Shown here: piece by piece, positions 1-64,000 of the stretch | How the letters are laid out: every line of letters begins with the position of its first letter | Numbering within the stretch: position 1 is the stretch's first letter | DNA from: Mycobacteriales bacterium | Lineage (GTDB): Bacteria; Actinomycetota; Actinomycetes; JAFAQI01 | Assembly (NCBI GenBank): GCA_035550055.1 | Contig: DASZRO010000005.1 | Span: forward strand, 124,001-188,000 | DNA: 64,000 nt | Direction: 5' to 3' | The notes under the pieces: model-generated | Seen by the model: the letters and a program-made list of their open reading frames with translations, nothing else | Told to the model about the DNA's origin: nothing | The model's database searches: none | Made by a program: the position numbers and the translations under genes

Positions 1-80
1 GATGGCATCATCACACAGACACCGATTCACTACGAGCCCGTAGTACCGCCACCGCGGCGGTCACCCATGAGGAGCAGCAA

Positions 81-395
81 GTGCCACTCAAGTCAGGACA
101 GCGGCTGCGCAGCCAGGTCTGCACCACCGAGGTCATCGTCGTACGCGTGCCCGCCGACGACCTCGAGCTCTCCTGCGGTGGCTCGCCGATGGTCGAGCTG
201 GGCACCGACGTACCCGAGGGCGCTACGCCGGCCCCCGGCCTCGACGAAGGCACCCTGCTCGGCAAGCGCTACACGACCGACGACGCCGACGGCACCCTCG
301 AACTGCTGGTGACCAAGGGCGGCGACGGGACCCTAACCGGCAACGGCGTACCCCTCGTCACCAAAGAGTCGAAGCCGCTGCCGTCGAGCGACTAG
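81..395 (+). CDS. Conserved small actinobacterial protein, function unknown
   Basis: A 104-residue protein with two Cys (C19, C32) and a C-terminal half rich in Asp, Gly and Thr (LLVTKGGDGTL). It has no signal peptide and no membrane segment. The reading frame is open to the window edge, but the GTG at 81 is chosen because GAGGAG lies just upstream at good spacing and no other start codon is available in frame. It ends 7 nt before the next gene, so the two are probably co-transcribed. I recognise it only as a conserved hypothetical family of actinobacteria. The 80 bases before it hold no recognisable gene; a 13-codon frame ending at base 43 could be the tail of something upstream. Confidence 0.75.
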   Translation: MPLKSGQRLRSQVCTTEVIVVRVPADDLELSCGGSPMVELGTDVPEGATPAPGLDEGTLLGKRYTTDDADGTLELLVTKGGDGTLTGNGVPLVTKESKPLPSSD

Positions 396-402
396 CTCCT
401 CA

Positions 403-1242
403 GTGACTGCGCCACGCTGGTTCACCGACGCGATCGCTCAGCGGCCGGAGCACCACGACGTCGAGGTCAAGGGCGCCCGGATCCACTACCGGGCGTGGGG
501 CCCGAAGGGCGCACCCGGCATCGCCCTGCTGCACGGCGGCGCGGCGCACTCCGGGTGGTGGGACCACGTCGCGCCGCAGCTCGCCGACGGCTACCGGGTC
601 ATCGCGGCCGACCTCAGCGGACACGGCGACAGCGCGTGGAAGGCGGAGTACGACCGCTCGGACTGGGCGCGCGAGGTGGTCGGGGCGGTCCGCGCCGAAG
701 GGCTCGACCCGGCGCTGTTCATCGGCCACAGCATGGGCGGGTGGGTGTCGGTGTTTGCCGGCGTCCTCGAGCCGGACGCGGTGCGGGCGATCATCGCCAT
801 CGACTCGCCGCTGACTGAAGCGCCTCCCGAAGAAGCGCCCATCGCGGCGCGCCCGCCGACGAAGATCTACCCGTCCCTCGAGGTCGCGGTTTCGAAGTTC
901 CGGACCGTCCCCGCGCAGGACGGGAACCTTCCCTACGTCGAGCAGCACGTCGCGCTCGAGTCGCTGCATCAGGTCGACGGTGGCTGGACCTGGAAGTTCG
1001 ACCCGGGGCTGTTCGGCCAGCGCGGTTGGGTGCGCGATTTGATCCCGCAGCTGAAGGCGCCGTTGACGCTGGTCCGCTGCGAGCACGGCATGTGCGACGC
1101 GGCGATGGCGAAGCGGATCGACGAGTTGCACCCGGACGGCATCACCGTCGTCGAGCTGCCCGGCGCCGGCCACCACGCGATGTTCGACCAGCCGATGGCG
1201 CTGATCGAAACCCTCCGCGAGCTACTCGCCGACGATCGCTAG
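403..1242 (+). CDS. Alpha/beta hydrolase
   Basis: A 279-residue cytoplasmic alpha/beta-hydrolase fold protein. The oxyanion-hole region LLHGGAAHSGWW, the nucleophile elbow GHSMGG (Ser110) and a C-terminal GAGHHAMFDQP (His257) give a normal catalytic Ser/His pair. The substrate cannot be read from the sequence; an esterase, lipase-like or epoxide-hydrolase-like role is possible, and the Ser nucleophile argues against a dehalogenase. The GTG at 403 follows the preceding stop by 7 nt. Its 3' end overlaps the opposite-strand YdeI-like gene by about 20 nt. Confidence 0.9.
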   Translation: MTAPRWFTDAIAQRPEHHDVEVKGARIHYRAWGPKGAPGIALLHGGAAHSGWWDHVAPQLADGYRVIAADLSGHGDSAWKAEYDRSDWAREVVGAVRAEGLDPALFIGHSMGGWVSVFAGVLEPDAVRAIIAIDSPLTEAPPEEAPIAARPPTKIYPSLEVAVSKFRTVPAQDGNLPYVEQHVALESLHQVDGGWTWKFDPGLFGQRGWVRDLIPQLKAPLTLVRCEHGMCDAAMAKRIDELHPDGITVVELPGAGHHAMFDQPMALIETLRELLADDR

Positions 1243-1524
1243 CGGATCGGCCTTGCCGTTATGCACCCGGTGCTTGCAGCCCGGCCAGCAGCACGGGCGC
1301 TTCATGCCGTCCTCGAGCTCTTCCTGGGTACGGCGGATCCGGCGCTCCCGGGTCTTCTGCTGCTTGGCCTCCTCGACCCAGCAAATGAACTCGTTGCGGC
1401 CGAGCGGCGTACACGCATTCCACAGTTCGAGCGCCGCGGGATTGGCGAGCAACGCAGTGCGCAGATCGGCGGGTAGCGGGTGCACCACACCGCCGGAAAC
1501 CCGCCGACCGCCCACGCCAGCCAC
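1222..1524 (-). CDS. YdeI/OmpD-associated family small protein
   Basis: About 100 residues. The core (TPLGRNEFICWVEEAKQ, then TRERRIRRTQEEL and a Cys-rich KRPCCWPGCKHR tail) matches the short actinobacterial members of the YdeI/OmpD-associated family, sometimes labelled bacteriocin-protection proteins. Role unknown; the family is usually basic and cytoplasmic. The gene is squeezed between two hydrolase genes on the other strand and overlaps the first by about 20 nt. The start is uncertain: GTG codons at 1524 and 1515 (and 1488/1485) are all possible and none has a clear SD. Confidence 0.7.
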   Translation of the reverse strand: MAGVGGRRVSGGVVHPLPADLRTALLANPAALELWNACTPLGRNEFICWVEEAKQQKTRERRIRRTQEELEDGMKRPCCWPGCKHRVHNGKADPLAIVGE

Positions 1525-1554
1525 GCTAGCGTCTGGGCCAACGTCGGAGACTGC

Positions 1555-2430
1555 GTGAGCGCAGAGGTCGAAGGCACGATCGAGGCCGGGGACGGCCGGC
1601 AGGTCACGTACCTGGCGCGTGGTCCCGCGGACGGACGTGCCGTCCTCTACCTGCACGGGATGCCGAGCAGCCGCCTCGAGCAACGACTGTTTCCCGATGA
1701 CGCCCTCGCGCAAGCCGGGATACGCCTCATCAGTTTCGATCGGCCCGGATGGGGCCGGACCGACGCCGTTCCAGGAGACCGGATCGCCCGCAGTCGCGAT
1801 GCGCTCGCCGTCGCGGACCATTTCGGCCTCGCCCAGTTCTCGCTGATGGCGGTGTCGGCCGGAGGCACCTACGGCCTCACACTCGCGGCGTCAGCACCCG
1901 AGCGGGTCACCCGCGTGCTGCTCGTTTCCGCGCAGCTCCCCTACGACGACGATGCCGCGATCGCGACGATGCAGCCCGACCAGCTCGCGCTCGTCCCGGT
2001 GGCGCGCCTCGGGCGCACCGCCGAACTGGTTGCCGGCTGCGAGGCCTACCGAAGGGCAATGCTCGACGACGTCGTCGGTCGGTTCTGGCCGTCGCTCGCG
2101 ACGCTGTCGGAGGCCGAGCGCGCATTCGTGGCGCAGCCATGGCTCAGCGGAGCACTCATCGCCGAAATCGCGGAGGGGCTGCGGATCAGCGCCGAGGGGC
2201 TGGTCGACGACCTGTTGAGCTGGCCGACCCCGCTCGAGGTCGATCCGCGATCGATCGCCTGTCCCGTCGTTGCGATGCACGGCACGGCCGACGACTGGGA
2301 GCCGCTGCCGAACCTCAGGCGAATCCTCGAGCGCATGCCGCAGGCCGAAGTTCGGCTCTGTCGAGGGATGAATCACTTCGGCCCGCTCTTGGAGGCTGCA
2401 GCGACACTGGCCCTCGCGGTAGCCGACTGA
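1555..2430 (+). CDS. Alpha/beta hydrolase
   Basis: A 291-residue alpha/beta-hydrolase with oxyanion motif YLHGMPSSRLE, nucleophile elbow AVSAGGTY (Ser101), an acid loop HGTADDWEP and a C-terminal His in GMNHFGP. This is the proline-iminopeptidase/haloperoxidase-like branch of the superfamily, but no substrate can be assigned. The open frame extends upstream, but GTG 1555 is preferred because the translated text before it is arginine/alanine noise antisense to the YdeI-like gene. It converges with the CoA-transferase gene with an 11-nt gap. Confidence 0.88.
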   Translation: MSAEVEGTIEAGDGRQVTYLARGPADGRAVLYLHGMPSSRLEQRLFPDDALAQAGIRLISFDRPGWGRTDAVPGDRIARSRDALAVADHFGLAQFSLMAVSAGGTYGLTLAASAPERVTRVLLVSAQLPYDDDAAIATMQPDQLALVPVARLGRTAELVAGCEAYRRAMLDDVVGRFWPSLATLSEAERAFVAQPWLSGALIAEIAEGLRISAEGLVDDLLSWPTPLEVDPRSIACPVVAMHGTADDWEPLPNLRRILERMPQAEVRLCRGMNHFGPLLEAAATLALAVAD

Positions 2431-2441
2431 CGCGCGTCGCC

Positions 2442-3647
2442 TCAGCCGAGGGCGCCGGAATCCCGGTAGGTCGTGATCTGGTCCCAGTCGAGGCCGGCGT
2501 CCAGGAGGACCTCTTCGGTGTGCTGGCCGAGCTCGGGGGCGGCACGCCCGGACGACGACGGTTGGCCGTCGAACTGGTACGGCGGCGCCACCACGCGAAA
2601 CGTCCGGCCGTCTGAGGCGGTGAGCTCCGAGAGGTACTGGTTGGCGGCGACCTGTTCGTCGGCGTGAAGCTCCTCGAACGTCTGTGCCGCCGACCACACG
2701 CCGCTGAAGTTCGCGAGCGCCTCACGCCACTCCTCGACGGTCTTGCCGGCGAAGATCGCGTCGAGCTCGGCGACACATTCGCGACGGTTGCGGTAGCGCG
2801 CGGCCATGTCGACGTACCGCGGGTCGTCTGCGAGGTCCGAGCGTCCCATCAGCCCGCACAGCTCTGCCCAGAACCGATCCGCCTGTAGACAGACCAGCGA
2901 GATCCAGCGGTCGTCGGAGGTCCGGTAGAAGCTCGCGATCGGGTTGGCGGCGTTCTTGCGGTCGGCGCGGAACAGCTCGCCGGTGTAGGGCGCGGCGACG
3001 ATGTCCGGGCTCATCGACCACATTCCCGTGTTGAGCAGCGACACGTCGACCACCGCTCCTCCGCCGGTGCGTTCGCGCTTGAACAACGCCATCGCGACCG
3101 CGCCCGCGATGTAGCTGGAGCCCTGTAGGTCGTAGAACGCGGCCGGTTGCATGGCGGGGCTTTCGGCATTTGCCTCGGTCAGCTTGTACATCGCGCCGCC
3201 GCCGGCCCACGCCGCCGCCGCGTCGTACCCACCGACGTCGACCTTGGGCCCGGTGCTCCCCCACCCCGACCCGCGCACGTAGACCAGCCGAGGGTTGACG
3301 GCGCGCAGGTCGTCGACGTCGATCTGCAGGCGCTCACGCAGCTTGGGCAGGTAGCTGGTCAGGAAGACATCGGCGGTCTCGACCAGCCGGTAGAGCAGCT
3401 CGCGTCCGCCCTCGCTCTGCAGGTCCAGCGTGACGCTGCGCTTGCCTCGGTTGGGGATCTCGATGAAGGGGTTGGGCCCGCCCTCGGCGGTGTTCAACAG
3501 GTTCATCAGTCCGCGCTGCGGATCACCGGCCGGCGGCTCGACCTTGATCACGTCGGCACCGAGGTCGGCCATGATTGCCCCCGCTCCCGGCACGAACGTC
3601 CAGGCGGCGACTTCAACGACGCGTACGCCGTCGAACGGTCCGGTCAT
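2442..3647 (-). CDS. Family III (CaiB/BaiF-type) CoA-transferase
   Basis: A 401-residue family III CoA-transferase, which moves CoA between carboxylic acids through an aspartyl-CoA thioester. The N-terminal block [30 protein letters not shown] is classic for the family (quoted in parts: [17 protein letters not shown]). The likely catalytic Asp is D173 in FYDLQGS, followed by the usual ALFKRERTG stretch. The start ATG 3647 is chosen because a TAnnnT box lies 6-7 nt upstream; the longer frame to 4010 is antisense to the neighbouring dehydrogenase. It is divergent from that dehydrogenase with only 19 bp between start codons, so the two may act on one acid/alcohol pathway. Confidence 0.93.
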
Positions 3648-3666
3648 CGCGCGTAGCGTAACCAGC
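3648..3666. promoter_or_regulatory. Symmetric bidirectional -10 between two leaderless genes
   Basis: The whole 19-bp gap between the two start codons is CGCGCG-TAGCGTA-ACCAGC. Read forward, TAGCGT (3654-3659) is a TAnnnT -10 box 7 nt before the ATG at 3667. Read in reverse, TACGCT (3660-3655) is a -10 box 7 nt before the ATG at 3647. No SD is present on either side, so both transcripts are inferred to be leaderless and to start at or next to the ATG from overlapping -10 elements. Confidence 0.6.
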
Positions 3667-4707
3667 ATGAGCACTGTGACGGCGTGGGCGACGCCCGGAC
3701 CGAAAGCTCCGTTCGAACGTACGACGATCGAGCGGCGTGATCCCGGCCCCCACGACGTGGTGATCGCGATCGCGTACGCCGGCATCTGCCACTCCGACAT
3801 CCACACGGCGCGCGAGGAGTGGGGCAAGATCACGTTCCCGCTCGTGCCGGGGCACGAGATCGCCGGAGTCGTCGACGCCGTCGGCGACCAGGTGACCAAG
3901 CACGCGGTCGGCGATCGCGTCGGCGTCGGCTGCATGGTCGACTCCTGCCGCGAGTGCGAGAACTGCCGGGTCGGCGAAGAGCAGTACTGCGTGCCCGGCA
4001 ACACCGGCACCTACAACGCCATCGACCGCTACGGCCGACCCACCGCGGGCGGGTACTCGAGCCACATCGTGGTCGACGAGCACTTCGTCGCCAAGATCCC
4101 GGACTCCCTCGAGCTGGACGTCGCCGCGCCGCTGCTGTGCGCCGGCATCACGCTCTACTCGCCGCTTCGGCACTGGGAGGCCGGGCCGGGCAAGCGGGTC
4201 GCGATCGTCGGCCTCGGCGGTCTCGGCCACATGGGGGTGAAGATCGCCAGTGCCCTCGGCGCCGACGTGACCGTCCTCTCGCAGACCGACGCGAAGAAAG
4301 CCGACGGTCTGGCGTTCGGCGCGAGCGACTACGTAGCGACCCGAGACCTCTCGGCACTGAAGGACCTCGAGAAGAGCTTCGATCTGATCGTCAACACGGT
4401 CTCCGCGCCGCTGCCGCTCGACGCCTATCTGTCACTGCTGCGTCTCGACGGCACGATGGTCAATGTCGGCGCACCGCCGGAACCGATGCCGGTGCGGTTC
4501 TACAACCTGATGACCAACCGGCGCCGGCTCGCCGGATCAGGCATCGGCGGCATGCGCGAGACCCAGGAGATGCTCGACTTCTGCGGCGACCACGGGATCG
4601 GCGCGCAGATCGAGACGATCTCGGCCGATCGGATCGACGAGGCCTACGACCGCGTCGTGGACAGCAACGTGCGCTACCGGTTCGTGATCGACACCGCGAC
4701 GTTGTAG
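3667..4707 (+). CDS. Zinc-dependent alcohol dehydrogenase (YahK/CAD-like)
   Basis: A 346-residue medium-chain dehydrogenase that should oxidise alcohols or reduce aldehydes with NAD(P). Catalytic zinc ligands are C41 (GICHSD), H63-E64 (PGHE) and C158 (LLCAG). The structural zinc lobe is C94, C97, C100 and C108 (CRECENC...QYC). The dinucleotide motif is GLGGLGHMG (183-190) and the whole resembles YahK and cinnamyl alcohol dehydrogenases, which favour NADPH. The ATG at 3667 is used; the longer frame to 3430 runs antisense into the CoA-transferase. Its last 34 nt overlap the opposite-strand gene. Confidence 0.93.
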
Positions 4708-5213
4708 CGCCGGCGGTCGCCGATCAGGTACGACGTCGACCCGAAGACCAACACCACCAGCACCACCGCGAACCAGAAGCCGAGTGGCGGCGCCGGCGTG
4801 TCGGGCGACGGCGAGCCACCGGCGCTGCGCGCGACGGGACGTGGTGCCGCCGCGGCAACCCGCGGGCGAAGCGCCGACGGCAACGGACCGACCGGCACCA
4901 CCGAGATCAGTCCGGGTGCGGTGACCGCAACCGGACCGGTGAGGGCTCGCGGCTGCCGTCGCACACGTCCGGGCGATGCCGCGGTCCTTACACCCTTCGG
5001 CGCGGCAGCCGAGCCGTCCCGACGCGCTTGCGGCGCCGCGTGATGACCGAGCGGCACGGTGATGGTCCCGAGCCGGCCGGGCAGCTCGATCGAGATCCGG
5101 GGCGGCAGGTGCAGCGGCCTGGCCGGTGCAGCGGCCGCGGGCGCCGGAAGCGCCAGGAGCAAGGCCGCGAAGCCACCCCACAGCGAAGCGGCGCGTAGCG
5201 GTCGACGCTTCAC
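4674..5213 (-). CDS. Secreted, C-terminally anchored Pro/Ala-rich protein
   Basis: A 179-residue protein with an N-terminal signal peptide (basic start, then [18 protein letters not shown]), a low-complexity Ala/Pro/Arg region, and one C-terminal membrane segment ([21 protein letters not shown]) followed by a short basic tail. This layout suggests a surface protein anchored by its C-terminus; there is no LPXTG sortase signal. GTG 5213 is supported by GGGAGGG 7 nt upstream. No enzymatic domain is visible. Its 3' end overlaps the dehydrogenase gene by 34 nt. Confidence 0.7.
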
Positions 5214-5350
5214 CGCACCCTCCCGTCCACCACCGGGGGAAGCGGCAGCATGCCCTGCGCAGGTCCGGCGTCGGGAGCAGCGTGGGTGCCTGCGCCGGTG
5301 GCCGCATCATGGCACGTACGGCGGCGGATGTCGGGGACCGTTCGGGGGAC

Positions 5351-5551
5351 TCAGTCCGGCCTGTCGCGCCGAGGGTCAGGGCTGGTCTCCCCGTGGACCG
5401 AGCAGGTCGCGGTGTAGGACAACGGCGTCACCTGGACCACCATCCGCCGGCCGCACAACGCGCAGAACCGCGGCGGTTCGTACGGCGCTCGGCGCCGGCA
5501 ACGATCGTGGACGTCGTCGGCGAGCTCCTTCCCGCAGCCGGTGCAGCGCAT
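5351..5551 (-). CDS. bsaP: Biotin synthase auxiliary protein BsaP
   Basis: A 66-residue Cys-rich protein beginning MRCTGCGKELADD with C3, C6, C18, C30, C33 (FCALCGRR) and C50. It closely resembles the small protein encoded directly after bioB in mycobacteria (the Rv1590 family), reported to be an iron-sulfur auxiliary protein needed for BioB turnover. It begins 16 nt after bioB on the same strand, the expected operon order. Cytoplasmic; its partner should be the adjacent BioB. Confidence 0.88.
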   Translation of the reverse strand: MRCTGCGKELADDVHDRCRRRAPYEPPRFCALCGRRMVVQVTPLSYTATCSVHGETSPDPRRDRPD

Positions 5552-5567
5552 CCCGGACCAGCGAGCG

Positions 5568-6578
5568 CTACAGGGCGGAGGTGAGGGTCTTGATCGGCAT
5601 CCGCAGCTCCTCGAGCAGCGCGAGGTCGGCGGCGGGGGGCCGGCCGAGCGTCGTCAGGTAGTTGCCGACGATGACCGCGTTGACCCCACCGAGCAGCCCG
5701 TCGCGGGTGCCGAGGTCACCGAGCGTGACCTCACGGCCACCGGCGAACCGAAGGATCGTCGACGGCAGGGCCAGCCGGAACGCGCCGACCGCTCGCAGCG
5801 CGTCCGTCGCCGAGAGCACCGGCAGGTCGGCGAACGGGGTGCCCGGTCGCGGGTCGAGGAAGTTCAACGGCACCTCGTCGGGCGCCACATCGGCCAGCTG
5901 GCTCGCCAGCTCCGCCCGCTGCTCGAGCGACTCGCCCATCCCGACGATCGCGCCGCAGCAGACCTCCATCCCGGCGCCACGCACCAGCTCGAGGGTGGCC
6001 CGCCGCTCCTCCCACGTGTGGGTCGTCACGACCGAGCCGAAGAACGACCGAGCGGTCTCCAGGTTGTGGTTGTAGCGATGCACTCCCATCCCGACCAGAC
6101 GGTCGACGTCGTCGCTGGTCAGGATGCCGAGCGAGCACGCGATCTGTACGTCGTTGCCGTCCGCACGGATGGCCTCGATCGCGGCCTGCACGTCGTCGAG
6201 CAGCCGCTGGTCGGGGCCGCGCACCGCGGCGACGATGCAGAACTCGGTCGCACCGGTGTCGCGGGTCTCGCGCGCCGCGCGAACCAGCTCCGTCACGTCG
6301 AGCCGCGCCGCCCGAACCGGGGTCTCGAAGCGACCCGACTGCGAGCAGAAGTGGCAGTCCTCGGGACAACCACCGGTCTTGACGCTGACGATGCCCTCGA
6401 CCTCGACGGCCTCGCCGCACCAGCGCTGCCGCACCTCGTGGGCGAGCTCGAGCAGTGCCGGGACCTGTTCATCCGGCAGCCGCAGGCACGCGAGGACACC
6501 GTCCGCGTCGAGGCCGGCGCCGGTCGGGAGCACCGTGGCGCGCGCATGGGCAAGGACAGCGGGTTCGCGCTCGGACAC
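5568..6578 (-). CDS. bioB: Biotin synthase
   Basis: A 336-residue radical-SAM enzyme that inserts sulfur into dethiobiotin, the last step of biotin synthesis. The radical-SAM cysteines are C71, C75 and C78 (CPEDCHFC). Mycobacterial BioB hallmarks include [32 protein letters not shown] and the C-terminal [14 protein letters not shown]. The start GTG 6578 is preferred over GTG 6587 because GAGAGG lies 9 nt upstream of the former and directly abuts the latter. Other bio genes (bioF, bioA, bioD) are not in the window. bsaP follows in the same operon. Confidence 0.97.
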
Positions 6579-6645
6579 GGGCGACACCCTCTCAGACGGC
6601 CGAACCGGCAAGATCGTTAACCCAGCCGTGCGACCATCCCCCGTC

Positions 6646-7389
6646 GTGAAGGTCATCGCGAGCTATTCGGTGAAGGGCGGGGTCGGCAAGACGTCGGCGG
6701 CCGTCAACCTCGCCTGGCTCGCCGCCGGCAGCGGTCGGCGCACCCTGCTGTGGGACCTCGATCCGCAGGCGGCGGCCAGCTACCTGCTGCGCACCAAGCC
6801 GAAGGTGAAAGGCGGCAGCCGGAAGCTGCTCCAAGGCAAGAGCGAGGTGGCCGCGGCGATCCGGGCGACGGCAGACGACCTCCTCGACGTGCTGCCGGCC
6901 AGCGGCTCCTACGCCGCGACGGATCTCGACCTCGCGGCCGCGAAGAAGAGTGAGCAGCGGGTCAGCAAGGCGCTGGCTGAGGTCCGAGACGCCTACGACG
7001 TCGCGGTCCTCGACTGCCCGCCCGGGTTGACCCTGCTGTCGACCAACGTCGTCCGCGCCGCGGATCTGGTCCTGACGCCGATCGTGCCCTCACCGCTGTC
7101 GATGCGCACCCTCGACCAGCTCGTCGACCTGGTCTCCGAATGCGGCGGCAGTGCACGAATCCTCGCGTTCCTGTCGATGGTCGACCGCCGCAGAGCCTTG
7201 CACCGTGACGTGATCGAGCTGGTCCACGGCAGCTATGGCGACATCGCGGAGACCGTCGTTCCGCTGAGCGCCACGATCGAGCGGATGGGCCAGCGTCGGC
7301 GCCCAGTTGCGTCGTACGCCGCGAGCTCCCCGGCGACCGCGGCCTACCAGCAGCTCTGGGACGAGATCGTGGCGCGCCTGTCGTTGTGA
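6646..7389 (+). CDS. Orphan ParA/MinD-family ATPase
   Basis: A 247-residue ParA-type deviant Walker ATPase. Walker A is [12 protein letters not shown] near residue 8, the switch region is DLDPQAAAS, and the third motif is [12 protein letters not shown]. It is close to full length for a minimal ParA and has no N-terminal DNA-binding domain. No ParB or parS-like partner lies beside it, so it is more likely an accessory positioning ATPase than the chromosomal ParA. GTG 6646 has no obvious SD. It is divergent from bioB (67 bp apart) without an evident functional link. Confidence 0.9.
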
Positions 7390-7408
7390 TCGTCCGACGC
7401 TGGGCCGG

Positions 7409-9166
7409 CTATCCGGCGGGTAGCACCGCGAGGTCGTACGGAGTGGTCCACGCGGCGGCGTCCGACCCGGCGGCGACGACCGTCGCGCTGCCGTGCGCGG
7501 GGATCTCCACGACGCGGTCGTTGCCTTTGCCCTGGTAGTCGCGAGTGTCGGCCACGAAGACGTTGCCGTGCGCGTCGACGGCAAGTCCGGCCACGAAGTC
7601 GAACCGCTTGCCGTTCACGACGGGGTCGATCGCCCTGGCGACGCCGTCGGAGGCCACCTCCACGACCCGGTGGTGCGAGGTGTCGGCGAGATAGAGGTCA
7701 CCGGCCGCGTCCGACGCGATGCTGTAGGGCTTGCCGATCGGTTCGCCGTTCACTGTCGGCTCGATCACCCGCGGTGCACCACCGACGGGGACCTCGATGA
7801 CGCGGGCGTGGCGGTACTCGGAGATGAAGACGTCGCCTGCGGCGTCGACCGCCGCTTCCTCCGGATCGTTGAGAGCGGCGCCGTCGACTCTGGGTGCGAT
7901 CAGCTTCGGCGACCCGCCGCCGACCGGCACCTCCAGCACGCCCTTGTCGGGCGGGTCGGCGACGAACAAGTTGCCGGACGAGTCGACGGCGATGTCGCGG
8001 CTGACGACCGGGTCGCTGTCCGAGGTCGGGTACACAACCGCCGGCGCGCCACCACTGGCGGGTAGTTCGACGACCCGGGCGCGATACGCGTCAGCGACGA
8101 ACAGGGCGCCGGCCGCGTCAACCGCGACTCCGTCCGGGTACACCCCGAAGCCGGCGACCGCTGGGCCGATCGCGTGCGGCGTGCCATGGGAAGGGATCTC
8201 GACGATGCGGCCGACGTCCAGCTGCGTGTAGTTGACGATGGCCGGTTGGGCGACGTACACGTCTCCCCCGCCGTCCACGGCGACGCCTTCGTCGTCGAGC
8301 AGCCGGGAGCCGGCGACCGTGGCGTGTATCGCACGCGGCTGGCCTGACACGGGCAGCTCGACGACCCGGCTGTGGCCGGAGTCGGCGATGAACAGGTCCC
8401 CGGCCGAATCGAGAGCGAGGCCGAGCGGGCGCAGCAGCGAGTTGCCGTGAACCGTGGGGTCGTACGCGGCGACCGCCGCGCCACCCGTCACCGCCACGAC
8501 GCGCTGGTGACCCTGGTCCGAGACATACAGGGTCCCGTCGCGCGCAACGACCACACCTGCCGGGTGAAGCAAGCCTGCGCCGGCCACCGTGGTGTCGATC
8601 ACCTTCGGCTTGCCGTGCCGCGGCACCTCGACCACCCGGCTGTGGGCCGTGTCGGCGACGAACAAGTCGCCGGCGCCGTCCACCGCAACCCCGCGCGGCC
8701 TGCGCAGCCGCTTGCCGGCGACCTTCGGGTCGAGCGCTGACGGCACCCCGTGTGCCGGCACCTCGACCACCCGACTGTTGAACGTGTCCGCGATGAACAG
8801 GTCCCCTGCGGCGTCGACCGCAACGCCGCACGGCTGGTCGAGATTTTTGCCGTCGACGGTCGGTGAGATGACCGACTCGGCCCCCGTGGCCGCGATCTCC
8901 ACGATGCGGCTGTTGCCCATGTCGGCGACGAACACGTCGCCGCCGCGATCGGCTGCGATTCCGTACGGCGTGTTCAGCCGCGGCAACACCGCGCTCACCC
9001 CTGGCGCGCCGACGACCTTCTCCCCGACCCCGCCGGGCCCGTCGATCACCAGCACATCGGGGGTAGCGGCCGATGCGGTCGGCGTCGAAGCGAAGGACTC
9101 CGGCACCACCGCGACCGTCGCCGCCAGCACGCCGAGCAGCAGGCACAACCGAGCGCGCGTCGTCAT
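7409..9166 (-). CDS. Secreted NHL-repeat beta-propeller protein
   Basis: A 585-residue exported protein. After the signal peptide (RLCLLLGVLAATVAVV, cleavage near ASTPTASA) come eleven NHL-type repeats of the pattern GVAVDAAGDLFIADTxxSRVVEV. Repeat 6 carries an insertion and repeat 11 a charged loop. Eleven repeats would give one or two beta-propellers, a scaffold for ligand or polymer binding; an enzymatic role such as a lyase cannot be excluded. ATG 9166 is the probable start, with the weak SD CAGGTG directly upstream. It converges with the ParA gene. Confidence 0.88.
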   Translation of the reverse strand: MTTRARLCLLLGVLAATVAVVPESFASTPTASAATPDVLVIDGPGGVGEKVVGAPGVSAVLPRLNTPYGIAADRGGDVFVADMGNSRIVEIAATGAESVISPTVDGKNLDQPCGVAVDAAGDLFIADTFNSRVVEVPAHGVPSALDPKVAGKRLRRPRGVAVDGAGDLFVADTAHSRVVEVPRHGKPKVIDTTVAGAGLLHPAGVVVARDGTLYVSDQGHQRVVAVTGGAAVAAYDPTVHGNSLLRPLGLALDSAGDLFIADSGHSRVVELPVSGQPRAIHATVAGSRLLDDEGVAVDGGGDVYVAQPAIVNYTQLDVGRIVEIPSHGTPHAIGPAVAGFGVYPDGVAVDAAGALFVADAYRARVVELPASGGAPAVVYPTSDSDPVVSRDIAVDSSGNLFVADPPDKGVLEVPVGGGSPKLIAPRVDGAALNDPEEAAVDAAGDVFISEYRHARVIEVPVGGAPRVIEPTVNGEPIGKPYSIASDAAGDLYLADTSHHRVVEVASDGVARAIDPVVNGKRFDFVAGLAVDAHGNVFVADTRDYQGKGNDRVVEIPAHGSATVVAAGSDAAAWTTPYDLAVLPAG

Positions 9167-9293
9167 CACCTGCCCAGTATTCAGCCCCACCCTCGGCGAG
9201 AGCCATGGCCAACTCGGGTGGGTTTGCCCTAGTCATCCCCATCCAGCGGGTCGGTTACCGTCGCAGAGTGAGCGCGACGCTGGTGCCCGGCGC

Positions 9294-10016
9294 ATGAGCG
9301 AGCTCGTGGCGATCCCGCTGCTGCCGGAGGACGTCGACGAGCTCGATCGCTACTACGGCGAGCCGTACGTCGGGGTGCGGGCGAACATGATCACCACACT
9401 CGACGGTGGTGCCGCGTTCAACGGCCGCACGAAGCCGGTCACCGACCCCGCCGACCAGGTGCTGCTCGGCCACCTGCGTTCATACGCCGACGTCGTTCTG
9501 GTCGGGTCGGCGACGGTGGCCGCCGAGCACTACGGCCCGGTGAAGCTGTCCGAGGAGCTCCAGGCGAAGCGCCGGGCCGCCGGCCACGATCCGCTGCCCC
9601 GGCTCGCGGTCGTGACCGCCCGCGGCGCCCTGTCACCGGAGCTGCGCATCTTCGCGGGCGAGGCCCGGCCGGTGATCATCACCACCGAGCAGACCGCCAC
9701 CGCACAGCCGGCGCTGGGCGAGCTCGGCGACGTGCTCGTCGCGGGCGACACGGCGATCGAGCCCGCACGGATCATCGACGGGCTCCGCGAGGCGGGCCTC
9801 CCGCGGGTGCTCTGCGAAGGCGGCCCGTTCCTGCTCTCGACACTGATCGATGCCGAGCTCGTGGGCGACATGTGCCTGACCGTCTCGCCCTTCCTCACCG
9901 GGCTGCAGCCGACGACGCCGCAGCCGACGTCGTCCTTGACGGCACCCACCCGGTTGGAGCTGCGGCACGTGCTCACCCGCAACGGATTGCTGTATCTGCG
10001 CTACAGCCGGGAATGA
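9294..10016 (+). CDS. RibD C-terminal-like pyrimidine/dihydrofolate reductase family protein
   Basis: A 240-residue protein of the RibD-C/DHFR-like fold. VRANMITTLDGGAAFNG near residue 27 and VLVGSATVAAEHYGP are the NADPH- and substrate-binding signatures of bacterial 5-amino-6-ribosylaminouracil reductase relatives, and the C-terminal VLCEGGPFLLSTLI is also diagnostic. There is no deaminase domain and no other riboflavin gene nearby, so it may reduce a different pteridine or pyrimidine. ATG 9294 is used; the long upstream frame is antisense to the NHL gene. Confidence 0.88.
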   Translation: MSELVAIPLLPEDVDELDRYYGEPYVGVRANMITTLDGGAAFNGRTKPVTDPADQVLLGHLRSYADVVLVGSATVAAEHYGPVKLSEELQAKRRAAGHDPLPRLAVVTARGALSPELRIFAGEARPVIITTEQTATAQPALGELGDVLVAGDTAIEPARIIDGLREAGLPRVLCEGGPFLLSTLIDAELVGDMCLTVSPFLTGLQPTTPQPTSSLTAPTRLELRHVLTRNGLLYLRYSRE

Positions 10017-10065
10017 CTGAGGGGCTCGATTAGTCTCGGCAGCGATTCGTCAGGAGCGGCGAGTC

Positions 10066-10128
10066 ATGACAGCGCAACCCGGGTCAAGCCGTCGGCCCTC
10101 GTACTCACCTGCGAGAGGCGATCAGTGA
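10066..10128 (+). CDS. Possible 20-residue leader peptide ORF
   Basis: An ATG at 10066 with AGGAG 9 nt upstream opens a 20-codon frame whose TGA (10126-10128) overlaps the GTG start of the next gene in a GTGA arrangement. The peptide is Ser/Arg/Pro-rich and resembles nothing I know. The SD and the exact coupling suggest it could be translated and control entry of ribosomes into the GAF-ANTAR gene. Confidence 0.35.
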   Translation: MTAQPGSSRRPSYSPARGDQ

Positions 10129-10844
10129 CCGACCCCAGCACAGCCGCGGCGCCGAGCGAGATCGATGCGGCGTTCCAGGAGAGCGTCGCGTTGCTCGAGG
10201 TCTCCGACGACGTCGACGAGACGATGCGCCGCGTCGCCGCCGTCGCGTGCACGATGATCGACGGCTGCGAGTTCTGCAGCGTGTCGGAGCTGGTCGCTTC
10301 CGGCATCCGCACTCGCGGAGCGAACGACCCGCGAGCAGAGCAGGTGGACCGGATCCAGTACGACACCCAGCAGGGTCCATGCTGGGTCGCCGCGACCGAG
10401 CGCGAGCCGCTGGTCTACACCGCGGACACCTCGAAGGACCCGCGCTGGCCCGAGTTCTCCCGCCGGACGGCGGCGGAAGTGGGCATCTTCAGCCTGCTCG
10501 CCTGCCGGCTCGTCGTCGGTGATCCGCCGCGTGCACTCGGCGCGCTGAACATGTACGCCGCAGGACCGGACGCGTTCGACGGCGCCGACATGCAGGTCGC
10601 CATGCTGCTCTCCGCGGTCACCGGTGTACTGCTCGACGCCTCACAGCGCGAGGCCCAGCTGACCGCCGCCCTCGAGACCCGTGGGCTGATCGGACAGGCG
10701 ATGGGGATCCTCATGGCGCAGTCCGACCTCACCGCCGACGAAGCCTTCGACCAGCTCCGGACGGCCTCACAGCGGATGAACATCAAGCTGCGGGATCTCG
10801 CCCGCTCGATCGCCGAGTCAAACGGCGGCAAGCGGGAAAACTAG
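10125..10844 (+). CDS. GAF-ANTAR signalling protein
   Basis: A 239-residue regulator. A GAF domain (about residues 20-160, including YDTQQGPCWVAATERE and LACRLVVGDPPRALGALNMYA) would sense a small ligand or redox state. The C-terminal ANTAR domain (about 175-230: ALETRGLIGQAMGILMAQ, then TADEAFDQLRTASQRMN) binds RNA hairpins and acts by antitermination. This pairing is common in mycobacteria and streptomycetes. GTG 10125 has GAGAGG 7 nt upstream. The next operon encodes other stress-signalling proteins on the opposite strand, and the 3' ends face each other. Confidence 0.93.
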   Translation: MTDPSTAAAPSEIDAAFQESVALLEVSDDVDETMRRVAAVACTMIDGCEFCSVSELVASGIRTRGANDPRAEQVDRIQYDTQQGPCWVAATEREPLVYTADTSKDPRWPEFSRRTAAEVGIFSLLACRLVVGDPPRALGALNMYAAGPDAFDGADMQVAMLLSAVTGVLLDASQREAQLTAALETRGLIGQAMGILMAQSDLTADEAFDQLRTASQRMNIKLRDLARSIAESNGGKREN

Positions 10845-10853
10845 CCGTTGCCT

Positions 10854-10872
10854 GCCCGCTCGCCGGGCGGGC
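10854..10872. terminator. GC hairpin after the GAF-ANTAR gene
   Basis: GCCCG (10854-10858) and CGGGC (10868-10872) form a stem with a 9-nt loop just after the stop codon, between two convergent genes. There is no U-tract, so it is only a candidate terminator. Confidence 0.3.
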
Positions 10873-10921
10873 GAAGGGACGGCGGTCGAGCAGACGGCCG
10901 CCGCCCCGCACACCCGTCCGG

Positions 10922-11365
10922 TCAGCGGCCCGGCAGCCGCACCACGGACACGAAGAAGTCGTCGATCTGGCGGACCACCGCGAGGAACCGCTCGAAGTCG
11001 ACCGGCTTCGTCACGTAGGCGTTGGCGTGCAGCGAGTAGCTCGTCGAGACGTCTTCGGCGCTCTCCGACGTCGTCAGCACAACGACCGGAATGCTCCGCA
11101 AGCCCTCGTCCGCCTTGATCGCGGCGAGCACCTCGCGCCCGTCCATCCTCGGCAGGTTGAGGTCGAGCAGCACGAGATCCGGCGTCGGCGCATCGGCGTG
11201 GCGGCCCTCCTTGCGCAGGAACGCCATCGCCTCGACGCCGTTGGTGACGACGTGGAGCCGGTTTTGAACCTTGTTCTCCTCGAACGCCTCGCGGGTGATC
11301 GCGACGTCGCCGGGATCGTCCTCGACGAGCAGGACGTCGATGGTGCCGAGCACCTCGCGAATCAC
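10922..11365 (-). CDS. Single-domain response regulator (Rcp1/CheY-like)
   Basis: A 147-residue stand-alone receiver domain with acidic pair E15-D16-D17 (LLVEDDPGD), phospho-acceptor D68 (LVLLDLNLPRMDGRE), the VVVLTTS switch Thr/Ser and K in YVTKPVD. It belongs to the Rcp1 type that pairs with phytochrome-like or CHASE3-type kinases. No output domain, so it works through a protein partner. Its GTG overlaps the kinase stop codon (GTGA) and GGAGG lies just upstream, so translation is coupled to the kinase. Confidence 0.93.
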   Translation of the reverse strand: MIREVLGTIDVLLVEDDPGDVAITREAFEENKVQNRLHVVTNGVEAMAFLRKEGRHADAPTPDLVLLDLNLPRMDGREVLAAIKADEGLRSIPVVVLTTSESAEDVSTSYSLHANAYVTKPVDFERFLAVVRQIDDFFVSVVRLPGR

Positions 11366-12954
11366 GATGCCTCCGGGTGGGACGGGGTGTACAGGGGTGC
11401 GGGTGCGACGCGACGGTCGACGACAGGCAGCGTCCAGCGGAACGCCGCGCCCCCGACGTGGTCGCGGTCGAGCCAGATGGTGCCGCCGTGGTGTTCGACG
11501 ATGCGCTTGCACAGCGACAACCCGATGCCGGTGCCGGCGTACTCGTCCTTGCCGTGCAACCGCTGGAAGATCACGAAGATGCGATCGGCGTACTGCGGAT
11601 CGATCCCGATCCCGTTGTCGGCACAGCACAGCTCCCACACCTGCCTGCGGCGCGTCGCGGTGATGGTGATCCGAAGCGGCACCTCGCCGCGGAACTTCAC
11701 CGAGTTGCCGATCAGGTTCGCGAACAGCTGCGTCAGCAGCGCGGGATCACCCGGGACGGTGGGCAGCGGCTCGCGCACGATCTCGGCGTTGGCCTCGGCG
11801 ATCGTCTCCGACAGGTTCTGCACAGCGGTGTCGAGAGCCCAGCCCAGGTCCACGTCGGCGAACGGTGCGCTGGATCGGCCCACTCGGGAGAACGCGAGCA
11901 GGTCGTTGATGAGCTGCTGCATCCGCTTCGCGCCGTCGACTGCGAATGCGATGTAGGAGTGGGCGCGCTCGTCGAGCTGGCCCTGGTAGCGCTGCTCGAG
12001 CAGCTGGCAGAAGCTCGCGACCTTGCGCAGCGGCTCCTGGAGGTCGTGAGAGGCGACGTAGGCGAACTGTTCGAGATCCCGGTTGGAGCGCGCCAGCTCC
12101 TCGGCGCGCGTCACCAGCTCGGCGCCGGCGCGTTCGAGCTCGACCCTCGCTTGCTCGACCTGTGCCAGGTGCGCGACGAGCTCGCGCCGCATGTTCTCGA
12201 CGTCGCCGGCCACGGCGAGGATCTCGCGCGGGCCGCTGACGCGGACCTCGTGGTCGAGCTCGCCGGCCTGGACCAGCCGGGTCTCCCCGGCAAGTCCGGA
12301 CAGCGGGTCGAGCACCCAGCGCCGCAGCGCAATCCACGCTGCCCCCGCTGCGAGCAGCACCATCACGACCGCGAACGCCACCGCGACGAACAGCAGAGTG
12401 GTCAGCGTCGTCAGCCGGTGGCTGGCGGCTTGCCGCTTCGCCACCAGCCGGTCGGAGAAGGTGCGGTACGCCGACCTGACGATGTCGAAGAGCTGCTTCC
12501 CGCGCAGCACGGTCGCCCGCGAGAGAACGGCACCAGGGTCGGTGCCGATCTGGCTGATGGCCGGCTCGGCCCACTCGTCGTACCAGCGGTTGCTGGCCGC
12601 ATCCCATGCCCCCAGCGCCCTGATCGTGGCGCCGTCGCCATGGACCAGCCTGGTGACCGTGCGCTCGTCGGCGGCGTACGACGCGGACCGCAGGCTGTCC
12701 AGCGGCTGCAAGGTGGCGGGGTCGTGGGTCAGCGCGTAACCGCGTACGGCGGTCTCCGCGTCGACCTGGTCGACGAAGCGCGCGTTGGTGAGGGTCACCG
12801 CCCGGAAATAGCGATCGATCACCAGACGCTGCTGGGACCGGACGGCGACGAGTAGCGCGGCGGCGATCGCCACGACGACGAGGAGCACGAGCGCTCCGGT
12901 AACGCTTGCGACGGCGAGGCGACGTCGCAGCGACCAGGTGCTCAGGCTCGGCAC
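11362..12954 (-). CDS. Membrane histidine kinase (CHASE3-like sensor, HAMP, HisKA, HATPase)
   Basis: A 530-residue sensor kinase. Two membrane segments (about 19-36 and 184-208) flank an extracytoplasmic CHASE3-like helical sensor, then comes a HAMP domain (ALRRWVLDPLSGL) and a coiled coil. The HisKA phospho-acceptor is H303 in YVASHDLQEPLRKV, and the ATPase carries LIGNSVKF, DNGIGID and GTGIGLSLC. The GTG at 12954 lies 13 nt inside the upstream gene, indicating coupling; longer starts are rejected because they only add Arg-rich antisense-type sequence. The likely target is the single-domain regulator next door and perhaps the receiver of the SpoIIE protein. Confidence 0.92.
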   Translation of the reverse strand: MPSLSTWSLRRRLAVASVTGALVLLVVVAIAAALLVAVRSQQRLVIDRYFRAVTLTNARFVDQVDAETAVRGYALTHDPATLQPLDSLRSASYAADERTVTRLVHGDGATIRALGAWDAASNRWYDEWAEPAISQIGTDPGAVLSRATVLRGKQLFDIVRSAYRTFSDRLVAKRQAASHRLTTLTTLLFVAVAFAVVMVLLAAGAAWIALRRWVLDPLSGLAGETRLVQAGELDHEVRVSGPREILAVAGDVENMRRELVAHLAQVEQARVELERAGAELVTRAEELARSNRDLEQFAYVASHDLQEPLRKVASFCQLLEQRYQGQLDERAHSYIAFAVDGAKRMQQLINDLLAFSRVGRSSAPFADVDLGWALDTAVQNLSETIAEANAEIVREPLPTVPGDPALLTQLFANLIGNSVKFRGEVPLRITITATRRRQVWELCCADNGIGIDPQYADRIFVIFQRLHGKDEYAGTGIGLSLCKRIVEHHGGTIWLDRDHVGGAAFRWTLPVVDRRVAPAPLYTPSHPEAS

Positions 12955-14111
12955 TCGACCACCACGACCGCGACGTCGTCGACGAGCGGGGCGCCGTTGA
13001 GTCGCTGGGCACTGGCGATCATGTGGTCGACCAGCAGGGGCGTGCTGTCGAAGTCGTGACACTCCTCGGCGACGGTGAGCAGGCGTTCGACGCCGAGCCG
13101 GTCGCTGCCCTCACCGGTCCGGCCTTCGACCAGCCCGTCGGTGAACAGCATCAGCCGCCAGTTCTCGGGCAGCTCGAACGTGCGCCGCTCCCATCGCGAG
13201 TCCGGGATCAGCCCCAGGGGCGCGCCGACGCGGTCCGCGGGTAGCTGCGAGACGGGCGAACCGAGCATCAACGGCGCCGGATGACCGGCGAGGTGGAACG
13301 AACCGTGGCGGCGGTCCGGTTCGATCACCGCCGTGCACAAGGTCGCGAACGTCTCGTCATTGCGGCGTTCACTCGCCACCACCGCGTCGAGGATCGGCAG
13401 GACGTCGGCGTCGCTCGTCGCAGCCAGCACGAGTGTGCGCCAGGCGATGCGCAACGCGACCCCGAGGGCGGCCTCGTCGATGTCGTGACCCGAGACATCG
13501 CCGACCATGATGTGCAGCCGGCCGTCCTCGGTCTCGACCACGTCGAAGAAGTCACCGCCGAGCACCCCTTCATGGCCGGGCTGGTAGCGCGTCACGACCA
13601 TGAGTCGCTTGTCGTCGACGATCGGCAGCGGCAGCAACCCCCACTGCAGCCGCTCGTTCTCGGCGGCGCGCAGCTCCGAGGCGTGCAGCCGGCGCAGCTG
13701 CTGCTCGGCGCGCTTGCGCTCGACGGAGTACTGGATCGACCGCCGCAGCAGCTGACCGTCGACCTGCCCTTTGATCAGGTAGTCCTGCGCACCGATCGAC
13801 ACCGCGGCCAGCCCGCTGTCTTCCTGGGCCAGCCCGGTCAGCACGATCACCGGCAGGTCCGGCGCGGCGTCGAGCACGGCACGCAAGGCACCCAGCCCGG
13901 TCGCGTCGGGCAGCCCGAGGTCGAACAGCACACAGTCGAAGTCGCCGGGCAGCGCCGCCAAGGCCGCTTCGAGCTTGGCGACGCTCTCGATGTGGATGGC
14001 CGGGTCGGTGTCGGAGAGCAGCTCCTTCACCAGCACCGCGTCGCCGAGGTCGTCCTCGACGAGGAGCACGGCCCGGCCCGCCACGGGCGGCAGCCCTGCT
14101 GCGTTGCTCAC
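12942..14111 (-). CDS. Response-regulator/SpoIIE-type PP2C phosphatase
   Basis: A 389-residue fusion: an N-terminal receiver domain (about 12-130, phospho-acceptor D64 in VLFDLGLPD) followed by a short coiled coil and a SpoIIE/RsbU-type serine phosphatase domain (about 160-385). Metal-binding acids are visible at D187 (GGDFFD) and D205 (VGDVSGHD), with LFTDGLVE and VDDVAVVVVE near the end. Such proteins dephosphorylate anti-anti-sigma factors in partner-switching stress pathways. GTG 14111 has GGCGGAG 6 nt upstream. First gene of the three-gene signalling operon. Confidence 0.93.
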   Translation of the reverse strand: MSNAAGLPPVAGRAVLLVEDDLGDAVLVKELLSDTDPAIHIESVAKLEAALAALPGDFDCVLFDLGLPDATGLGALRAVLDAAPDLPVIVLTGLAQEDSGLAAVSIGAQDYLIKGQVDGQLLRRSIQYSVERKRAEQQLRRLHASELRAAENERLQWGLLPLPIVDDKRLMVVTRYQPGHEGVLGGDFFDVVETEDGRLHIMVGDVSGHDIDEAALGVALRIAWRTLVLAATSDADVLPILDAVVASERRNDETFATLCTAVIEPDRRHGSFHLAGHPAPLMLGSPVSQLPADRVGAPLGLIPDSRWERRTFELPENWRLMLFTDGLVEGRTGEGSDRLGVERLLTVAEECHDFDSTPLLVDHMIASAQRLNGAPLVDDVAVVVVECRA

Positions 14112-14191
14112 CCCACACTCCGCCTGGAACACGCCGCCGACGACGGCTTGGCTTGGACTGGACCGACCGGCTGGAGGCTCAACCGAGTGAT

Positions 14192-14228
14192 CCCATTTTA
14201 TGGGTGTTGCCCAGGTTTTCGCCTGGGC
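14192..14228. repeat. Two adjacent small inverted repeats
   Basis: CCCAT-TTT-ATGGG (14192-14204) is followed by GCCCAGG-TTTTCG-CCTGGGC (14209-14228), a perfect 7-bp stem with a 6-nt loop. They lie between the 3' end of the mannosidase gene and the start of the signalling operon, both on the minus strand. The second could terminate mannosidase transcription; the first, AT-rich one could be an operator for the signalling operon. Confidence 0.45.
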
Positions 14229-14261
14229 GACCCATCGCGGCCCGCCCACCCCGGCAAGCCG

Positions 14262-16787
14262 CTAGGAGTACGACGGGGGCGCGTCGGCCGGCCGGTCGGC
14301 CCAGGTGCCGGGAGCGGTCGCCGTCGCGATCCGAAGGGTCGCCCCTCGGCGGATCGCCGCGAAGTGCAGCCACGCCCGGCGCAGAGCGGAACCGTCCAGC
14401 TCAGCGGATGCGACGTACGGCGTGTTCCGGCTGGCGCCCGGCGCGAGGACCGTCAGCGACCGGCCGCGCGGCAGCACGATGACGACCCGCGAGAAGCGAG
14501 GCGCACCGACCGTCATCACGTCGTCGCCGGGTATGACGGGGTAGAGCCCGATCGCGTTCCAGACCCACCAGGAGGTCATGGTGCCGCCGTCGGTGTTGCC
14601 CGGGTAGCCGTCCGGCGTGGGCGCGTACATCTCGTCCATCGCACGGTGCACGACCGACTCGGCGAGATCCGGGCGGCCGGCCCAGAGGTATTCGTACGGA
14701 GTGTCGAGGCCCGGTTCGTTGCCGAGGAACGCGTACGGCGAGCTCGGTCCTGCGTTGAGCTTCGTGAACAGCGCGTCGAGCCGGTTCACCATCGCGGCGG
14801 GCCCGCCGAGCGCCTGCTCCACGCCTGCCACGTCGAACGGGACCATGAAGGTGTACTGGCTGGCGTCTCCCTCGACGAAGCCGGGCGCCGGTCCGGTCTT
14901 GCCGATGGGCAGGAACACCCCGGACAGGCTGCGTGGCTCGACGTAGCCGTCCGCCCGGTCGAAGTCCTCGCGCCACCAGCCGGCTCGTGACTGGAACCGG
15001 CCGGCGATCCCCGGCTCGTGCGCCGCGCGCGCAAGCCGGGACGTGGCGAAGTCGGCGGTGGCGTACTCCAACGAGGTCGAAGCGCTCCCCCACACCAGGT
15101 CGGGACTGGCGAGGAACTCGATGCCGCCGGTCGTGTTGGTCGAGGCGTCGAGCTCGGCCGGCACGTAGTGCAGCGCGAGGTAGGCGGGGTTCGCCGGGCG
15201 CTCGGCGTAGTAGCCACCCGCGAGGGTTTCCGGGTCCAGGACGCCGGCGAGCATCCGCGGTGACTCGTCGTCGACACCGTTGCTCGCTGCGCCGTGTACG
15301 GCGGCGGCCACGGCGGCACGCCGGCTGAAGCCGGTCACCCCGTACGCCTCGAGGTCGGCGAGGAACGGCACGGCCGGGTCACCGACCATGATGTCCGGGC
15401 TGCCGCCGACGACCGGCCATCGCGGCAGGAAGCCGGCGCTGCGCCAGTCGGCGATCAACGTCCGCGCCATGCCGGCGGCCTGGCGCGGGGCGAGGACGGC
15501 GAGCAGCTGAGCATGGGTGCGGTACTCGTCCCACAGGCTCATCTGGCTGAACGCGGTCCAGCCGTGCGCGCGATGGACCAGGCCGTCGATCCCCGGGTAG
15601 CGGCCGTCGACGTCGCTGATGACCTGCGGCGAAAGCAGCGACTGGTACAGCGTTGTGGCAAGCATCCGGCGGTCGACGGGTGCGCCGCCGGCGACCCGGA
15701 TCCGGTTCATGAGCTCAGCCCAGTGGCGCGCGGTCGCGGCCTGCACGTCGGCGACCGACCGGCCGGCGACTTCTCGGGTGAGTGCCGCGCGCGCCCCGGC
15801 CATGCCGACGTAGGACATGCCGACCCGAACGCCGACGCTGCGGTCGGCGCGAAGCGGGAACCGCAGCACCGCGCCGGCCTGCGCCGTCGCGCTGAGTGAG
15901 TCGGGCAGCGGCGGGATGCCGGCGCCGGGCACGTCGCCGAGGCCGGTGGCAGCGCGGCTGCTGGCGTGGGTGCCGCCCTCCCGGAAGCCTTGCCGTTGCC
16001 ACACGCCGAACGACCCGAACGCTCGGTCGAACCGGAGCACGACATGCAGGGTGTCGCCGACGGGCTGCTCGCAGAAGCGTCCCCCACGCACCGTGATGTC
16101 CACGCTGTGGCGGGCCGGCAGGATGCGGACGGCGGCCGCGGTGTCCGGGGTCTGACTGCCGCCGGCGTTGACGACGAGCGTGCCGGTCGATGCCGATCGC
16201 GGGAAGCTGAACCTGCCCGCCCCGGCCCTCGTTGCCGCTCCCAGGTCGACGCGGATGGCCTTGGTGGTGCCCGGGTTCAACGTGACCGAGTAGCGCCCCG
16301 GTGACGCTGACTCGTGGGCGTGGTCGAACGACGCCGTCAGGACCGGATCCGTCGCCGCGCTGAGCAGGCGCGCCGGGCTGGAGGAGATCGTCGCCGTCGT
16401 CGGCATGATCGGGACGTCACCGAAGCCGGTGCACCCGCCGCCTTGAAACCGGTTCAGGTCGAAGCCGACGATCTTGGTGTCGGAGTAGGTGTATCCGGCG
16501 CCGAACGCGACCGAGTCCGGACTGGTCCGCGGGCCCCACGACAGCATCCCGAACGGAGCGGTCGCGGCCGGGCTCATGTTGCCGGCGCTGCCTCCCGTGT
16601 GCTGGTCGGCGAGGGTGGTGTCGGTTCCGGCGAAGACGTTCGCCAGCCGGACGAGCTGAGCGCCCGTGGTGAGCCGGCCGACGTGCGGAACGCGCTCGTG
16701 CTTCGCGGCAGGCCACGCGTTGGCATAGAGGGGCGACGCGGCCACCAACCCGACGGTGACGAGCGCGGCAACGACCCGAAAGCGCAT
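14262..16787 (-). CDS. Secreted GH92 family alpha-mannosidase
   Basis: An 841-residue exported glycoside hydrolase of family GH92, calcium-dependent exo-alpha-mannosidases. The signal peptide is MRFRVVAALVTVGLVAAS. GH92 features include NLNRFQGG-type text (FDLNRFQGGGCTGFGD), FSQMSLWDEYRTHAQL, GNEPGLDTPYEYLWAG and the catalytic-region GNTDGGTMTSWWVWNAIGL near residue 760. Length and two-domain layout fit the family. ATG 16787 is chosen because it opens directly on the signal peptide. It probably trims mannose from external glycans, or from the cell's own mannosylated surface polymers. No SusCD or other glycan genes accompany it. Confidence 0.92.
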   Translation of the reverse strand: MRFRVVAALVTVGLVAASPLYANAWPAAKHERVPHVGRLTTGAQLVRLANVFAGTDTTLADQHTGGSAGNMSPAATAPFGMLSWGPRTSPDSVAFGAGYTYSDTKIVGFDLNRFQGGGCTGFGDVPIMPTTATISSSPARLLSAATDPVLTASFDHAHESASPGRYSVTLNPGTTKAIRVDLGAATRAGAGRFSFPRSASTGTLVVNAGGSQTPDTAAAVRILPARHSVDITVRGGRFCEQPVGDTLHVVLRFDRAFGSFGVWQRQGFREGGTHASSRAATGLGDVPGAGIPPLPDSLSATAQAGAVLRFPLRADRSVGVRVGMSYVGMAGARAALTREVAGRSVADVQAATARHWAELMNRIRVAGGAPVDRRMLATTLYQSLLSPQVISDVDGRYPGIDGLVHRAHGWTAFSQMSLWDEYRTHAQLLAVLAPRQAAGMARTLIADWRSAGFLPRWPVVGGSPDIMVGDPAVPFLADLEAYGVTGFSRRAAVAAAVHGAASNGVDDESPRMLAGVLDPETLAGGYYAERPANPAYLALHYVPAELDASTNTTGGIEFLASPDLVWGSASTSLEYATADFATSRLARAAHEPGIAGRFQSRAGWWREDFDRADGYVEPRSLSGVFLPIGKTGPAPGFVEGDASQYTFMVPFDVAGVEQALGGPAAMVNRLDALFTKLNAGPSSPYAFLGNEPGLDTPYEYLWAGRPDLAESVVHRAMDEMYAPTPDGYPGNTDGGTMTSWWVWNAIGLYPVIPGDDVMTVGAPRFSRVVIVLPRGRSLTVLAPGASRNTPYVASAELDGSALRRAWLHFAAIRRGATLRIATATAPGTWADRPADAPPSYS

Positions 16788-16837
16788 GGCCGGGCGATTA
16801 TCCCCGGCCGCGCGGCACGCCGTACGCCGCACTCGAC

Positions 16838-16866
16838 TTGACAACCGATTTTTTCTTGATCAAGAT
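16838..16866 (+). promoter_or_regulatory. Promoter and palindromic operator of the sulfate-uptake operon
   Basis: TTGACA (16838-16843) is followed after exactly 17 bp by CAAGAT (16861-16866), a weak -10. The palindrome TCTTGATCAAGA (16854-16865) covers the spacer end and the -10, where a repressor would block RNA polymerase. The stretch 16841-16900 is strikingly AT-rich for this genome. ACAACC and GGTTGT also flank it as an imperfect outer repeat. Confidence 0.55.
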
Positions 16867-16925
16867 GGTTGTGTTTATTGGATAAGTCGTCTCTATTCAG
16901 ACTCACTGGAAGGCAACGGCACAAC

Positions 16926-17945
16926 GTGACCACAAACAAGCGGATCGCCGCCAGTCTCGCAACGGTCGCCGCACTGGGCTTGACCGCGGCGTGCGGCAGC
17001 TCCTCATCGGGCGGTACGAGCTCCTCGAGTGGCGGCGGCACCATCAACCTGGTCGCGTACTCGACGCCGCAGAAGGCGTACGACAAGCTGCTCCCGGCGT
17101 TCAACGCCACGGGGGCCGGTGCCGGAGTCAAGCTCAACGGCTCCTACGGCGCGTCGGGCACCCAGGAGCGTGCCGTGGAAAGCGGCCAGCCGGCCGACGT
17201 CGTGGAGTTCTCCCGCAGCTCGGACATGGACAAGCTGGTGGCCGCAGGCCTGGTGCCTGCGGACTGGGACGCGAACCAGTACAAGGGCATCATCACCGAC
17301 TCGGTCGCCACGCTGATCGTGCGCAAGGGCAACCCCCTGCACATCACCAACTGGGACGACCTCATCAAGCCCGGCGTCAAGGTCGTCACGCCGAACCCGC
17401 TGAGCTCGGGCAGCGCGTGCTGGAACCTGATGGCCGCGTACGGCGCGGAGCTCAAGGAGGGCAAGACGCCGGACCAGGCGCTCGCCTTCGTCAAGGAGCT
17501 GCTCCAGCACACCGTTTCGCTGCCGGACAGTGGCTCCGACGCGACGGCAGCATTCGTCGGCGGGACGGGTGACGTGCTGATCGGCTACGAGAACGAGGCC
17601 ATCGAGGCAGAGCAGGCGGGCGACGCGGTGCAGTACGTGACGCCGCCGGACACGATCCTGATCGAGAACCCGATCGCGGTGACCAGCGAGGCCAAGAACC
17701 CGACGCTGGACAAGGCGTTCGTCGACTTCCTCTACTCCGACGCCGGCCAGAAGATCTTCGCCTCCGAGGGCTACCGCCCGGTGGTGGCCGCCGACCTCGA
17801 CAAGAAGACGTTCCCGACCCCGCCCGGCCTGTTCACCATCGACTCGCTGGGGGGCTGGACAAAGGTGAACGACCAGTTCTTCGACTCGACCGACGGCTCG
17901 ATCACCAAGATTCTCAACGATCTCGGTGACGGCGCGAGTGGCTGA
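16926..17945 (+). CDS. Sulfate/thiosulfate-binding lipoprotein
   Basis: A 339-residue periplasmic-type binding lipoprotein of a SulT ABC importer. The lipobox is LTAAC near residue 20, followed by a Ser/Gly linker. Family motifs include GASGTQERAV, ADVVEFSRSSDMDKL, NPLSSGSACWN and LIGYENEA, typical of the Sbp/CysP group. It captures sulfate outside the membrane and delivers it to CysT/CysW. GTG 16926 is chosen because it opens on the signal peptide; GGAAGG is upstream at a long 12-nt spacing. First gene of the sbp-cysT-cysW-cysA operon. Confidence 0.94.
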   Translation: MTTNKRIAASLATVAALGLTAACGSSSSGGTSSSSGGGTINLVAYSTPQKAYDKLLPAFNATGAGAGVKLNGSYGASGTQERAVESGQPADVVEFSRSSDMDKLVAAGLVPADWDANQYKGIITDSVATLIVRKGNPLHITNWDDLIKPGVKVVTPNPLSSGSACWNLMAAYGAELKEGKTPDQALAFVKELLQHTVSLPDSGSDATAAFVGGTGDVLIGYENEAIEAEQAGDAVQYVTPPDTILIENPIAVTSEAKNPTLDKAFVDFLYSDAGQKIFASEGYRPVVAADLDKKTFPTPPGLFTIDSLGGWTKVNDQFFDSTDGSITKILNDLGDGASG

Positions 17946-18777
17946 GGCCGCACTTCCGGGCAACTCCTTCAGCGCGAAGGCCCATCCCCGCCGCCGTTCG
18001 CTCCTGCGACCGGTCGCGGCGGGGGTGGGCCCCGGGCTGTCGATGCTGTACCTGTCACTGCTCGTCGGCCTGCCCGTCGCGGCCGTCATCAGCCAGTCGG
18101 CGCACCACACCTTCTGGTCGAGCATCACGCAGGCGCACACCCGATCGGTGCTGGAGTTCACGGTGCTCGTCGCACTCGCCGCGGCCGCGGTGGATGCGGT
18201 GACGGGCGTCGCGCTGGCCTGGGTGCTCGTGCGAGACGACTTCCCGGGCAAGCGGGTCGTGAACGCGCTGATCGACCTGCCGTTCGCTCTTCCCACGATC
18301 GTCGCCGGACTGGTGCTGCTGAGCCTCTACGGGCCCGACAGCCCGGTCGGCGTCAACGTCGAGGGCACCCGGATCGCGGTGCTCTTCGCGCTGTTGTTCG
18401 TCACCTTGCCGTTCGTCACGCGCGCGGTGCAGCCCGTCCTGCTGACACTGGAGCGCGACGTCGAGGACGCCGCTGCGTGTCTGGGCGCGAAGCCGTGGAC
18501 CGTGTTCCGGCGCATCATCCTTCCGGCGATCCTGCCGGCAACCCTGACCGGAGCCTCGCTGGCGTTCGCCCGAGCGCTCGGCGAGTTCGGCTCGGTCGTG
18601 CTGATCTCCGGCAACCTGCCGCGCAGCGAGATCGCCTCGCAGGTCATCTTCCAAGACGTCGAGAACGGCGTGCCGCAACAAGCCGCCGCGATCGGCGTCG
18701 TACTGCTGGCAATGGCGTTGGTGATCTTCGTCGTGACGGGCCTGGTCACGAGACGGAACGCGGCCCGGCATGGCTAA
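17938..18777 (+). CDS. cysT: Sulfate ABC transporter permease CysT
   Basis: A 279-residue membrane protein with about six helices and the binding-protein-dependent transport signature around LERDVEDAAACLGAKPWTVF, where the EAA loop docks on CysA. It forms the channel with CysW. GTG 17938, overlapping the binding-protein stop by 8 nt, is preferred; an in-frame GTG at 17926 is an alternative without SD. Confidence 0.94.
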   Translation: MAEAALPGNSFSAKAHPRRRSLLRPVAAGVGPGLSMLYLSLLVGLPVAAVISQSAHHTFWSSITQAHTRSVLEFTVLVALAAAAVDAVTGVALAWVLVRDDFPGKRVVNALIDLPFALPTIVAGLVLLSLYGPDSPVGVNVEGTRIAVLFALLFVTLPFVTRAVQPVLLTLERDVEDAAACLGAKPWTVFRRIILPAILPATLTGASLAFARALGEFGSVVLISGNLPRSEIASQVIFQDVENGVPQQAAAIGVVLLAMALVIFVVTGLVTRRNAARHG

Positions 18778-19576
18778 GTACCTGCTGCGCTACTCGGTGC
18801 TGCTCTACCTCGCCGCACTGCTGGTCGCGCCCGTCGTCATGGTCGGCTACCGCACCTTCCAGCACGGCGTGTCTCCGGTGTGGGACGCGCTGTCGAGCCC
18901 GGACGCGACCTCCGCACTGAAGCTCTCGCTGCTGATCACGCTGATCGCCGTCCCCGTCAACATCGTGTTCGGGGTCGCCACGGGCTGGCTGCTCGCCCGA
19001 CGCCGGATGCCGCTGCCTTGGCTGGTCGACGCACTGATCAACCTGCCCTTCGCGATGTCCCCGGTGGTCGTCGGGCTCGCGGTCTTCGTCCTCTACAGCC
19101 GGACTGGCTGGATCGGGACCTACCTGTTCTCGCACGGCATCCCGGTGCTGTTCACCTGGAAGGCAATGACGATCGCCACGATCTTCGTGAGCCTGCCGTT
19201 CGTGGTACGGGAAGTGGTGCCGGTCCTCGAGGAGCTCGGCACCGAGCAGGAACAAGCGGCGGCGGTGCTCGGCGCCTCGCAGCTACAGGCGTTCTTCCGC
19301 GTGACGCTGCCGGCCATCCGCTGGGCGGTCGTCTACGGCACGATCCTGACGGTTGCCCGCTCGCTCGGCGAGTACGGCGCGGTCAACATCGTCTCGAGCA
19401 ACATCGTGGGACGAAGCCTCACGCTGCCGCTCTACGTGAACAACCGGGTCAACCAGCTCGACCCGCAAGCGGCGTACAGCGCGGGCCTGCTGCTCGCGGT
19501 GATCTCGCTTCTCATCCTCGTCGGCATGACCACGCTCAGCGCGCGCCGACACCGCACGTCGGAGGACGCTTCATGA
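18770..19576 (+). CDS. cysW: Sulfate ABC transporter permease CysW
   Basis: A 268-residue second permease with about six helices. The EAA-like loop is [19 protein letters not shown], and [21 protein letters not shown] near the C-terminus is typical of CysW (quoted here in two parts: [10 protein letters not shown] and [11 protein letters not shown]). Its ATG overlaps the cysT stop by 8 nt and its own TGA overlaps the cysA ATG, so the three are translationally coupled. Confidence 0.94.
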
Positions 19577-20523
19577 GCATCAAGGTCAGCGACGTCAGCA
19601 AGTCCTTCGGGGACTTTCATGCGCTCGACCACGTCAGCGTCCAGATCGAGCCGGGCCATCTGACGGCGGTGCTGGGCCCATCCGGCGGCGGCAAGTCGAC
19701 GCTGCTTCGGATCATCGCCGGGCTCGAGACCGCGGACAGCGGCCACGTCGAGATCGACGACGTCGACGTCACGAACGTGCCGGCCCGGCAGCGCGGGATC
19801 GGTTTCGTCTTCCAGCACTACGCGGCGTTCACCCACATGACGGTGTGGGAGAACGTGGCGTTCGGGCTGAAGATCCAGAAGGCGCCCAAGGATCGGATCA
19901 AGGCACGCGTCGCCGAGCTGCTCGCGCTGGTGCACCTCGACGGGTTCGCCGCGCGCTACCCCTCTGAGCTGTCCGGCGGGCAACGGCAGCGCATGGCTCT
20001 CGCCCGCGCGCTCGCCGTCGAGCCCGGCCTGCTGCTGCTGGACGAGCCGTTCGGCGCGCTCGACGTGAAGGTGCGCCAGGAGCTGCGAGACTGGCTGCGC
20101 CGGCTCCACGACGAGGTGCACACGACCACGATCTTCGTCACGCACGACCAAGAGGAGGCGATGGAGATCGCCGACCGGATCATCGTCGTCAACCACGGCC
20201 GGATCGAGCAGGCGGGGACGCCGGAAGACCTCTACGACCGGCCGGCCAACGACTTCGTCATGGGCTTCCTCGGACCGGTCACGACCCTCGGCGGGCGGCT
20301 GGTCCGCCCCCACGACATCCATGTGTCTACCAAGGCGGAAGCGGGCGGCCAGCGAGCCAGGCTGGAGCGGGTGATCTCACTGGGGTTCGAGACTCGTGTC
20401 GTCGCCTCGCCGTCGGACGGCGGCGAGCCGATCACGGTCCAGCTCACCCGCAACCAGGTGCACGAGCTCGCGCTGGACGTGGGCAGCGAGGTCTACCTCA
20501 CCGCGTTGGCGAAGGTGAGCTGA
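19573..20523 (+). CDS. cysA: Sulfate ABC transporter ATPase CysA
   Basis: A 316-residue ATPase of the sulfate importer. Walker A is GPSGGGKST (35-43), the signature LSGGQRQRM starts at 133, Walker B is LLLLDEPFG, and [13 protein letters not shown] is the switch region. The C-terminal 75 residues form a short regulatory/TOBE-like domain ([12 protein letters not shown]). ATG 19573 has GGAGGA upstream inside cysW. It powers uptake by CysT-CysW and ends the operon, meeting the opposite-strand CPBP gene 7 nt later. Confidence 0.95.
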
Positions 20524-20530
20524 CGCGCTA

Positions 20531-21769
20531 CTACGAGGTCAGTACGGCGATCGAGAGCGAGACCACGTCGAAGCCGAAGTGCGTGAAGATCGCTCGCCCG
20601 AGCCGACCTCGCTTCTGGAACGAGCGGGTCACGAGGTAGCCGAGTGGCATCGTCGCAAGGAACGCGACCCCGTAGTACACGTGGTAGGACTCGCGCACTG
20701 CGAAGCTCAGTGCGAACGCCGGCCAACGACTCCATCCGAGCTGTGACAGCCGCGTCAGGAAGTAGCCGTTGACGATGACTTCCTCGTTGATCGCCGTGGT
20801 GGCCGACAGCAGGACGGCGTAGACCAAGTAGTACGCCGGGACGTGCGAGTCGGACGCGGTGTTGGTGAACTTGCCGCTGCCGCCGATCGAGAGCAGCGCC
20901 ACGACGATGCCGGTGAGGATCCACGACGCGGCCAGCAGCCCGACCGCGTTGACCGCGTCACGCCCCAGACCGCTGCGTTGCAGGCCGAGCGTCGCGGGCG
21001 GCTGGCCGCTACGCGCGAGCTGCAACAGCGCGATCGGCACCACGAGGCCCGTCGTGAGGTATCCGAAGATGAGCAGCACGAGGCTGATGCCGGGGTGGTG
21101 CGCGAGGGGCAGGTCGAACTCGTCGAGATCGCTGACTCCCCCGATGTGCTGGGCGAGGATCGTCACCGCCGCCGCGATGCCCGGCAGCGCCATGGCGGCG
21201 ACGACGAATCCGGTCTCCCACCCGAGCCACTGCCGCGCCGGGCCGTCCGCGACCGGGGACACCGTCGCCGGCGTCAGTCCCGGGTCACGGGTGGCCAACG
21301 GCAGGCCGGCCTCCGCGGCGAGCCGGTTCTGCTCGGCGAGCGTCGCGGCGACCCGTTGTTGGGTCTCGCCGAAGCCGTACCCGAGCGGCACCGCGCGAGC
21401 CACCCACGCGTCGTCGCGCACGCCGGCGATCGTCCAGCTGGCCGGGACGATGCGGCCGTCGGCGCACACCAGGACGATCCGTTGCCACCGGCCTCTGGCA
21501 ACCCGCTCCACGGCGAGGCCGAGCACGTCGGCGCGCTCGAACCGGTGGGTCGACAACACCTCGTACACCGTCATCTTCGTCGGGTCGAGGCGCAGCCCGA
21601 CGAAGAAGATCCGACCCAGCAGGCCGGTGAGCGCCACCGCCGCGACGGCCGCGACCGCTCGAGCTCCGGCGTCCACACCACTCACCACGATGGTGGGCAC
21701 GGTGAGCAGCAGCCCGACGCCGGCCAACGCTGCGACGGCGCCGACCAGCCCGCCGGACCGAACCCGCAT
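20531..21769 (-). CDS. CPBP-family membrane protease homologue with N-terminal PH-like domain
   Basis: A 412-residue membrane protein. Two N-terminal helices precede a bacterial PH-like segment (about 60-115, DPTKMTVYEVLS to RIVPASWT), then about eight helices form a CPBP (CAAX/Abi) domain. The glutamate pair is in TAINEEVIVNGYF, followed by RESYHVYYG and FTHFGFDV. The usual EExxxR reads EEVIVN, with Asn instead of Arg, so activity is uncertain. Known relatives process prenylated proteins or act in bacteriocin immunity. ATG 21769 starts 11 nt after the pat stop, so the two may be an operon. Confidence 0.82.
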   Translation of the reverse strand: MRVRSGGLVGAVAALAGVGLLLTVPTIVVSGVDAGARAVAAVAAVALTGLLGRIFFVGLRLDPTKMTVYEVLSTHRFERADVLGLAVERVARGRWQRIVLVCADGRIVPASWTIAGVRDDAWVARAVPLGYGFGETQQRVAATLAEQNRLAAEAGLPLATRDPGLTPATVSPVADGPARQWLGWETGFVVAAMALPGIAAAVTILAQHIGGVSDLDEFDLPLAHHPGISLVLLIFGYLTTGLVVPIALLQLARSGQPPATLGLQRSGLGRDAVNAVGLLAASWILTGIVVALLSIGGSGKFTNTASDSHVPAYYLVYAVLLSATTAINEEVIVNGYFLTRLSQLGWSRWPAFALSFAVRESYHVYYGVAFLATMPLGYLVTRSFQKRGRLGRAIFTHFGFDVVSLSIAVLTS

Positions 21770-21780
21770 CGAGGCGCCGA

Positions 21781-22839
21781 TCAGGACGGGTGGGCCTGCG
21801 CCCACGTGCCGGCGAGCGCCAGGAAGCGGTCGTTTTCCTCGGGAAGACCGATGGTGACCCGCACCCCGTCACCGGCGAACGGGCGTACCAGCACTCCCCC
21901 GCCCGCACAGTGCTCCGCGAAGGCTGCGGCGGCGTTCGTGATGGGGAGCCACACGAAGTTCGCTTGGGACGGCGGCACGTCGAAGCCGGCGTCGCGCAGC
22001 GAGGCGGCGACCCGGTCGCGTTCGGCGATGGTCATGGCGGCCCGCCGGGCGACGACGGCCTCATCGCCGAGCGCCGCGATCGCGCACTGCTGGGCGAGTG
22101 CGCTGACACTGAACGGGATCTGGGTCTTGCGCACCGCCTGCACGACGTCCGCTGCACCGATGCAATAGCCGACCCGCAGCCCGGCGAGGGCGAACGCCTT
22201 GGAGAAGGTGCGCGTGACGACCACGTTGGGCCGGTCACGCAAGACGACGAGCGCATCAGGCACGACATCCGGATCGGTGTAATGGTGGTAGGCCTCGTCG
22301 ACCACCACGAGCACGTCGTCCGGAACCCGGTCGACGAACGCCGTCAGCTCGGTGCCGACCGCGGTGCCCGTCGGGTTGTTCGGATTGCAGACGATGACCA
22401 GCTTGGTGCGATCCGTGATCGCCTCGGACATGGCGTCGAGGTCGTGGACGTGCGCACGAAGCGGGATCTGCACCGACTGCCCGCCGGCGATCGTGGTGAT
22501 GATCGGGTAGGCCTCGAACGCGCGCCAGCCGTACACGACTTCGTCCCCCGGGTCGACGACGGCGGAGGCGATCTGGCCGACCACCTCCACGCTGCCCGCC
22601 CCTACCGCGACCTGATCGGGTGAGACGCCGTGATAGCCGGCGATGGCGTCGACCAGGGCGGTCGCCGACATGTCCGGGTAGCGACTGACGCCAGCGGTGA
22701 TCCCGTCGATCGTCGCGGCAACCGCCGGCAGCAGCCCGTACGGCGACTCGTTGCTGGCAAGGACGACCGCGCCCGGCGCCTTGCGACCCGCGACATAGGC
22801 CGGCAGCCGACCCATCGCGTCACGAAGTCGGACCGCCAC
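21781..22839 (-). CDS. pat: Histidinol-phosphate / aromatic amino acid aminotransferase (Pat/HisC2-like)
   Basis: A 352-residue fold-type I PLP enzyme. Substrate-binding LASNESPYG, PLP-contact CNPNNPTGT, the Asp-Ala-Tyr of VVDEAYHHY and the Schiff-base lysine K214 (TFSKAFALAGLRVGY) are all present. It resembles mycobacterial HisC2/Pat more than HisC1 (GWRAFEAYP, PSQANFVWLP, GDGVRVTIGLPEEND), so phenylalanine/tyrosine transamination is more likely than histidine synthesis. No his genes are adjacent. GTG 22839 is the start. Confidence 0.9.
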   Translation of the reverse strand: MAVRLRDAMGRLPAYVAGRKAPGAVVLASNESPYGLLPAVAATIDGITAGVSRYPDMSATALVDAIAGYHGVSPDQVAVGAGSVEVVGQIASAVVDPGDEVVYGWRAFEAYPIITTIAGGQSVQIPLRAHVHDLDAMSEAITDRTKLVIVCNPNNPTGTAVGTELTAFVDRVPDDVLVVVDEAYHHYTDPDVVPDALVVLRDRPNVVVTRTFSKAFALAGLRVGYCIGAADVVQAVRKTQIPFSVSALAQQCAIAALGDEAVVARRAAMTIAERDRVAASLRDAGFDVPPSQANFVWLPITNAAAAFAEHCAGGGVLVRPFAGDGVRVTIGLPEENDRFLALAGTWAQAHPS

Positions 22840-22910
22840 GACGTACAGCCTGCCTCACCCCAGGCACGAGTGACCGTCCCGGGCATCACCCGGGCGCCGT
22901 CCGTGGCCCG

Positions 22911-23543
22911 CTAGGAGCCCGCGGCGCGTGACTCCCTGCTGGCATCGATGGCCTCATCGATCCGCTCGACGGCCGCCTCGGCGTCGACTGCCTCCTTCTC
23001 GCGCTGGAGCGCCTGCTCCTCGTTCGCGAGCACTTGCAGCTTGGCCGCCCGCTCCTGTCGCTCAATCACCTCGTCGCCCTTCACCTTTGCGGCGCGTGAC
23101 GCGGCGACCTTGTCCGCGGCCTTCCGGCTCGCCTCCTGTTTGCGTTGCTCAGCCCGGCGTTGCGCGGCGGCCTTCTGCTTCTCGGCCTGCTGGGCGGCGG
23201 CCGACCGGCGTCTCGCCGCATCCTCCCGGCGCTGCTCCAGCTTGTCAGCCGCGCGTTCCCGGGTCAGCTCTGCTTCGGTCTCGAGGACGGCCGCGTCGCG
23301 CAGCTTCGCGAGCTTCGCGTAACGAAGGTCGGCGCTGCGGCTCAGTGACTCGTCGCGAGTGATGGCCCCCACGATCGACTCCACCTTGGCCTGCAGTCCC
23401 TCCACCGCCATCGACGGTGGCCACTGGTCGTTGCCGGCCTGCCCTGCGGCGCGCTCGGCGAGGTGCAGCGGCAGCCGCAGTGCAGTGAAGTACGCGCGTG
23501 ACAGCGCGCCGGGAACGTGCTTGGCGTGGTTCATGAGGGTCAT
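22911..23543 (-). CDS. Coiled-coil protein, mycobacterial 'IF2-like' family
   Basis: A 210-residue protein. A conserved N-terminus (LMNHAKHVPGALSRAYFTAL, then LPLHLAERAAGQ) is followed by a long Ala/Arg/Glu/Gln coiled coil from about residue 65 to the end. Databases often mislabel such proteins as translation-initiation-factor-IF2-like because of the low-complexity helix. No membrane segment or enzymatic motif is visible. Its ATG overlaps the stop of the preceding CsbD-like gene, so the two are coupled and probably form a complex through their coiled coils. Confidence 0.8.
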   Translation of the reverse strand: MTLMNHAKHVPGALSRAYFTALRLPLHLAERAAGQAGNDQWPPSMAVEGLQAKVESIVGAITRDESLSRSADLRYAKLAKLRDAAVLETEAELTRERAADKLEQRREDAARRRSAAAQQAEKQKAAAQRRAEQRKQEASRKAADKVAASRAAKVKGDEVIERQERAAKLQVLANEEQALQREKEAVDAEAAVERIDEAIDASRESRAAGS

Positions 23544-24016
23544 GAGGTCTCCTCGTCGTTGAGAGCGTCCAGCGAGTTCGCGACGCGTTCGGCCTCGTCG
23601 GCCTTCGCGGCAAGGTTTGCGGCTCGACGTTCCTCGGCGGCGCGCTCGCGGGCCGCCTGCTGCTGCTCAGCCGCGGCAGCTTGCTGCTGGGCCTGAGCGG
23701 AGCGCTCGGCTGCCGCCGCCTGCCGCTGCGCCGCCTCGTCGGCGCTTCGCTCAGCGTCGCGCCGCTCCTGCTCGGCGGCCTGCTCGCGCCGGTCCGCAGC
23801 GGTCTCCGCGGCCAGTCGCTTGCGCTCCGCGTCGAGCGCCTGCTCGCGTTCGGCAAGCTCTGCAGCTGCGCTGGCGCGCTCGGCTTGTTCGCTACGCCGT
23901 GCCGCCTCCGCTGCCGCGTCGGCCTTCTCGCGATGCAACCGGCCTTCGTGCTCGAGCTGAGCGTTGCCGGTCACCGCCCCGACTACCTGCTTCACGGTTC
24001 CTTTGATGCGGTCCAT
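23540..24016 (-). CDS. CsbD-like/coiled-coil protein
   Basis: A 158-residue protein with an N-terminal CsbD-like segment (DRIKGTVKQVVGAVTGNAQL, then HEGRLHREKADA) followed by an alpha-helical region of Ala/Glu/Arg/Gln repeats. CsbD-type proteins are small, general-stress-induced proteins of unknown biochemical role. ATG 24016 is chosen over GTG 24034 because GGAAGA lies about 7 nt upstream of the ATG. First gene of a two-gene operon with the coiled-coil protein that follows. Confidence 0.8.
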   Translation of the reverse strand: MDRIKGTVKQVVGAVTGNAQLEHEGRLHREKADAAAEAARRSEQAERASAAAELAEREQALDAERKRLAAETAADRREQAAEQERRDAERSADEAAQRQAAAAERSAQAQQQAAAAEQQQAARERAAEERRAANLAAKADEAERVANSLDALNDEETS

Positions 24017-24158
24017 GAGTTCTTCCGTACCCACCGTTTCCGGGCAGGACGCAGATCACGGGTGACTTGTCGGCGGATCCCGCTCGATCGACGCGGCCGA
24101 CAGCGCGACGTACGGCCCGACCCGCAGCTCGGCTGTCCGCTGTCGCGCCTGACAGGAT

Positions 24159-24172
24159 GCGGGCATGCCCGC
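24159..24172. repeat. Perfect palindrome centred on a start codon
   Basis: GCGGGCATGCCCGC is a perfect 14-bp palindrome whose centre is the ATG of the next gene (24165). In RNA it could pair between molecules or form a tight structure over the start; it could also be an operator. Confidence 0.5.
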
Positions 24173-24461
24173 TTACGTCATCTACCAGGGTCGCGTGACC
24201 GATCCGGAGCAGTACGACAAGTACAAGCCTCTGTCAGCGGCGAGCATCTCCGCCGCCGGCGGCCGGCTGATCGTGCGTGGGGGCGAGTCCGAGGTACTCG
24301 AAGGGAACGCGCCGCCGAGTCGCACGGTGGTCATCGAGTTCCCCACTCGCCAGGCGGCGGTCGACTGGTACCACGGTGCGGCGTACGCGGCGGCCCGCAA
24401 GGTTCGCGAAGGCGCCGCCGAGGCCAACATGTACGTCGTCGACGGCTACGACGAACCGTAG
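24165..24461 (+). CDS. DUF1330 family protein
   Basis: A 98-residue protein starting MPAYVIYQGRVTDPEQYDKY, with RLIVRGGESEVLEG and VVIEFPTRQAAVDWYHGAAY, which are the DUF1330 hallmarks. The fold is a dimeric alpha/beta barrel related to stress-responsive and monooxygenase-like barrels; substrate unknown. AGGA lies 7 nt before the ATG, and the ATG is embedded in a 14-bp palindrome. It converges with the arylsulfatase gene. Confidence 0.92.
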   Translation: MPAYVIYQGRVTDPEQYDKYKPLSAASISAAGGRLIVRGGESEVLEGNAPPSRTVVIEFPTRQAAVDWYHGAAYAAARKVREGAAEANMYVVDGYDEP

Positions 24462-24513
24462 AGCGCATGTGCCTTCGGTGCCGCTGTAGCTCGCATGTGC
24501 CATCCGCATCGCA

Positions 24514-26775
24514 CTACTGGCGCGACATCGCCTCCGCGGCGGCGACCTCGGCGTCGAACCTGCTGAGCTTGCCGGTCTCGATCTCGATCCGGTGGATGGT
24601 TCCTGCGAACGCGTTCGGACTGGCGTAGCGCGGGCTCACCGGCGAGCCGTGGTCGAAGCCGATGCTGTGACCGATGCTCGACATGATCCGCATCGCCATC
24701 GGCACGTGGCAGCTTCCCGCCACGATGTCGCCGATCAGCAGCTCGAAGTCTCCCGCCCCGCCGTCACGGGTGAAGCGCAGCCCGACCTGGCAGTCACCCA
24801 CCGGCAGCTGCGTGTCGGAGACGCAGACCGTGTGGTCGCCGAAACCGTTGTAGTCGAGGACGAGTCGATCGTCTTCGACGAACCACGACAGCCCGGCGTT
24901 CGCGGTCCCCGTCGCAAGGAGCACCCCGTCGTCCCCGGCGGCTCGGGTGATCGTCGCCGTCATCGCGAACCGGTTGCCGGCCAGCGTCGCGCCGGCCTGG
25001 GCCGGCAGCGGGGACATCGGCGGCCGGTAGACGTAGCGCCGCGACGTCGGGTGCGGAGAGTTGTCGTCGTACCTGGTCATGAACAGCTCGATCGTGCGGT
25101 CGTCGAGGGGCAGCACGCCGTGCTCGCGTGCCTGGTCCCACCACAGCGACACCATCTCGGCGAGCTTGTCCGGCTCGGTACCCGCGAGATCGTGGCACTC
25201 GGAGAAGTCGTCGCACACCTTGTAGAGCTCCCACGGGTCCTCGTCGTAGGGCACGTTCTGGGTGTGGCGGGTGACCGCCTTCCACTCGCCCTGCCAGATG
25301 CCGCGATGACCGTTCATCTCGAAGTACTGCGCGGTCCGCGGCGTGGGCGCGTCCGCCGCGTCGAAGGAGTAGCGCATCGAGCTGCCCGCGATCGGGAGCT
25401 GGTCGTAGCCGCGGTACGTCGAAGGCGGTGTGATCCCGATCGCGTCGTACACCGTCGGCGCGACGTCCACCGCGTGATGGAACTGCTGCCGGATGCCGCC
25501 CGGGTCGGCGATGTGGCCGGGCCAGCTCACGATGAACGGAACGTGCACGCCGCCTTCGTGGGTGTTCTGCTTGTACCACTTGAACGGCGTGTTGCCGGCC
25601 TGCGCCCAGCCCCACGGATAGTTGGCGTGGGAGTTCGGGCCACCGATGTCGTCGATGCGACCGATCGCCTCTTCCGGCGTCTCGAGCATGAAGTTGAAGA
25701 ACTTCATCTCGTGCATCACGCCGTACGGTCCGCCCTCCTGGGATGCGCCGTTGTCGGACACCAGCATGATCAGCGTGTCGTCGGTCAGCCCGAGCGCGTC
25801 GAGGTCGGCGAGCAGCCGCCCGATCTGTACGTCGGTGTGGTCGAGGAACGCGGCGAACGCCTCCTGCATTCGCGCCGCGAGCCGCCGCTGGACCTCCGGC
25901 AAGGAGTCCCACGGCTCGACGCCCGGATTGCGGGGGGCGAGGTCGGTGCCAGCCGGCACCAGGCCCATCTCCAGCTGCCGGGCGAACCATTGGTCGCGGG
26001 CCACGTCCCAGCCGGCGTCGAACTTGCCGCGGTACTTCGCGAGGTACTCCGGCGGCGCCTGGTGCGGCGCGTGCGTCGCCCCGAACGCCAGGTAGAGGAA
26101 GAACGGCCGGTCCGGACGCACCGACACGGAGTCGTGGATGAATCCCGACGCCCGATCGACCAGGTCCTCCGACAGGTGGTAGCCCTCGTCGGGCGTCGCC
26201 GGGGGGCTGACCCGATGGTTGTCGTAGAACAGGTCCGGGTTGAACTGGTCGGTCTCGCCCTCGAGGAAGCCGTAGAACCGGTCGAAGCCCCGCTGGCACG
26301 GCCATGCGTCCATCGGTCCCGCGGCGGAGCAGTCCAGCGCCGGGCACAGGTGCCACTTGCCGACCGCGAACGTGGCGTAGCCCTCGTCGCGCAACACCTC
26401 GGCGATCGTCGCCGCCCGAGGCGAGATCTTGCCCGTCATCTGCGGGAACCCGGTGTTGAAGTTCGCCACCGACCGCATGCCGACGGTGTGGTGGTTGCGG
26501 CCGGTGAGCAGGGCGGCGCGGGTCGGCGAGCACAACGGGGTGACGTGGAAGTTCGAGTAGCGCAGGCCGCCTGCCGCCAAGCGGTCGATGTTGGGGGTGT
26601 CGATGGAGGAGCCGTAGCAACCGAGCTGTGCGAAGCCGGTGTCGTCGAGCACGATCATGACCACGTTCGGCGCCCCGACGGGGGCCGACCGCTTCGGGTA
26701 CGACGGGGTCGAGTCCACGTGGGTGTCGGCGAGCACCCCGTCGAAATCCTCGTGAACCGGCACGTGGTCCTCCAT
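24514..26775 (-). CDS. Arylsulfatase (FGly-dependent)
   Basis: A 753-residue sulfatase that hydrolyses sulfate esters. The sequence CSPTR with C82 is the formylglycine site (CxPxR), preceded by metal-binding D44-D45 (IVLDDTGFAQLG); LVSDNGASQEG supplies the later metal ligands. After about residue 520 there is the extra C-terminal beta-rich domain seen in PAS-like actinobacterial and proteobacterial arylsulfatases. No signal peptide is visible, so it is probably cytoplasmic, acting on imported substrate. ATG 26775 follows AAGGG at 5 nt. It is divergent from the importer operon across a shared operator. Confidence 0.94.
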   Translation of the reverse strand: MEDHVPVHEDFDGVLADTHVDSTPSYPKRSAPVGAPNVVMIVLDDTGFAQLGCYGSSIDTPNIDRLAAGGLRYSNFHVTPLCSPTRAALLTGRNHHTVGMRSVANFNTGFPQMTGKISPRAATIAEVLRDEGYATFAVGKWHLCPALDCSAAGPMDAWPCQRGFDRFYGFLEGETDQFNPDLFYDNHRVSPPATPDEGYHLSEDLVDRASGFIHDSVSVRPDRPFFLYLAFGATHAPHQAPPEYLAKYRGKFDAGWDVARDQWFARQLEMGLVPAGTDLAPRNPGVEPWDSLPEVQRRLAARMQEAFAAFLDHTDVQIGRLLADLDALGLTDDTLIMLVSDNGASQEGGPYGVMHEMKFFNFMLETPEEAIGRIDDIGGPNSHANYPWGWAQAGNTPFKWYKQNTHEGGVHVPFIVSWPGHIADPGGIRQQFHHAVDVAPTVYDAIGITPPSTYRGYDQLPIAGSSMRYSFDAADAPTPRTAQYFEMNGHRGIWQGEWKAVTRHTQNVPYDEDPWELYKVCDDFSECHDLAGTEPDKLAEMVSLWWDQAREHGVLPLDDRTIELFMTRYDDNSPHPTSRRYVYRPPMSPLPAQAGATLAGNRFAMTATITRAAGDDGVLLATGTANAGLSWFVEDDRLVLDYNGFGDHTVCVSDTQLPVGDCQVGLRFTRDGGAGDFELLIGDIVAGSCHVPMAMRIMSSIGHSIGFDHGSPVSPRYASPNAFAGTIHRIEIETGKLSRFDAEVAAAEAMSRQ

Positions 26776-26798
26776 GGCCCTTGACACCTGCGCCGATA

Positions 26799-26818
26799 TA
26801 TTGACACTAAGAACGACA
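26799..26818. promoter_or_regulatory. Operator O1, shared with 39551-39570
   Basis: TATTGACACTAAGAACGACA matches the sequence at 39551-39570 at 17 of 20 positions with identical spacing. It lies between the divergent starts of the arylsulfatase (26775) and the importer operon (26881). It includes a TTGACA hexamer, a plausible -35 for the plus-strand operon. A second TTGACAC lies 20 bp upstream at 26781. Confidence 0.6.
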
Positions 26819-26880
26819 AAAGTTCAAGGGCGCCCGACCCGACGAGCACGAAGCGAGGCCAGCGTGGATCGAGGCACGGC

Positions 26881-28569
26881 GTGAATCGAGCAACAGTGCC
26901 CATCCGCAGGTACGCACCGGCACTGATCGTCGCCGCGGCGCTGCTGCTGCTCATCATCGTCGCGCCGTCGAAGAGCCCGTCCAGCTCGACCGTCTCCTAC
27001 AACGGCGCCGCTCCCGGCACGGTGAGCACCGATGTGCCGGTCCCGCCCGCCGGCGTCGTACCGACCTCGTCGGCAAGCGCCCCCTCGGCGCCCAACGGCA
27101 ACCACGGCAAGGGCAGCGCTGCCGGTCCGGGCACGACTGCCACTCCGAGCCCGGGACAGACCGCGAGCGGTACGACGCCGGCGGGCAGCACCGCCCACTG
27201 CGTCGACGGCCGGCAGTTCGCGGTCGCGGGCTTCGCCTCCGCCCCGCCCTGCCAGCCGACCTTCAGCGGCAACAACGGCGGCGCAACCGCCCCTGGAGTC
27301 ACCGCCACCACGATCGAGATCGTCTACTACCAGCCCAAGCAGAGCCTGGCGCTCAACGCCATCCTCGGCCCCGCGGGCTTGGCGCCCAGCGTCGCTCAGG
27401 TCAACGACTACATCGCGCGCGCGACGCAGTTCATCAACTCCAAGTACGAGCTGTGGGGCCGCAGGATCCACGTCGACGACTACGTCAGCCAGTCCTGCCA
27501 GGCCTCACCGCCGAGCGACTCGTGCTTCCGCCAGGACGCCCAGACGATCGTCGCCCGGTACCACCCGTTCGCTGTGATCTTCCCGCGCAACATCACTGCT
27601 CCCGGCTTCCAGTCCGAGCTGAGCCAGCTCCACGTCACCAACCTCGGCGGCATGAACATGCCGCAGAGCTTCAGCACCAGCCAGGCGCCCTACCACTTCG
27701 ACTACGACATGGACGGCGACACCCAGGCCGAGCTCACCGGGGAGTGGTACTGCAAGGAGCTGGCCAACCGCGACGCGGTGTACGCCGGCGAGGCGAGCCT
27801 GCGGGACAAGCCACGCTCCGCCGAGATCCTCACCGAGGACACCCCCGAGCACCTGCAAGTGGCCGAGCACCTGGCGGCGATCATCAACTCCTGCGACCAC
27901 GGCGGCGGCGCCACGGTGAAGAGCTACTCGCCCGACACCGGGGAGGCGGTCGTGCAGAGCACGACGCTCGCCTCACAGGCGAAGCAGAACGGCATCACCA
28001 CGCTGCTGTACTTCACCGATCCGGTGTTCCCGGTCTACCTGACGCCGCAGCTCACCGATCAGGGCTACTTCCCCGAGAACGTCGTCGTCGGTTCGGCCTA
28101 CCTCGACTTCGACTCGCTCGCCCAGCTCTACAACGCGCAGCAGTGGAAGAACGCGTTCGGCCTCGGCGACCTGCCGAACATGGCGGCCATCTCCAGCTAC
28201 GACTCAGGCGCGGTCTACCGCAGCACGCACGGCTCGGACGCGCCGTTCATCAGCGCCGCCAACATCCAGGGCTTCTTCAGCGTGCTCGCCGCGGGGCTTC
28301 AGCAAGCCGGTCCGCACCTGACCGCGGTCAACTTCGAAAGCGGCGTGCTCAGCCTGCCACCGCTCGGTGGTTCGCCCAACCACGCGCTGATCAAGTTCGG
28401 TCCGGACGACTTCACCGGAGTCTCGGATGCCCGCATCATCTACTGGGATCCCGCCCGGCACTCCCCCGTGAACGGCAAGGCGGGCACTTACGTGTCGCTC
28501 AACGGCGGCAAGCGATACGCGCTCGGGCAGCTGCCGACCGGCACGTTCAAGATCCCCGGTCGCTCTTGA
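26881..28569 (+). CDS. Membrane-tethered type I solute-binding protein
   Basis: A 562-residue binding protein. One N-terminal membrane segment (YAPALIVAAALLLLIIVAPS) is followed by an 80-residue Ser/Pro/Gly/Thr linker without a lipobox Cys, so it is tethered by the helix rather than a lipid. From about residue 100 there is a periplasmic-binding type I (LivJ-like) module, opening with a Cys pair (AHCVDG, PPCQPTF) and TIEIVYYQPKQS. It should deliver a hydrophobic or amino-acid-like ligand to the fused importer encoded next. GTG 26881 has GAGG 6 nt upstream. The stop overlaps the next start in TTGA. Confidence 0.85.
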   Translation: MNRATVPIRRYAPALIVAAALLLLIIVAPSKSPSSSTVSYNGAAPGTVSTDVPVPPAGVVPTSSASAPSAPNGNHGKGSAAGPGTTATPSPGQTASGTTPAGSTAHCVDGRQFAVAGFASAPPCQPTFSGNNGGATAPGVTATTIEIVYYQPKQSLALNAILGPAGLAPSVAQVNDYIARATQFINSKYELWGRRIHVDDYVSQSCQASPPSDSCFRQDAQTIVARYHPFAVIFPRNITAPGFQSELSQLHVTNLGGMNMPQSFSTSQAPYHFDYDMDGDTQAELTGEWYCKELANRDAVYAGEASLRDKPRSAEILTEDTPEHLQVAEHLAAIINSCDHGGGATVKSYSPDTGEAVVQSTTLASQAKQNGITTLLYFTDPVFPVYLTPQLTDQGYFPENVVVGSAYLDFDSLAQLYNAQQWKNAFGLGDLPNMAAISSYDSGAVYRSTHGSDAPFISAANIQGFFSVLAAGLQQAGPHLTAVNFESGVLSLPPLGGSPNHALIKFGPDDFTGVSDARIIYWDPARHSPVNGKAGTYVSLNGGKRYALGQLPTGTFKIPGRS

Positions 28570-31500
28570 GCTCGCCGGCCCACTCGCGCAGCCAGACCGC
28601 ACAGGTCTGGCTGGTCCGGGTGCTCGCCGTCCCGGTCATCGCGCTCGCCGCCGAGCTCGTCTTCGGCTGGGGCCACCGGCGTACCGAGCTCGGCTTCCTG
28701 CCCGCCCCGCATGGCGTGCCGTTCGGCAACCTCGTCGAAGGCGCGATCTTCGGATTGCTGTTCGCCCTCCCGGCGTTCGGACTGATCCTCGTCTACCGGG
28801 CGCAGCGCATCATCAACTTCGCCGCGTCCTCGCTCGGCGGCAGCGCCGCGGTGCTCGGGCTGCTCGTCATCCAGCAGGCCCACCTGCCCTACCTCGTCGG
28901 GGTGGTGGCCGCGCTCGGCGCCGGCGGGCTGCTCGGAATGATCGCGCAGCGCACCCTGCTGCGGCGGTTCAACAACAAGTCCCGCCTGGTGCTCACCGTC
29001 GCGACGATCGGGGTGGGCCAGATCCTCGCGATCGGCGAGGTCGTCCTGCCGTCGCTGTTCGGCAGCACGGTGCTGGGTGCCACGCAGCTGACGACGCCGT
29101 TCAGCCATTGGCACTTCTCGGTCGGGCAGGTCGTCCTGTCCGGGGACTACATCGCGATCATCGTCGTCGCGCTGGCGGTGACGGTCGGCCTGGGTTTGTT
29201 CTTCCGGCTCACCCGGACCGGACTGGGAGTGCGGGCCAGCGCCGACAACGCCGACCGCGCCTCGCTGCTCGGGATCCCGGTACGGCGAATGGCGGTGCTC
29301 GTCTGGGTGATCGCGGGTCTGCTGTCCGCCGCGTCGGCGTTTTTGAAGATCGCCGTCGTGGGGCAGTCGCTCGGCGCCGACATCGACCCGGAACTGTTGC
29401 TGTTCCCGCTCGCCGCCGCCGTCATCGCGAACTTCGACGACATCCCGACCGCGCTGATCGCCGGCATCGGCCTCGGCATCCTCGACCGGGCCGCGTTCTA
29501 CTCGACGAACAACGCCTACCTGCCCGCCGTGCTCGTCCTGCCCATCGTGCTCGTCGCGCTGCTCGGCCGCCGGCAGGCGTCGCGGGCCTTCGACAGCGGC
29601 ATCTCGAGCTTCCAGACCTTCGCGGAGTCCCGCCCCGTCCCGCTCCAGCTGCGACGGGTGCCCGAGGTCATGTGGAGTGGCCGCGGGCTCAAGGTCGCCG
29701 CCGCCGTACTGGCCGTCCTCGGGCCGGAGATCGTCGGATCGTCGCGGCTGGGCGACCTCGAACAGGTCGTGATCTACGCAATCGTCGCGCTGTCACTCAC
29801 GCCGCTGACCGGCTGGGCCGGGCAGCTCTCGTTGGGGCAGTTCGGGATCGCCGGGGTCGGCGCGGCCGTCGCTGGCGGTCTTGCCACGCACGCCCACGCG
29901 GACTTCTTCGTCACGCTGTTCGTCGCCGCCGCCGTCGGAGCGATCATCGCCACGCTGATCGGTATCCCGGCGCTGCGGCTGCCCGGGCTCTTCCTGGCGG
30001 TTGTCACCCTCGCGTTCGCCGCCGGCGTGCAGTACCTCGTGCTCGACTCCCGGTACTTCGGCTGGCTGCTGCCCGGCGACACCCAAAGCATCGACCGCCC
30101 GGTCCTGTTCGGCCGGTGGGACACCAGCGCCACGTCGTTTGCGACCGACCGCGTCTTCTACTACCTGTGCCTGGGCATCCTGCTGTTGTTCATCGCCGCC
30201 ATGGTCCGGCTGCGGTCCACCCGCTCCGGGCGGGTGTTCATCGCGCAGCGCGACAACATCCGCGAGGCGCAGGCACTCGGGGTCAACGCCGCCCGGACCA
30301 AGATCGCCGCGTTCGCCATCGCCGGTGCGATGGCCGCGGTCGGCGGGGCGCTGCTCGCCTATCAGGTGTCGGCGATCGACTCGACCACGTTCCCGATGCA
30401 GCTGTCGATCGACGTGTTCGTGTTCGCGACGGTCGGTGGCATCGCGAGCCCCTACGGCGCGGTGCTCGGCGCCCTCGCCTACGAGTCGCTCAACTTCTTC
30501 GGTGGGTCGCTGTTCGGGTGGCTCGACCACATCCGGCTCGGCTCGCTGGTGAGCTACATGGACGAGCTCGGGCTGTCCAGCGGCGTACTGCTGGTGCTGT
30601 CGTTCTTCCCCGGCGGCATCGCCTCGACCGGTACGGCGTTGCGCGATCGCTACCTGCGCTGGGTGGCGGGCCGCCGGGCCATCGAGCTGCCGAGCCTGCA
30701 GGCCGACCGCGCGGCGGCCGAGCACTCCGCCGAGGCGCACCGGTTCCACGTGGACGAGCCGACCGAGGACGCACTGCTGGTCTGCCGCGACCTCGACGTC
30801 GGCTACGACGGCGTCCAGGTCCTCTTCGGCGTCGACATGCACATCAGGCGCGGCGAGATTCTCGCGCTGCTGGGGACCAACGGCGCCGGCAAGTCGACGC
30901 TGTTGCGTGCCATCAGCGGGCTGACCATGCCCTCGCAAGGCACCATCACCTTCGACGGTCGCGACATCACCACCCTCAGTCCGGTCACCCGAGCGCGAAG
31001 CGGCATCTCGCAGGTCCCGGGCGGCAAGGGCATCTTCCCGACCGTCACGGTCGCCGACCACTTCCGGGCCGCCCGCTGGATCCGCAGCAAGGAGCACCTG
31101 GCGGCCGGCGACCAGGCGCAGGCGAAGGTGCTCGAATGGTTCCCCAACCTGCGCAACCGCTGGGACACCCTCGCCGGGAACCTTTCCGGCGGTGAGGCGC
31201 AGCAGCTGGCAGTCGGGATGGCGTTCATCACGCGGCCGAGCCTGCTGATCATCGACGAGCTGTCGCTCGGGCTCGCGCCCACCATCGTCGAACGGTTGCT
31301 CGACGTGGTCCGCGAGGTCAACGAAGGCGGCACCACGGTGGTCCTGGTCGAGCAGTCGGTCAACGTGGCCCTCACCATTGCCGAACGCGCCTACTTCATG
31401 GAGAAGGGCGAGGTGCGCTTCTGCGGACCGACTGCCGAGCTCGTCGAGCGTGACGACATCGTGCGATCGGTCTTCCTGGCAGCGGCCAACGACGGGCCGG

Positions 31501-32375
31501 CGACCGCCAAGCCGAGGCCGTCGACCACGCCGCCGATCAAGGTCCGCGCCGAGGCCAAGGCGGACGTGTTGCGCGTCACCGACCTGTCGGTGTCCTTCGG
31601 CGGCGTACGCGCCGTCGACTCGGTCTCGTTCAGCCTCGCCGAGGGCGAGATCCTCGGCCTGATCGGGCCGAACGGCGCGGGCAAGACCACCTGCTTCGAC
31701 CTTGTCAGCGGTTTCCTTCGCCCGACGAGCGGCCGGGTCTGGTTCGCCGGCCAAGACGTGACCGCCACCGGCCCGGACGCGCGCGGCCGGCTCGGGCTCG
31801 GCCGGTCGTTCCAGGACGCGCGGATCTTCCCGAGCCTTTCGGTCGCCGAGAACATCGCCGCGTCGCTCGAGCGGCATCTGGAGATCCACGACCACCTCGC
31901 CGCCGCGCTCGGCATGCCCGACGTCGCCGACCTGGAACGCCACATCGCCTGGACGGTCAGCGATCTGGTCGAGCTGCTCTCTCTCGGCGCCTACCGCGAC
32001 AAGCTGGTGCGCGAGCTCTCGACAGGAACTCGCCGGATGGTCGACATCGCCATGGCACTGGCCTACGACCCGGTCGTCCTGTTGCTCGACGAGCCGAGCA
32101 GTGGCATCGCCCAGCGAGAGACCGAGGCGCTCGGCCCGATGCTGCTGCGGATCCGCGACGAGGCGGACTGCTCGCTGCTCGTCATCGAGCACGACATGCC
32201 GTTGATCTGCGCCGTCAGCGACCGCCTGCTCGCCCTCGAGCAGGGGCGGGTGATCGCCGGCGGCCGCCCGGAGGACGTGCTGCGCGATCCGCAGGTCGTC
32301 GCGAGCTATCTCGGCAGCAACGACGCCACACGCAACCGGTCCGGATCCGTACCCGCCGCGGCGGCCGCGACATGA
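28566..32375 (+). CDS. Single-chain Liv-type ABC importer (LivH-LivM-LivF-LivG fusion)
   Basis: One 1269-codon frame holds a complete branched-chain/urea-type importer core. A LivH-like permease (to about 345) is followed by a LivM-like permease (about 375-700; RLPGLFLAVVTLAFAAGVQY region). Next is a LivF-like ATPase (about 733-965; Walker A from G770 in GTNGAGKST, signature LSGGEAQQ near 873, DELSLGLAP), and then a LivG-like ATPase (about 997-1255; GPNGAGKTT near 1034, signature LSTGTRR at 1151, DEPSSGIA). No stop or restart separates them. The TTG at 28566 overlaps the binding-protein stop (TTGA); a GTG at 28620 is an alternative. The frame running up to 27453 is read-through inside the binding-protein gene. 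Confidence 0.9.
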   Translation: MSSPAHSRSQTAQVWLVRVLAVPVIALAAELVFGWGHRRTELGFLPAPHGVPFGNLVEGAIFGLLFALPAFGLILVYRAQRIINFAASSLGGSAAVLGLLVIQQAHLPYLVGVVAALGAGGLLGMIAQRTLLRRFNNKSRLVLTVATIGVGQILAIGEVVLPSLFGSTVLGATQLTTPFSHWHFSVGQVVLSGDYIAIIVVALAVTVGLGLFFRLTRTGLGVRASADNADRASLLGIPVRRMAVLVWVIAGLLSAASAFLKIAVVGQSLGADIDPELLLFPLAAAVIANFDDIPTALIAGIGLGILDRAAFYSTNNAYLPAVLVLPIVLVALLGRRQASRAFDSGISSFQTFAESRPVPLQLRRVPEVMWSGRGLKVAAAVLAVLGPEIVGSSRLGDLEQVVIYAIVALSLTPLTGWAGQLSLGQFGIAGVGAAVAGGLATHAHADFFVTLFVAAAVGAIIATLIGIPALRLPGLFLAVVTLAFAAGVQYLVLDSRYFGWLLPGDTQSIDRPVLFGRWDTSATSFATDRVFYYLCLGILLLFIAAMVRLRSTRSGRVFIAQRDNIREAQALGVNAARTKIAAFAIAGAMAAVGGALLAYQVSAIDSTTFPMQLSIDVFVFATVGGIASPYGAVLGALAYESLNFFGGSLFGWLDHIRLGSLVSYMDELGLSSGVLLVLSFFPGGIASTGTALRDRYLRWVAGRRAIELPSLQADRAAAEHSAEAHRFHVDEPTEDALLVCRDLDVGYDGVQVLFGVDMHIRRGEILALLGTNGAGKSTLLRAISGLTMPSQGTITFDGRDITTLSPVTRARSGISQVPGGKGIFPTVTVADHFRAARWIRSKEHLAAGDQAQAKVLEWFPNLRNRWDTLAGNLSGGEAQQLAVGMAFITRPSLLIIDELSLGLAPTIVERLLDVVREVNEGGTTVVLVEQSVNVALTIAERAYFMEKGEVRFCGPTAELVERDDIVRSVFLAAANDGPATAKPRPSTTPPIKVRAEAKADVLRVTDLSVSFGGVRAVDSVSFSLAEGEILGLIGPNGAGKTTCFDLVSGFLRPTSGRVWFAGQDVTATGPDARGRLGLGRSFQDARIFPSLSVAENIAASLERHLEIHDHLAAALGMPDVADLERHIAWTVSDLVELLSLGAYRDKLVRELSTGTRRMVDIAMALAYDPVVLLLDEPSSGIAQRETEALGPMLLRIRDEADCSLLVIEHDMPLICAVSDRLLALEQGRVIAGGRPEDVLRDPQVVASYLGSNDATRNRSGSVPAAAAAT

Positions 32376-33379
32376 GGCGCCTCGTGCTCGCCGCGGTCGC
32401 GGTCGGGGTCTCGTTGCTCGGTGTGGTCTCGGCCGGCGCACTGTCCGCCGGCTCGGTCACGAGGCCGCAGGGTCCGCTCCCGATCTCGATCGCCCCGGAC
32501 AAGGCGGCGTGGTACGACGCCACGAGACCGAGCTCACTCACCCCCGGCGCGCCGATGCCCGGCGTCAGCAAGTCCGACCTGGTCGTCGAGGGCCTGACGA
32601 TCAACACTGCGCTCCTGCCGATCTCACTGCCGATCCCAACCCTCCGTGAGGTGACGGCGTACACCGCGTTGCAGTTCCGCCTTCCCGCCGGTGCGACGCC
32701 CGGCAGCCTGACCCTGCATCTGACCGGGTTCTCGACCGCGGCGATCGACTCGCATCTGCCGAGCGGGGTGACCCCCATTGCCTGCCCCGCGGCGTCGTTC
32801 AAGCCTGGCGGCCAGCAGCCGGCCAGCGCCGCACCGAAGTACGACTGCGACCATCGATCGACAGTCGGTCAGATCGGTGACGGCGGCAAGGCGATCGTCT
32901 TCCCCGGGATCAGTCGGCTGCTGACGAACAGTCGGACGCTCTCAGTCGTCATCCTGCCCGGCAGCCTCGGGCTGGAGCGGCTGGTGTTCTCGGCGCCCGG
33001 CAAGGACACCCTCAGCCTGCTCGACTTCACTTTGCCGCAGTCGTCGACCTCGCCCGTTGCACCGGCGCCGACCCCGACCCTCACAACGGGGCCGTCACCG
33101 CCGCCGGCCGTGACCGCGCCGGCGGTCCCGCTGCCGTCGCAAGGTGCGATCACCCCGACCGCGCCGGCGCCGGTGATCGCCTCGTCGGCACCCGCTGTGG
33201 TGGTCGAGGCCGCGAGCCGGCCGGACGACGGACGAGAGCGAGCCCGCGCGATTGGCCTGCTCGTCGCGCTCGTCGTCGCGACCGCCTGGTTCTCGTTCAC
33301 CGACCGCCGCCGCGAGGTGACGGAGATGGGCGTGGGCCGGTTCCGGTCAGTACGCAGCGGGCCACCGCCCGCCGTCTAG
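32372..33379 (+). CDS. Secreted, C-terminally anchored protein of the importer operon
   Basis: A 335-residue protein with a signal peptide (RLVLAAVAVGVSLLGVVSAG), an ectodomain of about 190 residues containing two Cys (IACPAAS, YDCDHR) and a beta-rich look, a Pro/Ala/Thr linker (about 220-275), and one C-terminal membrane helix (AIGLLVALVVATAWFSF). I recognise no family. Its position, overlapping the importer gene by ATGA, suggests a surface accessory that binds or presents the transported compound. Confidence 0.75.
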   Translation: MRRLVLAAVAVGVSLLGVVSAGALSAGSVTRPQGPLPISIAPDKAAWYDATRPSSLTPGAPMPGVSKSDLVVEGLTINTALLPISLPIPTLREVTAYTALQFRLPAGATPGSLTLHLTGFSTAAIDSHLPSGVTPIACPAASFKPGGQQPASAAPKYDCDHRSTVGQIGDGGKAIVFPGISRLLTNSRTLSVVILPGSLGLERLVFSAPGKDTLSLLDFTLPQSSTSPVAPAPTPTLTTGPSPPPAVTAPAVPLPSQGAITPTAPAPVIASSAPAVVVEAASRPDDGRERARAIGLLVALVVATAWFSFTDRRREVTEMGVGRFRSVRSGPPPAV

Positions 33380-33416
33380 TTCTCATCCACTCCGCTAGGG
33401 GGACGTCATCGAGGTT

Positions 33417-34229
33417 GTGCTTCTGGGGACCGGCAGCCCGCTGCCCGACCCCGAACGTGCCGGTCCGTCGACGCTGGTCGTCGCGGGAGACACCCGGCTC
33501 CTGGTCGACGCCGGCCGCGGCGTGCTGATGAGAGCCGCCGCGGTTGGCGTCTCAGCGGCGGTGATCGATGCCGTGCTGCTGACGCATTTGCACAGCGACC
33601 ACATCACCGACCTCAACGACGTGATCACCTCTCGGTGGGTGACCAGCTTCACGCCCTCGCCGCTCACCGTGATCGGACCTCCCGGCACCCGCGACGTCGT
33701 CGGCGGGATCCTCGCGATGCTCGGCCACGACATCGGCTACCGGCTCGCCCACCACGCCGACCTGACCTGGCAGCCGCCGGTGGACGTCCGCGAGACCACC
33801 GACGGCATCTGCTTCAGCACTGCCGAGGTCACGGTCAGCGCCGCGCCGACCGACCATCGTCCGGTCGAGCCGAGCATCGGCTTCCGGGTGGACCACGGGG
33901 GCCGTTCGGTGGTGCTCGCCGGCGACACCGTCCCGTGCGCCTCACTCGACGCGTTGTGCGCCGGCGCCGACGCCGTCGTCCACACCGCGGTGCGGTCCGA
34001 CGTGATCGAGACGGTTCCGTTGCAGCGACTCAAGGACGTGACCGACTATCACTCCTCCGTCGAGCAGGCGGCGCAGACGGCGGCGCGTGCTGGGGCGGCG
34101 ACCCTGGTGCTCACCCACTACGTCCCGGCGCTGACGCCGGCCGACGAGCCCGAGTGGAGGGGGCGCGCCGCCGCGCACTTCTCGGGCAGGATCGTGCTCG
34201 GCGACGACCTGCTCCGGGTGGAGGTGTAG
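33417..34229 (+). CDS. MBL-fold metallo-hydrolase (RNase Z/arylsulfatase-like)
   Basis: A metallo-beta-lactamase-fold hydrolase of about 270 residues. The di-zinc motif is [12 protein letters not shown]; further ligands are the His of [11 protein letters not shown], the Asp of LAGDTVPC and the His of LTHYVPAL. It resembles actinobacterial RNase-Z-like hydrolases, which include enzymes cleaving sulfate or phosphate esters and lactones. The start is doubtful: GTG 33417 is the first standard codon, but AGGGGGA sits 4-5 nt before an ATC at 33408, where homologues have Met (then [10 protein letters not shown]). Third enzyme-type gene of the operon. Confidence 0.88.
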
Positions 34230-34231
34230 AC

Positions 34232-34669
34232 ATGCCGAAGCGCTCACGGAAGATCGCGGCTCCGGCCGCTGAGGTGTGGGCGGTCCTCGCCGACTTCCCG
34301 GCGATCGCGTCGTGGGCGCCCAACGTCGACCACTCGGTAGCCACCACCGCGGCCCGGCAAGGGATCGGCGCGGTACGCCGCGTCCAGACCGGGCGGATCA
34401 CGCTGCTCGAGACGGTCGTGGACTGGCGCCCCGGCGAGCTGCTGTCCTACACCCTCGACGGGCTGCCCCCGATCGCGGGCAGCGTCGTGACGACGTGGCA
34501 GCTCGCCGAGTCCGGCGGGCAGACCAAGACGACGGTCTCCACCGTCATCACGTCACGGCCGAACCCGGTCAGCCGGATCGTCGGGCGCGCCCTGTCGCGC
34601 CAGCTGGCGCGCGCCGCGAAGCAGATGCTCGGCGGTCTCGCCGCACGGGTCGAGGAGGGGTCGAAGTGA
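34232..34669 (+). CDS. SRPBCC (START/polyketide-cyclase-like) family protein
   Basis: A 145-residue SRPBCC protein starting with the typical KIAAPAAEVWAVLADFPAIA and containing TVVDWRPGELLSYTL. The fold makes a deep hydrophobic cavity for lipids or polyketide-like ligands. ATG 34232 comes 2 nt after the MBL stop with GGAGGTG upstream, and its TGA overlaps the next start. In this operon it may carry or process the imported hydrophobic compound. Confidence 0.9.
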   Translation: MPKRSRKIAAPAAEVWAVLADFPAIASWAPNVDHSVATTAARQGIGAVRRVQTGRITLLETVVDWRPGELLSYTLDGLPPIAGSVVTTWQLAESGGQTKTTVSTVITSRPNPVSRIVGRALSRQLARAAKQMLGGLAARVEEGSK

Positions 34670-37257
34670 GCACGAAGCCCGACGTCATCATCCTGCTCAC
34701 CGACGAGGAGCGAGCGGTCCCGCCGTACGAGACCGACGAGCTGCTGGCCTGGCGCGACGCGCACCTGCCGAGCACGAAGTGGTTCCGCGAGAACGCGGTG
34801 AGCTTCGAACGGCACTACACCGGTTCGCTCGCCTGCGTCCCGAGCCGCCCCACGATGTTCACCGGCCACTATCCCGACCTGCACGGCGTCACGCAGACCG
34901 ACGGGCTCGGCAAGGCCGCCGACGACTCGCGGATGCGCTGGCTGCCCGCGGGCGAGGTGCCGACGCTCGGCAACTGGTTCCGTGCCGCGGGCTACGACAC
35001 CCACTACGACGGCAAGTGGCACATCAGCCACGCCGACATCCTCGAACGAGGCAAGCCGCTGGCCACCAACCGCGCCGACGGCCGGGTCATCCCCGAAGCG
35101 GTGCAGCGCTACCTCGACGAGGACCCGCTCGCGCCGTACGGGTTCTCCGGCTGGGTGGGGCCCGAACCGCACGGCGCCGGTCTCGCCGACTCGGGCGTGC
35201 GCCGCGACCCGCTGCTCGCCGACCGGGTCATCGCGTGGCTCACCGATCGGTACGACCGCCGCCGGTCCGGCGACGCGGCGGCGGCGCGCCCGTTTCTGCT
35301 CGTCGCGAGCTTCGTCAACCCGCACGACATCGTGCTGTACCCCGCGTGGCGCGGCCGCCGCAGCCCGCTGAAGGCCTCGCCGCTGGACCCGCCCGACGTG
35401 CCGGAGGCGCCCACTGCGCACGAGGACCTGGCCGGCAAACCGGCCGCGCAGGCCGGCTACCGTGCGGCGTACCCGTCCGGGTATGGGCCGCCCGCGGCCA
35501 TCGAGCGGATCTACACCAAGGGAGCCCAGGAGTACCGCAACCTCTACTACCGGCTGCACGCCGAGGTCGACAAACCGCTCGAGCGGGTACGCCGGGCGAT
35601 CGACGAGCAGCTGACCGGCGACACCGTCCTCGTCCGGACCGCCGACCACGGCGAGCTGCTCGGCGCCCACGGCGGGCTGCACCAGAAGTGGTTCAACCTC
35701 TACGACGAGGCGACGCGGATCCCGATGTTCATCGCGCGCGTCGGCGGCGAGAAGACGACCGTCGCGCGAAGTGTCACCGCGCCGAGCTCGCACGTCGATC
35801 TGGTGCCCACCCTGCTCGCGGCAGCCGGCATCGACGAAGCGGCGGTCGCCAAGAAGCTGCGCCGCGACTTCAGCGAGGTGCACGAGCTTCCCGGCACGAA
35901 CCTGATGCCCATCGTCGACGGCGCCCCGACCGGCGAGGCGGCGAAGCGCGCCGTCTACCTGTTGACCCGCGACAACATGCTCGAAGGCGACTCGGGGCTG
36001 TCCGGCCTGGCGCGGCGGCTTCGCCGCAAGGCGAACCCGCCCGTCCCGCTTCGCATCCAGGTCGCCGCCCACACCGGCTCGAACTTCGAAGGCGTCGTGG
36101 CAAGGGTCGACGCCAGCGACGCCCAGCGCGGCGGCGGTCATCTCTGGAAGCTGGTGCGGACCTTCGACGATCCGGCGACGTGGACCAGCCCCGGCATCGC
36201 CCACCTGGCCGCAAACGGGATCGGCGGCAACGCCTACCGCCGGGAGCCGCTACCCGACGAGTGGGAGCTCTACGACCTCGACGAGGATCCGACCGAGGCG
36301 CAGAACCGTGCCGGCGATGACAAGTGCCGGGCGATCTTCGAGCACCTGCAGACCCGGCTCAAGGAGGAGCGGGCGGCACGGGTACCGGAGCGCAACAACC
36401 CGTGGCCTTATGTCGCGCGCAACCCGTCCCCGGCTGCCAAGCGGCCACCACTGCCGGCCCGGGCGCTGCGCCGACTCGTCCGTCGTGTCGGGATGCACCC
36501 GGAGCTGCGCGCCACGGAGCACTTCCACCTGCCACGCCGTCGCGCGCTCGTCGTCGCCACCAACCACGGTGTCCTGGACGTCGGCAAGGCGACCGGGGTG
36601 TTCGCCTCCGAGCTCACCGTCCCCTACTACGCCTTTCTCGACGCCGGGATGGACGTCGACGTGGCAAGCCCGCGCGGCGGCACGATCCCGGTCGACCCGC
36701 TGTCGTTGAAACCGGTCATCCGGTGCGCGGCCGACGACCGGTTCCTCGCCGACGACGAGCTGCGGCGCAAGGTCGACGAGTCGCTGCCGGTCGGCGACGT
36801 ACCCATCGACGACTACGACCTGATCTACCTCGCCGGCGGGTGGGGCGCGGCGTTCGACTTCGCGACCTCGGAGGAGCTCGGCGACGCGGTGACGGCGGCC
36901 GCGGCCGCAGACCTCGTCATCGGCGGGATCTGCCACGGCCCACTCGGCCTGGTCAACGCGCTGGCGCCGAACGGTGCACCACTGGTGCAAGGGCGAAAGA
37001 TCAGCGCGGTCACCGACAAGCAGGTCCGTGAGCTCGGCATCTCCTCGACGCCGTTTCACCCCGAAACCGAACTACGCAAGCGGGGCGCCGAGTTCGAGTC
37101 CACTCATCGCTTCCGCGACCCGTTCGCCAACCACTGGGTGGTCGACGGCAACCTCGTGACCGGCCAGAACCAGAACGCCGGCCCGATGGTCGCCCAGGAG
37201 ATGCTGCGGCAAGTCGCCGCCAAGCTCGCCGGAACTGAGAAGAAGGAGTCCGTCTGA
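34666..37257 (+). CDS. Sulfatase fused to a DJ-1/PfpI (Hsp31-like) domain
   Basis: An 863-residue two-enzyme fusion. Residues 1 to about 590 are a sulfatase with FGly Cys57 in CVPSR (CxPxR), metal region IILLTDEER, YDGKWHIS, and VRTADHGELLGAHGGLHQKW (exactly the late metal-binding block). After a basic linker (about 590-625), residues 630-860 are a DJ-1/PfpI domain with E649 (ASELTVPYYAF), DVASPRGGTIPVDP and nucleophile Cys756 in GGICHGPLGL. DJ-1/Hsp31 relatives are glyoxalases, deglycases or isonitrile hydratases. GTG 34666 overlaps the preceding stop (GTGA); the longer frame is read-through. No signal peptide, so cytoplasmic. Confidence 0.92.
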   Translation: MSTKPDVIILLTDEERAVPPYETDELLAWRDAHLPSTKWFRENAVSFERHYTGSLACVPSRPTMFTGHYPDLHGVTQTDGLGKAADDSRMRWLPAGEVPTLGNWFRAAGYDTHYDGKWHISHADILERGKPLATNRADGRVIPEAVQRYLDEDPLAPYGFSGWVGPEPHGAGLADSGVRRDPLLADRVIAWLTDRYDRRRSGDAAAARPFLLVASFVNPHDIVLYPAWRGRRSPLKASPLDPPDVPEAPTAHEDLAGKPAAQAGYRAAYPSGYGPPAAIERIYTKGAQEYRNLYYRLHAEVDKPLERVRRAIDEQLTGDTVLVRTADHGELLGAHGGLHQKWFNLYDEATRIPMFIARVGGEKTTVARSVTAPSSHVDLVPTLLAAAGIDEAAVAKKLRRDFSEVHELPGTNLMPIVDGAPTGEAAKRAVYLLTRDNMLEGDSGLSGLARRLRRKANPPVPLRIQVAAHTGSNFEGVVARVDASDAQRGGGHLWKLVRTFDDPATWTSPGIAHLAANGIGGNAYRREPLPDEWELYDLDEDPTEAQNRAGDDKCRAIFEHLQTRLKEERAARVPERNNPWPYVARNPSPAAKRPPLPARALRRLVRRVGMHPELRATEHFHLPRRRALVVATNHGVLDVGKATGVFASELTVPYYAFLDAGMDVDVASPRGGTIPVDPLSLKPVIRCAADDRFLADDELRRKVDESLPVGDVPIDDYDLIYLAGGWGAAFDFATSEELGDAVTAAAAADLVIGGICHGPLGLVNALAPNGAPLVQGRKISAVTDKQVRELGISSTPFHPETELRKRGAEFESTHRFRDPFANHWVVDGNLVTGQNQNAGPMVAQEMLRQVAAKLAGTEKKESV

Positions 37258-38009
37258 TGGCCGAGGGCGCAGCCCCCAACGACGTCGTTCACGCGCCACA
37301 CGCGCGGTACGGCACGCTCAACCTGCCCTACATCGCGACGTGGGCCGACGCCCCGAAGGACGAGCCGATGTGGGCGCTCAACCTGATGAGCTACCGCGAG
37401 CGGGCGGAGTACGCCGACGGCCGGGAGACCACGCTGACCGGGTGGGAGGCGGACAACCTCTACAGCCCGCTCGGTCCGATCGCCGCGATCGGGGCCGAGC
37501 TCGTGATCGTGGCGATCGTCGTGGACCAGCCGGCCGGCACCGACCACAAGTGGGACCGGGTGGCGATCGTCCGTTACCCGTACCGCAACGCGCTGGTCGA
37601 GATGAACATGACGCCGGAGTTCCAGGAGGCCCACGTCCACAAGGACGCGGGCATGAAGTTCACGATCGTCTCGGCGACGTTCCCGCAGCCGGACACCGTC
37701 GACCGCTCACTCGTCGACACCGACACCACGCCCGAGTCGCAGATGCTCCTGCAGTTCGTCGCGGACGCCGACGCCCCCGAGGTCGAGATCCCGGGTGCCC
37801 GCCGGATCGCCACCTTCGACGTCGAAGGCGTAGCCATCGGCGACGACCGCACCTGGGCCGAAGCCCGGTGGGACCTGCTTCCGGCGGACGTGTCCGCCGA
37901 AGCGATCCGGGCCGCGACCGAGGCGGCGACAACCGACGCCGACCGCTACGTCGTCGTACTCAAGCCCCAGCTCGGCGACTTCCTACGCGCGGTCGCCAAC
38001 AGCCGGTAG
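37257..38009 (+). CDS. Dimeric alpha/beta barrel-like protein, function unknown
   Basis: A 250-residue soluble protein. Residues 35-150 (MWALNLMSYRERAEYADGRE, IVAIVVDQPAG, RYPYRNALVEMN) resemble the NLMKYR-type dimeric alpha/beta barrels of the DUF1330/EthD kind. The C-terminal 100 residues, rich in Asp/Glu, are unassigned. The ATG overlaps the sulfatase-DJ-1 stop codon in TGATG. It ends the seven-gene operon and meets the dehalogenase gene tail-to-tail with 2 nt between. The catalytic chemistry cannot be predicted. Confidence 0.75.
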   Translation: MAEGAAPNDVVHAPHARYGTLNLPYIATWADAPKDEPMWALNLMSYRERAEYADGRETTLTGWEADNLYSPLGPIAAIGAELVIVAIVVDQPAGTDHKWDRVAIVRYPYRNALVEMNMTPEFQEAHVHKDAGMKFTIVSATFPQPDTVDRSLVDTDTTPESQMLLQFVADADAPEVEIPGARRIATFDVEGVAIGDDRTWAEARWDLLPADVSAEAIRAATEAATTDADRYVVVLKPQLGDFLRAVANSR

Positions 38010-38011
38010 CT

Positions 38012-38926
38012 TCACGCCGGATTCGCGTCGATGAAGTCGGCGATCGCCGTGGCCAGCTCGGGGCCCTTGTCCTCCTGCAGGAAGTGGCCGGCCGCCTCGA
38101 TCGTGCGGTGCGGCTGGCCCGCCGTCCCGGGAACCTTCTCCAGGAACAGCCGGTCGCTGCCCTTCGTGATCGGGTCGCTGTCGCTGAACAGCATCACCAT
38201 CGGCTTGTCCCACTTCGCGAAGACCTCCCACGCGGCGCGGTTCGCGGCTGATGCAGGGTCGTCCGGCGTGATCGGCACGAGCGTCGGGAACACCCGGGCG
38301 CCGGCCTTGTAGGTGTCGTCGGGGAACGGCGCGTTGTACGCCGCGAGCACCTCCGGGGCCGGCGGGTTCACCGTCGCGGTGCTGATGATGAAGCCGACGT
38401 CGAAGTTCGGCGTCTCCTGCGAGAAGCGACGCCAGTTGAGGAACGCCTCGGTGATCTTGGCGTCACCCGTCGGCAGGCCGGTGTTGCCGATCGCGACTCG
38501 CGCGAAGCGATCCGGGTTCTCCGCGACGACGCGCAGGCCGATCAGGCCACCCCAGTCCTGGCCGAAGAACGTCGCGTTGCTGATGCCGATGTGGTCGAAC
38601 AGCAGGCTGCGGATCCACTCCACGTGCCGGGCGTAGGTGTAGTCGTCGCGCTCGGTCGGCTTGTCGGAACGCCCGAACCCGACCAGGTCCGGCGCGATGC
38701 AGCGGAAGCCGCGCTCGACCAGGACCGGGATCATCGTGCGGTAAAGGAAGCACCACGACGGCTCGCCGTGCATGAGGACGACGACCTGCCCGTCGGCCGG
38801 GCCCTCATCGAGGTAGTGCATCCGCAACGTGCCGCCGTCGCCGTCGGCCACCTCCGCGTAGTGCGGAGCGAACGAGTAGTCCGGCAGACCCTCGAACGCC
38901 TCGTCGGGCGTGCGTACAACCTTCAC
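38012..38926 (-). CDS. Haloalkane dehalogenase, subfamily I
   Basis: A 304-residue alpha/beta-hydrolase with an Asp nucleophile. GQDWGG has D124 with halide-binding W125, numbered exactly as in DhlA. HGEPSW is the oxyanion region, H281 (AAGHFLQED) the base, D251 (DSDPIT) the likely acid, and W165 in LNWRRFSQ a candidate second halide ligand. It would hydrolyse carbon-halogen bonds; DhmA-type homologues in mycobacteria often have unknown natural substrates. GTG 38926 has GGGGAG 6 nt upstream. It follows the TetR gene by 2 nt and is presumably controlled with it. Confidence 0.9.
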   Translation of the reverse strand: MKVVRTPDEAFEGLPDYSFAPHYAEVADGDGGTLRMHYLDEGPADGQVVVLMHGEPSWCFLYRTMIPVLVERGFRCIAPDLVGFGRSDKPTERDDYTYARHVEWIRSLLFDHIGISNATFFGQDWGGLIGLRVVAENPDRFARVAIGNTGLPTGDAKITEAFLNWRRFSQETPNFDVGFIISTATVNPPAPEVLAAYNAPFPDDTYKAGARVFPTLVPITPDDPASAANRAAWEVFAKWDKPMVMLFSDSDPITKGSDRLFLEKVPGTAGQPHRTIEAAGHFLQEDKGPELATAIADFIDANPA

Positions 38927-38928
38927 CG

Positions 38929-39534
38929 TTACTCCCCTTTCGGCAGCAGGCGGTCCAGCGAGGTGCGGACCACGGCGACGGCCTTGGCCGTCGACAGCTT
39001 CTGATCGACGCGCAACAGCTCCATCACCTCGAACGAGGCGATCCCGTCGGCGCCGGACACGACGAGCGCCTGCTCGTCGTCGGGCAACGTCGCGAGCTCG
39101 GGCGCGAACTGGCGCTGCAGCTGCTCGCGCAGCAGAGCGCGCCGCGCGACCAGCGCTTCGGAGATCACCGGCTGGAACGGCGCCCGGATCATGGCGGCGC
39201 GCACCACCGGCGCGACTCGCTCGTAGAGCGCCGACCGTTGCCCCACCAGCGCATCGATCCGCTCGGATCGCGAGCCCTTGCCGAGCTCGGGCAGGTCGAA
39301 CATGAAGCCCACGCTGTCCAGATGCCGCTGGATGGCGATGCGGCCCATCTCGTCGAGGTCGTCGAAGTAGCGGAACACCGAACGCAGCGAGATGCCCGAC
39401 CGCTCGGCGACGGTGGCGACCGAGGGGTTCAGGTCGCCCTCGCGGAACAGCTCGAGCAGGGCATCGACCACCGTCTCGCGGTTTCGACCGCGGCGCGCGC
39501 GCCGACCGTCGAGCTCCGCCGACGAGGTGGTCAC
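38929..39534 (-). CDS. TetR-family regulator of the sulfatase/importer block
   Basis: A 201-residue TetR protein. The N-terminal helix-turn-helix lies around residues 25-65 (VVDALLELFREGD, VATVAERSGISLRSVFRYFD). The C-terminal ligand domain is all-helical. GTG 39534 has GAGGAG directly upstream; GTG 39546 is possible. It is immediately next to the operator-like sequence at 39551-39570, so it is the natural candidate to bind there and at the matching site 26799-26818. Co-transcribed with the dehalogenase. Confidence 0.9.
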   Translation of the reverse strand: MTTSSAELDGRRARRGRNRETVVDALLELFREGDLNPSVATVAERSGISLRSVFRYFDDLDEMGRIAIQRHLDSVGFMFDLPELGKGSRSERIDALVGQRSALYERVAPVVRAAMIRAPFQPVISEALVARRALLREQLQRQFAPELATLPDDEQALVVSGADGIASFEVMELLRVDQKLSTAKAVAVVRTSLDRLLPKGE

Positions 39535-39550
39535 ATTGCTCCTCACGCAG

Positions 39551-39581
39551 TATTGACAGTAAGTATGACAGTTTCTACGGT
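39551..39581 (+). promoter_or_regulatory. Operator O2 and promoter
   Basis: TATTGACAGTAAGTATGACA (39551-39570) is the second copy of the sequence at 26799-26818. It contains a direct repeat TGACAGT-AAGTA-TGACAGT with a 12-bp period. TTGACA (39553-39558), 17 bp and TACGGT (39576-39581) form a good promoter for the gene at 39606, so a bound regulator would sit in the -35/spacer region. Confidence 0.65.
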
Positions 39582-39605
39582 GGCGGTGTCAAGGAGGGTC
39601 GGCAC

Positions 39606-40079
39606 GTGGTTGCTGTCACGGACATCCCCAAGGCCTTTACCCCGCCCGGCGGCTGGCACGGCGAGATGCCGCCACCGATCCTCGCCGGCTGCGACGAGCC
39701 CATCGCGGCCGGGCTCCCCGACCTGCGCGGGCTCTGGCGGGTGGTGAGCGTCACGGACGACGCCGGTGTCGAGCTGACGACGAACCCGATCGAGGGGTAC
39801 GTCGAACGGATCGAGCAGGCCGGCAACCGGGTCGTCATCACCTCGGCCGGCATCATCCACGACATGTACACCGACGGCACGTACGACAACGGCGTGAACG
39901 ACGTGATGCAGGCCGACTTCACGACCCGGATCTCGGTAGCCGCCTCCTTCGAGGACAGCGTGCTCGTCCTGCGGCCGAAGGGCCTCGACGGCGTCGAGAT
40001 CCGGCGATGGCGCGACGGGGAACAGCTGCGCTGGCGCTACTTCACGTTCTTCACCGCCGCGCTGGAGCGCATCGACTGA
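39606..40079 (+). CDS. Conserved hypothetical protein under operator O2
   Basis: A 157-residue soluble protein. After a Pro/Gly-rich start it reads LPDLRGLWRVVSVTDDAG, VEGYVERIEQAGNRVVI-like text and WRDGEQLRWRYFTFF, which suggests a small beta-barrel, possibly lipocalin-like. I do not recognise the family. The start GTG 39606 has the strong SD AAGGAGGG about 8 nt upstream and a clear promoter before that. It shares a regulatory region with the TetR gene. Confidence 0.7.
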   Translation: MVAVTDIPKAFTPPGGWHGEMPPPILAGCDEPIAAGLPDLRGLWRVVSVTDDAGVELTTNPIEGYVERIEQAGNRVVITSAGIIHDMYTDGTYDNGVNDVMQADFTTRISVAASFEDSVLVLRPKGLDGVEIRRWRDGEQLRWRYFTFFTAALERID

Positions 40080-40090
40080 GCCCGCGGCCT

Positions 40091-40113
40091 CTCGTCAACT
40101 CAGGGTTGACGAG
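40091..40113. promoter_or_regulatory. Distal palindromic operator of the Clp-N/HTH gene
   Basis: CTCGTCAAC-TCAGG-GTTGACGAG is a perfect 9-5-9 inverted repeat. The core GTCAAC/GTTGAC is repeated in the second palindrome 28 bp downstream (centre to centre). Confidence 0.7.
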
Positions 40114-40120
40114 GCCCACT

Positions 40121-40139
40121 CGTCAACCTAGGGTTGACG
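40121..40139. promoter_or_regulatory. Proximal palindromic operator abutting the start codon
   Basis: CGTCAACC-TAG-GGTTGACG is a perfect 8-3-8 inverted repeat ending one base before the ATG at 40141. Its AGGG also supplies the only SD-like bases for the gene, so a bound protein or the RNA hairpin itself would hide the ribosome-binding site. Confidence 0.7.
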
Positions 40140-40140
40140 C

Positions 40141-40875
40141 ATGCCCGACTTGCCGATCCGACTCGACGACCTGATCGACCACGTGATCGCGCAGCACCCT
40201 GATGGGGACGCCCTCCAGCACCTCCAGGACGCCGCCGCCACGTCCGCACACGTCGGCGAGGTCGCTGACCACCTGGTCGGCCACTTCGTCGACCAGGCCC
40301 GTCGGGCCGGCGCCTCGTGGACCGAGATCGGCGCGCACATGGGCGTCACGAAGCAGGCAGCCCAGAAGCGCTTCGTCCCCCGCGATACCGAGGATCCCGA
40401 CTTTCCCGACCGTGGCCCGCTGTCCCGGTTCACGATCCGCGCCCGCAACGTCGTACAGGTCGCCAAGCAGCAGGCTGCCACGCTCGGCCACAGCGAGGTG
40501 ACCAACACCCACCTCGTGCTCGGATTGCTGACCGAACCACAAGGAATAGCGGCCCTGGCGATCAAGGCCGGCAGCGGCCTCGAGCTCGACGCGGTACGCG
40601 ACCGCATCCTCGCGACGCAGAAGCGCAGTACCCGAAAGGCCCGCGCCAGCGTTCGCTTCGGCCGCGACGCGAAGAAGACACTGGAGCTGGCGCTTCGCCA
40701 GGCGCTGCGGATGGGTCACAACTACATCGGTACGGAGCATCTGCTGCTCGGGGTGATGCAGCAGGACAAGGACCCGGCGACCGCGATCCTCGGCGAACTG
40801 ACGTTGACCTACGACGACACCTGCCGCTGGATCGAGGACGAGATCGACAAGCTACTGGCCGCACAGAAGAGCTAG
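40141..40875 (+). CDS. Clp N-terminal-domain protein with helix-turn-helix
   Basis: A 244-residue protein. The N-terminal 80 residues include a HTH (SWTEIGAHMGVTKQAAQKRF). Residues 90-235 hold two Clp-N repeats (FTIRARNVVQVAKQQA, HSEVTNTHLVLGLL; LELALRQALRMGHNYIGTEH, LLLGVMQQ), the substrate/adaptor-binding module of ClpA/ClpC, but no ATPase domain. It could be a stress-responsive DNA-binding protein that also competes with or recruits the Clp machinery. Two palindromes directly before the ATG suggest autoregulation. It overlaps the opposite-strand TetR gene by 4 nt. Confidence 0.9.
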   Translation: MPDLPIRLDDLIDHVIAQHPDGDALQHLQDAAATSAHVGEVADHLVGHFVDQARRAGASWTEIGAHMGVTKQAAQKRFVPRDTEDPDFPDRGPLSRFTIRARNVVQVAKQQAATLGHSEVTNTHLVLGLLTEPQGIAALAIKAGSGLELDAVRDRILATQKRSTRKARASVRFGRDAKKTLELALRQALRMGHNYIGTEHLLLGVMQQDKDPATAILGELTLTYDDTCRWIEDEIDKLLAAQKS

Positions 40876-41483
40876 GCGAAGAACGCGGTGACGATGCCGG
40901 CCAGCATCGGGTGCAGAATGTCGTCCACCGCGTCCGGTTCGCGATCGCTTGCGAAGTAGCCCGCAAGCTCGAGCATCACGAAACCGTGGGTCGCGCTCCA
41001 GAGCTGCGCGGCGAACGCCTCGGCGTCACCGGCTCGGAAGATGCCCGCGTCGATCGCGCGCTGGGTCGCCGCGACGAGGACGTCGAAGGTGTAGTGGCCC
41101 TCATCGAGCTCGTCGTCGTGCAGCCGGTATCCGCCGAGTGACGCGCTACCGAACATGACCGCGTAGAGGTGCGGGTTGTCGAGCGCATTCGCGCGGTAGG
41201 CCTCGCCGAGTGCGGCGAGGTCGAGCAACGGGTCGTCGGTCTCGGGCACCGCGGCCATATGGTCTGCAAGGCGGGCGAAACCCTCCCGCACCACTGCGCG
41301 AACCAGCTCGGGCAGCCCGCCGAAGTGCGTGTAGACGGCCATTGTCGAGGTGCCAACCTCCGCCGCGAGCCGACGGGTCGACAGCGCGGCCGGCCCGCCG
41401 TCGGCGAGCAGCCGCGCAGCGGCCTCGATCAGGCGGGAGCGGGCGTCCGGCTCGGCGGCTGTGCTCGGCGTCACACTTGCCAT
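40872..41483 (-). CDS. TetR-family regulator
   Basis: A 203-residue TetR regulator. The helix-turn-helix covers residues 15-60 (LIEAAARLLADGGPAALSTR, EVGTSTMAVYTHFG). The C-terminal half resembles the TetR_C_33-like actinobacterial group (HLYAVMFG, QLWSATHGFVMLELAGYF). It is divergent from the carotenoid oxygenase gene, and two palindromes between them are the probable operators, so it likely represses both itself and the oxygenase. Confidence 0.92.
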   Translation of the reverse strand: MASVTPSTAAEPDARSRLIEAAARLLADGGPAALSTRRLAAEVGTSTMAVYTHFGGLPELVRAVVREGFARLADHMAAVPETDDPLLDLAALGEAYRANALDNPHLYAVMFGSASLGGYRLHDDELDEGHYTFDVLVAATQRAIDAGIFRAGDAEAFAAQLWSATHGFVMLELAGYFASDREPDAVDDILHPMLAGIVTAFFA

Positions 41484-41489
41484 CTTCCC

Positions 41490-41502
41490 ATAACAGCGTT
41501 AT
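41490..41502. promoter_or_regulatory. TetR operator, copy 1
   Basis: ATAAC-AGC-GTTAT is a perfect inverted repeat upstream of the TetR ATG; with flanking CC it matches copy 2. The two centres are 21 bp apart, two helical turns. Confidence 0.65.
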
Positions 41503-41508
41503 ACCTCT

Positions 41509-41525
41509 CCATAACGGCGTTATGG
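41509..41525. promoter_or_regulatory. TetR operator, copy 2
   Basis: CCATAAC-GGC-GTTATGG is a perfect 7-3-7 inverted repeat 18 nt before the carotenoid-oxygenase start. A possible -10 (TATACC, 41500-41505) lies between the two copies. Confidence 0.7.
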
Positions 41526-41543
41526 AGATGTGGGAGGCGTGGC

Positions 41544-42995
41544 ATGTCGAACCAGTACCTCGAGGCCAACTTCGCTCCGGTTCGTGAGGAGAGCACGGCC
41601 TTCGACCTGCCGGTGACGGGTGCGCTTCCCGCGCATCTCGACGGCCGCTACCTGCGGATCGGCCCGAACCCGATTCACCCCGCCGATCCCGACAACTACC
41701 ACTGGTTCCTCGGCGACGGCATGGTGCACGGGCTGCGACTGCGTGACGGCAAGGCGCAGTGGTACCGCAACCGCTACGTACGGTCCGGCGACGTCGCCGA
41801 TGCGCTCGGCGAGCCGCGTCGGCCGGGCCCGCTGCATGCCGGGTTTGACATGGCAGCGAACACCAACGTGATCGGCCACGCCGGGCGCACTTTCGCACTC
41901 GTCGAGGCGGGGCCGCGACCGTACGAGCTGACCGACGACCTCGACACGGTCGGGCCATGTGACTTCGACGGGACGCTCGACGGTGGCTACACCGCACATC
42001 CGCACCGAGACCCGGTCACCGGCGAGCTGCATGCGGTGTCTTACTTCTGGGCCTGGGGCAACAAGGTCCGCTACACCGTGATCGGCACCGACGCGAAGGT
42101 CCGCAAGAGTCTCGACATCGAGGTGCACGGCGCGCCGATGATGCACGACTTCTCGCTGACCGAGCACTATGTGGTGCTCTACGACCTCCCGGTCGGCTTC
42201 GAAATCAGGACCGGCACGAGCGCAGTTCCCGCCCCCATGCGGCTGCCGGCGCGCGCAAGCATGGCGGCGATCGTCGGACGGCACGCCATTCCCGAAGGTC
42301 TCGCCAAGACGATGATGCGCACGAGTGGCAGCGGGTCGCGCTACTCGGCGGCCTCGTTCCCGTATCGGTGGGACCCGCGCTACCCCGCGCGGATCGGCGT
42401 CTTCTCGCGGGAGGGCGACGGGTCCGACCTTCGTTGGTACGACGTCGATCCCTGCTACGTGTTCCATGCGCTGAACGCCTACGAAGACGGGCACGACCTG
42501 GTCCTCGACGTCGTACGCCACCCGAAGATGTTCGACCTCAACCACAGCGGGCCGGATGAGGGCGTCCCGACGCTCGAACGCTGGACCGTCGACGCCGCTG
42601 CCCGCAAGGTGCTCGAGTCCAGGTTGGACGACCGGCCGCAGGAGTTCCCGCGCATCGACGAACGGCTCACCGGCCGCCGGCACCGTTACGGGTACAGCGT
42701 GGGAGTCGGTGACCCGGGCGAAGAAGGGCGCGTCATCAAGCACGACCTCACGTCGGGGTCCACCCGAGCGCGCGACTTCGGGCACGGCCGGCAGACCAGC
42801 GAGTTCGTGTTCGTGCCTTCAGGTGCCGACGCCGCCGAAGACGACGGCGTGCTGATGGGGTTCGTATACGACCGCGCAGCAGACCGTAGCGACCTCGTCC
42901 TGCTCGACGCCGCCACGCTCGAGGACGTCGCGTCCGTTCACCTGCCCGCGCGAGTGCCGCAGGGGTTCCACGGCAACTGGGTGCCGACGAGCTAG
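41544..42995 (+). CDS. Carotenoid cleavage oxygenase (RPE65 family)
   Basis: A 483-residue non-haem iron oxygenase that cleaves carotenoid or stilbene-like double bonds to aldehydes. The four iron His are recognisable in GYTAHPHRD, MMHDFSLTE, CYVFHALNAYEDG and the C-terminal GFHGNWVP. GPNPIHP and HWFLGDGMVHG are typical N-terminal blade motifs. ATG 41544 has GGGAGG 6 nt upstream; longer frames are antisense to TetR. No carotenoid biosynthesis genes lie nearby, so the substrate may be lignin-derived or exogenous. Regulated by the adjacent TetR. Confidence 0.94.
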   Translation: MSNQYLEANFAPVREESTAFDLPVTGALPAHLDGRYLRIGPNPIHPADPDNYHWFLGDGMVHGLRLRDGKAQWYRNRYVRSGDVADALGEPRRPGPLHAGFDMAANTNVIGHAGRTFALVEAGPRPYELTDDLDTVGPCDFDGTLDGGYTAHPHRDPVTGELHAVSYFWAWGNKVRYTVIGTDAKVRKSLDIEVHGAPMMHDFSLTEHYVVLYDLPVGFEIRTGTSAVPAPMRLPARASMAAIVGRHAIPEGLAKTMMRTSGSGSRYSAASFPYRWDPRYPARIGVFSREGDGSDLRWYDVDPCYVFHALNAYEDGHDLVLDVVRHPKMFDLNHSGPDEGVPTLERWTVDAAARKVLESRLDDRPQEFPRIDERLTGRRHRYGYSVGVGDPGEEGRVIKHDLTSGSTRARDFGHGRQTSEFVFVPSGADAAEDDGVLMGFVYDRAADRSDLVLLDAATLEDVASVHLPARVPQGFHGNWVPTS

Positions 42996-43294
42996 AAGAG
43001 CGGGCCCGACTTCGACACGTCGTGGCGCACGACGTCCATGCCGCCGTCGAGTGCCGGGCCGATCGCTGCGATGAAGGTGGCCATGTGCGGCGCCGACATG
43101 TGCGCCGTCAGTGCCTCGTCGTCCTCCCAGCGCTCGACCAGCCCGATCGAGTTCGGGTCCTCCGGTGAGACCCAGAAGCTGTACTCGAGACAGCCGGCCT
43201 CCGCCGTACTGGCCGCACTCATGGCTGCCGCGGCAGCGAGGGCCGCGTCGCGCTGGTCGGCATGGACGCGCCCGCGCCCCAAGATCAGGATCAT
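42992..43294 (-). CDS. Antibiotic biosynthesis monooxygenase (ABM) domain protein
   Basis: A 100-residue ABM-fold protein (ILGRGRVHADQRDAAL, GCLEYSFWVSPEDPNSIGL, VERWEDDEALTAHMS). These small dimeric barrels include quinol monooxygenases and haem-degrading relatives, but many have unknown substrates. It converges on the carotenoid oxygenase with a 4-nt overlap. Confidence 0.92.
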   Translation of the reverse strand: MILILGRGRVHADQRDAALAAAAAMSAASTAEAGCLEYSFWVSPEDPNSIGLVERWEDDEALTAHMSAPHMATFIAAIGPALDGGMDVVRHDVSKSGPLF

Positions 43295-43388
43295 CGCTGC
43301 ACCTTAATGCTCGGGATTGTCAGTACTCACGACTAGCCTGGGGATGAAACCGTTCGTCAACGGTTCGAGGGGACTTGGAGGGATCGCG

Positions 43389-44795
43389 GTGTTCGGCCGG
43401 CCCAAGTCCGTCGCACCACAGGCACCCGCGCATCGCGAGGTGCGCACCGTTCCGGCGTACCCGGAGCAGCTGAGCTGGGTCGGCATCGGCATCGCCCTGG
43501 TCGGCGTGGTCCTGGCGGTCCACGGCAACCACGTCCGCGACCACGGCCAGCTCGCCGAGGGCCTCGCGCTCGCGGTCGTCGGTCGCGGTCTCGCACTCGG
43601 CCGACCTCCGGTCGTTCGGCACCTGTTGCTCGGTGTCGGGCTGCTCGTGCTCGCCTGGCTGACCGACTCGCGCGGCGACCACGCCGCGGCGCAGCTGATG
43701 CTGGTCGGGGCCGCGCTCGCCGCGTTGTGGGCGCCGCCCTCGCCACCGAGCACCGCCGACCAGCGGCGCCGGATCGTCGACCTCGTCAACCGGACGGCCG
43801 ACGACTGCCTGGCGCCGTTCGCGCAACGGCTCGACAAGTCCTACATCTTCTCCGACGACGGGCAGGCCGCGATCGCCTACCGGGTCCGGCTCGGCGTCGC
43901 GGTTGCCTCCGGGGACCCGGTCGGACCGGCACAGTCGCAACGTGCGGCGGCCGAGGCCTACCTCGCGACGGCCAACGCCAACGGCTGGCGGGTCGGAGTG
44001 CTCGGCGCCGGCGAGACGTGGGCCTCCTTCTGGCGCGAGCAGCAAGGATTGCGCGCGGTACCGATCGGCCGCGACGTGGTCATCGACCCGGAGACGTTCA
44101 CGCTGACCGGCCGCGCCTTCCGCAACCTGCGCCAAGCGGTGCAGCGCACCCACAACTTCGGTGTCACTACCGAGATCTACGACGAGACCGAGCTTCCGCC
44201 GCAGCTGCGGGCGACGCTGCTCAACCTCGTCGAGAACAGCAAGCGCAACCCCCACCGCGGGTTCTCGATGATCCTCGACGGGTTGCTCGAGGAGCAGCAT
44301 GTCGGGACCAAGATCGTGGTCGCCTTCGACGCCGACCGTCGCGTCGTCGGCTTCCAGCGGTTCGCGACAGCCGACCGCGGCCGCGAGATCTCCCAGGACC
44401 TGCCCTGGCGGGTGCCCGGGGCGCCGAACGGCGTCGACGAGCGGATCGCGTTCGACATGATCGAGTGGGCGAAGGCGCACGGCGCGCGGCGGGTCTCGCT
44501 GTGTTTCGCGGCGTTCCCGGAGCTCTTCGAAGCCAAGCCCGAGCGCGGCCTCGACCGCGTCGGCTACTGGGCCGCGCACCGACTGGACCCGATGATCCGG
44601 CTCGAGTCGCTCTACCGCTACCTGCGCAAGTTCCACGCCCTCGGCGAGCAGCGCTACGTGATGCTGCGGCTTCGCGACGTGCTGCCGGTGGCGGTCGCGA
44701 TGCTCACCCTCGAGTTCGGCGCGAGCCGCACCCGGCGGCGCGAGCGACGCGGTTGGCGCCGGCTCGCCCGCCGAGCGGACTCGGCCGCTTCCTGA
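43389..44795 (+). CDS. DUF2156 (phosphatidylglycerol lysyltransferase-like) membrane protein
   Basis: A 468-residue protein with three or four N-terminal membrane segments (about 35-110) followed by a tandem-GNAT-like DUF2156 domain (SYIFSDDGQAAIAYRVRLGV, GDPVGPAQSQRAA, RRNLRQAVQR-type text and VGYWAAHRLDPMIRLESLYR). Family members (MprF, LysX) transfer aminoacyl groups from tRNA to lipids, giving resistance to cationic peptides; others have unknown acceptors. GTG 43389 has GGAGGG 6-7 nt upstream, better than ATG 43344. It converges with the COG4315 gene 3 nt later. Confidence 0.88.
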   Translation: MFGRPKSVAPQAPAHREVRTVPAYPEQLSWVGIGIALVGVVLAVHGNHVRDHGQLAEGLALAVVGRGLALGRPPVVRHLLLGVGLLVLAWLTDSRGDHAAAQLMLVGAALAALWAPPSPPSTADQRRRIVDLVNRTADDCLAPFAQRLDKSYIFSDDGQAAIAYRVRLGVAVASGDPVGPAQSQRAAAEAYLATANANGWRVGVLGAGETWASFWREQQGLRAVPIGRDVVIDPETFTLTGRAFRNLRQAVQRTHNFGVTTEIYDETELPPQLRATLLNLVENSKRNPHRGFSMILDGLLEEQHVGTKIVVAFDADRRVVGFQRFATADRGREISQDLPWRVPGAPNGVDERIAFDMIEWAKAHGARRVSLCFAAFPELFEAKPERGLDRVGYWAAHRLDPMIRLESLYRYLRKFHALGEQRYVMLRLRDVLPVAVAMLTLEFGASRTRRRERRGWRRLARRADSAAS

Positions 44796-44798
44796 CCG

Positions 44799-45323
44799 TC
44801 AGTAGCCGTACCCGCCGCCGCTGGGCGGCGAGCTCTTCGTCGCCGTCGGAGTCGGCTTCGGCTTCGCCGGGCTGGCGTGGCTAGGACCCGACGTCGTCTC
44901 GACGAACCAGTCACCGTCGACCTTCTGACCGCGCACCTGGCCCGCGGCAGTGTCGCCGGCGAAGCGATACAGCGCGTGCCCGTCGAAGGCGACCTGCAGC
45001 CGGCCGTCGGAGCGCCGGATGGTGCTCAGCCCGGACACGCCGGTGGCCTTGTGCCCCTTCGCGACGGTCAGCGGCGGCCATTCCGTGGCGCACGTGCCGT
45101 TGCAGACGCTCTTGCCCTTCGGGTCGTGGCTGTAGACGTAGAGGGTGCGGCCGTTGCTGGTCGTCAGGACGGTGCCGTACGGCGAGACCTTCGCGGTCTT
45201 GACCGTGACGTTGCCCGCGGCAGCAGCCGTGGATTCGAGGGTGACGACCGTGGTAGCGGTCGTACCGGTGATGACGAGGCCAGCGGCGAGGGCGGCCCAT
45301 CGAGTTGGCTTCATGCCCGCCAT
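44799..45323 (-). CDS. Secreted COG4315-type repeat protein
   Basis: A 174-residue exported protein. After a signal peptide (RWAALAAGLVITGTTATTVV) it has two COG4315-style repeats (YGTVLTTSNGRTLYVYSHD, then CNGTCATEWPPL; and DGHALYRFAGDT), a domain often annotated as a predicted lipoprotein with YxxxD motifs. There is no lipobox here. The C-terminal tail is Pro/Lys/Thr/Ser-rich and may contact the cell wall. Start ATG 45323 or 45314. Function unknown. Confidence 0.82.
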   Translation of the reverse strand: MAGMKPTRWAALAAGLVITGTTATTVVTLESTAAAAGNVTVKTAKVSPYGTVLTTSNGRTLYVYSHDPKGKSVCNGTCATEWPPLTVAKGHKATGVSGLSTIRRSDGRLQVAFDGHALYRFAGDTAAGQVRGQKVDGDWFVETTSGPSHASPAKPKPTPTATKSSPPSGGGYGY

Positions 45324-45346
45324 CACGGCGAGCGGGTCGAATCGGT

Positions 45347-46036
45347 TCAGGCCCGCCGAATCCGCCGCGCCGCGAGCGCGAGCCAGACGTCGCGGTACTG
45401 CCGCGCCCGATGAACCTGGTGGCGCAGGCTGGTGCCGGTCACCCGATGCGCGATCGGGACCGGACACTCCACGACCCGAGCACCTCGGCGCAGCGCGTCG
45501 ATGGTCAACCCGGTCTCGACCCCGAAGCCGCGCGCGAGCGGCTGCACGGCGTCGAAGAGCTCCCGGCTGATGCAGCGTTGCCCGGACAGCGGTTGGGTGG
45601 GCGTCCATCCGGTCGCCCGCTGGATGCCGGTGCTCGCCAGCCGCACCACGAAACCGTGGCCTCCGCCGGGTGCCGGAGGTAGCACGGCGATGGTCATGTC
45701 GGCGCGGTCGGCGATGACCGGCTCAGCGAGCGGGGCCGCCGCCGCGGCGGTGTCCTCGAGGTCGGCGTCGAGAAACAGCAACGGCGCGGCCGCGTAGCCG
45801 GCGGCGCGGGCCGCGTCCGCCCCCGCGACCATCGCCGCAGCCTTGCCCTTGTTGCGCGAGAGCCGCACGACGTTGGCCCCCGCATCGCCGGCAACGGCGG
45901 ACGTGCGATCACGCGAACCGTCGTCTGCGACAACGACGGCGGCCACCCCGGGGATCGTCAGCGCGGCGGCGACCGTCGCGCCGATCCGCTGCTCCTCGTC
46001 GAACGCGGGGATCACCACGACGACCCGCTCGCGCAT
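45347..46036 (-). CDS. Glycosyltransferase family 2 protein
   Basis: A 229-residue GT-A fold glycosyltransferase. Nucleotide-sugar binding is seen in VVIPAFDEEQRIG and ADDGSRDRT, and FLDADLED carries the metal-binding DxD. It is soluble and short, like actinobacterial GpgS-type or dolichyl-phosphate-sugar synthases; PLSGQRCISRELF and GFGVETGLTIDALRRG are typical of this subgroup. It lies 17 bp from the divergent sulfotransferase gene, so both may build a sulfated glycoconjugate. Confidence 0.9.
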   Translation of the reverse strand: MRERVVVVIPAFDEEQRIGATVAAALTIPGVAAVVVADDGSRDRTSAVAGDAGANVVRLSRNKGKAAAMVAGADAARAAGYAAAPLLFLDADLEDTAAAAAPLAEPVIADRADMTIAVLPPAPGGGHGFVVRLASTGIQRATGWTPTQPLSGQRCISRELFDAVQPLARGFGVETGLTIDALRRGARVVECPVPIAHRVTGTSLRHQVHRARQYRDVWLALAARRIRRA

Positions 46037-46053
46037 GGCGTCACACTGTCACA
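46037..46053. promoter_or_regulatory. 17-bp divergent intergenic region with symmetric core
   Basis: The gap between ATG 46036 (minus) and GTG 46054 (plus) is GGCGT-CACACTG-TCACA. CACACT forward and CAGTGT in reverse each keep A2 and T6 of a -10 box, 6 nt before their start. CACTGT-C-ACAGTG (46044-46056) is also a perfect palindrome reaching into the GTG. Confidence 0.4.
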
Positions 46054-46953
46054 GTGCTTCCGAACTTCGTCGTGGTCGGGGTGAGTCGCGCCGGGACGAC
46101 GACGGTGTTCAACACGCTGTCGAAGCACCCGCAGGTTCTCGCCTCGTCGACGAAGGAGACGCGCTACTTCCAGGCGGTTCGCTACGGCGAGCCCCTAGCC
46201 CCGCTGGCCGACTACGAGGCCTACTTCCGTCGCTACACAGGGCAACCGGTCGTCATGGAGTGCACCCCCGACTACTTCTACGGCGGCGAGCGCACTGCCG
46301 CCGCCATCAAGGAAGTGTGCGATCCGCGGGTCGCGATCATCCTGCGGGAGCCGGCGAGCCGACTGATCTCGTTCTTCCAGTTCATGCAAGGCAGGCTTCA
46401 GATCCCGGCGGACATGACGTTGCCGGACTACGTCGACCGATGCCGGGCGCTGTCACCGGCAGAGGCGGACACCCGGGCCGGCAACAACTTCACCGCCCTG
46501 TGGGGGGGCCAGTACGCCCGCTGGCTGCCCGCCTGGCTGTCGGCGTACGACGGGCGCTGCGACATCTTCTTCTTCGACGACCTGATCCGCGACCCGCTCG
46601 GCCTGCTCGCCGAGCAGTGCCGCCGCCTCGGCATCGATCCCGCGCGGCTCCCGGCGGCGGTGCCGGTCGACAACAGCGCTCCGGCGTACCGCAGCCCGGT
46701 GATGCAGCGCGCAGCGGCGAGCGGCGCGCGGCTCGGGCGGCGCGTCCTGCACCGCTACCCGAAGCTCTACTCGACGGCGCGACGCAGCTATGAGGCCGTC
46801 AACAAGGCCGAGGCCGCGACGGTGGACGTGCCGCCGACGCTGCGCCGGGAGATCGAGGCGCTCTACCGGCCGTGGAACGAGCAGCTGCGCAACCAGCTGC
46901 ACGAGGCAGGGGTGACCAACCTCCCCAGCTGGCTGACCGTGAAGGAGACGTGA
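46054..46953 (+). CDS. Sulfotransferase
   Basis: A 299-residue PAPS-dependent sulfotransferase. The 5'-phosphosulfate loop is VVGVSRAGTTTVFN at the N-terminus, KETRYF follows, and the 3'-phosphate motif is ILREPASRLISFFQ. It moves sulfate from PAPS to a hydroxyl of a carbohydrate or lipid. No signal peptide. It is divergent from a glycosyltransferase and overlaps the thioesterase start. Together with the sulfate importer and two sulfatases in the window it shows active sulfate-ester metabolism. Confidence 0.92.
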   Translation: MLPNFVVVGVSRAGTTTVFNTLSKHPQVLASSTKETRYFQAVRYGEPLAPLADYEAYFRRYTGQPVVMECTPDYFYGGERTAAAIKEVCDPRVAIILREPASRLISFFQFMQGRLQIPADMTLPDYVDRCRALSPAEADTRAGNNFTALWGGQYARWLPAWLSAYDGRCDIFFFDDLIRDPLGLLAEQCRRLGIDPARLPAAVPVDNSAPAYRSPVMQRAAASGARLGRRVLHRYPKLYSTARRSYEAVNKAEAATVDVPPTLRREIEALYRPWNEQLRNQLHEAGVTNLPSWLTVKET

Positions 46954-47360
46954 TGGCCGACGGCCGGGAGATCATGCGCGGGTTCATTCCGTCGTCGCCT
47001 CTGGTGGCGCTGCTCGGCATCGAGATCAGCTCGCTCGGCGACGACGAGGCGAGCTTGGTGCTGCCGTATCGGCCGGAGCTCACGACCATCGCAGAGGTCG
47101 TGCACGGCGGGGCGATCGCCGCGCTCGCCGACACCGCCGTCATGGCCGCCTGCTGGTGCTACGACGACCCACCCGACTCGCTGCGCGGCAGCACCGTCGA
47201 CCTGACGGTGCACTACCTCGCGCCCGCGACGGCCAGCGACCTCACCGCGCGCGGCAGGGTGCTGCGCCGGGGGCGCAGGCTCTGCCACGTCGAGGCGACC
47301 GTCACGGATGCCGGCGGCACACCGGTTGCGCACGCGGTCGGCACCTACCAGATCGGATGA
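46953..47360 (+). CDS. PaaI-type hotdog thioesterase
   Basis: A 135-residue hotdog-fold protein (FIPSSPLVALLGIEIS, VVHGGAIAALADTAVMAAC, VHYLAPATASDLTARGRVL), matching PaaI/YdiI acyl-CoA thioesterases, with the conserved HGG around residue 51. ATG 46953 overlaps the sulfotransferase TGA and has GAAGGAG upstream, so it is coupled. It converges with the P450 gene 6 nt later. Confidence 0.92.
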   Translation: MADGREIMRGFIPSSPLVALLGIEISSLGDDEASLVLPYRPELTTIAEVVHGGAIAALADTAVMAACWCYDDPPDSLRGSTVDLTVHYLAPATASDLTARGRVLRRGRRLCHVEATVTDAGGTPVAHAVGTYQIG

Positions 47361-47366
47361 CGCCGG

Positions 47367-48722
47367 TCAGTCCCGCGCGTCGAGCACCATCGGCATGCCG
47401 TGCGCGGGGCGCAGCGTGACCGACGCGCGGATCCCGACCCTCGCGTCGGAGGCCAGGGTCGGTCGCCACTTCGGCACCAGGATCGCGAGCGCGAGGACGG
47501 CTTCGGTCCACGCGAACGACTGGCCGATGCACGCGTGGGCACCAGCACCGAACGGCAGGTAGGCCCCCCTGGGCTGACCGGGCGTCTTCTCGTCGTAACA
47601 GCCCTCGGCGTCGAGCCAGCGTTGCGGCCGGAACCGTAGCGGCTCGGTCCACCAGCGGTCGTCGCGCTGGATCACCCAGGACGGGATCAGGATCAGGTCC
47701 CCCGGCGCGGGCCGGAAGGCGCCGAGTCGCAGCTCGCCGGTGACCTGACGCTCGTTGATCCACGCCGCTGGACGCACCCGCAGCGTCTCGGCGACCACCG
47801 CTTGCGTGTAGTGCAGCCGCTCGACGTCGTCGTACGTCGGGTCGCGGTCACCGACGACCTGCGCGATCTCCTCACGCATTCGCTCACCGACGTCGGGATG
47901 CTGGTCGAGGAGCCACCACAGCCACGTCAGGGTGACCGCCGTCGTCTCGTGGCCAGCCATCAGCAAGGTCAGCAGCTCGTCGCGCACGTCATCGTCGGAG
48001 AGCTGCGGAAGGTCCTCGACCGCCGTACGCAGCGAACGCACGAGCTCGGCTTCGCTCGTCCTGGCTCCGCGTTCGGCGACCTCGACCAGATGCGCGATCG
48101 AGCGGCGCAACCAGCCGAAGCCCGGGACCGGCTTGTCCGCCAGCCAGTCGACCTTCGGCAGGAACATCAGCGGCATCGCGCGCATCAGGTTCTCGAGTGC
48201 CTTGCCGACCGACGGTGCCAGGGCGCGACCGTCGAGGCCGAGCACCGCGCGGCCGATGGCATCCATCGTGAGTGCGGCCATGTCCCGGTCCATGTGGACT
48301 CGGGCACCAGCCTGCCACTCGGTGTCGGTCGTGGTCGCCGCCGCGACGATGCTGTCGGCGTACACCCGCAGCCGGTCGCGGTGGAAGGCCGGCTGCATCT
48401 GCCGGCGACGCAACCGGTGCTCGGCGCCTTCCGTGGTCAGCAGGCTGTGGCCGATGATGACGCTGAGCTTGCGGAACGATCCGCTTCGACCGACGACGTC
48501 GGGGGGCGAGGTCAGCACCTGGCGCACCCACGACGGATCGGTGACGACCCAGCAGGTGTCGCCGGCGAACTTGAAGCGCACGAGCCCGTCGGTCCGGGCG
48601 GACTCCCCGATCTCGTCCCACAACTCGGCGCTACGGGTGCGGTCGAGTGAGAAACGCACCCGGCGCGGGTTGAACCGGAAGACCGGCGGCTGGGTCGTCG
48701 GGCCGGCGTCGATGACGGCCAT
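47367..48722 (-). CDS. Cytochrome P450
   Basis: A 451-residue P450 monooxygenase. The I-helix is LMAGHETTAVTLTW, the K-helix ETLRVRP, the PxRW region FRPQRWLDAEG, and the haem-binding loop FGAGAHACIGQ has the axial Cys398. It resembles CYP110/CYP102-like fatty-acid or terpene-type actinobacterial P450s, but the substrate is unknown. No ferredoxin or reductase gene is adjacent. ATG 48722 is 6 nt after a TACGGT box, so the mRNA is probably leaderless. Confidence 0.94.
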   Translation of the reverse strand: MAVIDAGPTTQPPVFRFNPRRVRFSLDRTRSAELWDEIGESARTDGLVRFKFAGDTCWVVTDPSWVRQVLTSPPDVVGRSGSFRKLSVIIGHSLLTTEGAEHRLRRRQMQPAFHRDRLRVYADSIVAAATTTDTEWQAGARVHMDRDMAALTMDAIGRAVLGLDGRALAPSVGKALENLMRAMPLMFLPKVDWLADKPVPGFGWLRRSIAHLVEVAERGARTSEAELVRSLRTAVEDLPQLSDDDVRDELLTLLMAGHETTAVTLTWLWWLLDQHPDVGERMREEIAQVVGDRDPTYDDVERLHYTQAVVAETLRVRPAAWINERQVTGELRLGAFRPAPGDLILIPSWVIQRDDRWWTEPLRFRPQRWLDAEGCYDEKTPGQPRGAYLPFGAGAHACIGQSFAWTEAVLALAILVPKWRPTLASDARVGIRASVTLRPAHGMPMVLDARD

Positions 48723-48728
48723 ACCGGG

Positions 48729-48734
48729 ACCGTA
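48729..48734 (-). promoter_or_regulatory. -10 box of a leaderless P450 transcript
   Basis: On the minus strand TACGGT is followed by CCCGGT and the ATG of the P450 gene. The TAnnnT box 6 nt from the start codon, with no SD, is the usual leaderless architecture. Confidence 0.5.
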
Positions 48735-48785
48735 ACGCGGAAACCCGCCGCCCGAACTGTGAGATGTCAGACACCCGCCATTCCC

Positions 48786-48848
48786 CGGTGATCTTGACGC
48801 TTTCGGCCTGATGCGGACCTCATGAGGCCGAAAGCGTCAAGATCACCG
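48786..48848. repeat. 24-bp perfect inverted repeat (long hairpin)
   Basis: Left arm 48786-48809 and right arm 48825-48848 are perfect reverse complements over 24 bp; the core of the left arm is ATCTTGACGCTTTCGGCC. One mismatch later the pairing continues for 3 bp, leaving a 7-nt loop. It carries the stop codon of the LppP/LprE gene in its right arm. It may act as a two-way transcription stop between that gene and P450, but it is unusually long and lacks a U-tract; a small mobile-type repeat is the alternative. Confidence 0.85.
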
Positions 48849-49349
48849 CGAAGGGGGCGGCTGCTGACTCGCTCGTCGAACGCCGCTCGCGGACACCGCG
48901 TAGCGGACGAGGATCGGGTTGCGGCTCGGACAGCACACGGGGTCGCGCCGCGCGTAGTGCGCGTAGGTGACGGCTACCTCGTGCCCGTCGCCCCACGCGA
49001 CCTGTACGCCGAGATGGCAGCCGCGGGAGTCCCGGCCGACGTAGCGGCCGTGCGCGAGGAAGAACACGTTGAAGCAGGGCTCGTCGGGGTGCTGTGACAC
49101 GACGACTGGCTGCAGGCCCGGCCAGTAGTTCGCGCCGGCGTGCAGGGCCGCGTCGGTGACCGAGAAGCCCTCCCGCTCGATCGCCTTCCTCAACTGCCGC
49201 AGCGCCGGGCCGAGCGCCGCGCGATGAGCGGGGCCCGCTGCTGACGTGACCGTGACTGTCGGCGCGGGCTGCGGCGAGCTGGCTGACGAGCACCCGGCGA
49301 GACCCACCGCCAACGCCAGCATCGTCATCCGGCTCAGGTGTCGTCTCAC
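48843..49349 (-). CDS. LppP/LprE-family lipoprotein
   Basis: A 168-residue lipoprotein with signal MLALAVGLAGC (lipobox LAGC) and a Ser/Pro/Thr linker. The mature domain (LRKAIEREGFSVTDAALHAG, VSQHPDEPCFNVFFLAHGRY, VGRDSRG) fits the LppP/LprE family of actinobacterial surface lipoproteins, role unclear. It has Cys residues that could form disulfides (PCFN, GCHLG, VCCPS). GTG 49349 is chosen because it opens just before the signal peptide. The stop codon is inside a long inverted repeat. Confidence 0.83.
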   Translation of the reverse strand: MRRHLSRMTMLALAVGLAGCSSASSPQPAPTVTVTSAAGPAHRAALGPALRQLRKAIEREGFSVTDAALHAGANYWPGLQPVVVSQHPDEPCFNVFFLAHGRYVGRDSRGCHLGVQVAWGDGHEVAVTYAHYARRDPVCCPSRNPILVRYAVSASGVRRASQQPPPSR

Positions 49350-49445
49350 ACCAGCCAGACTGCCTGAGGCACGCGCCGGTTGGTGGGTCGCGGCGCGCAA
49401 CCAAAACCCGGGGACGGGCCCGGTCGGTCCTGTCACGATTCACCC

Positions 49446-49796
49446 ATGACGTCGAAGCTTCGTGACCGTCTGACGTCGGACCTCACGGCGGCGATGCGAG
49501 AGCGCGACCTGGCCGCTGTCCGAGTCCTGCGGGCGACGATCGCCGCAATCGACAACGCCCAGGCCCCGCCGCTCGACGCCGACGACCTCAAGGGCGTGTC
49601 GATCGAAGCGAGTCCGCGCGGTACCGGCACCCGAGAGGTCGCCAGACTGTCGCTCACCGAGGACGACATCCGCGCGATCATCGGGACCGAGATCGCCGAG
49701 CGACGCGAGGCCGCGGACGGCTACGACGGCAGCGGCCAGGAGCAGCGAGCCCGCGACCTGCGCGCTGAGGCGACCCGCCTGGCCGGATACCTCTAG
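49446..49796 (+). CDS. GatB/YqeY domain protein (short form)
   Basis: A 116-residue YqeY-like protein (LRDRLTSDLTAAMRERDLAA, VRVLRATIAAIDNAQ, EIAERREAADGYDGSGQE). Full-length YqeY is about 150 residues; the C-terminal part is reduced. YqeY relates to the tRNA-binding tail of GatB amidotransferase, but its own role is unknown. ATG 49446 is the clear start. It converges with the propeller gene with a 4-nt overlap. Confidence 0.85.
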   Translation: MTSKLRDRLTSDLTAAMRERDLAAVRVLRATIAAIDNAQAPPLDADDLKGVSIEASPRGTGTREVARLSLTEDDIRAIIGTEIAERREAADGYDGSGQEQRARDLRAEATRLAGYL

Positions 49797-50920
49797 TCCA
49801 GCCAGACCATCGCGGTCGCCTGGATCGGCACGGTCGGCGTCGTGTCGTCGACGTGCAACACGGCATCACCGGTTGGCTGCACGTTGTACGCCGGGAAGTC
49901 CAAGCCGGCGTCGACGTACTTCGCCGGCTGCGTGATCACGGCCCCTGATCGGCTTCCCGCGACGACGAGCGAGTCGGACGCATACAGCTGCCAGCCGTGG
50001 CCGTCGTCGACGTAGACCGAACCGGCGGGCGTCTGCGACTCCGTCGTCGCCCAAATTGCGTACGGCGTGTCGGCCGCGAACGACAGCCCCTCCATGCGCT
50101 GGATCGGCGACGCCGCACCGGGGTGTCCGAGCGACACCGACTTCGACGCGTGAAGGCCGGAGATCGAGTACGCCTCGGAGATCGGCCCGACCCCACCGAA
50201 GTCGGTGTGGTCGCCCTGCTCGAAGATGACCTTGCGGCCGTCGGGATCGACCCAGCCCTGCTCGAGCGGCGCGCGCCTACCCTTGAACATCGACCCGGGG
50301 AAGGTGTGCAGGGGGGTCGAACGGCCGCGCAGGCTGAGCAGATCGATCCGTACCGGCTTGCCCGGCAACCCGAACCCACGCTGGTAGACGATGCCGGCCG
50401 GATCGGTGCCCCAGAACGTCGAGTCGTCGCGCGAGCTGGCCACGAGCCGAAGCACCGGGTGGGTCCCGTTGGTCGCCACCACCCACGCCTTGCCGTCGAG
50501 GTTGCTGACGACGAGTCGTTGGCCGACGAAGCCGACGGGTGCCGCGTCGTTCTTGCTGGTGTTGATCTTCACCGGCGTACCGTCGCCGCCGGGCCGCATC
50601 ACGATCCACGACGAGAAGTGCGACCCCACCTTGTCCTGCTCGGTCCACGCCAGCCACCCGCCGCCGGGGGAGGCCAACGGCCCGTACACGGTCGCGGTGC
50701 CGCCGGCCGGGGTGGTGACCGGGCCGATCGACTGCGACGACGCGACAGATCCGTCGGCGTCGACGGTGACCAGGTCGAGCTCGCCGGACGAGGTGACGTA
50801 GGCGAGCCGACCGACCGGAGCCGCAACCGCATCGCGACCAGTCGACGGCGACGCCGCCGCGGAGGGTACGACGAGTGTGGTGGGCATCACGGCCGCGAGC
50901 AGCACGATCATCTTGCGCAT
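49793..50920 (-). CDS. Secreted beta-propeller-like protein
   Basis: A 375-residue exported protein with signal MIVLLAAVMPTTLVVPSAAA. The mature part has repeated beta-strand blocks (GRLAYVTSSGELDLVTVD, GGWLAWTEQD, IVYQRGFGLPGKPVRIDLL) like TolB/WD40-type propellers, but no strict repeat. Function unknown. ATG 50920 is 17 bp from the divergent FAD monooxygenase start. Confidence 0.78.
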   Translation of the reverse strand: MRKMIVLLAAVMPTTLVVPSAAASPSTGRDAVAAPVGRLAYVTSSGELDLVTVDADGSVASSQSIGPVTTPAGGTATVYGPLASPGGGWLAWTEQDKVGSHFSSWIVMRPGGDGTPVKINTSKNDAAPVGFVGQRLVVSNLDGKAWVVATNGTHPVLRLVASSRDDSTFWGTDPAGIVYQRGFGLPGKPVRIDLLSLRGRSTPLHTFPGSMFKGRRAPLEQGWVDPDGRKVIFEQGDHTDFGGVGPISEAYSISGLHASKSVSLGHPGAASPIQRMEGLSFAADTPYAIWATTESQTPAGSVYVDDGHGWQLYASDSLVVAGSRSGAVITQPAKYVDAGLDFPAYNVQPTGDAVLHVDDTTPTVPIQATAMVWLD

Positions 50921-50937
50921 GACGACATGATGACCGA
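50921..50937. promoter_or_regulatory. 17-bp divergent intergenic region with symmetric core
   Basis: The gap is GACGA-CATGATG-ACCGA. CATGAT forward and CATCAT in reverse each keep A2 and T6 of a -10 and lie 6 nt before their ATG. Neither gene has an SD in the gap. Confidence 0.4.
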
Positions 50938-52023
50938 ATGCGGATCGCCGTGGTGGGCGCCGGCGTGGCCGGACTCACCGCGGCGCTGGCCCTACAGCGG
51001 GACGGCCACGAGGTGCGCGTCTACGAGCAGGCCGACGCGCTGCGCACCGGCGGCTTCGGACTCAACCTCTGGACGAACGCCGGAACGCTGCTCACCCAGT
51101 TGGGCGTCGAGATCCCGGGCGAGCCCTACGACCACATCAACTTCCGAGCCGGCGGCCGGCACCGGGCCGTGATGCCGATGCCGGCATCGGGCCTACCTCA
51201 CCTCAACGTCGAGCGCGGCCGGCTGGTGCGGGTCATCCACGAGCTCCTCGCCCGTGACACCGTCCGGTTCGACTCGGCGGTGACGCGCGCCGACGACCTG
51301 CTCGAAGCCGGCGCGGATCTCGTCGTCGCCGCGGACGGCGTCGGATCACGACTGCGACCGGACGTCGACCAGCAACAGCGGGCCGGCAAGCCGTGGGCGG
51401 TGTGGCAGGCGATCATCCCGACCGGGGGCGAGTTGATCGAGCCCGGCGGCGGAGCCGTCTCCCTCAGCGCCCGTCGCTTCTACGGCATCTGGCGGCAGCC
51501 CGACGGCGAGCTGTGCTGGTTCGTCGAGGAGCCGAGCCTGCCCCTCGACGCGACGGTGGACGAGGTGCTGGCCCGAGCCGCCGGTGACGACGACCCGCTG
51601 GTCAGGGACGTCGCGGCACTGACCCCGACCGGGGCGCTCGGGCAGTGGCTGGCTCGCGACCGCCGGCCGACTCGGCGCATGATCGGCGACCGGACGGTCG
51701 CCATAGGCGATGCCGCGCATCCGATGCTGCCCTGCATCGGTCAAGGCGCTTGTACGTCGATCGAGGACGGCGTCGCACTCGCCATCGCCCTGCGCGAACC
51801 TTCGATCGCCGATGCGCTGAATCGCTACCGCCAGTGGCGGCTTCCGATCACCCGAACCCGGGTTGCGACCGCGCGTCTCGCGTGCGTGTTGCGCCGGCCG
51901 AGTCCGGTCGCGACTGCCGTGGGCGCGACGCCCCTCGGAGTGCCTTTCGCCCATGTGTCGGGCGCCTGGATGCGGTTCGTGAACCGGCCCGACCGCCGGC
52001 TGGTCGCGGCAACGTCGGCCTAG
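50938..52023 (+). CDS. FAD-dependent monooxygenase (PHBH fold)
   Basis: A 361-residue flavoprotein hydroxylase. The Rossmann motif is [15 protein letters not shown] at residue 4, the DG motif VVAADGVGSRLRP near 130, and the GD motif AIGDAAHPMLPCIGQGAC near 257. Such enzymes hydroxylate aromatic or polyketide-like substrates with NAD(P)H. No regulator or catabolic partner is adjacent. ATG 50938 is the start, possibly leaderless. The stop overlaps the convergent Pro-rich gene. Confidence 0.93.
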   Translation: MRIAVVGAGVAGLTAALALQRDGHEVRVYEQADALRTGGFGLNLWTNAGTLLTQLGVEIPGEPYDHINFRAGGRHRAVMPMPASGLPHLNVERGRLVRVIHELLARDTVRFDSAVTRADDLLEAGADLVVAADGVGSRLRPDVDQQQRAGKPWAVWQAIIPTGGELIEPGGGAVSLSARRFYGIWRQPDGELCWFVEEPSLPLDATVDEVLARAAGDDDPLVRDVAALTPTGALGQWLARDRRPTRRMIGDRTVAIGDAAHPMLPCIGQGACTSIEDGVALAIALREPSIADALNRYRQWRLPITRTRVATARLACVLRRPSPVATAVGATPLGVPFAHVSGAWMRFVNRPDRRLVAATSA

Positions 52024-52712
52024 TCGCCGACCGGGTACGGCCGAGGCCGCCCACCGGGCGGTGGTGGCCGGCGCGGCGGGGGCGGCGGCAGCGGCGGCTC
52101 CCCCGCCTCGGCGCCACCGCCCGCCGGCCCGCCGACGGAACGAGCCGGCGGCGGGACGGGCGACGACGTGGGGGCAGCGACCACCGCGGGTGGCTCACCG
52201 CCGGTCGACGCGCTCAGCGAGGAAGACGCAGGCGGCGCAGTTGCCGCGACGTGGATCACCGGTACTCCCACCGCATTGCCGGGCCGTCGCGACGTCGACC
52301 GCGCGGCTGCGGCGACCGCGGGCGCCCATCGCTGCCGCGGCCCGGCGTCGTGAAGCGTAGCGACCGCCGGCGCGTCGGCGGGCCGGTGCGGGTGGTACGC
52401 CGGCAGCGGGCGGCTTCCGTCGGCGGCATCGGTCGCAGCGGCTGGCGCACCAGCAGCCGCGGGGTGCGCAGCGGAGTCGGCGCGAGCCGGCGTACCTCCC
52501 ACGCCGGGCGCTCGGAACACGAACGCGCGCCAGCCGTGAGCCGCGACCTGCTGCGCCGTCGCGAACGCCACCACCACCGCGATGGCGGTGGCGACCCCGA
52601 GCATGATCCGGCGAGCGCGGTCCTGGCGGGTGAGGGGCTTGGGCGCCACGTCGACCGTGTCGGCCCGACGTCCGATCGCCGGCCAGCCGATCGCGGACGA
52701 GGCTGCCGTCAT
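52020..52712 (-). CDS. Single-pass Pro/Ala-rich membrane protein
   Basis: A 230-residue protein. One membrane helix near residues 33-50 (RIMLGVATAIAVVVAFATAQ) follows a short cytoplasmic head. The rest is an extracellular low-complexity region of Ala/Pro/Ser ending in a poly-Pro tail (GEPPLPPPPPRRPPPPGGRP), which may cross the peptidoglycan. Its ATG overlaps the stop of the upstream haem-type membrane protein gene (TGATG), so the two likely act together. No known domain. Confidence 0.7.
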   Translation of the reverse strand: MTAASSAIGWPAIGRRADTVDVAPKPLTRQDRARRIMLGVATAIAVVVAFATAQQVAAHGWRAFVFRAPGVGGTPARADSAAHPAAAGAPAAATDAADGSRPLPAYHPHRPADAPAVATLHDAGPRQRWAPAVAAAARSTSRRPGNAVGVPVIHVAATAPPASSSLSASTGGEPPAVVAAPTSSPVPPPARSVGGPAGGGAEAGEPPLPPPPPRRPPPPGGRPRPYPVGD

Positions 52713-53536
52713 CAGTCGACCGGCCGTTGCACGAAGGCCTGGACGCCGCTGACCACGAGGTTGTGCACGAACGGCTCCAGCCCGTAGCCGACCAGCGCCA
52801 TGGCGACGACCACGGTCGCGGAGCGCGCGAGCCGGTGGGTCTGCGCGCGACGCGAGGCGGCGTACCACCGTCGCAGCTGAGGCAGCCGCAACGCCGCCAA
52901 CGGTGCACTGACCTCGATCGCCGCGACCGTCGGACCGTGAAACCCGAACAGCAACAGCAGGTGGACGACGATGGCCAGCCACACCACGTAGGTGATGCGA
53001 TGAACCTGCTTCCAGTACTTGCCGAGCGCTCGTTGCGCCCGGTGGTTCGCCGTCAGCGCGAGCGGGACGCACAGCAACGTCGCAAGCGTGCCCACCGCGA
53101 GGAACGTGTGACCCGTCACCCGCGTCATGAAGCCGCCGGGGAACCGGTTGCCGGTCACGATCGCGGCAGTCACGAGATCCGTGAGCGCGATCGCGAACAT
53201 CCCGAGCCCGTAGGTACGGCGAAGCGGCACATGCCATCGCCAGCCCGTCACGGTGGCCACCGGGGTGACGAGCACCATCAACACGAAACAGATGAAGGCG
53301 GCGTTGCCGAAGACGTCAGGGCCGGAGCTCGACAGATGCGCGACCGCTTCCGGCCGGCCCCGCAGCCCGGACACGACCTCGGGCGCCATCATCACGAAGG
53401 GCGCGACGATCGGCAGCCGGCAGGCCGCGAACCCGGCCCGCCTCGCCGCCGCGCCTCGTGCCTTCGCCGACAGGTGCGGCCGTGACCACCGCCCGGTGAA
53501 CTCCGGCAGGACGTCAGGCGCGATCGCCGATGCCAC
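52712..53536 (-). CDS. Ferric reductase-like haem membrane protein
   Basis: A 274-residue integral membrane protein with about six helices, including GHTFLAVGTLATLLCVPLAL and VHRITYVVWLAIVVHLLLLF. His residues in these helices (MTRVTGH, KQVHRITY, VVHLLLLF) fit a b-haem-binding ferric-reductase/MsrQ-like domain, but there is no FAD/NAD module, so electrons must come from another carrier. GTG 53536 has a strong GGAGGGGG SD. Co-transcribed with the Pro-rich protein gene that follows. Confidence 0.8.
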   Translation of the reverse strand: MASAIAPDVLPEFTGRWSRPHLSAKARGAAARRAGFAACRLPIVAPFVMMAPEVVSGLRGRPEAVAHLSSSGPDVFGNAAFICFVLMVLVTPVATVTGWRWHVPLRRTYGLGMFAIALTDLVTAAIVTGNRFPGGFMTRVTGHTFLAVGTLATLLCVPLALTANHRAQRALGKYWKQVHRITYVVWLAIVVHLLLLFGFHGPTVAAIEVSAPLAALRLPQLRRWYAASRRAQTHRLARSATVVVAMALVGYGLEPFVHNLVVSGVQAFVQRPVD

Positions 53537-53612
53537 GCTCCCCCTCCTCGCGACGAATCCGTCAGCTACCAGGGAGATCGCAGGTCGAGCGCAGTCCGTA
53601 ACAACGCGCGGG

Positions 53613-54512
53613 TCAGTAGTACCAGGGGTAGTTCGACCAGTCGGGGTCACGCCGCTGTAGGAACGCGTCGCGACCCTCGGCCGCTTCGTCCGTCATGTAG
53701 CCGAGCCGGGTCGCCTCGCCCGCGAACAGCTGCTGACCGACCAGCCCGTCGTCGATCGCGTTGAACGCGTACTTCAGCATCCGGATCCCCATAGGGCTCA
53801 TCGCGTTGACCTTTGCGGCCCATTCGAGGGCGACGCGCTCGAGGTCGGCATGGTCGACGACCGCGTTGACCATGCCCATGCGATGCGCGTCCTCGGCGGA
53901 GTACTCCTCACCGAGGAAGAAGATCTCGCGCGCGAACTTCTGACCCACTTGTCGAGCGAGGTACGCCGATCCGAACCCCCCGTCGAAACTGGCGACCTTG
54001 GCGTCGGTCTGCTTGAACTTCGCGTGCTGCCGGCTGGCGATCGTCAGGTCGCACACGACGTGCAGGCTGTGGCCGCCGCCGGCCGCCCAGCCTGGTACGA
54101 CGGCGATCACCACCTTCGGCATGAACCGGACCAGTCGTTGCACCTCGAGGATGTGAAGCCGCCCCGACCGCGCCGGGTCGATCGTGTCGGCGGAGTCGCC
54201 TTCGGCGTACTTGTAGCCATCTCGGCCGCGGATGCGCTGGTCACCGCCTGAGCAGAACGCCCAGCCGCCGTCCTTCGGCGACGGCCCGTTGCCGGTGATC
54301 AGGACGCAGCCGACGTCGGCGGACATCCGCGCGTGGTCGAGTGCGGCGTAGAGCTCGTCGACGGTCGAGGGCCGGAACGCGTTGCGGACCTCTGGCCGGT
54401 TGAAGGCGACCCGGACCGTGCCGGACGCCCGCGCCCGGTGGTAGGTGATGTCGGCGAAGTCGAAGCCGGGTACGACGTCCCACGCACCGGCGTCGAAGAT
54501 CTCGGAGACCAC
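53613..54512 (-). CDS. menB: 1,4-dihydroxy-2-naphthoyl-CoA synthase
   Basis: A 299-residue crotonase-fold enzyme that closes the second ring of menaquinone from o-succinylbenzoyl-CoA. VRVAFNRPEVRNAFRP, GWAFCSGGDQRIRGRDGY, PGWAAGGGHSLHVVCDLTI and the C-terminal FLQRRDPDWSNYPWYY are MenB-specific. The C-terminal tail and the length fit the mycobacterial form. GTG 54512 is the start. Other men genes are not in the window. Confidence 0.97.
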   Translation of the reverse strand: MVSEIFDAGAWDVVPGFDFADITYHRARASGTVRVAFNRPEVRNAFRPSTVDELYAALDHARMSADVGCVLITGNGPSPKDGGWAFCSGGDQRIRGRDGYKYAEGDSADTIDPARSGRLHILEVQRLVRFMPKVVIAVVPGWAAGGGHSLHVVCDLTIASRQHAKFKQTDAKVASFDGGFGSAYLARQVGQKFAREIFFLGEEYSAEDAHRMGMVNAVVDHADLERVALEWAAKVNAMSPMGIRMLKYAFNAIDDGLVGQQLFAGEATRLGYMTDEAAEGRDAFLQRRDPDWSNYPWYY

Positions 54513-54531
54513 GCGAAAAGGTTAGGCGCCG

Positions 54532-55425
54532 CTACGGCGTGAGGATCCCGGCGGTCCCGAGGAAGGCCACCTGGTCGGCCGCGACCTGCGCGGCGAGCGG
54601 GCGCTTCAGCAGCGCGAAGTGGTCCCCGTCGTAGCGGTGCAGCTCGCCGCGAGGCGCGCGCTCCGCGAGCTTCTCGACCGCCTTGTTGGAAGTCGTCACG
54701 TCGCTGTCGGCAAGGCCCACCCACAGCGGCTGCTGGACGCGACGAGCCTTCGCGACCGGCCGGAAGGTGGCAACCAGCAGGAAGATGCCCGGGGTGACCT
54801 CGTTGCGCCAGGTCGACTCCTGCGGCGCGCATGCCCTGAACCCGGCGAGCTCACCGGGCTTGGTCAGCGCAGCACGCCCTCCCGGCTCGGCCGCGACGGG
54901 GATGAGCACCCCGCTGCCGGCCAGGCTGGCGACAGCGCGCGGCACGATCCAGGCGCTCACCGACGGCGGCGTACCCAGCGCGCGGGCCACCCCGTCGACG
55001 AACGGGCAAACCGCGATCACGGCGGCCAGCGCCGGGTCGCCGGCCGCCAGCTCGACCGCGAAGCCTCCGCCGAAGGAGAACCCCCAGGCCACGACCCGCG
55101 CCGCGTCGATCCGCTCGTCGGCGCGCGCGAACCCGACCATCGCCCGCCAGTCGGCGCGCTGCGCCCGCATGGCGAACTTCTGCCGAGGCTGGCCGCCGGA
55201 GTCCCCGAAGTAGCGATAGTCGAACGCGAGCACCGCCACGCCCGCCGCGACAAACGCTTCGGCGTACGGCGCGAAACCGTCGTGACGCGTCATCGAGAAG
55301 CCCTGACCCATCACGACGCACGGATGCGGCCCCGGGCCCTCGGGCAGCAGGAACCACGCTGCCAGCGAGGTCTCACCCGAAGCGACCTTCACCTCTTGCG
55401 CCTGGCGCCAGATCTCTTCGGTCAC
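54532..55425 (-). CDS. Alpha/beta hydrolase (dienelactone-hydrolase/peptidase-like)
   Basis: A 297-residue alpha/beta-hydrolase. The nucleophile elbow is AWGFSFGGGFA (Ser of GFSFGG), the acid is in GLADSDVTTS, and the His in YDGDHFALL. VMGQGFSMTRHDGFAPYAEA and DYRYFGDSGGQPRQ are typical of the subfamily annotated near X-Pro dipeptidyl-peptidase/DLH hydrolases. Substrate unknown. GTG 55425; its promoter region faces the DGPF/ECF operon. Confidence 0.9.
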   Translation of the reverse strand: MTEEIWRQAQEVKVASGETSLAAWFLLPEGPGPHPCVVMGQGFSMTRHDGFAPYAEAFVAAGVAVLAFDYRYFGDSGGQPRQKFAMRAQRADWRAMVGFARADERIDAARVVAWGFSFGGGFAVELAAGDPALAAVIAVCPFVDGVARALGTPPSVSAWIVPRAVASLAGSGVLIPVAAEPGGRAALTKPGELAGFRACAPQESTWRNEVTPGIFLLVATFRPVAKARRVQQPLWVGLADSDVTTSNKAVEKLAERAPRGELHRYDGDHFALLKRPLAAQVAADQVAFLGTAGILTP

Positions 55426-55427
55426 GC

Positions 55428-55457
55428 TGTCGATTCTGCGTTACGCCGAGCGTCGTC
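55428..55457 (+). promoter_or_regulatory. ECF42-type autoregulatory promoter
   Basis: TGTCGA (55428-55433) followed after 17 bp by CGTC (55451-55454; a second CGTC at 55454-55457) matches the motif described for ECF42 sigma factors (TGTCGA at -35 and CGA/TC at -10). It lies 48 nt before the DGPF-type gene that precedes the sigma factor. Confidence 0.6.
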
Positions 55458-55465
55458 ATGATGTA

Positions 55466-55483
55466 GGTCCGGGAGCGCGGACC
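55466..55483. repeat. Small inverted repeat in the 5' leader
   Basis: GGTCCG (55466-55471) and CGGACC (55478-55483) form a perfect 6-bp stem with a 6-nt loop between the inferred promoter and the SD of the next gene. Confidence 0.45.
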
Positions 55484-55504
55484 GCTGAGCGAGAGGACAT
55501 CTCC

Positions 55505-55849
55505 ATGTCGCAGTACCTGATGCTGGTCTACGAAAGCGAGGCCAGCTTCGCGACCGCCGACGAGGCCACGCTGAACGAGATCATGGGCGGCCACAACGAG
55601 TTCTGGAACAAGCACCAGTCGGCGATCGCCGGCGGCAACGCGCTGGAGCCCACCACGACCGCCACGGTCGTACGGCCCAGCGGCAACGACTTCACGGTCA
55701 CCGACGGCCCGTTCGCCGAGACGAAGGAAGCTCTGGGCGGCTACTACCTCGTCGAGGCTGCCGACCTCGACGAGGCCATCGCCATCGCGAAGGACATCCC
55801 GGCGAAGTTCGGCTGCATCGAGATCCGGCCGATTCGCGTCTTCGGCTGA
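55505..55849 (+). CDS. YCII-related DGPF-type protein
   Basis: A 114-residue protein of the YCII/DGPF family with the diagnostic TDGPFAETKEALGGYYLVEA near residue 67. Such proteins are the standard genetic partners of ECF42 sigma factors. The fold is a dimeric barrel; biochemical role unknown. GAGAGGA lies about 6-8 nt before the ATG. The sigma factor starts 13 nt after its stop. Confidence 0.95.
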   Translation: MSQYLMLVYESEASFATADEATLNEIMGGHNEFWNKHQSAIAGGNALEPTTTATVVRPSGNDFTVTDGPFAETKEALGGYYLVEAADLDEAIAIAKDIPAKFGCIEIRPIRVFG

Positions 55850-55862
55850 GGTCTCCCATTTC

Positions 55863-57164
55863 GTGACCGACCCGGTCGACGTCGCCGTCGCCGTCGCCGA
55901 CGCGCATCGTCGTGAGTGGGCCTTCGTGGTCGCCGCGACGGTGCGCGTCGCCCGAAACATCGACCTGGCCGAGGAGTGCGTGCAGGACGCCTACGCCAAG
56001 GCCCTCGAAGCCTGGGCGCGCGAGGGCGTACCCGCCAAGCCGGGTGCGTGGCTCACCACCGTCGCCCGACGCCGCGCCACCGACGTGCTGCGCCGCGACG
56101 CCCGCTTTCAGCAACGCATGCCGCTGCTCGTCGAAGACGGCACCGGCCCCGACCCGGCAGAGTCCGAATACGGCGCGGAGATTCCCGACGACCGGCTTCG
56201 CCTGATCTTCACCTGCTGCCACCCGGCGCTGGCGCAGGAGTCACAGGTAGCGCTCACCTTGCGCCTGCTGTGCGGCCTGACGACGGCCGAGGTGGCGCGC
56301 GCGTTCCTCGTGACCGAGCCGACGATGGCGGCGCGGATCACCCGGGCGAAGAAGAAGATCAGTGCGGCCAAGATCCCCTACCGCGTGCCACCGCCCGAGG
56401 AACTGCCGGAGCGGCTGAGCGCGGTGCTCGCCGTCGTACACCTGCTCTTCACGACCGGCCACACCGCCCCGGCGGGTGAACGCCTCGTCCGCGGCGACCT
56501 CGTGAGCCGCGCCACGGACCTTGCCCGGATGCTGAACGGTCTGCTGCCGGGCGATCCGGGCGTGAGCGGTCTGCTGGCGCTGATCCTGTTGACCGACGCG
56601 CGTCGCCCCGCACGCACCGACCGGACCGGTCGCCTCGTCCTGCTGGAAGCCCAGGACCGGACGCAGTGGAACGCTGCCGCAATCGGTGAAGGTCTCGCGC
56701 TGGTCGCGCAGTCGATCAACAGTGGCCGCCCCGACCGCTACGCGCTCCAGGCGGCGATCGCGGCGGTCCATGCGAGGGCGACGACCTGGGAGGACACCGA
56801 CTGGGACGAGGTCGTGCGGCTCTACGACGCGTTGTGCGAGCTCTGGCCGTCGCCGGTCGTGGCACTCAACCGCGCCGTCGCGGTGAGCCTCGCCCGAGGC
56901 CCGCAGGCCGGGCTCGACGCGCTCGCCCAGATCGAGACAGCGCCTGCGCTGCGCGGCTACGCCTACCTACCGGCCGCCAAGGCGGACATGCTCGCCCGGC
57001 TCGGCCGCACCCGCGAAGCGGCCGCGGCGTACGAGTCCGCGATTGCGCTCACCGACAACGAGGTCGAGCGCGAGTTCCTGCGCAGCCGCCTTGCCCGAAG
57101 TAGCACACAACGTCACCTCGGAAACGGACACGAGGCGTACGGCGGGACAGATCTCAGCACTTAG
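55863..57164 (+). CDS. ECF42-group RNA polymerase sigma factor
   Basis: A 433-residue ECF sigma factor with a long C-terminal extension. Region 2 (NIDLAEECVQDAYAKALEAW, then KPGAWLTTVARRRATD) and region 4 (RLLCGLTTAEVARAFLVTEP) occupy the first 185 residues; PPPEELPERLSAVLAVVHLL opens the TPR-like extension typical of ECF42. Target genes usually include the DGPF neighbour and itself. The last 20 residues (after EFLRSRLA) are encoded by the left arm and interior of a 16-bp-armed inverted repeat, so the native C-terminus was probably altered by that element. Confidence 0.94.
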   Translation: MTDPVDVAVAVADAHRREWAFVVAATVRVARNIDLAEECVQDAYAKALEAWAREGVPAKPGAWLTTVARRRATDVLRRDARFQQRMPLLVEDGTGPDPAESEYGAEIPDDRLRLIFTCCHPALAQESQVALTLRLLCGLTTAEVARAFLVTEPTMAARITRAKKKISAAKIPYRVPPPEELPERLSAVLAVVHLLFTTGHTAPAGERLVRGDLVSRATDLARMLNGLLPGDPGVSGLLALILLTDARRPARTDRTGRLVLLEAQDRTQWNAAAIGEGLALVAQSINSGRPDRYALQAAIAAVHARATTWEDTDWDEVVRLYDALCELWPSPVVALNRAVAVSLARGPQAGLDALAQIETAPALRGYAYLPAAKADMLARLGRTREAAAAYESAIALTDNEVEREFLRSRLARSSTQRHLGNGHEAYGGTDLST

Positions 57165-57179
57165 TGTGCTACTTCGGGC
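57093..57179. repeat. 87-bp element with 16-bp inverted termini
   Basis: GCCCGAAGTAGCACAC (57093-57108) and its exact reverse complement (57164-57179) enclose 55 bp. Inside, CCTCG (57116-57120) and CGAGG (57131-57135) can pair. It overlaps the 3' end of the sigma factor gene, whose TAG is at 57162-57164, and lies between two convergent genes. It may be a mobile-type repeat unit or an unusual terminator. Confidence 0.75.
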
Positions 57180-57191
57180 GAAGCGGCGGCG

Positions 57192-58538
57192 TCAGACGGC
57201 GTCGACGGCGAGCAGCACCCAGGTGCCGTCGACGCCCTTGAGCGTGTGGGCTCCTCGATCGGTCAGGGAGAACCCGCCGCCGAGCACCAGGTCACGCACC
57301 GTGCTGGAGACGAGCACCTCGCCGGCGCCGGCCGCCGCCGCCACACGCGCGGCGACGTGCACCGCGAGACCGGCGATGTCATCACCACGACGTTCGATCT
57401 CGCCCGCGTGCAGCCCGGCCCGGATCGGGATCCCGGCCTCGGCGGTCGCCGCCATCATCGTCTGCGCGGCCCGCACGCCACGGCTCGGGATGTCGAACGT
57501 CGCAAGGAACCCGTCGCCCGTCGACTTCACCGGCGTACCGCCGTGCCGTTCGATCTCCTCGCGGATCAGCCGGTCGTGCCGGTCGAGCAGCTGCCGCCAG
57601 GTGGCGTCACCGAGCTCGGTCGCGCGTCGGGTCGAGTCGACGATGTCGGTGAACAGCACCGTGGCGAGCATCCGCTCCGCGACCTGTGAGACCCCTACTT
57701 TCCCGGTGAGGAAGCGCTCGGCCGCCGCGATGACCGGCTCGGCGTCGCCGACCCACGGCACGTGGTCGAAGCCGGCCAGCTCCACCAACTCCGCCCCCTC
57801 GATGTGTTCGGCGAGGTAACGACCGTGCGCCACGTCGACGATGAGCTCGTCGCTGCGATGGATGACCAGAGTTGGTGCGCTGATCGAGGACAAGACACTG
57901 CGTACGTCGATGTCGCGGATGTAGGCGAACGCGTCGCGGACTGCGCCGGGGCTCGCGCTGGCGCGCTCGTAGCCGGTCACCCACCTGCGGAAGCCGGCGT
58001 CGTCGGCGAGGCTCGGCATCCACATCGGAGTGAGCAGCGAGTCCGGCGTCGCCCACTTGTCCACCGCGTCCGCCGTCAACAGGTCGAACGTCGCCGCATC
58101 CAGGCCGTGCGGGTAGTCGGGTGCCTGGGTGAACCGGGCGCCGGTGCCGATGAGCAACAGCTTGTCGACCCGTTCCGGGTACGTCGCGGCGAACATCATC
58201 GCCATCGGACCGCCCTCTGAGATCCCGCCGAGGGAGGCGCGTTCCAGCCCCACCGCGTCCATGACGGCGCGGATGTCGTCGATCCGCTCTTCGATGCTGT
58301 GGAAGCCGCTGCCGCGATCTGACAGGCCGCTGCCCCGCTTGTCGAAATGGGTGACGGTCGCGAAGTCACCGAACCGCTGCAAGAAGCGGGGGTAGAGCCC
58401 GGTCGGGTCAGCCCACAGCGCCTCGATGTTCTGGACGAACGGCGGTACGCCGACCAGCGCTGGGCCACTGCCCCAACTCTGGAAGGCGATGTGCACGTCA
58501 CCGCTGCGGGCGTACCGGATCTCGGGGATCGATTGCAT
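57192..58538 (-). CDS. Alpha/beta hydrolase fused to class III adenylate/guanylate cyclase
   Basis: A 448-residue fusion. Residues 1-280 are an alpha/beta hydrolase (FDKRGSGLSDRGSG, nucleophile GGISEGGPMA, C-terminal GFDHVPWVGD). Residues 290-448 are a class III cyclase (LFTDIVDSTRRATELGD, KSTGDGFLATFD, HAGEIERRGDDIAGLAVHVA). The mycobacterial Rv1900c/LipJ family has this order. It would make cAMP in response to a ligand bound by the hydrolase part. ATG 58538 is used; the longer frame is antisense to the neighbouring gene. Confidence 0.93.
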   Translation of the reverse strand: MQSIPEIRYARSGDVHIAFQSWGSGPALVGVPPFVQNIEALWADPTGLYPRFLQRFGDFATVTHFDKRGSGLSDRGSGFHSIEERIDDIRAVMDAVGLERASLGGISEGGPMAMMFAATYPERVDKLLLIGTGARFTQAPDYPHGLDAATFDLLTADAVDKWATPDSLLTPMWMPSLADDAGFRRWVTGYERASASPGAVRDAFAYIRDIDVRSVLSSISAPTLVIHRSDELIVDVAHGRYLAEHIEGAELVELAGFDHVPWVGDAEPVIAAAERFLTGKVGVSQVAERMLATVLFTDIVDSTRRATELGDATWRQLLDRHDRLIREEIERHGGTPVKSTGDGFLATFDIPSRGVRAAQTMMAATAEAGIPIRAGLHAGEIERRGDDIAGLAVHVAARVAAAAGAGEVLVSSTVRDLVLGGGFSLTDRGAHTLKGVDGTWVLLAVDAV

Positions 58539-58590
58539 CGGGCAATTCTGCGGCCTGCGGGCGGAAAACCTGTCGGTGGCAGGCGGCAGC

Positions 58591-59112
58591 ATGGACGGCG
58601 TGGGGATGAGCGTGTTCTCGACCGCGATCGGTGACTGCGGCATCGTCTGGAGCGACGCGGGAGTGTGCGGCGTCCAGCTCCCGGAGGCGAGCGCCGAGGC
58701 GACGAGATCTCGCATTGACCGCTACTGGCCCGGCGCGTGTCCGGCACCACCGACCCCGGCCGCGCGCCGCGCGATCGACGGCATCACGGCGCTTCTCGCC
58801 GGCACGCCCGACGCGCTGCGCGATGTCGAGCTGGATCTCGCCGGCGTCAGCGCCTTTCGCCGGGAGGTCTACACCGTCGCTCGCACTGTCGGACCCGGCG
58901 ACACCATTACCTACGGCGAGATCGCAAGCCGGATCGGCAGCCCGCACGCGGCGCGAGAGGTAGGGCAGGCGCTGGGGGCGAACCCGGTGCCACTGATCGT
59001 GCCGTGCCATCGGGTGCTGGCCGCCGGCGGCAAGCTCGGCGGGTTCTCGGCACGTGGCGGCGTGACCACCAAGTCCCGGCTCCTCGCGATCGAAGGCGCC
59101 TCACTGTTCTAG
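58591..59112 (+). CDS. ogt: Methylated-DNA-protein cysteine methyltransferase
   Basis: A 173-residue suicide repair protein that removes alkyl groups from O6-alkylguanine. The acceptor is C139 in IVPCHRVLAAGG, and TYGEIASRIGSPHAAREVG is the DNA-binding helix region. Short N-terminal domain as in Ogt/AGT. ATG 58591 with AGGCGG upstream is preferred; ATG 58606 is possible. Only 52 bp separate it from the divergent hydrolase-cyclase gene. Confidence 0.94.
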   Translation: MDGVGMSVFSTAIGDCGIVWSDAGVCGVQLPEASAEATRSRIDRYWPGACPAPPTPAARRAIDGITALLAGTPDALRDVELDLAGVSAFRREVYTVARTVGPGDTITYGEIASRIGSPHAAREVGQALGANPVPLIVPCHRVLAAGGKLGGFSARGGVTTKSRLLAIEGASLF

Positions 59113-59130
59113 CGTTGCGTTACAGCACGG

Positions 59131-59143
59131 AACGTAATACGTT
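59131..59143. promoter_or_regulatory. TetR operator over a leaderless -10
   Basis: AACGTA-A-TACGTT is a perfect 13-bp palindrome. Its right half TACGTT (59138-59143) is a TAnnnT -10 box 6 nt before the GTG at 59150, so the regulator would bind on its own -10. Confidence 0.6.
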
Positions 59144-59149
59144 GCGGCG

Positions 59150-59794
59150 GTGTCTTGGCGAACAGGGCCGGGCCAGGCTCAGCACGTCGAACCCGCCGGG
59201 TCCGACGAACCGGCCGAGGAGCCGGCCCGCGTCGGGCGCCCACGCGATCCGCGCGTCGACGACGCCATCCGCGCCGCCACTCTCGAGCTGCTCGTCGAGG
59301 ACGGCTACCAGGCAACCACCATCCAGGCAATCGCCCGTCGGGCGGGCGTCAGCGCGCCGAGTGTCTACCGGCGCTGGTCGAGCAAGGCCGAGCTGATCGA
59401 GGAGGCGGTCTTCCCGAGCGGCCTGCTCGCCCCGCAGCCGATCACCGGGGACGTCATCACCGACCTGCAGCCGTACTGCCTACAGATCCTCAGCTATCTC
59501 GCCGATCCCCCGATCCGCGCCGCGATCCCCGGCCTGCTCGTGGAGTACCAGATCCACCCCGAGCTGTGGCGGCAGTCGATGGAACGCAGCTTCTTCCCGA
59601 TGCGGCGGTCGTTCGACGCTTACCTCGAGCAGAGCGGGCGTACGCCGATCGTGTCCAGCGACGCCCTGTTCGACGTGATGCTCGGCGCGCTGTTCACCCG
59701 CGCGCTGAACGAAGGCGCAGACAACGCCGAGGAGTTCGCCGAATCCGTGGCGCGGGTCGTCACGGCGGCGCTGCGGCCGGCGAAGGGGGCGTGA
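59150..59794 (+). CDS. TetR-family regulator
   Basis: A 214-residue TetR protein. A 30-residue acidic/Pro-rich extension precedes the helix-turn-helix (AIRAATLELLVEDGYQATTI, RRAGVSAPSVYRRWSSKAEL). The C-terminal domain (PIRAAIPGLLVEYQIHPELW) resembles TetR_C_16-type ligand domains. It heads a four-gene operon (the next gene starts 4 nt after its stop) and probably controls it through the palindrome at 59131-59143. Confidence 0.93.
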   Translation: MSWRTGPGQAQHVEPAGSDEPAEEPARVGRPRDPRVDDAIRAATLELLVEDGYQATTIQAIARRAGVSAPSVYRRWSSKAELIEEAVFPSGLLAPQPITGDVITDLQPYCLQILSYLADPPIRAAIPGLLVEYQIHPELWRQSMERSFFPMRRSFDAYLEQSGRTPIVSSDALFDVMLGALFTRALNEGADNAEEFAESVARVVTAALRPAKGA

Positions 59795-59798
59795 TCCG

Positions 59799-60929
59799 AT
59801 GACCGAACCGGTCGAGATCGAGCACATCACCATGAAGGTCTCGAGCCGCGATCCCGAGCAGGTACGCCGCAGCCTCGAGAGCTGGATCGCGACCCAGCTC
59901 ACCGGCGCCGCGGACGTCACCGTCTGCGACCTCGAAGGCTCCGAGGCAAACGGCATGTCCAGCGACACCGTGCTGTTCCGGGCCCGCTGGAGCGACGGCG
60001 ACGGCCCGCACGACGAGCGTCTCGTCGCGAGAATCGCCCCCGCGCTCACCGACGTACCCGTCTTCCCGAAGTACGACCTACAGGCTCAGTACGACGTCAT
60101 CCGCTCGGTCGCCTCCCTCACGAAGGTGCCGGTCCCGCGTCCCTGGTGGTGCGAGCCCACCGGCGCGGCGATGGGTGCGCCGATGTTCGTGATGAGCCGG
60201 GTCGACGGGCTCGTCCCGCCGGACGTCATGCCGTATCCGTTCGGCGACAACTGGCTCTACGACGCCACCCCCGACCAGCAGCAGCGGCTGCAGGACTCGA
60301 CGGTGGAGGCCATCGCGGCGCTTCACGACATCACGGACGCGCCTTCCCGTCTGCCGTTCCTGGAGCGCGACACCGCCGGCGACACCCACCTGCGACGGCA
60401 CTTCGCCTACACCAAGTCCTGGTACGACATGGCGCGCGACGGCGGCACCCGCTCGGAGCTGGTGGAGCGGACGTTGCGCTGGCTGGAGGCGAACTGGCCC
60501 GCCGACGAAGGGCCGGCCGTGCTGTCGTGGGGCGACGCCCGCATCGGCAACGTGCTCTACGACGACTTCCACCCCGCCGCACTGCTCGACTGGGAGATGG
60601 CCGGCCTCGCTCCGCGTGAGCTGGATGTCGCCTGGCTGGTCTACGCCCACCGGGTCTTCCAGGACATCACGACGATGCTCGGGCTGCCCGGGATGCCGGG
60701 TTTCCTGCAGCCCGCCGACGTAGCGGCGAAGTACGAGTCGCTCACCGGCCACGCGCCGCGCAACCTGCGCTTCTTCATGCTCTATTGCGCGGTGCAGTGG
60801 GGGGTCGTGTTCCTGCGGACGGGTGCCCGCCAAGCACACTTCGGCGAGATCGAGATGCCGGCCAACGTCGACGAGCTGATCCGCAACAGCGTCCATCTCG
60901 AGTCACTGCTCGACGACATCACCGACTAG
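59799..60929 (+). CDS. Aminoglycoside-phosphotransferase-like kinase
   Basis: A 376-residue APH-fold protein. The nucleotide lobe is N-terminal; the catalytic loop is LSWGDARIGNVLYDD and the metal motif LLDWEMAGLAPRELD. The Asp and Asn needed for phosphotransfer are present, but the usual HGD His is Trp. Relatives in actinobacteria and in acyl-CoA dehydrogenase fusions act on sugars, amino alcohols or 4-hydroxy acids rather than on antibiotics. Second gene of the TetR operon. Confidence 0.9.
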   Translation: MTEPVEIEHITMKVSSRDPEQVRRSLESWIATQLTGAADVTVCDLEGSEANGMSSDTVLFRARWSDGDGPHDERLVARIAPALTDVPVFPKYDLQAQYDVIRSVASLTKVPVPRPWWCEPTGAAMGAPMFVMSRVDGLVPPDVMPYPFGDNWLYDATPDQQQRLQDSTVEAIAALHDITDAPSRLPFLERDTAGDTHLRRHFAYTKSWYDMARDGGTRSELVERTLRWLEANWPADEGPAVLSWGDARIGNVLYDDFHPAALLDWEMAGLAPRELDVAWLVYAHRVFQDITTMLGLPGMPGFLQPADVAAKYESLTGHAPRNLRFFMLYCAVQWGVVFLRTGARQAHFGEIEMPANVDELIRNSVHLESLLDDITD

Positions 60930-60941
60930 GGAGACGCCACC

Positions 60942-62048
60942 ATGCCGGTCGCGCTCGACGAATACCCGCTGCACCAGACGCCGCTGTCGATGCGATACGT
61001 CGCCAGCAGTGACCGCAACTTCTACGACCGCTGCTACTTCAACGCTCACGACCGCACCGGCGAGGTCTTCCTCATCACCGGAGCCGGCATCTACCCGCAG
61101 CTCGGCGTGAAGGACGCCTACGTAGTGGTACGCCGCGGCGATCTGCAGCACGTCGTACGCATGTCCGACGCGCTCGACGACGAGCGGATGAGCTTGGCGG
61201 TCGGACCGTACCGGATCGAGGTGGTCGAGCCGTTGCAGCAGATCCGGCTGGTGTGCGACGCGGACCACGCCGGTATCGGCTTCGACCTCACCTGGCGGGG
61301 ATCATTCCCGGCGATCGACGAGGAACGGCATCTGCTGCGGACCGGCATCCGCCCGATCCTCGACACCTGGCGGTTCGCCCAGCTCGGCACGTGGGAAGGC
61401 GAGATCCGCGTCGCGGGCGACACCCTGCGGGTCGCGCCCGACACATGGGTCGGTTCCCGCGACCGGTCCTGGGGCATCCGCCCGATCGGCGAGGCCGAAC
61501 CGGCAGGCAAGCCGATCGAGGGCGCGGCGGACTTCGGCTTCTGGTGGCTGTATGTCCCGGTGAGGTTCGACGACTACGCGATCGTGCTGATCGCGCAGGA
61601 GGACGGCAACGGCCACCGCACCCTCAACGACGCGGTACGCGTCCATCCCGACGGCTCGGTCGACCAGCTGGGATGGCCGCGGGTGAAGATCCACTACGAG
61701 TCGGGCACCCGGATCCCGCAGGGCGCCACGATCGCGATGACCGAACCGGACGGCAGCCCGCTCACGATGGAGGTCGACTGCCTCGGTCACGTGCCGCTGC
61801 ACGTCGGCTGCGGCTACGGCGGCGACCCGGACTGGGCGCACGGCTCGTGGCGCGGCCGGGACTGGCTAGAGGGCGCGACGTACGACTTCACCGATCCTGC
61901 GGTCGCCGGTCGTACGCCGTGGGGCGTCGTCGACCACGTCGGGCGGGCGAGGATCGGCGGCGACATCGGATGGGGTCTGTTCGAGCACGGCACGATGGGC
62001 CGGCATGCACCTAGCGGGTTCCACGACTTCGCAGCGGTCGCGCCATGA
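60942..62048 (+). CDS. Lipocalin-like two-lobe protein (CrtC/AttH-like), function unknown
   Basis: A 368-residue soluble protein. The beta-rich blocks RNFYDRCYFNAHDRTGEVFL, DTWVGSRDRSWGIRPIG and FGFWWLYVPVRFDDYAIVL resemble the tandem-lipocalin CrtC/AttH-like superfamily, which binds hydrophobic substrates. I cannot name an activity. SD GGGAGA precedes ATG 60942. Its stop overlaps the SDR start, and the TetR/kinase/SDR context suggests it handles a terpenoid or steroid-like compound. Confidence 0.75.
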   Translation: MPVALDEYPLHQTPLSMRYVASSDRNFYDRCYFNAHDRTGEVFLITGAGIYPQLGVKDAYVVVRRGDLQHVVRMSDALDDERMSLAVGPYRIEVVEPLQQIRLVCDADHAGIGFDLTWRGSFPAIDEERHLLRTGIRPILDTWRFAQLGTWEGEIRVAGDTLRVAPDTWVGSRDRSWGIRPIGEAEPAGKPIEGAADFGFWWLYVPVRFDDYAIVLIAQEDGNGHRTLNDAVRVHPDGSVDQLGWPRVKIHYESGTRIPQGATIAMTEPDGSPLTMEVDCLGHVPLHVGCGYGGDPDWAHGSWRGRDWLEGATYDFTDPAVAGRTPWGVVDHVGRARIGGDIGWGLFEHGTMGRHAPSGFHDFAAVAP

Positions 62049-62959
62049 CCGGCCTGCGCGGGAAGCGAATCCTCGTCACCGGAGTCACCAGCGAGGTCGC
62101 CAAACCGGTCGCGCTTGCCCTCGCCGAGGACAACGAAGTGTTCGGCGCGGCCCGCTGGAAGGACCCGGCAACCCGCGAGCCGTTCGAGGCGCGCGGCGTG
62201 ACGCCGGTCTTCCTCGATCTGGTGAAGGGCGACCTGTCGCAGCTGCCGGAGCAGGTCGACTACGTGGCGCACTTCGCCGTGATGAAGAGCGGCAAGTGGC
62301 CGGTCGATCTCGACGGCAACGTCGGCGGCCTGTCGCTGCTCATGGAGCGCTACGCCGCCGCGACCGCGTTCCTGCACTGCTCGACGTCGGCGGTCTACGA
62401 GCCGCACCCGCACACCGAGGCCCACGAGGACTCGCCGCTCGGCGACAACCACCGCGCGTACTACCTGGAGACGTACTCGATCTGCAAGATCGCCGCCGAG
62501 GCGGCGGCACGTCACGGCGCAAAGCGTTACGGCCTGCCCACCACGATCGCGCGGCTGAACGTCCCGTACGGCGACGGCTGGGGCTGGCCGATGTTCCATC
62601 TCGCGCAGATGACGGCGGGTCAGGACGTCGCCTTGCACGAGGTGCAGCCCAACGTCTTCCAGCCGATCCATTCCGACGACATCGTGGCGATGGTTCCGCG
62701 ACTGTTCGAGATCGCCGGCGTACCGCCGACCACCGTCAACTGGGCAGGCGACGAGCAGGTCAGCGTCGAGGAGTGGACGGACTATCTCGGTGAGCTGACC
62801 GGCATCACGCCCCGACGGTCGGTGTCCGAGCACTCGCTGGCGAGCGGGCGCGTCAACCTCGACCGGATGCACGAGCTGGTCGGCCACTCAACGGTGCACT
62901 GGCGGGACGGCATGCGCCGGATGGTCGAGGCGTCACGCCCCGACCTGCTCAACCCCTGA
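62045..62959 (+). CDS. Extended SDR / NAD-dependent epimerase-like protein
   Basis: A 304-residue Rossmann-fold protein of the extended short-chain dehydrogenase group. The N-terminal ILVTGVTSEVAKPVA lacks the strict GxxGxxG (second and third Gly are Ser/Val-Ala), which weakens cofactor prediction. YSICKIAAE supplies the YxxxK catalytic pair and CSTSAVYEPH the Ser. It probably oxidises, reduces or epimerises the product of this operon. ATG 62045 overlaps the preceding stop (ATGA). Confidence 0.9.
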   Translation: MTGLRGKRILVTGVTSEVAKPVALALAEDNEVFGAARWKDPATREPFEARGVTPVFLDLVKGDLSQLPEQVDYVAHFAVMKSGKWPVDLDGNVGGLSLLMERYAAATAFLHCSTSAVYEPHPHTEAHEDSPLGDNHRAYYLETYSICKIAAEAAARHGAKRYGLPTTIARLNVPYGDGWGWPMFHLAQMTAGQDVALHEVQPNVFQPIHSDDIVAMVPRLFEIAGVPPTTVNWAGDEQVSVEEWTDYLGELTGITPRRSVSEHSLASGRVNLDRMHELVGHSTVHWRDGMRRMVEASRPDLLNP

Positions 62960-62965
62960 TAGAAG

Positions 62966-63298
62966 TCAGTGGGTGACCGGCAGACCCAGCGTCGCGCAGT
63001 CGGTGATCACCTTGAACCCGGCGCCCTGGCCGGTCAGCAGCTGCGCCGCCGCGCCGGTACCTAGCCCTGCCGCCGCGCCGACCTGCGACTCCTGAGCAGC
63101 GGCGGCCTTCTCGTCGGCGGCGAGGGTGGCGTATGCCGAGTTGGCTGCGGCCGCTTCCGCGGCGTAGTCCGCGGCCTGCTGACCGGCGGACTGGCACGCC
63201 TTCGCGGCGAGCGCGTGGCCGGTCGGCTCCTTGCTGCCGCCGCAGCCAGCGGCGAGGCCGGCGAACAGCACCAGCGCTACGACTGAACGGGTCCTCAC
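62966..63298 (-). CDS. Small lipoprotein, function unknown
   Basis: A 110-residue lipoprotein with signal RSVVALVLFAGLAAGC (lipobox LAAGC). The mature part is Ala-rich helical (QAADYAAEAAAANSAYATL) with two Cys (KACQSAG, TDCATLG). No known family. GTG 63298 is chosen because it opens just before the signal peptide. It faces the SDR gene tail-to-tail. Confidence 0.72.
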   Translation of the reverse strand: MRTRSVVALVLFAGLAAGCGGSKEPTGHALAAKACQSAGQQAADYAAEAAAANSAYATLAADEKAAAAQESQVGAAAGLGTGAAAQLLTGQGAGFKVITDCATLGLPVTH

Positions 63299-63354
63299 CG
63301 ACTCATGATCGGCAACTCGCGCGCCCCAATGAAGTGGGCGGACGGCACATGCGC

Positions 63355-64000
63355 TCAGGTGAGGCGGGCAAGGACGTCGGAGGCCTCGGCGACCACCCGG
63401 TCGATGAGGTCGGCGCAGCTGGGCAGGTCCTCGATCATCCCGACCACCTGGCCGCTGGCCATCACGCCGAGATCCACCCGGCCGTCCACCATCGCCGCGC
63501 GCAGCAGCATCGGCGTGTTGCCGGCCATCAACACCTGGCTCCAGGTCAGCTCCTGGGTCTTGCGCATTGCGGCACCTTCGCGAACCATCGCGCGCCACGT
63601 CACCCCGGCGTCCTTGCGGAACCGCGCGGCGTTGCGGAACGCGCCCACGAAACGGCGCAACGTCGAGGACGACTCGAGCGCGTCGACCAGGTCGCTGCGC
63701 AACACCCGGTGCGGTACGCCGTCGACCTGCCTGGTCACGACCGTCTCGGCGACCGACTTCGACAGGTACACCTGCTTGACCGCCTCGGGGACGGGCGAGT
63801 CACTGGTCAGCAAGAACCGGGTCCCCATCGCGATGCCGCTGGCGCCGTAGGCAAGGGCCGCGACGAGCCCGCGCCCGTCGAAGTACCCGCCGGCCGCGAC
63901 CACCGGCACCTGGTCGCCGACGGCGTCGACCACCTGCGGTAGCAGCAGCGAGGTCGGGACCGAGCCGGTGTGGCCGCCACCCTCGCCGCCCTGCACGAGC
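63355..64000 (-). CDS. Nitronate monooxygenase-like flavoprotein (5' end beyond window)
   Basis: The C-terminal 215 residues of a 2-nitropropane-dioxygenase/enoyl-reductase-like TIM-barrel flavoprotein. GGEGGGHTGSVPTSLLLPQV, VPVVAAGGYFDGRGLVAALA and GASGIAMGTRFLLTSDS are the FMN-phosphate-binding hallmarks. The frame stays open to the window edge, so the N-terminus is missing. Such enzymes oxidise alkyl nitronates or related acids using FMN. It is upstream of the small lipoprotein gene on the same strand. Confidence 0.9.
   Translation of the reverse strand, partial: LVQGGEGGGHTGSVPTSLLLPQVVDAVGDQVPVVAAGGYFDGRGLVAALAYGASGIAMGTRFLLTSDSPVPEAVKQVYLSKSVAETVVTRQVDGVPHRVLRSDLVDALESSSTLRRFVGAFRNAARFRKDAGVTWRAMVREGAAMRKTQELTWSQVLMAGNTPMLLRAAMVDGRVDLGVMASGQVVGMIEDLPSCADLIDRVVAEASDVLARLT

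Follow-up and report, generated by a model that had tools for sequence, protein, structure and literature searches.

Two similar sites in divergent intergenic regions are very probably binding sites for one TetR-type repressor controlling clustered sulfatase, transporter and dehalogenase-like genes

The stretch of DNA analysed here (64,000 bp; referred to as the window) carries a gene cluster bracketed by two operator-like sequences on the plus strand, copy 1 (TATTGACACTAAGAACGACA, 26799-26818) and copy 2 (TATTGACAGTAAGTATGACA, 39551-39570), with 12.7 kb between them (Table 1). The two copies are identical at 17/20 positions in a gap-free comparison, and both are located between divergently transcribed genes, copy 1 being flanked by the sulfatase gene (minus strand) and the transporter genes (plus strand) and copy 2 by the TetR-like gene (minus strand) and a small conserved gene (plus strand). 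The match, the shared spacing and the divergent intergenic location, all pointed out in the sequence-only reading, were borne out by the coordinates and the gap-free comparison, as were the AT-poor surroundings, the GC content of the window being 70%.

Judging from comparison with a related genome (G001, see below), the true start of the sulfatase is probably the GTG at 26763, which follows GGAGG. The substrate-binding protein of the transporter set was assigned by position and synteny only. The gene for the dehalogenase-like protein follows the TetR-like gene after 2 bp and is presumed to be on the same transcript. Within the plus-strand run, a single open frame at 34276-37257 encodes a sulfatase domain joined to a C-terminal DJ-1/PfpI domain, with 52-68% conservation across the whole fusion. 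A second TetR gene, of the TetR_C_33 type, is located at 40872-41483 next to a gene for a Clp_N-domain protein, both of which are kept in G001 and G002.

Table 1. Coordinates, strand and basis of assignment of the genes, sites and predicted promoters within the window
Feature	Position	Strand	Remarks
Type I sulfatase, predicted copy 1 target	24514..26787	-	CSPTR motif; PF00884 E=3.9e-66
Possible sulfatase promoter	26798..26827	-	TTGAAC (26827-26822), 18-bp spacer, CAATAT (26803-26798); inferred
Operator copy 1	26799..26820	+	TATTGACACTAAGAACGACAAA; between sulfatase and transporter genes; kept in relatives
Transporter genes, predicted copy 1 target	26881..32375	+	Branched-chain-type ABC permeases and ATPases; substrate-binding protein putative
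Rest of plus-strand run	32372..38009	+	Unknown gene, RNase Z-like MBL hydrolase, sulfatase-DJ-1 fusion, DUF1330-like protein (weak match)
Haloalkane dehalogenase-like alpha/beta hydrolase	38012..38926	-	PRK00870 465 bits; PDB 6f9o E=2e-126
TetR-like regulator, presumed binder of both sites	38929..39534	-	Profile, relatives, AlphaFold model
Operator copy 2 footprint	39551..39576	+	TATTGACAGTAAGTATGACAGTTTCT; between TetR and small gene at 39606
Predicted promoter of 39606 gene	39553..39581	+	-35 TTGACA (39553-39558), 17-bp spacer, -10 TACGGT (39576-39581); inferred
Small conserved protein, function unassigned, divergent to TetR	39606..40079	+	62-73% identical, same position in G001-G003

In DNA of 70% GC, chance would hardly place an AT-rich 20-mer in two divergent promoter regions. 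At up to three mismatches, a pattern merged from both copies matched the window at these two sites only, and 100 dinucleotide shuffles gave no match. With a slightly looser pattern, again at up to three mismatches, only copies 1 and 2 were detected in the whole genome (3,535,489 bases), each without a mismatch; the pattern in reverse, used as a control, matched once. The genome-wide search for copies outside promoters, suggested at the outset, thus revealed none beyond the two sites in 3.5 Mb. A weight matrix was also derived solely from the sites at the orthologues in other genomes, leaving out the window sites. The window copies scored 33.9 and 31.7 bits, against 10.4 for the next-best site in the window and a maximum of 13.0 in ten Markov-shuffled windows, or about 19-21 bits over background. 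A chance match was rejected on the basis of the window, shuffle, whole-genome and weight-matrix scans.

For comparison, related uncultivated Frankiales-type genomes (G001, G002 and G003, and the more distant G006) were used. The orthologues of the TetR-like gene in G001, G002 and G003 are 69%, 67% and 60% identical, and the sites TATTGACAGTATACATGCCAGT, TATTGACACTATACATGACAGT and TATTGACAGTCTATATGTCAGT, respectively, are located just upstream of them. Relatives of the sulfatase are 81% (G001), 74% (G002) and 54% (G006) identical, and TATTGACACTAGGAACGACAAT/A was found immediately upstream of the orthologue in G001 and G002. The second site of the pair was therefore present in both genomes in which that region is assembled; the contig of G003, on which the TetR-side site is present, stops inside a transporter gene, short of the second-site position. 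In the whole genomes of G001 and G002 there are exactly two 0-mismatch sites each, one by the TetR orthologue and one by the sulfatase orthologue, as expected of a two-site regulon. Both sites of G002 are on one contig, 13.1 kb apart. The gene order of the cluster is kept in G002, and in G001 and G003 as far as the contigs extend, the transporter genes being syntenic in G001 and G002 and partly in G003. G006, with a TetR 44% identical, has one site only; this perfect inverted repeat, TATTGACACTACCTCTGTCAATA, is located between the sulfatase gene and a DUF1330-like gene, which is followed by TetR. Where a close orthologue was lacking, genomes of the same family and order contained no site with 0 or 1 mismatch, and their matches with 2 mismatches were about as frequent as those of the control pattern.

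In the alignment of intergenic regions from four genomes, copy 2 is represented by the block TATTGACAsTnnnnATGnCAGTTTCT, and all 20 invariant columns lie within 39551-39576. The conserved block of copy 1 reads ATATATTGACACTAgGAACGACAAwAGTTCAAG. Outside both blocks the intergenic DNA has diverged, with little conservation. Both sites are thus conserved, confined to the cluster and travel with the TetR gene. The proposal that they are operator-like, shared and linked to TetR is strongly supported, since both copies are kept at the same genes in the relatives and are absent elsewhere in the genome.

The gene next to copy 2 had been taken for TetR. Its product scored 19.1 bits with Pfam TetR_N, below the cut-off of 24; relatives with full-length alignments, from G006 and L036, exceed this value, at 26.9 and 25.2 bits, and the helix-turn-helix region is nearly invariant between the protein and its relatives, indicating an N-terminal helix-turn-helix of the TetR_N type. 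The AlphaFold model (201 aa, pLDDT 83) is all helical and matches TetR-family structures over its full length, in agreement with a fold that includes a ligand-binding C-terminal domain; the best PDB match was 2qib (E=1.5e-4, TM 0.62), and the PDB matches listed were TetR-family regulators. The start at 39534 agrees with the orthologues, and a palindromic operator-like site, perfect in G006, nearly so in G003 and decayed in the window genome, G001 and G002, is found near the regulator's own gene. The assignment as TetR-like is thus upheld by the full-length fold match despite the weak Pfam score. With the KstR equivalog model the protein scored 22.9 bits, against a cut-off of 280. Acidimicrobiales MAGs (L036-L040, around 10001-13595) encode a TetR about 43% identical to that of the window, and in the loci compared (L036 and L037) the next gene downstream of this TetR encodes a sulfatase-DJ-1 fusion resembling that at 34276-37257. 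As judged from gene order, this adjacency is an independent link between this type of TetR and sulfatases. A similar operator was sought at the homologues in L036-L040, and none was found.

Within copy 2, TGACAGT is indeed present twice at 12-bp spacing (39554-39560 and 39566-39572), as the sequence-only reading had claimed in proposing a direct repeat unusual for TetR. Copy 2 matches at 7/7 positions as a direct repeat and at 5/7 as an inverted repeat, and in the four closest genomes the site on the TetR side matches at 6-7 of 7 positions in the direct sense. On this reading, a TetR protein with an unusual binding mode would bind the sites as direct repeats. Copy 1 of the window, however, is no better direct than inverted (4/7 each; copy 1 of G001 is 5/7 symmetric), and the inverted match of the TetR-side sites is 5/7 in the window genome, G001 and G002 and 6/7 in G003, and that of the single site in G006 is 7/7. 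The site of G006, TATTGACA-N7-TGTCAATA, found at the cognate position, is a perfect 23-bp palindrome and only 5/7 direct. The right half reads TGACAGT, TGCCAGT, TGTCAGT or TGTCAAT across the orthologues, its middle base varying among A, C and T; since TGnCA reads almost the same on the opposite strand, a change at this single position is enough to give the appearance of a direct repeat. Upstream of the genes of distant TetR homologues (about 31-42% identical), TTG...CAA inverted repeats were also found. These are near-perfect in L008-L010, whereas several others have perfect palindromes that span 17-19 bp and are no more than about 75 bp away from the start, including ATTGCGA-N7-TCGCAAT (L090), TTGCAC-N5-GTGCAA (L086, L087) and AGTTGCA-N7-TGCAACT (L088, L089).

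As far as the sequences go, the closest sites alone do not settle between direct and inverted repeats, but the relatives do. The parsimonious reading is that the right half of the closest sites is a decayed inverted half-site, an ancestral palindrome having drifted in that half. Binding to direct repeats was rejected as the main reading after the orthologue comparison, and we consider it improbable. It is also unlikely, if less so, that this TetR tolerates or even prefers an asymmetric or direct-repeat site, the fixed half being held as a -35 box while the second half drifted from palindrome to pseudo-direct repeat and stayed functional.

The left half of copy 2, TTGACA, is followed after 17-18 bp by TACGGT, TAGGGT, TACAGT or TAGGAT in the four genomes. 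The TANNNT pattern is typical of actinobacterial -10 boxes, and the intact left half thus probably doubles as the -35 box of the divergent gene, which would explain why it never drifts. At copy 1, the CTTGAAC and ATATAT blocks are invariant in three genomes, and the conserved minus-strand CTTGAAC and CAATAT possibly represent the sulfatase promoter, with operator 1 in the spacer and overlapping the -10 box. Strict sigma-70 and consensus promoter scans of both site regions called nothing. Copy 1 is itself framed by a wider inverted repeat, GCCCTTGA...TCAAGGGC, at 26777-26831 (minus-strand arms 26831-26824 and 26784-26777). In G002 the two arms have changed in concert, to GAGGCTTGA...TCAAGCCTC, and in G001 the repeat reads CCCTTGA...TCAAGGG. 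This repeat could be a second pair of half-sites, a DNA or RNA structure, or chance; the upstream arm is probably outside the sulfatase transcript, which bears on the RNA-hairpin reading.

Since TTGACA is the consensus -35 sequence, and a TANNNT box follows it at copy 2 in four genomes, the sites might also be two strong promoters of one sigma factor sharing a -35 box, without any repressor. This is very unlikely. Conservation continues well beyond the hexamer and takes in spacer bases (GnCA, GTTTCT) that a sigma factor would not usually dictate; the 22-mer is found without mismatch solely at these loci in each genome, the G006 site is a perfect 23-bp palindrome, and no -10 box of the TANNNT kind follows TTGACA at copy 1. 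That a different regulator binds both sites, the neighbouring TetR being incidental, is equally hard to credit: the second TetR gene at 40872-41483 is likewise kept in G001 and G002, but it was not found in the site-flanking stretches from G003 and G006, where the site and the first TetR persist, and it is the first TetR that has the site close upstream in all four of the closest genomes.

We therefore favour, with a probability of about 0.88, the reading that the two sites are paired operators of the adjacent TetR-family repressor, which would act as a dimer on an inverted repeat and control the 12.7 kb cluster; they very probably serve one TetR-type repressor of the sulfatase, transporter and dehalogenase-like genes. 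The dimer would bind ATTGACA-N7-TGnCArT at the two divergent promoters bracketing the cluster. At copy 2 it would block its own promoter, including the dehalogenase-like gene behind it, and also that of the gene at 39606, with the left half-site serving as its -35 box. At copy 1 it would block the promoter of the sulfatase gene and, probably, the transporter operon. The ligand releasing TetR would be a small molecule that the cluster deals with, perhaps an organic sulfate or the product of one. As copy 1 of the window is only 4/7 symmetric, the action of one protein at both sites is deduced from their similarity and co-conservation. Against the model of paired operators, copy 2 taken alone fits a direct repeat better than an inverted one, the consensus -35 sequence could account for the left half, the Acidimicrobiales homologues are without a similar site, and the strict promoter scans are silent. 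The pairing of the sites is real and, as bacterial gene control, ordinary. It offers a concrete two-operator regulon, open to test, for an uncultivated actinobacterial lineage, and joins the sulfatase, the transporter and the haloalkane dehalogenase-like enzyme as one probable catabolic unit, helping to guess its substrate.

Among the papers listed by a search of the literature, none described a TetR protein regulating sulfatases or a TTGACA/TGTCAA operator. In Rhodococcus, the TetR-type regulator DhaR is encoded beside the haloalkane dehalogenase gene dhaA. The present locus resembles that pair in gene neighbourhood, with a TetR-type gene beside a haloalkane dehalogenase-type gene; in contrast to dhaA, the enzyme here is closest to PDB 6f9o and 4mj3, which outscore the DhaA entries by a wide margin, and its gene is located in a sulfatase/transporter cluster. 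According to a survey of the family (PMC4482099), the usual TetR operator is a palindrome, and the majority of the regulator genes are transcribed divergently from a neighbour. The actinobacterial local repressors KstR, KstR2 and BkaR (PMC4482099) share with the present case a TetR-type protein with a divergent neighbour within 200 bp and an inverted-repeat site in the shared promoter region, repeated at another target. The half-site ATTGACA and the 7-bp spacer may set our case apart; similarity to KstR is weak at the sequence level, and there are only two sites in the genome. EthR and Mce3R (PMC4482099) also bind TetR-family sites that are not clean palindromes, but their operators are described as larger, more complex and present in multiple copies, whereas here each promoter has a single site of 19-21 bp, which in one relative is fully palindromic. 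A local TetR repressor with two operators bracketing its targets, as proposed here, is an arrangement typical of the family (PMC4482099).
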